From a virus, in IMG/VR virus record IMGVR_UViG_3300010885_038727, positions 1 through 29,517 of that record: a stretch of DNA of 29,517 bases. The stretch is one strand, 5' to 3'. The translations under genes and the position numbers were made by a program. Each line of letters starts with the position of its first letter. Positions within the stretch are counted from its first letter, which is position 1. Below the pieces are notes generated by a model, which made no database searches, was not told where the DNA came from, and saw nothing but the letters and a program-made list of their open reading frames with translations. Below are positions 1 to 29,517 of the stretch, one piece after another.

Positions 1-3000
1 GCCGCGTTGAACGTGTTCTGCAAAGCGTTTGCAAAGAAGATTCGGTTGTCCAGGGTGATCGGCCGAACGTTGTCGTCGTTCAGAAAGTAGTTTGCCCCCT
101 CGCCGATGAATCCGAACGTCCCGATTCGGCTGGCGTTATCGAGAGCGGTGAGCATTCCGGACTTCACGTCGTGGATCTCCCCAAGATCCGACACGTTCAT
201 CTTCCGGCCGAGAACGTCCTCATCGAATTTATTGCGCAGCCAAGCCGCTGCCATGCCGAGCGGGAGGATGGCCAGATATGCTGTGAGCCCGGTCCTGAAC
301 GCTTTCGTGGTGGCTTCGCCGTTGGGTTCACGAAGCTGGCGCAGCACCTGGTAGGTCTTCTGCAACGGCCAGCCAAGAAACGGGTTCATTGCCGCGCCAA
401 GGCCGGTCGTCTGTAACGCAGGCATGCGACTGGTCAGCGACGATTCCAAGGTGATCTCATTCAACGTCAGCTGTTGCAGGGCGCGGTCCACGGCAGGGCT
501 GAGGATGGGCTTCTTGGTGCCGCGGTTCTTGTAAGCCTCGCGGGAGAGCTGTTCCAGACTGAACCCGAAATCGTTCATGCGCTTCGTGAGGAACCCAAAC
601 TCGCGCTCCCCGGCGTTGAACCACGGTGCAACCATCTTCCGGTTAAACGTGTGCCCAGCGTTGTCGAGAGCTTCCGGGTGCTCCATAAAATACTTCACGC
701 CAGCAATGACCATGCCTTCGATGTGACGTTGCCAGGTGATGAAGTTCGAGATTTGCAGGCTTTCGGCGACGAGGTGAAATGGGGAGAACGCCTTGAATGC
801 GGGGGCGATGGGTAGCCCGGCGGCCTGACGTTTGACTGCGGTCTGACGCGCACCAGGCAGCCACGCGTCGGTGTTGAGCATCGCACCAGCCGTGTCGGCC
901 ACTTTTCCAACGACCTGACCAATCCTGCCTGATCCTTTGTAGGCAGCTTCGGCGTGCATCCAGGCGTTTGTTAATCGCTGCCGGTTGGTGTTGATGGGGT
1001 CGAACAATCCGGCCTCGTTTGCCGCCAGCATGCGGTCTGACTCGAAGATCACCTCGCGCCCCACCGATTGGAGAAGTGTATTGGCCATGACCTTGGCAAA
1101 GTCGAATACCGACTGTGCGGTCAGCTTGAGTGACCGGGCGTTGAGACCTAGCAGTCGGGTTGGCTGCTCCAAGAATACGCTGTGGGCAGTGATAGCCGTG
1201 CCAGCGCCGCTGACGGTCCAGCCGCCGATTGTTCGGACCAGTCGCGCCCAGGGTTGCAGTTCCGGAATGCGGCCGGAGTTGTTCATATCTTTAATGCCCG
1301 AGAAATGCTTGAGCACGCTTTGCAGTTCAGAGAGATGCTTCTGGGAGTTCTTGAGCGCCTCGTAGGGGATACCCTCCGCCGTGGCCATCGTTTTGATGCG
1401 CTCCTGGATCTGCTTTTCGCTGATGCCGGGGTTGTTGTTCTGGAGACCGTGCCGCATGGCGGTGTATTTGGCCGAAAACTCCTTCTGCTCGTTTATCGCC
1501 GTGGCCATGTTGCGGTCCATTGCCGTGCCGTTACGCCCGAACGCCGCCTGGAACGCCTGCGCATGAAGGATCTTGTCCATCGTGTGCTGATCGTTCATCA
1601 GGTATTCGAGCCACTCCTTGGGGGCAGACTCGATGTGGCGTGCGTCGACGATGAACCGTTTTGGTGCCGCAGACCCGCCACGAACCGCCTCGGCCTCGTC
1701 TCCTACCATTGTCCGAAGCAGGTTTTGGTAGTTCTGAATGGTGTCCAGCGTTTCCGACACGAACGAGGAGTCGGGTTGATAACCGTGCAGCTCGGCCAAC
1801 TGCTCGGCGAATGTCACCGGGTCATTGGAGTTCTCGAACGCCTTGATGATGTTCTCCCGGGTGGATAGAGGCTGGATTCCCTTCTCGGTCGGGGCATAGA
1901 AACCTGGGCGATCGTTGTGCGCGAGCGACTTCATGAACCAGTCCCACACCGGCTGGGTGAACCTGGACTCCAAGCTCTGGCGCAGTTCGTCTGGATTCGC
2001 GTTGTAGGCTGCCGCGATGTCTTTCTGCTTCAACGCGTCGCCGGTCCACGCGGCCATGTGTTCGCGGTAGAAATTATAAGCGATGTCGGTGATCGCACGC
2101 GGGAGCGTGAAGGGCGCCTTCCCAAGCACCGGCCGGTAGATCTTGTAGTTCCCGTCTTGATCCAAAACCTTCAAGCCCAGTTTGGCTCCATTGGCCACGA
2201 GCATATCGGCGTTGATGACGTGCTGACGTAGCAGCTTCTCCATCGCGACTGCGGCCTTGGGCGTCTTCAGGTTCATGCTGGCCACGGCCTGCTTAATAGC
2301 CACGTCCACGGCCGTCTTGGTATCCTTGGCGGTGACCCAGATCTTTTCCCCAGTCTGTTCCAGCTCATGCAAAGCAGGCCCAACGACCTTGTTCCAGAAA
2401 ATGGTTTCGCTTGCGGCGGGGTATCCTGCGGCATCTCGCGCATTGTTCAGGTCCGAGGTGAAATTTGTTCCCACCTGTTGCGATTCCCGCATCTTGGCCC
2501 GGATCTCCTGGGAGTATTTATTGAATGCTTGGCCGACCAGTCGCGCCATTGGTGTTCCGGCCTGACTGGCTTGATCTTGGATGGGTGCGAGCATTCCCTC
2601 GACGAAAGAGCTCTTTAGGTTCAGGTGTTCGGCGGTGACGAAGTGGTTGGCCAGCTTGTCCAGCGCCTCCCGCATCTCGTAATACTTGGCCCCGGTCTTT
2701 TGGTTTTTAGGGTTAAGCAGCCATTTGTCCATCGACTGCATCCATTCAACAGTCTCGGCGGTGGCGGTGGGGAGTTGACCGCGCTTGCCAATCTCAGTCC
2801 TGAGGTTCAGGCGCTTGGGGATGATGTTGCCGTTGGCATCTGGCACAGGCACCTCCGCGCCGTGGTAGACCTCAAAGGATTTCAGTTGGATGCCGGCTGA
2901 CTGTTCCAAAGCTGCCATGCGCCGCTGAATGTCCGGCTTGAACACCTCGGAATGGAATTCGACTGTGGCGCGATTCCGTTCCACTGAGCGCATCAGTTCG

Positions 3001-6000
3001 TAATTATCGTTTTTCAGTTCCGCAATCCGGTCGCTGACCCGCAACATGCGCTCCATCATTCCCCGGTTCTGGCTGAACGCATCACGAATCTGGGCCTTGA
3101 GTTCCTGCCTTGCATCTTTCTCTGCGCCGATCAGGTGCTTTAGGAACTCGTTTGCCTTCGCCCGATCCGCCCCCGCCTTGTTCCTGAGCGACAGCAGGTC
3201 CATCGTTAGGCTCTTGTTCGATTTCCCGAAAGAGATGATCGTCGCCAGCAAAGCGCGTGACCGGTCGGTATCGGCAAAGAACTGCCGCAGATGTTCGTCC
3301 TGATTCTCCAGGAACTTCTGCCGCATTACCTCCTTTAAGTCGTTTGTCGGAATGCTCCAGTCGATGCCTAGGTCCGCCACGTGTTGCAGCGTGTCTGAAA
3401 ATCGCAGCTTGGTTTGCTCATCCTCAAAGTCTGGCCTTTGCAGCATGTCACGCACTTCATTCAAGGCCAGCTTGTAGGACTGCGGTATATCTCCTTTGAT
3501 GCGTGAATCCAACTGACGCAAAACCTGACCGAGAACTCCCTCTTTGGCGGCGTAATCGCGAATGCCTCGCTGCGTGTCTTTCACGTAGTCGATCAGGTTC
3601 AGAATGGATGATTTGGCTTGGTCCGCCATGTAATCCAGATCCACGTAATGCTTGCTCACCCGGACCAGATTGTCGTTGTTCCGCTTCAGCTCGCTGGAGT
3701 TGGATTTCCACTCGACGCGCGCCTCCATCTCTTGGCCAGCCATGTGCGCCTGCCACGATGCCATGAGTCGGTGTGTGATGGCTTCAGCGACGCGTTTGGA
3801 CTGGTCGTTTGGCAAGTCGTTCATCCTCGTATCCCTGTTCACGCCATGCTGTTGTGCTGCGTGATCAATCAGGGACTGAGGGGTGGCGCCATTCTTGAAC
3901 ATGTCCGAATCGCCGACCGTCTCAGGGAGGGTGATGAAGAATTTGGCGATCTGCTCAGGGCTCAGCCCGGCGGTGTTGTTTCCAGAGTTCTCCCACTCCT
4001 TGATCTGGGCATGGATTGACTCCATGAAATGGTTGAGTGATGCGATGCCAACGGGCGCACCGGCCGCAGTCTCCAGCAACCGCTTCGGATTCGTCACTGG
4101 GTTTATGCCGGAAAAGCGCTCTTCTATCGCAGGCTCAGCAGCCTCGGCCTTGGGGACGATATTCGTCGGATCGAGGTATTCTTTGGGTGGCACTGGCCGA
4201 ACTGTTCCCGGCTCAGGCTTTGATTGAAACAACGAACCGCCGGGCTCGAAATCTCTTGGTGTGGAAATGCTGATCGATGGATCGAAGATGGAGATGTTCC
4301 CATTTTTAAGCCGCACCGCATTGCCTTCGTGGATGTCGCCCACGGAAATACCTTTTTCCTGAGAGTAGTATTCGTTTCCTTTATAGCGCTCAAAGCCACG
4401 CTGTTTCATGTATGCCTCCACCTCGGATCGCGTGGCTGGGGTTCCATTGATCTCGGGCTGCTTTACGATCGCGTAAAGTTTAGGGGCTTGACCTCGCATC
4501 CCCCCCTCATCAGGTATGCCCTTGTCCCGAACAAACCCGAGCAACTCATAGGCCGTGTCTGGAAAGAGTTGACGATGCAATTCCAAGTTGTTGAGGTAGT
4601 CCTGCCACGATGCGTGATTCCCGCCGGTTTCCTTGCCTTGTCCGACGGCAGGATTGCGCTTGATGTAGCTTCCTTTGCCGTCGGGGTAAACCTCGTGCTC
4701 AGCCCCGCGAGTCGCATTCTCAACGGCATCCGGATCGTTAGGCATTTTAGCCTCAAGCCGATCGAAATTCTTCTGCCACTTGCGCTCGAATTCCTCGTTG
4801 TTCAGCATCAACCTGTTTGCTGTGGCAAACTTGGTGAGCGCCGCCTCTTCTTTTAGGGCGATCTGCCTTTTGATGAGGAGCGCTTCTGCTGGAGTCCTTC
4901 CTTCTGCTCCCTGAGCCTGCGTGCCCGATGCAATGCGATTGCTTGATCGGTCGATTCCTCCCACGACAACACTGGCTGCTCGGAGATTTCTTTCAGATTC
5001 TGAGCGTTGCTCTCCACTTCGAATTTGTTCAGCTTTAGTTTCATTGCTGCCTTTCTTGTTACCACGCTTGTCAATATACCGCATCGTCTGGGGCTGGATC
5101 CGCTCCCAATCCGTCATCTTCATCCGTGGTCCACCCAGGAAGTTCATGTAAGACATGGCTGCGTCGCCGGAGAGAACCATCTTCATCCGATTCTCGAAAT
5201 AGGCCAGCGCCCGCTCCTGGCTCACCGGATAGTCACGGAGTTTTGCATACCCCATCAGCGTGCCGAGGTAGATGTCTTTTATCGCCCTCCACAGCCGCTG
5301 GGACCAGCTCGCCGCCGTGTTCGGATCGAACCCCTCCCGCACCAGCTTGTGGGCAATCGACTCGACCAGGCGGCCTTCCGTCATCACGCCGGACCTGTTT
5401 TCGGGCTTCACCGTGGCCGAGACAGTCTCTTGGAATGTCCGGGCAATACCCAGTTCGTCATTGGTAAGCGAAGCTACTACGCGATGCAGACTGGCCTGCA
5501 TCTCTGGAGTCTCTCGGGCGAACAGTGCGTGCCCGGCCTCGTGGAACAGGCTTACCAAGTTGTCCACGGTCGGCGTGTGCATGTCTGCCACCGACCATGT
5601 GATTATCCTGGCAATGCCCCCTTTGTTCCCCTTCAGCTCAGTGTATGATCCGAAGTGGTTGCCTAAAACATCGAGCACTCGACTCATCCGAATCCCCAAG
5701 GCACGCAGGTTGCGTTCCACCGTGTTGGCCATCTCAGCAGTTGCCGCATCAGAGGGCCTGAGTCGATCTACTTGCTTCTGGGCGGCGCGAGTCCTGCCCC
5801 TCGCAGATTGCTCCAACATTTCCGGAGTGGCCGGGATCTCGTCTCCTCCGAAAGTGTGGATGACCAGCTCCCCGGTATCAGGGTCTGCGTGGATCAGCCC
5901 CATCTCTTTGCCGATCTTTACCGGGATGCCGGATCCTGTGCTTTCTGGGTCGTCGCTGAAGATCTGGTTGGCGGCGTCCTCGATGTCAGCTCTCTCCTCG

Positions 6001-9000
6001 TGGCCTTGAGCTTCGGCCAATCGTTCCGCTATCGCCTCAAGCTGACCGCGCTCCTTGGTGGCGAGCCCTTTTTGATCTAAAATCTGAACGGTCTTTACCG
6101 GTTCCTTGGCCTTTACGCTGCCGGGATCTTTTGCGGCAGGACTCTCAGGTTCTGTGGCAGCGGGTTTTGCTGGATGTTTTGCTCCAGCTTCTGCATTCGC
6201 GTCTGTTCGCGCTTCAGCTCCGCCTGCTCCTGGTTGATTGCCAGTTGGCGCTGGGCTTCCTGTTCGCTCTCTGGCGGGAACATGCTCGGGCATTGCCCGC
6301 TGGTCTTGGCCGCCTTCACGAAATCCTCGACGACTTTCGCGTAGGAGGGATTCTGTAAACGCTTCCGGCCCGCCGCGAGCTCCTTGTCCCAATTTCTGTG
6401 TATTCTCATAGTGCTCAAAAAGTTTTATGCCAACAATGTCTGAGATCTGTTTAGCAGTCTGTTTTTTAGGATCTAACCCAAGGTCATGAATTAGGGGTTC
6501 GACTGCTCCAAAGGCGCGGGCCTTGTTTAACGCCTGAATAACGTCTTCCGTGTTCTGGGGTTTGTAATCTTGCAGAGCGTCCCAAATGACCTCTGCGTGC
6601 GGCTGGTCAAAATGCGGGAACTCAACTGCAACATGTCGGTTGGCAACATCGACAGCGTTGCCTTCTGCGTCGGAAAGCTGAATTCCGGATGCAATCGATT
6701 CCTCATCTCCAGAGCCTTGGACATCGCTCGAACCTTCCTGCCTCTCCGGGGTGTTGACGCCTTTTCGGAATTCGTTGCTCGACTCCAGCCAGTTCATCAT
6801 GGCCTCGGTCGTGCGCATGCTCGCTCCGCGTATCTCGCGAAAACCCTTTTCAGCCAGATGCCATTGCTCTGGTGTATAGGTGGAGAAGTTGCCTTTCAGC
6901 GGCTTGTCTGACTTGATGGCAGCCAGAGGCGTCCATCCCTTTTCGACCATCTCATTGACGTTGCTGGCGTGCCAGTTGTTGCCTTCGCCAGGGGATTTGC
7001 GCCCGCAGCCGATGCTGTAGGTGGAGAGTTTTTCGGTGAGCTTTCCGTTCTTCTGAGTTTTGGTGGCAACGCCCAGGAGAACGTGTGTGCCATCCGGAGA
7101 CAGCATGGCCAAGAGTTTTCGGCTGCTCGTTTTGCTTTGGTCTGCCTTGTTGTCTTCGTAAGCTGCACGGATCACGGCTGCGGTCTGCGTATCACCGGGG
7201 ATGTTCGGATTCGGTTTTACCGTGGTCAGGTCGAGGTAGAGCGCAGCCCGTTTCTGTCCCAGCCCTGCCACAAGAGTTTGCAGCGTCTCTTTGCCCTTCT
7301 CTAGGGTTTTAGCGATCGCCCTGATGATTTTATTGGCAGCGTCCTCGTTGCCGTCTTCTCGCAACTTGTATGCCTTGTTGAGCTGCTGCTCTTGGTATTC
7401 TTCGCCGGTCGTCTTGGCCTCTTTTGTCTCGGTTCGGACAGATGCCACCTTGCCTGATTGAGCGACGTCGCGGACTGATTCCACGAGTTGATTCGGATCG
7501 CCCTGATAGTTTTGCCACTCCTGTTTTACTTCCGCAGGTTTCATTTCTGCGGGTCTGGCCTCCTTGGTGACCTTGGACTTGGCTTCTTCAGCCTTAACCT
7601 CAGCCGATTTCGTTGCTATTTCTGGCGGAATGCGGTTGGCGTCTAAATGAAGATCAGGCGTGGCGGGCGCCTTCCCTGCGTTCCGATCATTCAGCACCTC
7701 TTTCAAGATCCGTATCCGATGCTCAGAGTGCTCGTCTGGAATCGCAGCAGCCGTTTCCAATCGTAGCTGTAAGTTCTCCGTGGTCAGAGTGTTGGCCCAT
7801 GTGCGAGTGGCGTGCTCCAGCCCTTCGTTCATTCTCCGTTGCTCTGGTGGCGGGGGGGCCCGGTTGGGCGCGGCTGCCGCGGGAGGGGCTGTTTTGCCTT
7901 CGGGTTCGTCGTGATCAACCTCTTGCAGCTCCCCAAAACCGTCAGAGGAACTCCTTGATGGTGCGCCTTTGATTGCTGACGTTGAAACAATCGGCGGCTC
8001 ATCAACGATTGGAATGGTCGGCTTTGCCTCAACCTTGGCGGCGGCCACGGTGGGAACAGGGTCAGGCACTTTGCTGGCGGCGGGCACGCCCACTGGGTTG
8101 ATCTGCTGAACCGGAATATCTGATGCAGTCGATACGGTCGGAGGGGGAGCAGCGGTGACTGGAGTTTCCGCCACCTGTGCGGGAGCTCTCACCGGATTTG
8201 CCGCTTCTTCCGCTCGAATCCACTGCCCCTCTGGACCCTTCACCCACTTTACTGGCATGGCAGCAGCCGCAGCTGCGTTCCGCGCCGCCGCCGCCGCGTC
8301 ATCAGATGCCTTCTTGGCATCAACCTTTTTCTGATCCTCAATCTTGCTGGCCTTGATCATCTCTTGGGTGATGGAATCGGCCCAGAACTGCTTGTAGCCA
8401 TCGTAGGCTTTCTTGACCTCATCATTCCCGCTAGCCATCTCGCCGTAGCGTGCCACATCATCGGGAGTTTGTGCGCCTGCCACCTCGCGAGCCGCCATCG
8501 CAGAGAGTTCACCGCGCTGAGCGGGGGTGAGCTCAGTCGGAATAACACGACTTTCCTGAGTGTATGTCTGTGCTGGATTCTTCAGCGGATTCGCGTGATC
8601 TGCGTCTTTTGCTGCCTCCTCCTTCGTGATCGCAGCCTCAGCTGACCGGCCGAACATCTCATATCGAGGGTGCCCCAGGATCAGCGAACTGGCGAAAGCC
8701 TCGGCTATGCCTTGTTTCGTCGGGCTGTCGCCCATCAAATAGGGTTGGAACACCGACATGCCGGTCCCAATACCCACCTGCTGGATGGTGGCCATCGCAG
8801 CCTCGCGCTCGCCTTTTTCCAAAGCATTCAAGCCACCAGCCCTCGCAGCCTTGTAAATCGCACTGACGCCCTTTACCGATGTGAGCGGAGCAAACTCGAA
8901 CATTGGAAGTGACGCCGCGATCCGTCCGACAGCCCCAGCTGCGGGATGCTGAGCATCGCCAGCCTCCAGCCGTTGATTGAATCCCTCCGTCTCCTTAGGT

Positions 9001-9488
9001 GCGATGTATTGAGCCGCTTTATGCTGAGCCCAGGCTGTTCCCGCACTCGCAAAGGCTGCCGCCGTCATTCCCCCCAGAAGTGCGCCCGCGGCACCGCCGA
9101 CCTTGGCCCCTATCACCTCCGATGCCCCCGTCTCGCCCGCAAAAGGCACGAAAGCGCCCGCAAATGCGCCGACAGCTTCGCCAATAGGCTCACCGATTGC
9201 CGCCCCTTTCGGGAACGCCACAGCCCCAGCGGCGATCGGCCCAAGTTCAGACACGCCAGCTCGCGCTCCTGTCTCCAACGCGGACACTTTCGGTTGAGTC
9301 GGCGCGTTAGGTTCCGGGTTGACAGTCAGAGCCTTGAAAGCTGCTTCCGCGTAAGGGTCTGACGATGGCGGCTCAATTCCGTTGGCGTCTCCACCGGTCG
9401 GGTCGGGGGCTGCCGGTTGCGTCGCTTCTGGTTGACCACTTCCCGATAAGCGTCGAAACGCTTCACCCGCGTAGTCAGTGTTGTCCAT
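1..9488 (-). CDS. Giant phage polyvalent protein (partial, 3' end beyond window): peptidase and kinase-like domains, probable ejected virion protein
   Basis: One frame is open from the ATG at 9488 to the left edge, 3162 codons with no stop, so the C-terminus is outside the window. I read it codon by codon. The start lies 4 bases after the preceding stop and has no Shine-Dalgarno. Visible parts in order: a Gly/Ala-rich hydrophobic segment (about residues 70-150), Pro/Ala-rich linkers (about 430-550 and 1065-1125), an HEAGH zinc-metallopeptidase motif (1316-1320) followed by a Glu/Ala helix that could give the third ligand, a protein-kinase-like domain (about 1590-1735; candidate ATP-binding Lys near 1610, loop GDIHEGN at 1717-1723, then a DP in the DFG position), long helical stretches, and a hydrophobic segment near 3062-3085. 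The family known as polyvalent proteins combines such domains and is thought to be delivered with phage DNA. Its position after two gp14/gp15-like genes suggests the gp16-like ejection protein. The domain calls are by motif only. Confidence 0.88.
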   Translation of the reverse strand, partial: MDNTDYAGEAFRRLSGSGQPEATQPAAPDPTGGDANGIEPPSSDPYAEAAFKALTVNPEPNAPTQPKVSALETGARAGVSELGPIAAGAVAFPKGAAIGEPIGEAVGAFAGAFVPFAGETGASEVIGAKVGGAAGALLGGMTAAAFASAGTAWAQHKAAQYIAPKETEGFNQRLEAGDAQHPAAGAVGRIAASLPMFEFAPLTSVKGVSAIYKAARAGGLNALEKGEREAAMATIQQVGIGTGMSVFQPYLMGDSPTKQGIAEAFASSLILGHPRYEMFGRSAEAAITKEEAAKDADHANPLKNPAQTYTQESRVIPTELTPAQRGELSAMAAREVAGAQTPDDVARYGEMASGNDEVKKAYDGYKQFWADSITQEMIKASKIEDQKKVDAKKASDDAAAAARNAAAAAAMPVKWVKGPEGQWIRAEEAANPVRAPAQVAETPVTAAPPPTVSTASDIPVQQINPVGVPAASKVPDPVPTVAAAKVEAKPTIPIVDEPPIVSTSAIKGAPSRSSSDGFGELQEVDHDEPEGKTAPPAAAAPNRAPPPPEQRRMNEGLEHATRTWANTLTTENLQLRLETAAAIPDEHSEHRIRILKEVLNDRNAGKAPATPDLHLDANRIPPEIATKSAEVKAEEAKSKVTKEARPAEMKPAEVKQEWQNYQGDPNQLVESVRDVAQSGKVASVRTETKEAKTTGEEYQEQQLNKAYKLREDGNEDAANKIIRAIAKTLEKGKETLQTLVAGLGQKRAALYLDLTTVKPNPNIPGDTQTAAVIRAAYEDNKADQSKTSSRKLLAMLSPDGTHVLLGVATKTQKNGKLTEKLSTYSIGCGRKSPGEGNNWHASNVNEMVEKGWTPLAAIKSDKPLKGNFSTYTPEQWHLAEKGFREIRGASMRTTEAMMNWLESSNEFRKGVNTPERQEGSSDVQGSGDEESIASGIQLSDAEGNAVDVANRHVAVEFPHFDQPHAEVIWDALQDYKPQNTEDVIQALNKARAFGAVEPLIHDLGLDPKKQTAKQISDIVGIKLFEHYENTQKLGQGARGGPEAFTESLLRESRRGFREGGQDQRAMPEHVPARERTGSPAPTGNQPGAGGAEARTDANAEAGAKHPAKPAATEPESPAAKDPGSVKAKEPVKTVQILDQKGLATKERGQLEAIAERLAEAQGHEERADIEDAANQIFSDDPESTGSGIPVKIGKEMGLIHADPDTGELVIHTFGGDEIPATPEMLEQSARGRTRAAQKQVDRLRPSDAATAEMANTVERNLRALGIRMSRVLDVLGNHFGSYTELKGNKGGIARIITWSVADMHTPTVDNLVSLFHEAGHALFARETPEMQASLHRVVASLTNDELGIARTFQETVSATVKPENRSGVMTEGRLVESIAHKLVREGFDPNTAASWSQRLWRAIKDIYLGTLMGYAKLRDYPVSQERALAYFENRMKMVLSGDAAMSYMNFLGGPRMKMTDWERIQPQTMRYIDKRGNKKGSNETKAEQIRSGEQRSESERNLRAASVVVGGIDRSSNRIASGTQAQGAEGRTPAEALLIKRQIALKEEAALTKFATANRLMLNNEEFERKWQKNFDRLEAKMPNDPDAVENATRGAEHEVYPDGKGSYIKRNPAVGQGKETGGNHASWQDYLNNLELHRQLFPDTAYELLGFVRDKGIPDEGGMRGQAPKLYAIVKQPEINGTPATRSEVEAYMKQRGFERYKGNEYYSQEKGISVGDIHEGNAVRLKNGNISIFDPSISISTPRDFEPGGSLFQSKPEPGTVRPVPPKEYLDPTNIVPKAEAAEPAIEERFSGINPVTNPKRLLETAAGAPVGIASLNHFMESIHAQIKEWENSGNNTAGLSPEQIAKFFITLPETVGDSDMFKNGATPQSLIDHAAQQHGVNRDTRMNDLPNDQSKRVAEAITHRLMASWQAHMAGQEMEARVEWKSNSSELKRNNDNLVRVSKHYVDLDYMADQAKSSILNLIDYVKDTQRGIRDYAAKEGVLGQVLRQLDSRIKGDIPQSYKLALNEVRDMLQRPDFEDEQTKLRFSDTLQHVADLGIDWSIPTNDLKEVMRQKFLENQDEHLRQFFADTDRSRALLATIISFGKSNKSLTMDLLSLRNKAGADRAKANEFLKHLIGAEKDARQELKAQIRDAFSQNRGMMERMLRVSDRIAELKNDNYELMRSVERNRATVEFHSEVFKPDIQRRMAALEQSAGIQLKSFEVYHGAEVPVPDANGNIIPKRLNLRTEIGKRGQLPTATAETVEWMQSMDKWLLNPKNQKTGAKYYEMREALDKLANHFVTAEHLNLKSSFVEGMLAPIQDQASQAGTPMARLVGQAFNKYSQEIRAKMRESQQVGTNFTSDLNNARDAAGYPAASETIFWNKVVGPALHELEQTGEKIWVTAKDTKTAVDVAIKQAVASMNLKTPKAAVAMEKLLRQHVINADMLVANGAKLGLKVLDQDGNYKIYRPVLGKAPFTLPRAITDIAYNFYREHMAAWTGDALKQKDIAAAYNANPDELRQSLESRFTQPVWDWFMKSLAHNDRPGFYAPTEKGIQPLSTRENIIKAFENSNDPVTFAEQLAELHGYQPDSSFVSETLDTIQNYQNLLRTMVGDEAEAVRGGSAAPKRFIVDARHIESAPKEWLEYLMNDQHTMDKILHAQAFQAAFGRNGTAMDRNMATAINEQKEFSAKYTAMRHGLQNNNPGISEKQIQERIKTMATAEGIPYEALKNSQKHLSELQSVLKHFSGIKDMNNSGRIPELQPWARLVRTIGGWTVSGAGTAITAHSVFLEQPTRLLGLNARSLKLTAQSVFDFAKVMANTLLQSVGREVIFESDRMLAANEAGLFDPINTNRQRLTNAWMHAEAAYKGSGRIGQVVGKVADTAGAMLNTDAWLPGARQTAVKRQAAGLPIAPAFKAFSPFHLVAESLQISNFITWQRHIEGMVIAGVKYFMEHPEALDNAGHTFNRKMVAPWFNAGEREFGFLTKRMNDFGFSLEQLSREAYKNRGTKKPILSPAVDRALQQLTLNEITLESSLTSRMPALQTTGLGAAMNPFLGWPLQKTYQVLRQLREPNGEATTKAFRTGLTAYLAILPLGMAAAWLRNKFDEDVLGRKMNVSDLGEIHDVKSGMLTALDNASRIGTFGFIGEGANYFLNDDNVRPITLDNRIFFANALQNTFNA

Positions 9489-9492
9489 TTAT

Positions 9493-11913
9493 TTATTGGG
9501 TGTATTGAAATGCAGGGCCGGCAGCGGGAGAGGCGTTGCCTTGATTGTTCCAGTAGCTCATGTTCTGCAACTGCGGCGTGTAGGCCCCCGATGGATCTGC
9601 GTCGGGAATCAGACCGTGGAAATCCATGTTTCCGGTGGATGGATTGAACGAGGCTCCTCGCGGAACAGCTCCGATCTGCTGACGCCATCCTGCGCCCGCT
9701 CCGGCACCACCATAGCTGCCACCACCGCCGACAAATGGCTGGACGGGTTGGGATGGCGCAGCAGGGTAATACACTTGGGGAACCTGAGGCGGTGGAGCAT
9801 TCACCGATTGCTGGGCGTAGACCGGTGCGCTCAATGCGACTGCCGGAGGTTGCGCTGCCATAGCTACAGCAGGGGGGTAGGCAACCGGAGCTGAGACAGC
9901 CGGCGCTGGTGGCGCAGGTGCATACGTCGGAGCGTAGATAGGATTCGACCGTGCCACCACCTGGGGTGCCTGGTTGGTGACATACGTGACAGGCTGTGGC
10001 GGAGCAACAGGCTGCGGTGTCATGCCTTGAGGCCACTGAAGCCAGTTCGCCGGCACTGGATTTCCAATAGGAACACCGGTCGGCATCGCGGGCATCGCGG
10101 GCGATGTGCCCGGCGGTTGCATGCCGGGTGGGTATCGAAGCCATCCATCAGGTATCGGAACCGAACCACGCGGCGAAGGTGGCATTTGCGGACTCCAGTT
10201 TGTCCACTGGTTTGGCCAATTTGAGTTGGTGCCCTGTGGCGGCGGCGGTGTCGTGGGACCTGAGACGATTGTGGTGCCTGCTGGTGGGACGAACGCAGGA
10301 TTCGTGGCAAGCAACTGTGTGATATTTAAGCTAGGCGCAGTGGCGGACGGAGGTGTTACCGGATTCCCTGGTTCGGCAATACTGCCGTCTGGATTGAACT
10401 GCTGTGCTCCGATTTGCCCTAACCATTGGGGCTCCGGAAGTGGGAGGGGGCTGAAACGAATCGCGGGCACTTGCTGGGCGTAGGCGTCCATCGGCGAAAC
10501 GCTGCTGTCGAACAGGGATCCAACCCCGCGACCTAAATAGCCAATCGGATTCAGCGCAGAGCCGCTTTGCAGCTTAGCCGCGCTGGCCATGTCCTGCGGC
10601 GTCATGAATCTAGATGTGTCAGGTAGGTTGAATGTGTTGGCATTGCCAGTCATTGCTAGATCCCTAAAAACACCAGGGACTTGTGCCAAAGGAGCCGTAT
10701 TGGTTGGATTCCCCTGTGCATCGTAGCCGGGCGCCATGTAACCATCCCCGGTATAAGGCTGCGCCTGCCTAGGGTTGACTGGGTTCGCGGGACCGGCACC
10801 GGCACTGGAAACCCCGTTGCCAGCACCTCTACCGTCACCACCGGCAGCCGAAGCATCATCAGCGGCCGAAGCGTCTTCCTTGGATTTGTAGTAACTCGGA
10901 AACCACTTGTGCTGCTGCTCAGGGTCGTTAGCCAAATTGACAGCATCCGACATCCAAGGCTTAGGAATCATGCCACCATGTGGCCCAGGCATGAGCCCGG
11001 TTGATTCGATCTGCTTATCAATTCCAGCCAGCTCGGCTCTCTCTAGAGTGGCACGACGCGCTTCAGCCTGGAAACCCGGCGACAGCATGGTCTTGCCGTT
11101 GTCGCTCAACCACTTGTTTGCTAAAGCCTCATGCACCGCCCCGAATCGCGCGTTGAATAGCGCTGTGATCTCAGCCGCTTTTTCCGGATGCGATTTCAAC
11201 GCGTCCTTTAGATCGCTGCCATACCCTGCGTCCACGACAGCCTTCTGGGCGAGCCCCTGAGCCTCAAGGGCGGTTAATTCATTGGACCTCTTTTGCACCG
11301 CCAGAAACTCTGGGTTTGTCGAAAAACTTTGAGCATAACGTTCCATGTTGGCAGTCAATTCAGTCTTCTGAATGTTCAGATGAGCCAGCCGGTGTCCGTC
11401 AGATTGGATATTGTCCTGCCTCTTGGCGGTGATCGCAGCCTCAATTTTCTTCAGGTAGCCAGCCTCATTCGGATCCCCTTCCGGCATGCTCCCACCATAC
11501 CTGTTCACAAGGGTGTCGAGCTGCTGCGTCACCATCGTCATCCCCTGTTTTTGGACGAGGTAATCCAACCTGGCCTTGCTCTGCTCATGCGCGACGTCCA
11601 AGAATCGCTGGTCCCGCATCTTCTCTCGTTCAAGCTGGGATGAGTGCTGCCATTGCGCCAGCTCTCGTGCTCGATCGTTGTTCATCGTAGCCATCTGTAT
11701 GGCGCGCTGGTTCGCCTGGTCCGCAATGATCGAGGAGTGCTGGTTGTTGATTTGCTGCGCAAGAAATGCGTTTTGCGCGGCATTGTTCAACTCGCCCGCT
11801 CGCGTCACGGGTTCAGCGGCAGATGCCCCCATCTTGGCAAAATCCGTCACACTGGGCGCTTGCCATCCAAAATCGAGAACCCGCACTGCCGGTGAAGTGA
11901 CTTGTTCAGACAT
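9493..11913 (-). CDS. Putative internal virion / ejection protein (gp15-like position), 806 aa
   Basis: The N-terminal third (about residues 30-330) is charged and helical, rich in Gln, Glu, Lys and Ala, and likely forms coiled coils. It includes the run QLEREKMRDQRFLDVAHEQS. The C-terminal half is low-complexity Pro/Gly/Ala/Asn/Gln sequence with many PP and PQ steps and is probably disordered. There is no signal peptide or membrane segment. The ATG at 11913 follows an AT-rich stretch with no Shine-Dalgarno, 10 bases after the previous stop, and its own stop is 4 bases from the giant gene. I infer an internal virion protein from the order: membrane-anchored protein, helical protein, giant protein, as in T7 gp14-gp15-gp16. 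I see no sequence signature that proves homology; a tail-associated structural protein is the alternative. Confidence 0.8.
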   Translation of the reverse strand: MSEQVTSPAVRVLDFGWQAPSVTDFAKMGASAAEPVTRAGELNNAAQNAFLAQQINNQHSSIIADQANQRAIQMATMNNDRARELAQWQHSSQLEREKMRDQRFLDVAHEQSKARLDYLVQKQGMTMVTQQLDTLVNRYGGSMPEGDPNEAGYLKKIEAAITAKRQDNIQSDGHRLAHLNIQKTELTANMERYAQSFSTNPEFLAVQKRSNELTALEAQGLAQKAVVDAGYGSDLKDALKSHPEKAAEITALFNARFGAVHEALANKWLSDNGKTMLSPGFQAEARRATLERAELAGIDKQIESTGLMPGPHGGMIPKPWMSDAVNLANDPEQQHKWFPSYYKSKEDASAADDASAAGGDGRGAGNGVSSAGAGPANPVNPRQAQPYTGDGYMAPGYDAQGNPTNTAPLAQVPGVFRDLAMTGNANTFNLPDTSRFMTPQDMASAAKLQSGSALNPIGYLGRGVGSLFDSSVSPMDAYAQQVPAIRFSPLPLPEPQWLGQIGAQQFNPDGSIAEPGNPVTPPSATAPSLNITQLLATNPAFVPPAGTTIVSGPTTPPPPQGTNSNWPNQWTNWSPQMPPSPRGSVPIPDGWLRYPPGMQPPGTSPAMPAMPTGVPIGNPVPANWLQWPQGMTPQPVAPPQPVTYVTNQAPQVVARSNPIYAPTYAPAPPAPAVSAPVAYPPAVAMAAQPPAVALSAPVYAQQSVNAPPPQVPQVYYPAAPSQPVQPFVGGGGSYGGAGAGAGWRQQIGAVPRGASFNPSTGNMDFHGLIPDADPSGAYTPQLQNMSYWNNQGNASPAAGPAFQYTQ

Positions 11914-11923
11914 AAATTTAGAA

Positions 11924-13120
11924 TCAGGCTAACATTGCTGTGTCGGATGCGAGGGCTGTGTCTGCACCCATGCTGCCGGCTCCAGCGGTCGATCCACCAA
12001 AAGAGCCTCCTCCCATCGCATCACCAGCACCGCCCGCTATCCCAGCACCGCCGGAGCTCCCTGCGTTATACATCTGCGGGCTCTGATACATCCCGTAGTT
12101 GGAAAGGTTATTGTTTCGCTGGAGCTGGTTCATGTAGTCGTATTGCTGCTTCATGAGCTGCTGTTGATTGCTGCGCTGCATGTAGGCACCAGCCATCTGA
12201 CCTCCAGCTCCTCCCAGTGCCGAGGCCATGTTCGCGCCACCCATGTAAGCCCCCGGACCCGGTGTCGGTAGCGGCTGGTATTGGAACGGCCCGGTGTAGC
12301 CGATCTTCACCGCGTTAAAGGGTTGCATCCGTTGGCCAAGGCTTTGCAAATACTGATCGCCCGGCATCATGGCTGTCTGCCCATTCTGCTGTGCCATCTC
12401 ATAGGGCAGCTTTAGGTTCTGCATCGGCATGGTGATGTCGCCGTAGTTCCGAATGTCGGCGTTCTGTTGGAGGTTCTGCTGATTGGCTGCGCCAACGGCA
12501 TTGCCAGCTCCATTGGCCCCTTGGAACTTGAGCAGTCGGTTGCCGTAGGAATCCCCCACATAACCGCGGCTGGCCTGCTGCGAGTCAATCTGGTCGAGCG
12601 TCTTTTGCAGGGCGTCCAAAGAGGAAGACTTTGCTGTAGCCAATCTCGCCTCCTGCACCGGTGCCGCGTTTTTAAGGAGCCTGTTCGTGACACCGCCGTT
12701 AAATATGTCGTTGGTGAGCCCGGTTGCGGCCTGCTCGGACTGAGCCGTCTTGGCGCTGGCGCCTTGGAAGGTCGACAGCGGTAGCGCGGTCTGATTATAG
12801 GCGCTCACCAGATCGGAGCCGAGCTGGCCTCCCTCAAACGGATTGCCGTTGGCGTCCTTCAGATACGTGGGCAGGACAGCGCTGCCCTCCGACCCGTGCG
12901 CCTCTTGGAACATCTGGTAGTTCAGCTTGTTGGCGTCCCCCTGTGATTTGGCAGCCATGTCCGCCGCGTGTTTCTGGGCCTGGGATGACGCATAACCCGC
13001 ATAGGCCGTTGCGCCTGCCGCCACGGCCGCCACGGCCACAACGGCAAAAGTGTAACACCGCGGTTTCTCAAACATCCGCCCCGGACGCGTGGTCCATTCT
13101 ATTTCATGGTGCAAATTCAT
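11924..13120 (-). CDS. Putative internal virion protein with N-terminal membrane segment (gp14-like), 398 aa
   Basis: An N-terminal hydrophobic helix (about residues 24-45, core FAVVAVAAVAAGATAYAGYA) is followed by a Gln/Ala/Lys-rich helix containing SSQAQKHAADMAAKSQ. That arrangement is common in the smallest podovirus ejection protein, which inserts into the host outer membrane. The middle is Gln/Asn/Ala-rich and the C-terminus is Gly/Ser/Ala-rich with GGGSFGGS-type repeats. The start overlaps the stop of the cupin-like gene (ATGA at 13120-13117) and is preceded by AAGGAG with an 11-base spacer. A second Met at residue 16 lies closer to the membrane helix and could be the true start. The role is inferred from architecture and from the neighbours downstream. 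Confidence 0.8.
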   Translation of the reverse strand: MNLHHEIEWTTRPGRMFEKPRCYTFAVVAVAAVAAGATAYAGYASSQAQKHAADMAAKSQGDANKLNYQMFQEAHGSEGSAVLPTYLKDANGNPFEGGQLGSDLVSAYNQTALPLSTFQGASAKTAQSEQAATGLTNDIFNGGVTNRLLKNAAPVQEARLATAKSSSLDALQKTLDQIDSQQASRGYVGDSYGNRLLKFQGANGAGNAVGAANQQNLQQNADIRNYGDITMPMQNLKLPYEMAQQNGQTAMMPGDQYLQSLGQRMQPFNAVKIGYTGPFQYQPLPTPGPGAYMGGANMASALGGAGGQMAGAYMQRSNQQQLMKQQYDYMNQLQRNNNLSNYGMYQSPQMYNAGSSGGAGIAGGAGDAMGGGSFGGSTAGAGSMGADTALASDTAMLA

Positions 13121-13599
13121 AGGTTTTCCATCTCCTTGGGTTTTCCGTTGTCAATCCTCGCCGCGGGACGGAACGTCGGCTCTTCGGTGATCAGGGCGGT
13201 GATTCTTTCCGGATCGGTTTCGTTCGTCACGTGGCAGGTGATCCAGACGCAATCCTCGTGAATGTTAAGCACACGCTGTGTTCCAGGTTTGGTGATGCCG
13301 CAGTAAGGTGCGCGAAAGTGTTCGATGCCAGACTCAGTCATCACGGAGGCATGCCCCTTGGCCACGATGAACGGGTGCTCAGTCAGATGCTTGCGGCTGA
13401 TCACCATTGTCCCTTTTGGCATGAATATCTCGCGGATATACATGCCAGGCGTGAAACGGTGCGTCAGCGGACATGCAACCTGAGGCAACTCAGCCCAGAC
13501 ACGACCAACATCCTCGATCTTTTCGCCATAGCTGCGATCGGTATTGTCCTGGTTGATTGTGACGCCGCTCATCCAATCGGGTCGGAGTTGGTTTTGCAT
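13117..13599 (-). CDS. Cupin-like phage protein, 160 aa
   Basis: The central part (about residues 45-130) reads like a single small beta barrel: it contains PGMYIREIFMPKGTMVISRK, then a His-rich strand (HLTEHPFIVAKGHASV), then alternating strands ending in CVWITCHV. Gly/Pro turns and His residues at strand ends resemble the cupin fold. Whether a metal site is complete cannot be told by eye. It starts 3 bases after the tail-fibre gene and ends in an ATGA overlap with the next gene, so it is translated as part of the tail/ejection operon. GGAGG lies 8 bases before the ATG. It may be a fibre accessory or a small virion protein; an enzyme acting on host or capsule sugars is an untested alternative. 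Confidence 0.8.
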   Translation of the reverse strand: MQNQLRPDWMSGVTINQDNTDRSYGEKIEDVGRVWAELPQVACPLTHRFTPGMYIREIFMPKGTMVISRKHLTEHPFIVAKGHASVMTESGIEHFRAPYCGITKPGTQRVLNIHEDCVWITCHVTNETDPERITALITEEPTFRPAARIDNGKPKEMENL

Positions 13600-13602
13600 G
13601 CG

Positions 13603-15906
13603 TCATGCCTCCACCCAAGGAACGCGAGCGACTGTGCCAGTGACGCTTGAGCCCCAGCGCGTCAGAACAGTGCATTTTTCTGTTCCAACGCCACCAGTCG
13701 TAAGGTCATACTCCACGGTCAAGTTGCAGCGTCCGTAATCGGCCCAAGGAGCCCCGTCTCCTCCAATCGCGATTGATTTTACATACGACAACGCTGTGTA
13801 CTTGTTGGCATCGGCCCACCACCCAACGATTCCAGTGGCATACGTGCTGGTGATCTTGAAGATGTGGATGAAGGGAACATCGCCCGCTGATACGTAGATG
13901 CGCTGGCTTACCGGGTTGTACTGGAAGAATTGGATTCGGGTCCCGACGTTGGAGGAGGCTCCGGATGGGCCGACTGCCGTGCCATACCACTTCCGGAAGT
14001 CACTACTGTTGCCGATGGTGGATGTCGTCAAATCTATGGTTCCAGCCACCTGTGCCGTCGTGTTTGGGCTGACGCTAAAATTGAACATCCGCACCGCATT
14101 GAGGCCGATGGAGGAGTTGTAGTTGCTGTCCACGCTGTAGATGTTTGTGATCGATCCAGCCGTTTCAGTGATCCACACGGGCTTGCTGTAGTAGTAGTTT
14201 TGAGTTCCTAGCCGATTCGCCTGCCAGACTGCTCCTGATGTGACTACCGTGGCGGTGACGAGGTATCCCTGCTTCCCAGCCATTGATTTAAGGTAGAGCG
14301 TGGTCTGCGATGCACTGGTGGTGATCGTCGCGGTCGTGTTGTAAGTGGTTCCATCAAGCGACCAGCTCGTATCGTTCCCGCCGGCAGCAAAGGTATAGGT
14401 GGTGGAGACCGTGACCGTGAGGTTGTAAATCCCCGAGCTGTTGTAGACCGCATACGAGGGCACGATGGACAACAGTGGCGAGACCATTGGGAGTCGGTAA
14501 TATCCCGTATTGCTGGTGAAAACAGCCTCGATCTTGCCATTGCTCCTGAGGAATGCCGCGGCGTTGCAGTAGGCCGGCACACCGGCGTCAGCATACGAGA
14601 GCGGCGTAGCGACGTTGGTCGCAAGATTGACGCAGGAAAATGGGCGCAAACCGGAGATGCCGAAGTTGGAGACGATCAGGTTGTTGCCGTAGGAGATCGC
14701 CAGTTCTGGACTGGGAAATGGATAGGTGACTGCCGGTAGAATCGTGTTTGAGACATTGGTTGTCACATCGCACACAACAACGATCGCCCAATTTGCCGGG
14801 GTCAAAGCCGTGCCCACCCCAGCCAGATAAAGAGTCGTGCTGGCGGATGTGTCCACGTTGACATAGGTCGATTCTATCGAAATGGTCATCCACGGTGTGG
14901 GCGTTGATGCCGAGGTGAAAAACAGGTCGTACGGCACGTAGGCACCAACCGACACCACACTGTCTGACGCCGTTTCTGCGGCGATCTTGTTCAGATAAAC
15001 CCGGGTCGAAGTGGGCACTTGTGCCAGACCATGCGCAATGTTCAGCACCGATGCCGACGTCGGGATCGCCACGCCGCCGCTGGTGAACCGGTTGGTTCCG
15101 TTCACTGTGTAGGATGTGACCGCAGTCGACGATCCTGCGCCCGCGGTTCCAGATGATCCGCCGCCGCTAAGCAAAATGAAGGTCGCCCCCTTATAGACCA
15201 CTGAAAACACGGTCGGCGCCCCAATGGTACCGGATGTCAATGGAACCCCATTTGATACGATCGGCACCGCTCCAAGCCCGTTGACATTGAGGGTTGCCGC
15301 AGCCGTATTGGCGTTGGTCGTGTAAACGAAAAACATCTGGCTGTCCTTGTAGACGGAGATTGGTGCTGCCAGGCCAACAGTGGCGGTCACAGTGGCACTA
15401 GCAGTCCCGGTGAGCGTTACCGATGTGTTCGCCGCAGTGAATGTTTGAGGCCCAGCCGCAGAGATTGTTTGCGACCCGTTTACCATAGTGGCGTCGTGCG
15501 CGTTTCGCGTGAATACATACCCGTTGTTCAGGCTGAGTCCCGACAAAACATAGTTCCCATTCGAGTCGTAAGTGGCGGCCCCTGGAACGATATTCGATCC
15601 GTTTAGGCCACCGCGTGCTGTGATGGCATAGGCATTTAGGGTTCCTGCGTCCGTGTCTACGGGGATGATCGAGTAGAGCAGGCTGGGATTCAGATTGGAC
15701 AGGGCCACAGCCGCGTTTTGTAGCGTTTGGGACCCAACCGACCCAGATACGAGCGTCCCGTCGGGGTTGAGCGAGGACGAGATCAGGTTGGCAAGGGTCA
15801 GGCAGTAGGACCGCGTATTTGTCCAATTCGCGTCCAATTCGCTGTCAGACAGCGGAGATCCTTTTACGCTTCGGATCACCAGGCTTGGGAAGGATGGAAT
15901 GCTCAT
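13603..15906 (-). CDS. Tail-fibre-like protein, 767 aa
   Basis: The N-terminus carries KGSPLSDSELDANW (residues 15-28), the kind of short motif seen at the start of many phage tail-fibre and receptor-binding proteins. Behind it (about residues 80-260) are Asn/Gly/Thr/Val-rich beta segments, including AATLNVNGLGAVPI, typical of fibre shafts. The remainder is Ser/Thr/Tyr/Gly-rich beta sequence with Trp near the C-terminus. There is no signal peptide. The ATG at 15906 follows a 21-base gap that carries a dyad and no Shine-Dalgarno. The gene sits between small tail genes and the cupin-like gene. The likely role is host recognition. I see no catalytic motif for a depolymerase, but a long beta-rich protein could hide one. 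Confidence 0.83.
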   Translation of the reverse strand: MSIPSFPSLVIRSVKGSPLSDSELDANWTNTRSYCLTLANLISSSLNPDGTLVSGSVGSQTLQNAAVALSNLNPSLLYSIIPVDTDAGTLNAYAITARGGLNGSNIVPGAATYDSNGNYVLSGLSLNNGYVFTRNAHDATMVNGSQTISAAGPQTFTAANTSVTLTGTASATVTATVGLAAPISVYKDSQMFFVYTTNANTAAATLNVNGLGAVPIVSNGVPLTSGTIGAPTVFSVVYKGATFILLSGGGSSGTAGAGSSTAVTSYTVNGTNRFTSGGVAIPTSASVLNIAHGLAQVPTSTRVYLNKIAAETASDSVVSVGAYVPYDLFFTSASTPTPWMTISIESTYVNVDTSASTTLYLAGVGTALTPANWAIVVVCDVTTNVSNTILPAVTYPFPSPELAISYGNNLIVSNFGISGLRPFSCVNLATNVATPLSYADAGVPAYCNAAAFLRSNGKIEAVFTSNTGYYRLPMVSPLLSIVPSYAVYNSSGIYNLTVTVSTTYTFAAGGNDTSWSLDGTTYNTTATITTSASQTTLYLKSMAGKQGYLVTATVVTSGAVWQANRLGTQNYYYSKPVWITETAGSITNIYSVDSNYNSSIGLNAVRMFNFSVSPNTTAQVAGTIDLTTSTIGNSSDFRKWYGTAVGPSGASSNVGTRIQFFQYNPVSQRIYVSAGDVPFIHIFKITSTYATGIVGWWADANKYTALSYVKSIAIGGDGAPWADYGRCNLTVEYDLTTGGVGTEKCTVLTRWGSSVTGTVARVPWVEA
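13608..13612 (-). promoter_or_regulatory. Ribosome binding site of the cupin-like gene
   Basis: GGAGG lies in the last codons of the tail-fibre gene, 8 bases before the ATG at 13599, consistent with coupled translation. Confidence 0.65.
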
Positions 15907-15910
15907 AGCT

Positions 15911-15926
15911 ACACTGTATAGGGTGT
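15911..15926 (-). promoter_or_regulatory. Dyad ACACC-N6-AGTGT before the tail-fibre gene
   Basis: The minus strand reads ACACC-CTATAC-AGTGT, filling the 21-base gap before the fibre ATG and ending 4 bases upstream of it. One arm pair is G-U. Same spacing and orientation as the dyads at 23588-23603 and 28238-28253. Confidence 0.42.
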
Positions 15927-15927
15927 A

Positions 15928-16164
15928 TTACTTAGTGGTCGCGCTCAACTGTGATTTTAATGTTTCGATCTGTGCACCCATTGCCGACATGCTGGCGCTT
16001 ACCGCCACCTGTACACCCGAATACCATTGTTGAAGGGCCTCGGCATGATCGCTGGTCATTCCAAAGCGGGGGTCCGCCGGGGGTAGCTCCATCTGCGGCC
16101 ATATGATGGAGGACTGGGCGCGACCGCTTGCCGCCAACGCCGACGCTGATGCGGTGAGCTTCAT
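15928..16164 (-). CDS. Small phage protein with C-terminal helix, 78 aa
   Basis: I choose the ATG at 16164, not an upstream in-frame codon, because it overlaps the previous stop as ATGA and has GGAGGTG six bases upstream. The protein begins MKLTASASALAASGRA, has a Pro-rich middle (MELPPADPRFG) and ends in a Ser/Ala/Met/Leu heptad-like helix (residues about 45-75) that could form a coiled coil. There is no convincing membrane segment. It lies just before the fibre gene, so an assembly or connector role for the fibre is possible. I do not recognise the family. Confidence 0.68.
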   Translation of the reverse strand: MKLTASASALAASGRAQSSIIWPQMELPPADPRFGMTSDHAEALQQWYSGVQVAVSASMSAMGAQIETLKSQLSATTK

Positions 16165-16373
16165 TGGCAACACCTCCACACTTGCTGACCGCACTCGGAA
16201 CATTCCTCTTGCTGCTGACGGCCGGTGTGCTTCGTGTTGCGCTCAAACCCATTCGGTGAGTAGTGATGCGGCGATCCGCTGGGGCACGAGCTCCCATCTG
16301 GAAATTGAGCCGGATCCGGATTGCATAGGGCGTTTGTTTCGCGATTTGTGTTTTTTATGATGTTGGATGCCAT
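16161..16373 (-). CDS. Small Cys-rich, possibly zinc-binding protein, 70 aa
   Basis: Six cysteines occur in 70 residues (17, 30, 58, 61, 68, 69), with CSEC at 58-61 and HH at 36-37. The spacing CP-x-G-x-x-HH ... C-x2-C would suit a small zinc ribbon. The gene is tied to both neighbours: it starts 2 bases after the stop of the 922-residue protein and ends in an ATGA overlap with the 78-residue gene. AGGAAG lies about 9 bases before the start. This coupling on both sides argues that it is a real gene and not a chance frame. Function unknown. Confidence 0.65.
   Translation of the reverse strand: MASNIIKNTNRETNALCNPDPAQFPDGSSCPSGSPHHYSPNGFERNTKHTGRQQQEECSECGQQVWRCCQ
16171..16177 (-). promoter_or_regulatory. 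Ribosome binding site fixing the 78-aa start
   Basis: GGAGGTG lies 6 bases before the ATG at 16164, inside the Cys-rich gene. It is the strongest Shine-Dalgarno in the window and favours this start over the upstream in-frame codons. Confidence 0.7.
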
Positions 16374-16375
16374 AA

Positions 16376-19144
16376 TTATAATCTTCCTGCGCTGGCGCTG
16401 TTCACTGCCTGCACCTTCCAGAGCTGACCGCTCAGCTCGAACGGATTGTTATAGCCGCTCACAGTGACCCGGTTGCCGACGTAATACCCCATGAAAGTCG
16501 GCTGGATCAGGTTATGCCCTGCAACTGGTGCCGAAATGGATGTCGACTGAACAAAAGCCGGAGATGATGGATTGTTCGCCGTCTTGAATTGCACGTTCAC
16601 GGTAGAGTTCTGTGACTGGGATGCCGCTATCAGCACGTAGCGTGTCACCAACTTCTCATTGTCGGCTGCCCCCATGTCACCCAATCCGCTCTCCAGAGTG
16701 GAGTCGTAGCCGGCAGTGTTCCGGTGCCAGATGCCAGGCAGGACCGTGAACCCAACGGAACCGGAGGTGTTTGGGGTCGCCCCGAATGCCGTCACCGATG
16801 TGGCAGAGATCCAGCTCGTTACAGATACCATGTCCCCGCTGGGAAACATCAGGGTCTTGCCGATGTGGTCCACCGTGAAGAAAACCCCACTGCTGCTCAC
16901 CGTGACATAATTTGGAGTTCCGCTCGCCGTAACGGAAGCTCTGACCGTCGGGCTTTCGATGGGAGCATCGAACAGACCGTAGCGCTGCACTCCACCCACA
17001 TCGTCTCCATAGAGGAAGAGCCAGTCTTGGCGGATGGGATGCTGAACGCGGGATGCGCAGCGTATCGGAGCGCTCGTCGTGCGGCAGGACTTGTAAGCGT
17101 AGTCGTAGCAAAGAGCGCGATCAGACCCGCTGCCTGTCCAGCCCCAAACCCATTCCCTCGTCAACGGGTTTTCCGCCACGAACGCGTTTTCAGGATCAGC
17201 AGGGGCCGCAGCAAAGAAAACGTCTTGAGCCGCTTGCAACTCCGGCAGCTCCTGAGGGGTTTGGGTGAATAAATCGAACTTGTAGAACCCGTTCCTACCA
17301 GCATAGATATGCGCACTGCCATAAAATCCACCGCCGGCCGCTACCACGGTGTTTCGGTAGCACAGCGTCTGCCCCTTGTTTGCGACGGCAATGCGCTGAA
17401 AGGTGTAAGGCGTGACGGCATCTCCGGTGAACGTGCCGAGGAAAATTGCCGGCGTCTCCTTGTAGATCACCATCTGGTCACGCAGTTGCAATGCCTTGAT
17501 GATGGCTCCACCGTCGTCCACCAGGTCCGCGAAAGTCCCGGCGTAGCTGTTGAATGCGTCTGAAGCCTCAATGTTGGAAACCTGGTTGCCGCTGGAGACG
17601 ATCGGATTGAGCACGGGATGCGCAATGAAACATGACATGGCAATCCCTGGCCGGATGCCCGTGACCCCAACCGTCATGGACGATCCGCCGAAACCGGCGT
17701 AGGTGATGACGATGTCGGTCGATCCGCCCACCGTGGAGGCGATTGATCCTCCCACTTGGTTGCGCATCGCCAGCTCTGAAAGCGACCGGATCGGATACTT
17801 GAAGATCAGCTGCCGGTCGTAAAGGGCTGCGCCCACTGGCACTGTGGCTCCAAAACGCCGAGGCTGACCCGGCATTGAGGGAATAAGCCTCCAGGGGAAC
17901 CGCTGCATGAGCGATTTGTCGGTGAAGGCGCCGTAAGCCGCAGTGCTTTCAAGGTAGATTGTGTTCAGCGGGACAATCTGGGTTCCATCATCAATCAGAC
18001 CTCCAGTCGCATTGGATGTGATTCCACCAACCGAAACTCCGTAAACGTGGCTGATTATCGCTGATTGGCCTGAACTGAAAAACAGTGTCAACCCCGGGGC
18101 GGCGAGCGATTGGTCAGGCAAACCATTAGGAAACAGCGTCTTGGGATCTGCGGGATTGCCATTACTCGTAAGCAACTGACCGTAGGCGTCGCGGGACACC
18201 TGATACGCCCCCCTCGTGGGTGCCATGAGCATGGCGAAGTCCGCATCGTTGATCTGCCATAAATCCATGCAGAGCAGGTTCCCATCATGGGCAGCGATGG
18301 TGCCCACACTCGCAATCTGTTGTTCTCTGAGTTCGTAGATGGGAAAAGCGCTTTGATCACCAGGATGATACGTCAACGGAAGGTCCACGCCATTGTTGAG
18401 CACCAGATAGTCTCCGACTTGCACCGCCTCCCATCTCCGACCCAGAGCGGATAGCCCACCTGCAATCTGTATCCAGCCGTTTTGCGTCTCGTCTACGTAT
18501 GGCGTGGTATCGTCGTTCAGGAAGTAGTCGCTTGATCCGACGACCCCGAGTGTTGAGGTTGCAAGAATTAGCGCTGTGCAGACCGTGGCTCGCGGCCCGA
18601 AGAGGTAATAATCTGCCTGAGTGGTTGTAAATGTTCCGCTTGCTTCCAATACGGAAGTCCAGGCACCCGACGTGCCGCCGGAATAGGTTCCGAGGGCGTA
18701 GGAATTTCCCAGGACAAAGGAATAAAAGGTGCCAACGGTAAGCTGTAAATGAAGTGGATCACTTGGGAAACCACTCCAGGTGGCACCTGGCGGGATCGCG
18801 CTTCCGGGGCCGATGACATAACGAGTATCCTCGGTGCCTGTGTAGGCCCAAAGCGTCGTCTTGTTGCCAGCCACGATCGTACGCTTTCCATCCCCTCGTC
18901 GCGCTTGAGCCAACACGGTCAGCGGATCGCTACCATCCCCAGGGTAGGTCTGAATCCGTGAATCAATCATTGGGTTGAGCGCAAGACCATCACAACCTTC
19001 GGCCCGAATCTCCCGGTCAATGACACGCCGCCAGTCTCGTTTGACAATGTAATTCCCCAAACCGGCCGCCTCTGAGGACATGCCAGCCATGAGCTTCCCG
19101 CCCTGGGAGGGCTTGATCTCCAGAGATGGCGTTTGACGGGCCAT
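16376..19144 (-). CDS. Large virion protein, candidate tail tube/nozzle protein, 922 aa
   Basis: The protein is long and beta-rich throughout. Stretches such as DYLVLNNGVDLPLTYHPGD and DGNLLCMDLWQIND look like repeated blades or sheets, and short Gly/Ser-rich turns lie between them. It has no signal peptide or membrane helix. Length, content and position (after the neck genes and before the fibre) fit the large distal tail protein of short-tailed phages, of which T7 gp12 (about 800 residues) is the model. I see no diagnostic motif, so this is inferred from context. It begins 2 bases after the previous stop, without a clear Shine-Dalgarno. A phage stabilisation or hub protein is the main alternative. 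Confidence 0.82.
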   Translation of the reverse strand: MARQTPSLEIKPSQGGKLMAGMSSEAAGLGNYIVKRDWRRVIDREIRAEGCDGLALNPMIDSRIQTYPGDGSDPLTVLAQARRGDGKRTIVAGNKTTLWAYTGTEDTRYVIGPGSAIPPGATWSGFPSDPLHLQLTVGTFYSFVLGNSYALGTYSGGTSGAWTSVLEASGTFTTTQADYYLFGPRATVCTALILATSTLGVVGSSDYFLNDDTTPYVDETQNGWIQIAGGLSALGRRWEAVQVGDYLVLNNGVDLPLTYHPGDQSAFPIYELREQQIASVGTIAAHDGNLLCMDLWQINDADFAMLMAPTRGAYQVSRDAYGQLLTSNGNPADPKTLFPNGLPDQSLAAPGLTLFFSSGQSAIISHVYGVSVGGITSNATGGLIDDGTQIVPLNTIYLESTAAYGAFTDKSLMQRFPWRLIPSMPGQPRRFGATVPVGAALYDRQLIFKYPIRSLSELAMRNQVGGSIASTVGGSTDIVITYAGFGGSSMTVGVTGIRPGIAMSCFIAHPVLNPIVSSGNQVSNIEASDAFNSYAGTFADLVDDGGAIIKALQLRDQMVIYKETPAIFLGTFTGDAVTPYTFQRIAVANKGQTLCYRNTVVAAGGGFYGSAHIYAGRNGFYKFDLFTQTPQELPELQAAQDVFFAAAPADPENAFVAENPLTREWVWGWTGSGSDRALCYDYAYKSCRTTSAPIRCASRVQHPIRQDWLFLYGDDVGGVQRYGLFDAPIESPTVRASVTASGTPNYVTVSSSGVFFTVDHIGKTLMFPSGDMVSVTSWISATSVTAFGATPNTSGSVGFTVLPGIWHRNTAGYDSTLESGLGDMGAADNEKLVTRYVLIAASQSQNSTVNVQFKTANNPSSPAFVQSTSISAPVAGHNLIQPTFMGYYVGNRVTVSGYNNPFELSGQLWKVQAVNSASAGRL

Positions 19145-19146
19145 GC

Positions 19147-19749
19147 TTAATATCCGGATTGCTGCGCGCTACCACCGATCAGTTGCCACGCGCTTCCGTC
19201 CCATTCCAGCTCCGCAGAGCTGGCCGTGAACGTCCCGAAGCGGCCCAACATGATGCTCGTTGATGCGGCAAAGGTTCCGGTAATCTTGAAAAATGCTGTG
19301 TTGGCCACCGCCGAACCGAGGATGAAGGCGCGTTTGTTCTGGCGCTGATAGTTTCCGTTGGGAAGCGCCACAGAATACAGCGTCGATTTTGTTGCTGTGA
19401 CGGTTCCCGTGGCGTTTGTTGTCGTGGGATAGGTGAGCCCATACGTGAACTGAGTCGTGCTGGTGACTGTGATTATCCAGGTTCCGTTGTAGGAATACTG
19501 AACAGCACCACTGACCGTAACGACGTCGCCACTCGTAAACCCATGCGCGATCGTGGAGGTGAATGCCGCAAGAACACCTGTCGATGTAAGCGTCGACATC
19601 GTAGCGGTAGACGTTGTTGACACCGTCTGGTTGAAGTAGGTGACATCCGTCGTGAGGTCAATCGTGTCTGCGCCGGTGACGTTCTGGACCATCGGCGATT
19701 GCACCGGTCTGAGCCACGGCGGGAGAGGGGCGGGAATTTGAGGGTTCAT
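19147..19749 (-). CDS. Beta-rich phage structural protein, 200 aa
   Basis: I choose the ATG at 19749 because it overlaps the previous stop as ATGA and has GAAAGG about 9 bases upstream; the frame stays open further upstream but only inside the preceding gene. Residues about 55-110 contain HGFTSGDVVTVSGA followed by NGTWIITV and TTQFTYGL, a small beta-sandwich repeat found in many phage tail and baseplate proteins. The C-terminal half has Thr/Ala-rich strands ending in LEWDGSAWQLIGG, which resembles endings of phage virion proteins. It is probably a tail or neck accessory protein. Confidence 0.75.
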   Translation of the reverse strand: MNPQIPAPLPPWLRPVQSPMVQNVTGADTIDLTTDVTYFNQTVSTTSTATMSTLTSTGVLAAFTSTIAHGFTSGDVVTVSGAVQYSYNGTWIITVTSTTQFTYGLTYPTTTNATGTVTATKSTLYSVALPNGNYQRQNKRAFILGSAVANTAFFKITGTFAASTSIMLGRFGTFTASSAELEWDGSAWQLIGGSAQQSGY

Positions 19750-20504
19750 ACAAAGCCTTTCGATTTGGTTCGCGTGTAAATGTTGCTGCGCTTGTTGCTG
19801 TATTGGAGGTGGAACGCAGCGGCCCGCTGAATGTCGCGCTCGATGTAGCTGGCGAACTGAGCCTGCACCCACCAAGCCACTGCCTGCGCTGCCTCTTCCT
19901 CGAACGGCACCAGTTCCGCATCCCGGTAGTCCAGCTTCTGGCCGTCCCAGAACATGGAAAAAACCCAAGCCCCGTCCACCGCCGGGAATAGGTAAAACTG
20001 ATCGTGCTTCGGGCTGATCGCCATGATGCCAGCCTTTTGGCGACCAGCGCTTTTCAGCATGCTGATTGTATTCGCGACCGCGATGGCTGAATTGCCAGAT
20101 GCAGTCAGGCTGACGTAATCACTGTTTAGAGTGTCCAGCGTCGCATTGGTTGTGAGCTGAAATCGGCCCTCCCAAGGCACCTGAACAACCGGGTAACGCA
20201 CCTGATCGTAGACGTTGTAATACCAGCCGGACTGGAGCTCAGCCATCGGCGGCATAACCCCGACACTCGCGCTCCCATCAGCGGCAAAGTCTTGGTTGTA
20301 ATAGATGGTCTCGTTATTGCGGGTGAACTCTGGAATGAAGTTCGCCAGATCCAACACCGCTTGGCGGATCGTTTTTCGATAGTAAACCGAGCTGCCGTCG
20401 ATGTTCATTGAGCCGAACAGTCGCTTGCATTCGAGCGGGCAGAGCGAGTCCACCGCCGCGTTGAATTGAAGCCATGTCCACCCAGTTGGCAGGTCGGCAG
20501 CCAT
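19746..20504 (-). CDS. Putative head-tail connector / adaptor protein, 252 aa
   Basis: A soluble mixed alpha/beta protein without signal peptide. The N-terminus (GWTWLQFNAAVDSLCPLECK) is helical. The middle has Tyr/Trp-rich strands, and the C-terminal third is a helix bundle (EEEAAQAVAWWVQAQFASYI) ending with basic residues. Size and place, between the capsid genes and the long tail protein, fit a neck adaptor that sits under the portal. The start has GAGG about eight bases upstream and lies one base after the previous stop. Assignment is by context only. Confidence 0.72.
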   Translation of the reverse strand: MAADLPTGWTWLQFNAAVDSLCPLECKRLFGSMNIDGSSVYYRKTIRQAVLDLANFIPEFTRNNETIYYNQDFAADGSASVGVMPPMAELQSGWYYNVYDQVRYPVVQVPWEGRFQLTTNATLDTLNSDYVSLTASGNSAIAVANTISMLKSAGRQKAGIMAISPKHDQFYLFPAVDGAWVFSMFWDGQKLDYRDAELVPFEEEAAQAVAWWVQAQFASYIERDIQRAAAFHLQYSNKRSNIYTRTKSKGFV

Positions 20505-20505
20505 G

Positions 20506-20916
20506 TTATTTCCTCAAGCGCGGTTGTACCGATACCACCTCAATCGCCTCACCCACCGAAGCCAACGGGGTGACGGGCGGATCTCCGGCCGGTGCTGTTG
20601 GATTAGGGTCAATGAGCCCCACAGAAGCGGCAGCTTGCACTCCTGGCGTCGGTGTTGATGCTGCCAGAGATGGCGCGTAGCCGTTGGAGGCCGCCATCTT
20701 TTTTTTGATGCAATGACCGTATTCGGCCTCGGTCAACACCGTGATCGAGGATTTTGGGTTCAGCGCAGCCTCATCCAGTGCGGCGATCTCCTTGGCGTCA
20801 GATGTGGCGTAAGCACCCATCCATGCTCCAGTGTGCTCGTAGGGCGAAAACTGAAACGAGATGCCCCCTAGACTGAGGATGCGATTGCAGTTGGTAAGAT
20901 GATAGAATTTTTGCAT
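20506..20916 (-). CDS. Hypothetical head/neck protein, 136 aa
   Basis: I choose the ATG at 20916 (MQKFYHLTNCNRILSLGGIS). The frame also opens 15 codons upstream, but those codons would translate the terminator hairpin at 20930-20956. Residues 1-75 form a compact domain with FSPYEHTGAWMGAY and TVLTEAEYGHCIKKK. The rest is a Pro/Ala/Val-rich tail ending PRLRK. There is no Shine-Dalgarno, and the U-tract of the terminator lies directly before the ATG, so translation probably depends on read-through or on a promoter I cannot see. I do not recognise the family. Confidence 0.72.
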   Translation of the reverse strand: MQKFYHLTNCNRILSLGGISFQFSPYEHTGAWMGAYATSDAKEIAALDEAALNPKSSITVLTEAEYGHCIKKKMAASNGYAPSLAASTPTPGVQAAASVGLIDPNPTAPAGDPPVTPLASVGEAIEVVSVQPRLRK

Positions 20917-20920
20917 GGGT

Positions 20921-20956
20921 AAAAAGAGAGGGCGCTGACCGGTTAGGCCAACGCCC
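20921..20956 (-). terminator. Intrinsic terminator after signal-peptide gene
   Basis: The minus strand reads GGGCG-T-TGGCC, a short loop, then GGTCA-G-CGCCC: about 11 pairs including two G-U, spanning 20930-20956. It is followed by TCTCTTTTT. The U-tract ends 4 bases before the ATG of the 136-residue gene. Confidence 0.82.
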
Positions 20957-20991
20957 GGCATGACCGAGACGAATCAGGCATGCGTGATTGT

Positions 20992-21597
20992 TCAATACCA
21001 GTAACCGGCTCGAATCGAAGTGATCGATACCGGGAGGGTGATCACACTGTTGGCAATGCTCAGCAGCTTAAACCATTTTGCGCCGCCAAAGGTCGAAGCA
21101 GGGATGGTGTAGATGAAGGTCTGAGGTATAGCAGCCGTGCCAACCAAGGGCACCTGGACGGTGATCAATGTCCCGGCTGCTCCTAGCAGTGTTGTAAAAG
21201 TTACAGCGTTGGTGCCGAGCAATCCAGCCCCCTTCGTGATGGATGGATCGTCCAAGGCTACAGCGAATGTCAGGGTGAGCAGGCAGGCAGTAGCACTGGC
21301 AACACTGGCTTGGATCTGGAGCGTTTCACCAACGGCGTTCAGATCCGTGGCCGTCACACCCTTGGTGGACACCCAAGGCCCGCTGACCGGGTAGTTGGCG
21401 TTGACCAGATTCGTTGCACCCGCGGTTGCGGCCGCGGATGTAGTCGCGCCGCTTGCGACCGTGGCTGACCAGCTGAAGTTGGTGTTCAACAATTCCTTGC
21501 TGTAGAAATAGGTAACACCGGAGGTCTGAGCGCCCGCGATGAACACGGAAGCGGCCAGTGCAATGGTGATTGCACCGAAGAATTTGATTTTTGTCAT
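20992..21597 (-). CDS. Secreted-type phage protein with Sec signal peptide, 201 aa
   Basis: The N-terminus is a textbook signal peptide: Lys at 3 and 5, hydrophobic core FFGAITIALAASVFIA, and an AGA/Q cleavage site after residue 23. The mature part (about 178 residues) is Thr/Ala/Val/Gly-rich and beta-predicted, with one Cys and no Lys-rich surface, ending RAGYWY. It lies 56 bases after the capsid gene and before an intrinsic terminator, so it appears to be co-transcribed with the capsid gene at high level. That position is usual for a capsid decoration protein, which would not need export. I cannot tell whether it is a decoration protein, an envelope-directed protein or something else. Confidence 0.78.
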   Translation of the reverse strand: MTKIKFFGAITIALAASVFIAGAQTSGVTYFYSKELLNTNFSWSATVASGATTSAAATAGATNLVNANYPVSGPWVSTKGVTATDLNAVGETLQIQASVASATACLLTLTFAVALDDPSITKGAGLLGTNAVTFTTLLGAAGTLITVQVPLVGTAAIPQTFIYTIPASTFGGAKWFKLLSIANSVITLPVSITSIRAGYWY

Positions 21598-21615
21598 AAT
21601 TTTGTGGACTCAAGT

Positions 21616-21644
21616 GAGCCGGACGATTTCATGTCTTCCGGCTC
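21616..21644 (-). other. Hairpin between capsid gene and signal-peptide gene
   Basis: A perfect 8-bp stem GAGCCGGA/TCCGGCTC (21616-21623 with 21637-21644) with a 13-base loop lies 10-38 bases after the capsid stop. No U-tract follows, so it is more likely an mRNA-processing or stability element, or a weak attenuator, than a full terminator. Confidence 0.55.
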
Positions 21645-21653
21645 GTTAATCGG

Positions 21654-23552
21654 TTACTTGTTCGCCGAAAGATCGCATCCGGGAACGGTGAGCTTGGCGC
21701 AAGCGTCGCTGTAGTTCTCAATCAACCGGTGTCGGTTGGTGTTTCCTACGGAGACCTCAAAGGTTCGGCTGTTGAGCAGCACGTGCTGGACGTTCTGCTG
21801 AATCACGTATTTGTAGACGTTATCCGCCAGGTTGTTCGTGCGGGGCACGGACATGTTCTTGATGATGCCGACCATCACATCCGACCAGTCGATCATCCAG
21901 ATCGCTCGGCCACCGGATTTCTGACCAGTCTGGAACTGGGCAACCTTGTCATCAAAATATTGGTCGCTGAACACGTTGAGCGTGTAGCCGTAGTCAGGCA
22001 GCTCGTAGCTGTCATACTCGAACATCACTGATCCGTTGAAGGTGATCTTCTTGCCCGACTCCATCCACATGCTCACGTTGTCGATGCCATACTTCTGCTT
22101 GTAGTAGCGGGTCATCATCTGACGGAGCAGGGGACGGGTGAAGCGCAGATCCGTCATGATGTCGATGTCCGTCACTTCGGAGCCGCTTTCGCCTTCGCGC
22201 TCGCGTTTCACGTAGTAGCCGGCCTCGAACAGGGCATCCACGTCGAGTGGACCCGCCTGAGCGTCGTAGACATTGCCGCACGCGGCAATCTGAGTCCGGA
22301 TGCCCAAGGTGCGGGAAATATATTCGATCGCCAGGGTGCCGGACTCGCCGGATGAGGCCCATGCCGGATCGTTCACCAGCGGCAGGTTGTTCCAGCCGGA
22401 AAGTGATTGGTTTTCGTTCTCACCGTCGCCGTAGAACGCGGATTCATAGAAAAAATCTTCCATGAACTTCTCTTGCTGGGCACGCAAGCGGGCCAATGGG
22501 AGGAGGCGGAACTTGCGCAGTCCCTCGCTGGTTGTCGCCGATTCAAGGGCCTTGACGTATTCGTCGTTGTATTTGTGGACCCACCGGTGCGTCTGGCGCC
22601 AGTATTCCACCAGCCCATACTCGTTGTAGCCAGGCAGGGCGTTGCCGTACTGCTGAAAGTCGCTCACCGAGTTGGCACCGATCTTTGCGATGCCGGTGAT
22701 CGGTTGATACGCCAACTTCTGAGCGGCTGTGGCGGTCTCATACCAGCCGGCCGTGCTAGTGGTCAGCACGCCGAACGCGCCGGTTGTTTGAGATGTGCCG
22801 TTGCCATTGGGGGTGAGCGTCCCTGATGGGACGGTGCTGTCACCCTTGAAGGTTTTATTGGGAACCACCAAGACGTAGCAGGTGTTGGTATCGGCACCCG
22901 ATGCCGCATCCACAATGCGCAGCTGACTGGTGTATTTCGTGCCATCCGCACCAACGAATTCCACCGTCAGCGAATGCCGGGGTAGAAAGTATTTCTCGGG
23001 GTTCTTTAGGACGTTGTTCGGCGACTTCGCAAAAGGTGAACTGTCGTAATCCGAGCTGCCGTTGTTGATCGTCAATACCCAAGGGGCAGTGACGAGGGCG
23101 TTTAAGGTGATCGTGCCGTTTGCGACGCCTTGAAAAGTCCCAAGAGTCCCGCCTGAAGGGGTGAAGGCTGACAGCAGGACGCCGGTTGCAACCCGGAAGT
23201 AGCCAGGATTAACCCGGTTGCGGCGAGGCACCAAGCGAAAGGGCTGAATAACCGACTGCGGACTGACACCGCCACTCACTTTGAGGGGGGTGTGGCGCGA
23301 GAGCAATAGGTCAGTCAGGGTTCGCTGCTTGGACCCAGCCATGCGGGCTTCCTTGGACTGAGCGATGATCTTGTCAAGACCCACCTCCTTGAACATCACC
23401 GACTCAATGTCGGACTTGTTCCAACCCTGCACGGTGGCACGGGTGAGACTCATCGCGTCATCCACGACGATCATTCGAGGGTCGCAGTTTGTCCCGAAAC
23501 CGTTCGCTGCGCTATTCGGGGCTTGCGCTGCCCCAGCTGGTGTGTTGGCCAT
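21654..23552 (-). CDS. Major capsid protein, 632 aa
   Basis: Assignment rests on order and layout: portal, scaffold-like protein, terminator, then this gene with its own leader. The N-terminus is Ala/Asn-rich and flexible, followed by a helix region (WNKSDIESVMFKEVGLDKII) and a long central beta region. The C-terminal half has Tyr/Trp-rich strands and helices (LRQMMTRYYKQKYGIDNVSM), as expected for a HK97-type fold with insertions. At 632 residues it is larger than most capsid proteins (often 300-450), so it probably carries an inserted domain in the beta-rich region around residues 130-300. The 141-base upstream gap carries a terminator and a dyad. There is no Shine-Dalgarno before the ATG. 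Confidence 0.8.
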   Translation of the reverse strand: MANTPAGAAQAPNSAANGFGTNCDPRMIVVDDAMSLTRATVQGWNKSDIESVMFKEVGLDKIIAQSKEARMAGSKQRTLTDLLLSRHTPLKVSGGVSPQSVIQPFRLVPRRNRVNPGYFRVATGVLLSAFTPSGGTLGTFQGVANGTITLNALVTAPWVLTINNGSSDYDSSPFAKSPNNVLKNPEKYFLPRHSLTVEFVGADGTKYTSQLRIVDAASGADTNTCYVLVVPNKTFKGDSTVPSGTLTPNGNGTSQTTGAFGVLTTSTAGWYETATAAQKLAYQPITGIAKIGANSVSDFQQYGNALPGYNEYGLVEYWRQTHRWVHKYNDEYVKALESATTSEGLRKFRLLPLARLRAQQEKFMEDFFYESAFYGDGENENQSLSGWNNLPLVNDPAWASSGESGTLAIEYISRTLGIRTQIAACGNVYDAQAGPLDVDALFEAGYYVKREREGESGSEVTDIDIMTDLRFTRPLLRQMMTRYYKQKYGIDNVSMWMESGKKITFNGSVMFEYDSYELPDYGYTLNVFSDQYFDDKVAQFQTGQKSGGRAIWMIDWSDVMVGIIKNMSVPRTNNLADNVYKYVIQQNVQHVLLNSRTFEVSVGNTNRHRLIENYSDACAKLTVPGCDLSANK

Positions 23553-23587
23553 AGTTTGTTTTTTGTTGCGGCGTTTGTTGCGCCTAT

Positions 23588-23603
23588 AGACTCAAAATAG
23601 TGT
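23588..23603 (-). promoter_or_regulatory. Dyad ACACT-N6-AGTCT in the capsid gene leader
   Basis: The minus strand reads ACACT-ATTTTG-AGTCT followed by ATAGG. One arm position is mismatched. The element sits between the terminator and the capsid ATG, 35 bases before the start, where a promoter for the capsid operon would be expected. Confidence 0.48.
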
Positions 23604-23623
23604 AGGTATAAAAGCCCTCTAAA

Positions 23624-23658
23624 TTAAAAAGCCCGGAGCGCCTCATTTCACTCCGGGC
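23624..23658 (-). terminator. Intrinsic terminator after scaffold gene
   Basis: An 8-bp GC-rich stem (GCCCGGAG at 23631-23638 pairing with CTCCGGGC at 23651-23658, loop of 12) is followed on the minus strand by TTTTT and further T residues. It ends the packaging operon before the capsid gene. Confidence 0.85.
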
Positions 23659-23676
23659 CATACTTGTAAAATTCGC

Positions 23677-23694
23677 GGTTGTAGAAAAACAACC
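23677..23694 (-). other. Second hairpin overlapping scaffold stop codon
   Basis: GGTTGT (23677-23682) pairs with ACAACC (23689-23694) around a 6-base loop. The first base is also the last base of the scaffold stop codon. No clean U-tract follows, so it may assist the stronger terminator downstream or protect the mRNA 3' end. Confidence 0.5.
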
Positions 23695-25109
23695 TACTTA
23701 ACCATCCTCAGGTGAGACACGAGGGAAGACAGCGGAACCGGAGAGTTGTCGATTACAGCCGCTGTTTTCGGGGTGGTGGCTGCCCCTGGGGATGATCCAG
23801 GACGAGACTGTGGAGGGCGTAGTTCGGTCGGTACCTTGGAGGGTTGCGATTGCATATTCCCAACCTGTTTCTTTGGGGCCTTCTCGAAACCATACTTTTT
23901 AGCGTTTTCCCTCACGCTTTCTATGCTTCTTTCCGCACTTTCTTTGGTCCGAACGGCCATCATGTCAATGATTGTGGAGTCTGTGAAAGTCCAGTAGCGC
24001 TGGGTTTGCCATTTCGTGGCGTCAAATGTCGCCCCCTCCGTCCGGTCCTGGGACAGCATTGAGATGAATTGAGACCTGGGAATGAATGTTCGGTTTGCTT
24101 GCCGGAGGTATTTTCCACCGCGCTCAGCGAAAGATTGCCCCTCGCGGTTGATGAAATCTGCGATTTGGCTGTGAGTCTGGTTCGCTGCATCGAACTCGGA
24201 CGCGCCGTTGCGGAGCATCAGGAACTCCTCGGCCAACCGCATGTGGTTGCCAACCGCCTCGCGCATCATCCCCACTTCCAGAGGAAACTCTTCCGCTGCG
24301 GCTTCACTCCCTTTCTCCAAAGAGAACTTGTGGGCATCGCTCAAAACGGAGTTCGCGTCAGATGACACCAAGTTCCCAATCTGCTTCGTGAAATTGTTGC
24401 GCACGTAATCCGCCACCTGCGGCTGGATGGATGCACGCTTGGACTCCATCTTGAGACGATTGATGGTCGGTGTCAGTTCGGCAATCTGCCGGTCTGTGGC
24501 CTTTTTTGCGGCGACGTTGATGAAATCCGGCTGGCTCAGTGCCGGTTTGCTCTTTAACAGGGACACATACTGGTCGTCATCCTCTTCGATGTTCGGGTTC
24601 TCGTTACGCAGCGCTTGAGCGCGGGTCTCAAAATTGTAATACCAGCGCTTTAGTGATTCAGCGTGCCCGGCATAGCGATCAGGAAAAAGTCTCTCAGCCA
24701 CCATGGCATCCTCCAGCTCTTCGCGCTGCCGGTTGTTGAACCGGGTCATGTCCTGCTGGGGCGGACTCGGTGCAGTGGATGTGGGGTGACTCGGAGGGGG
24801 AGGCCCATCGACCAGATAGTGGCCCTTGGTGAATGACTTAACCGCTTTTCGTTTCTCGGGCGTGGGTGCCGTGACTGGTTCCTGGGTCAGGACCGCCGAG
24901 TCATCGACGACTGGTTCCAATTCGGCCGGTTCGATTTGAGCAGGCTCTGCCGCGCTTGGCTCACCTTTCAGATCGCGAAGGATGGCAGCCAGGAGCATGT
25001 CCGGCTCGGCGGCCGGGGCTGCTGGTTGCTCAGTTCCGGTGGATGTTGGGTCGATCAATGCCACCTCTTCAGGTGGCGTCTGGTTGGGTTCGTTCGTCTC
25101 GGTTGGCAT
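23694..25109 (-). CDS. Putative capsid scaffolding protein, 471 aa
   Basis: Pro/Glu/Thr/Ala-rich disordered N-terminus (about residues 1-115), a long charged helical middle (about 120-415) with probable coiled coils, and a Pro/Ser/Gln-rich disordered tail ending in LRMVK. This is the usual layout of phage scaffolds, and the gene lies directly between portal and capsid. It starts 3 bases after the portal stop. I see no Ser/His/Asp protease signature, so the maturation protease, if there is one, is not evident in this window. A scaffold-protease fusion remains possible. Confidence 0.75.
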   Translation of the reverse strand: MPTETNEPNQTPPEEVALIDPTSTGTEQPAAPAAEPDMLLAAILRDLKGEPSAAEPAQIEPAELEPVVDDSAVLTQEPVTAPTPEKRKAVKSFTKGHYLVDGPPPPSHPTSTAPSPPQQDMTRFNNRQREELEDAMVAERLFPDRYAGHAESLKRWYYNFETRAQALRNENPNIEEDDDQYVSLLKSKPALSQPDFINVAAKKATDRQIAELTPTINRLKMESKRASIQPQVADYVRNNFTKQIGNLVSSDANSVLSDAHKFSLEKGSEAAAEEFPLEVGMMREAVGNHMRLAEEFLMLRNGASEFDAANQTHSQIADFINREGQSFAERGGKYLRQANRTFIPRSQFISMLSQDRTEGATFDATKWQTQRYWTFTDSTIIDMMAVRTKESAERSIESVRENAKKYGFEKAPKKQVGNMQSQPSKVPTELRPPQSRPGSSPGAATTPKTAAVIDNSPVPLSSLVSHLRMVK

Positions 25110-25112
25110 AGA

Positions 25113-27566
25113 TTACTGTGGCTGCGGCGGGGATACCGGCTGCTGCGTTGGGGGCTGGGTTTGTTGCTGGTCGGGTTGACCTTGACCTGGTTGCTGCTGG
25201 GATTGACTCTGGTTTTGTTGTTCGCTCTTCATTGCCGCGGCGACCATCTGAGCGGCTTGAGGGTTCACTTTTCCCATGATGTCGAAGATCGCCGTCATGG
25301 CGTGGTGTATCTGATCGATGTCCTGCGAATCTTTCTGGACGGCTTGGGCGAGTCGCTGCATTCCATCCATGACCTGCTGGTTCTGTGAGATCAACAGATT
25401 GTTGTCATCTCCCGGCTTCAGCTCCAGCTTGAGGTCCACACCTGCATCCGCGCATTTGAAGATCTGGTTCAGGATCTCGAACACCTTCTCTTTGCCCATT
25501 GCGCCGATCACGGCTTGTTGGATGTCTTTCTCAAGCCCGCCAATTGCCTGCAACATTTGGATGAGCACGGTCGCGGCCTGCTGACCTGCCGGCCGGTCTC
25601 CGCCATCCCGGGAGGTGAATATAAGGTCGTGAACCAAGTTGTTCTTGCTTCCGGTCACACGGGAATACCCCGCCAGATCGCCCATCTGATCCGAGACCAC
25701 CGTGAACCCGGCCTGCTTTACCACGCTCGCAGGGTATCGGCTGCTCACCGTCAACTCCACGTCGTCACTGCCACAAGCGACCAGCGAGTCGAAGCAGATA
25801 CGCTTCATGGCTGCACGCCCCTCGTCAATGCCCACGCTGATGAAGTCGTAGACTGTGTCGGTGGACTGGCTGATCTCGTGTGACTCGGTAGCACTTATTT
25901 CGTGACTGGCGGCCTGACCTTGCTCGTGCGTCGACATTACCATCAGCCGCTCCGCCATTTTTACCGTCTCTGAAATGGATTGGAAGATCTTGTCTATGTG
26001 TGTGTTGGGCGATGACCGAACCACGGTGAACGCCTGCTCAGGCTTGATGCCCAACTGAATCAGCTTGTTGAAGCTCACCTCCAGCATCTGCATCGAACAA
26101 TAGGTCGCCTTGTTCTGCATGAGCGCCTCGAACTCAGCCAAAGCCTGCTTTCCGTGCGCGTCGTCCGGAAAGACGTCCGTGTTGAGCACGCAAACGCTGA
26201 AAAGATCCTGCTTGATAGTTTCCAACAACTGACTGAAGAGGTTGGTTAACTGATCCTGAAAGGGCATGAGCTCATGCGCCATCGAGATATTGAAGAGTCG
26301 AGCGTCGTTTTCGTTGTAGCTGAACGTGGCCGCAGGGCAAGATGGGACGATCTTGGCGTAGACGACCGTTGCGTCGCCCGCCACTTTGAGATGCACCCAG
26401 ATCGGATGCGGGTAGCGGCCCCAGCCCCAGTTCTGCGGCCGCACCTTGATCCAGAGATGGGTAAAGATCGTGGAGACCTGCTCCATCTGGCCCGTGAAAA
26501 GACCCACCTGGTTCTTTCGGTCGTTGGTGAAATTGACGTTGTCACCCCGCGCCTGCGGCATCGACGGCGGGATCACGGTCGTAAAATACTGGTTGAAATA
26601 CGCCCAGTAGGTGCTGAACCAGTCCACCATTCCCGAGGTGTAGCTGACCCGCTTGCGATTGAAATAGTCCGCGTTGTTGGCAATGTCACCCCAGCGTGTC
26701 ACATCCCAGAACCCGATATACTCACAGCCCGTATCCTCGTTCAGGGATGTCAGCGGGTAATTGTTGTCGTAGAAGACCCGGGAAGGGTGGGGCAATACCC
26801 AGCTCAGCCCTTCGCGCAAGACTCTGGTTCGCGTTCGCAGCTTGCCGTCCTCGTCCTTCAGAAGGTTCCCTGGCATTCGCTCCAACTGAATTTCCCGCTC
26901 CCAATGCGCCCGGGGGAACGCCACGCACTTGGAATAAAGCAACATGTGGAGCACAGCCTGGGACGTGAAATGCCGATACCCATACTGATCTGCCATAATG
27001 TCCATTCGCTGACTGACCATGTCGGCTCGCAGCTTGCCCACCTGAGTCTGGTCCCGAGGCTCATACTTGAAGTAAGGCCACATCCGGTCGTATTTCTGGA
27101 TCTGAGCAGCCCGACGGCGGGTGATCACACTCCGGAGCAGATTCACGTTTACCTCGAAAAACCGGGGCGCATCCACCCCGATAACCTCACCCTTATCGTT
27201 CTTGCGCAAATAGCTGGCTCCGTTTGGCACATCCTTCATCGAGCGTCCCACCTGCGCCATGTCGATCCGCCCTTGGGCATATTGCATCAGCGGCACAATC
27301 GCGCTGTTCACTGGAAATGAGTCCCACGCCATGTCTACGGCAGCGAGCTTTGAGTGGTTGGAGAGCGAAAAAACGATATGCTCCTGCAACAGGCCGGCGA
27401 TGTATTTCTCGAACTTTGCTCGGTTGTTGATGTCGCGCTCACGGACCCTAAGTTCCTCGGCTGCCATCTTGAGGCGCTGCGGAGACGTCGGCTCAACCGC
27501 GGTGAAGAAGTCGCGCAGTCTCTGGTCTGTGGTGCCGTATTCGGCTAGGATTTCGTAGTCAATCAT
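25113..27566 (-). CDS. Portal protein, 817 aa
   Basis: The protein forms the dodecameric ring through which DNA is packaged and ejected. The start at 27566 is fixed by an ATGA overlap with the upstream gene and GGAGAG 6 bases before it; longer in-frame starts upstream lie inside that gene. The N-terminal helical region is followed by a mixed core with many Trp/Tyr (NWGWGRYPHPIWVHLKVAGD), a long helical stretch (about residues 460-640) and a Gln/Pro-rich disordered tail after about residue 770. Size is above the 500-700 usual for portals but within the range of larger podovirus portals. Position next to terminase, scaffold and capsid makes this the best reading, although I cannot show homology by eye. 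Confidence 0.82.
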   Translation of the reverse strand: MIDYEILAEYGTTDQRLRDFFTAVEPTSPQRLKMAAEELRVRERDINNRAKFEKYIAGLLQEHIVFSLSNHSKLAAVDMAWDSFPVNSAIVPLMQYAQGRIDMAQVGRSMKDVPNGASYLRKNDKGEVIGVDAPRFFEVNVNLLRSVITRRRAAQIQKYDRMWPYFKYEPRDQTQVGKLRADMVSQRMDIMADQYGYRHFTSQAVLHMLLYSKCVAFPRAHWEREIQLERMPGNLLKDEDGKLRTRTRVLREGLSWVLPHPSRVFYDNNYPLTSLNEDTGCEYIGFWDVTRWGDIANNADYFNRKRVSYTSGMVDWFSTYWAYFNQYFTTVIPPSMPQARGDNVNFTNDRKNQVGLFTGQMEQVSTIFTHLWIKVRPQNWGWGRYPHPIWVHLKVAGDATVVYAKIVPSCPAATFSYNENDARLFNISMAHELMPFQDQLTNLFSQLLETIKQDLFSVCVLNTDVFPDDAHGKQALAEFEALMQNKATYCSMQMLEVSFNKLIQLGIKPEQAFTVVRSSPNTHIDKIFQSISETVKMAERLMVMSTHEQGQAASHEISATESHEISQSTDTVYDFISVGIDEGRAAMKRICFDSLVACGSDDVELTVSSRYPASVVKQAGFTVVSDQMGDLAGYSRVTGSKNNLVHDLIFTSRDGGDRPAGQQAATVLIQMLQAIGGLEKDIQQAVIGAMGKEKVFEILNQIFKCADAGVDLKLELKPGDDNNLLISQNQQVMDGMQRLAQAVQKDSQDIDQIHHAMTAIFDIMGKVNPQAAQMVAAAMKSEQQNQSQSQQQPGQGQPDQQQTQPPTQQPVSPPQPQ

Positions 27567-27874
27567 TTCGATCTCTCCAACAGGTTCATCGGTATTATGG
27601 GCGCCCAAGGCTCGCCAAAATTTCGTTCTTTGAGCACCGCATCTAACACCGCAAAGTGCAGGCTCACCGGGGCTGGGAACCGTTCCGACCCCATATACAT
27701 TCGCGTCTGCGACGGTTGCAGTGCCGCCATCGCTCCAATCTCCTCCGGTGTTCGGTTGGCCAGGTGGCAAAGCTGAATGAACCGGCTTGCCGTCCACCCG
27801 GGCATGACCAGCATTTGCCGGTAATGGCTCAGCACCCGCGGGGCAATCAAATCGTCATCCGGAAGACGAGTCAT
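27563..27874 (-). CDS. Small helix-turn-helix-like protein, 103 aa
   Basis: Residues about 27-85 (beginning WTASRFIQLCHLANRTPEEI, then GAMAALQPSQTRMYM) look like a Cro/XRE-type helix-turn-helix: helix, short turn, recognition helix, and a hydrophobic third helix (LHFAVLDAVL). The gene overlaps its upstream neighbour by one base (TGATG) and its downstream neighbour as ATGA, so it is part of the packaging operon. It could be a small terminase-like DNA-binding partner or a regulator. No Shine-Dalgarno is visible, and the motif match is not strong. Confidence 0.66.
   Translation of the reverse strand: MTRLPDDDLIAPRVLSHYRQMLVMPGWTASRFIQLCHLANRTPEEIGAMAALQPSQTRMYMGSERFPAPVSLHFAVLDAVLKERNFGEPWAPIIPMNLLERSK
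27573..27578 (-). promoter_or_regulatory. Ribosome binding site fixing the portal start
   Basis: GGAGAG lies 6 bases before the ATG at 27566, inside the end of the HTH-like gene. With the ATGA overlap it sets the portal start and suggests coupled translation. Confidence 0.7.
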
Positions 27875-28230
27875 CAGTGTGTCGGCATGGAGTCAGGAGT
27901 GATATTTCCCTCTTGCTCGGGAACTCCATTCTCGTTCTTCATCACAGTGACAGCCGCCGGCGTCTCACCCTCAGCCTCCTCATCGTCACCTTCTTGCCCG
28001 GGCACAGGCTCGCCATCGCCTTCAGCCTCAGACTTCTCGTCCTCCGGCTTGTCGACAGTGATCTCGACAATGGAAAGCGTGACCACCTTCTGGCCAGCCT
28101 CGTCGAGCGTGGCCTTGTAGGTTCCGGAGACCTCATCGCCGGGATTTAAGCGGCTGAAATGCTCCATGATGTCCTCGGCTTCGGTCGGATCGAGGATGAT
28201 TTTGTCTTTTGCATCGATGTTCTGGCTCAT
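27874..28230 (-). CDS. Acidic hypothetical protein, 118 aa
   Basis: The first half (about residues 1-60) is a compact alpha/beta stretch ending in VVTLSIVEITV. The second half is strongly acidic and disordered, with runs such as EDEKSEAEGDGEP and GDDEEAEGE. The gene begins after a 49-base gap that holds a dyad, and its stop overlaps the next start by one base. Proteins with acidic tails near the terminase can act as small structural or DNA-mimic proteins, but I do not recognise a family. Confidence that it is a gene is fair; its function is unknown. Confidence 0.65.
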   Translation of the reverse strand: MSQNIDAKDKIILDPTEAEDIMEHFSRLNPGDEVSGTYKATLDEAGQKVVTLSIVEITVDKPEDEKSEAEGDGEPVPGQEGDDEEAEGETPAAVTVMKNENGVPEQEGNITPDSMPTH

Positions 28231-28237
28231 AAAATAT

Positions 28238-28253
28238 ACACTTTCTGGAGTGT
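28238..28253 (-). promoter_or_regulatory. Dyad ACACT-N6-AGTGT before the 118-aa gene
   Basis: A perfect inverted repeat with 5-base arms lies in the terminase downstream gap and ends 7 bases before the ATG at 28230. It matches dyads at 23588-23603 and 15911-15926. Operator or promoter part is an inference. Confidence 0.45.
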
Positions 28254-28279
28254 TGCATTGATGTTTGCGTTATCAACTC

Positions 28280-29517
28280 TTAATTGTTCCCCATCTGCAT
28301 GATTCTCACCATAGATGACTGCCGGATCGGCAGGTTCATCCGGGGATCGCCGCCAACTTCCATCTTGAAGATCGGGTAGCTGAAGGAGTCGAATTTGTGC
28401 AGCCACTTGGATCGCTTCGGCTTCGTCGGATCTTCTTTGTCGCATTCCAGATTGCTCATGCACTGCACGGCGTTCTCGCACTGGGCCGACACGTAAAGCT
28501 CCTCCTGGTAGAGCTTGCTCTGGATCAGCCGGACGCGGGCAGCCACGGAGCCAGGCCCTTTCGGGCAGCCCAGCAGTTTGGCGGGCTCGATGGAGCCGTC
28601 TGCCCCGACCTTGCCGAACTCCGAGAGCACACGGTTGAACTCCTTCTCGAATTCCCAAGCGTCGTAGCTACCCTCACCGCCAGGGCGCCATTGGTTGATC
28701 GCGCTGTCATCCGTGATGTGGCAATACTGGAACTTAAACCCCACCCGCTGGCGCCAGTAGCGCATCCGCTCAATGATCTCCCAAGCCAGCATCTTGTAGA
28801 CGATCCGCTCGCGCAGATGGTCGCACTCGTCAAAAATGATCCAGATCGTCTTGTCCACGGTGGGTATGCACTGGAGGAATGTCACACCCTGCCAGACCTG
28901 CCCGATGTCGTAGCCGATGTAGATCGGAAAACCTGGCTTGGGCTCCAGTCCCTGGCCTCTCACCAGATCACCCTTCAGATGCAGGGTCGCTGAGTAAAAC
29001 CCCTTAAAAAGCCCATCACCCGTAGGCTGGTCGATCCATTCCCCGTTGATGAGTCGCGCCCATTCCGTCGGATCATTCTTGAAGAGCGAATGCAACCGCT
29101 GCACGTAGCCTTTGGGCAGTCGATGCAGGTTGTCCGTGATCTTTACGTGGTGTACCGAAAAGATCGGTTCGCGCACCTTGGTCTCCGGATCAATGCAGTT
29201 CGTGAAGAACTCCTGATACACCCAATGCGACGGCCCCTTGGGGTTGCACGATGCCGTGAACTGCTGCGGACCCTCAATGCCGCGGCGCCGGCCAAGCTGG
29301 GCGGCCGTGAATTTCCAGTAGTTGACGCCGTCGCACTCCGTGAGCTCGTCCACGTAGATGAAGCTCGGTGCCGGTCCCTTAACCCGTTGCTCCACCTGGC
29401 TCGCATGGGGGATGGACATGAGAAGGAGCTTGGACCAGCCGCCAAACCTGTTGCGAATCCAGCGATGCCGGTCCTTGGTCAGCGGATCCAGCTTGGACAA
29501 AGTGTATTCCAACCCCA
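28280..29517 (-). CDS. Terminase large subunit (partial, 5' end beyond window)
   Basis: This packaging motor cuts and pumps DNA into the head. The visible part (410 codons to the stop) lacks the N-terminal Walker A loop, which must lie upstream. Counting from the codon at 29512: the Walker B element FIYVDE ends at residues 55-56 (D55, catalytic E56), the coupling motif TASCNP is at 86-91, and the RNase H-like nuclease has IYIGYD (D202), ITDDS (D268/D269) and KFDSF (D375). All three metal-binding Asp positions are present, so the nuclease appears intact. The frame is open to the window edge; the TTG at 29512 is only an internal codon. Confidence 0.92.
   Translation of the reverse strand, partial: GLEYTLSKLDPLTKDRHRWIRNRFGGWSKLLLMSIPHASQVEQRVKGPAPSFIYVDELTECDGVNYWKFTAAQLGRRRGIEGPQQFTASCNPKGPSHWVYQEFFTNCIDPETKVREPIFSVHHVKITDNLHRLPKGYVQRLHSLFKNDPTEWARLINGEWIDQPTGDGLFKGFYSATLHLKGDLVRGQGLEPKPGFPIYIGYDIGQVWQGVTFLQCIPTVDKTIWIIFDECDHLRERIVYKMLAWEIIERMRYWRQRVGFKFQYCHITDDSAINQWRPGGEGSYDAWEFEKEFNRVLSEFGKVGADGSIEPAKLLGCPKGPGSVAARVRLIQSKLYQEELYVSAQCENAVQCMSNLECDKEDPTKPKRSKWLHKFDSFSYPIFKMEVGGDPRMNLPIRQSSMVRIMQMGNN

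Follow-up and report, generated by a model that had tools for sequence, protein, structure and literature searches.

What is a protein of more than 3,000 residues doing at the end of a phage virion operon? The window analysed here is an entire IMG/VR record (IMGVR_UViG_3300010885_038727; 29,517 bases, classed as linear, with no N letters), and its left third is one open frame on the minus strand. We infer from the evidence below that this frame probably encodes an ejection protein, the largest in a set of three made by a temperate podovirus-like phage, and that the same chain is a polyvalent protein of the phage type. The virion block is read from right to left and contains the following features that are needed for the argument.

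28280..29512, minus strand: terminase large subunit, cut by the window edge (PHROG and Pfam matches)
25113..27797, minus strand: probable portal protein, from its place between the terminase and capsid genes
21654..23552, minus strand: probable major capsid protein, from position and conservation (61-75% identity in relatives)
11924..13120, minus strand: candidate small ejection protein (pore), 398 aa, rich in Ala/Gly
9493..11913, minus strand: candidate middle ejection protein (tunnel), 806 aa, without Cys and ending in a long Pro/Ala tail
3..9488, minus strand: giant frame, 3162 aa, 5' end complete, 3' end lost at the contig edge

The first-pass annotation had described a single frame of more than 3,160 codons from 9488 to the edge. 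This is confirmed, since 3,162 codons follow the ATG at 9488 without a stop. In 200 shuffles of DNA with the same bases the longest open frame had 399 codons (mean 206). A missed stop or an assembly join is unlikely, because the homologous frames are unbroken in five other contigs. The best-conserved parts of the giant have a dN/dS of ~0.10-0.25 against relatives, a rough value, as dS was saturated or undefined in many of the comparisons. Since the window is the whole IMG/VR fragment, the 3' end of the gene is missing and its stop is out of reach in this contig. In the alignment the giants of the close relatives run on for about 257-276 residues past window residue 3162, which suggests a loss of ~255-275 residues, and the complete protein is therefore predicted to have ~3,420-3,440 aa. 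The suggestion that it would be among the largest single virion polypeptides is fair as far as its size goes, but at ~3,430 aa it is not exceptional next to the N4 virion RNA polymerase (vRNAP; 3,500 aa), the giant of phage Parlo (3,764 aa) and the longest relative found here (4,956 aa).

Searching with the probable capsid protein uncovered five related IMG/VR contigs and, later, a sixth. Complete homologues of the giant come from five independent contigs, four of them found with the capsid protein (G001, 2,756 aa; G003, 2,816 aa; G002, 3,031 aa; G005, 3,256 aa); another contig, G004, stops short of the giant gene. A profile of the C-terminal core added the fifth, a 4,956-aa protein (G155, L053:259-15129), and a 1,724-aa protein (L028) that is a sixth relative and has the C-terminal core only. 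By hhalign L028 matches the core with 99.7% probability (E 5e-27, 1,014 columns; shuffled or reversed controls <=0.6%), and G155 matches the core plus the peptidase-like domain with 100% over 1,679 columns. The G155 giant is a single Cys-free frame with a kinase, a weak ART match and two HExxH motifs, and is longer than every virion protein compared in this analysis. In a tblastn search of annotated phages and plasmids no similarity was detected for the giant, its kinase, the portal or a 922-aa protein, and the terminase alone matched, weakly. Scanning genome contigs with the core revealed no relative, scans of viral contigs that used either the peptidase or an alignment of peptidase plus core yielded no further member, and a PDB sequence search returned a single chance match (E 0.83). 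In the collections searched this phage line is without a cultivated member.

The order of the block is terminase, portal, scaffold-like protein, capsid, small head and tail genes, a ~900-aa protein, the small and middle Cys-poor proteins and finally the giant, which is the last gene of the virion operon and lies on the same strand as the preceding virion gene, 4 bases from it. The probable portal aligns with the syntenic G155 gene at 100% in hhalign and the 398-aa protein with a 446-aa protein of G155 at 91%. The true start of the 398-aa protein may lie further in, judging from a relative that begins MAVVAG... The 806-aa protein exceeds its complete relatives (521-555 aa) by ~250-285 residues and has a Pro/Ala/Gln-rich C-terminal tail. 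A 160-aa protein ahead of the trio (13117-13599) matches short tail fibre / tail adhesin families (phrog_12032, E 1e-33), with counterparts among the relatives in G004 and G005 only.

The two genes upstream of the giant had been said to look like the smaller ejection proteins of short-tailed phages. Cysteine content supports this: all three proteins are poor in Cys, and two smaller genes followed by a large one make up a trio like those of N4-like phages and P22. In the window Cys occurs once in 3162 residues of the giant, not at all in the 806 of the middle protein and once in the 398 of the small one; the portal has 10/894, the terminase 10/410 and the capsid protein 5/632. In binomial tests, which assume independent residues, the scarcity in the giant has P = 5e-11 against the pooled other virion-block proteins, and that in the G155 trio (446, 553 and 4,956 aa; 0/5955 vs 34/4,082 in its other virion-block proteins) P = 2e-22. 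Family-wide, over sequences that are not independent of each other, the values are 1.26 (giant), 0.60 (middle) and 1.29 (small) Cys per 1,000 residues; the G003 and G005 giants hold six each. Base composition is not the cause, since TGC/TGT is abundant out of frame (93 and 99) and occurs once in frame in the giant gene. Proteins of known ejection sets behave alike: Cys is absent from gp50 (20,763 residues, six phages), gp51 (2,618, five) and gp52 (861, six) of N4-like phages, from P22 gp7, gp20 and gp16, from T7 gp15 and gp16 and from the Parlo giant, and T7 gp14 has one. The absence of Cys has been noted before for vRNAPs (PMC4837373, PMC10747016). Cys depletion alone is no proof of ejection, however, because scaffold-like proteins are Cys-poor as well.

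The giant itself is arranged, from N- to C-terminus, as an Ala/Gly-rich region, Pro/Ala linkers, an HExxH peptidase-like domain, a Kinase-PolyVal cassette and a mostly helical core.

8619..9251, minus strand: N-terminal Ala/Gly-rich hydrophobic region (aa ~80-290), kept in four relatives
7989..8348, minus strand: Pro/Ala-rich linker (aa ~381-500), with little conservation
6789..7271, minus strand: conserved domain without assigned function (aa ~740-900), from the alignment, AF2 model partly confident
5100..5819, minus strand: zincin-like metallopeptidase candidate (aa 1224-1463), from the HExxH motif and conservation
4104..5078, minus strand: inserted cassette (aa ~1471-1795), missing at the same place in all four close relatives
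4263..4733, minus strand: Kinase-PolyVal PF18762 (aa 1586-1742), E 5.8e-25, 88.6 bits, cut-off 27
3..4103, minus strand: conserved core (aa 1796-3162, truncated by the contig edge), predicted to be mostly helical, from alignments and profile comparisons

The N-terminal region is about half identical to those of G001, G002 and G003, and the stretch before the peptidase is variable among the relatives. A hydropathy scan of the giant found nothing above 1.6. AF2 models were of too low quality for searching structures (pLDDT 50.5 for aa 655-1475 and 44 for the C-terminus of G003). The HExxH motif occupies aa 1316-1320 (window 5529-5543) and a conserved E follows downstream in EGRLVES; the H, E, H and second E are invariant in all aligned members, including G155. 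On motif and conservation we regard the domain as a predicted peptidase-like candidate. No Pfam model matches either this domain or the ~1,600-aa core. The core recurs in proteins of 1,724 to 4,956 aa; we found no description and no annotated relative of it, and none of the annotated phage records searched carries it.

The kinase resides in a clean insertion of ~325 aa with intact flanks, which splits ...FLGGPRMKMTDWE / RFSGINPVTNP..., a junction that is unbroken in the four close relatives. Its domain retains the K and D-x-H-x-x-N...D residues. A kinase of the same family lies directly ahead of the peptidase in G005 (aa 1213-1376) and ~1,500 residues ahead of it in G155 (aa ~1415-1661), so that the family occurs at three different positions across the relatives. 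Pfam detected none in G001 and G003; G002, whose whole protein lay outside the Pfam scan, has no insert at the cassette site of the window. The window and G005 are 37% identical in the kinase and 38% in the core. Identities so similar do not distinguish descent from a shared ancestor, with loss and relocation, from separate gain. The G005 giant also carries an InPase domain; neither the inserted kinases nor the InPase domain contain Cys.

These features fit the layout of polyvalent proteins that the first-pass annotation had read from domain changes between the linkers. Disparate domains share one chain, a kinase far over its cut-off and an HExxH...E domain in the window, with InPase, kinase and sub-cutoff ART matches in relatives, and the gene is in a late context, on the same strand as the terminase and the probable portal and capsid genes upstream. 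The multidomain architecture, late-gene context, Kinase-PolyVal, HExxH motif and (pro)phage origin, together with the InPase and weak ART of the relatives, are shared with the polyvalent proteins of Iyer et al. 2017 (PMC5512222). In contrast to that class the family has a peptidase-like domain and core that Pfam does not match, and a kinase in three places. The comparison with polyvalent-protein domains gave a match for Kinase-PolyVal and none for the two other models: MPTase-PolyVal (PF18818), a zincin-like domain that is frequent though not universal among polyvalent proteins, matched in no member, and neither did LPD38 (PF18857) in a weak test that gave no match for the control genomes. The comparison proposed with T7 gp16 and N4 gp50 gave no significant hhalign match, and neither did T7 gp15, P22 gp16 and the StenR_269 giant; in hhalign none of the proven ejection proteins compared showed homology in sequence. 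The likeness to the T7 (gp14/gp15/gp16) and P22 (gp7/gp20/gp16) sets is one of arrangement, three Cys-poor proteins after head and tail genes, although those proteins are much smaller than the giant and lack payload enzymes of its kind. The DarB-like giant of the Serratia podophage Parlo and of Bcep22-like phages (PMC6606913) is, as here, very long, essentially free of Cys (0 in 3,764 aa) and equipped with HExxH motifs, and its gene closes the virion block of an integrase-carrying podophage. However, Pfam found none of its helicase, methyltransferase, transglycosylase and acyltransferase domains in the window giant, and hhalign of the two gave <=1.7%, which speaks against membership in the DarB/Bcep22-like group.

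N4 gp50 (3,500 aa) raises the question whether the giant could be an N4-type vRNAP of a divergent schitovirus, with a polymerase module too diverged to see. Both proteins have this size, stand last after two smaller genes and are nearly or wholly devoid of Cys, and in both an HExxH domain precedes a large helical C-terminus; in gp50 the order is payload, HExxH domain C1 and helical C2 (PMC12633501). The gene order of the virion block is also close to that of N4 and its kin, and similar to that of Parlo, a likeness of plan and not shown descent. We nevertheless consider this explanation improbable. No PHROG, Pfam or profile-profile match links the family to gp50 or any N4 virion gene, hhalign against six gp50 sequences was not significant, and no RNA polymerase domain was detected in the giant. 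Furthermore, the stretch before the peptidase varies among relatives, and a polymerase module would hardly fit into the relative of 1,724 aa. From N4 gp50/gp51/gp52 the trio differs in having no detectable sequence homology, and the relatives of the window carry integrases. Schitoviridae membership was rejected, as no pair, portal, capsid, terminase and ejection genes included, exceeded 3% probability in all-against-all hhalign. With regard to deep common descent the hhalign negatives against N4-like genes are weak evidence, because the test missed even the terminases.

The protein might instead stay in the particle as an internal structural or tail-length protein, its enzymes acting in assembly, for example in prohead processing. 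Its location in the virion operon, the peptidase-like domain and the Cys poverty of scaffold-like proteins would agree with this, yet the kinase, InPase and ART cassettes are variable and of a kind that is typical of proteins which phages deliver into the host for conflict (PMC5512222), and both the trio pattern and a place behind the tail genes fit ejection sets; we therefore hold this reading to be unlikely. Least probable in our view is a fitness or toxin protein that a prophage makes in lysogens, outside the virion. The giant is the last gene before the integrase genes in relatives and toxin systems with kinases are known, but the gap of only 4 bases to the upstream virion gene and a synteny kept in the relatives tie it to the virion block, and the large RHS and secreted proteins encoded in flanking DNA (12 and 10 Cys per 1,000) do not share its Cys depletion.

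If the giant is an ejection protein, as we favour, the head would contain several copies of it, located above the portal. The two smaller proteins (398 and 806 aa) would build an outer-membrane pore and a periplasmic tunnel, like the smaller N4 and T7 ejection proteins, and the giant would be threaded through both ahead of the DNA. For packaging and transfer the family would use one common chassis, made up of the helical core and the peptidase. The latter may cleave the chain in the virion or in the host and so separate the payloads, as an analogy to P1 DdrB suggests; N4 vRNAP is packaged uncut (PMC5512222). The kinase could then phosphorylate host proteins within the first minutes of infection. 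For packaging, threading and early phosphorylation the models are the N4, T7 and P22 systems and the work of Iyer et al. 2017 (PMC5512222).

With slightly less than even confidence we propose that the peptidase and the ~1,600-aa helical core are a self-contained delivery chassis by which very long proteins leave the phage head, with payload enzymes swapped as cassettes. If so, the same core would serve a nearly payload-free form of 1,724 aa, which has the core without the peptidase, and a 4,956-aa form with more than 3,000 payload residues, and it would correspond to the C1-C2 part of N4 vRNAP, either independently or after divergence beyond recognition. How proteins of 3,000-5,000 residues pass a ~35 Å channel, and which segment directs them, is open even for N4 (PMC12633501). 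Around a single core the family offers a series of natural deletions and insertions (1,724, 2,756, 2,816, 3,031, 3,256, ~3,430 and 4,956 aa), with which one can test which segment packaging and transfer need and whether the position of the cargo is free.

Integrase genes are present in the relatives. In G004 (L021:4059-7484) the integrase gene adjoins tRNA-Met and mnmE, and this contig is therefore probably a prophage in a tRNA gene. A 5.3-kb contig in the Acidobacteriia MAG Umea1_bin-2613 (L029:2875-4773) carries genes for a capsid protein with 100% and a portal with 97% identity to those of the window; nothing else of the left part of the window was found in that bin, and the contig is possibly a host hint or a binning error. 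Across its length the MnmE of G004 shares <=43% identity with its counterparts in 20 Acidobacteriota genomes, which argues against Acidobacteriota as the host of G004. Among the starts inspected (9488, 11913, 13599, 15906, 19144) most are without a clear Shine-Dalgarno sequence and several have A/T-rich leaders, and the start at 13120 has a clear one (AAGGAGATGG); this pattern may be a hint to the host group. In G003 (G003:1-38000; L016, L017) the prophage adjoins ~38 kb of DNA that looks bacterial or island-like and encodes an RHS protein with a Tox-SHH end, an Abi_alpha protein, DnaB and an AAA_5 ATPase.
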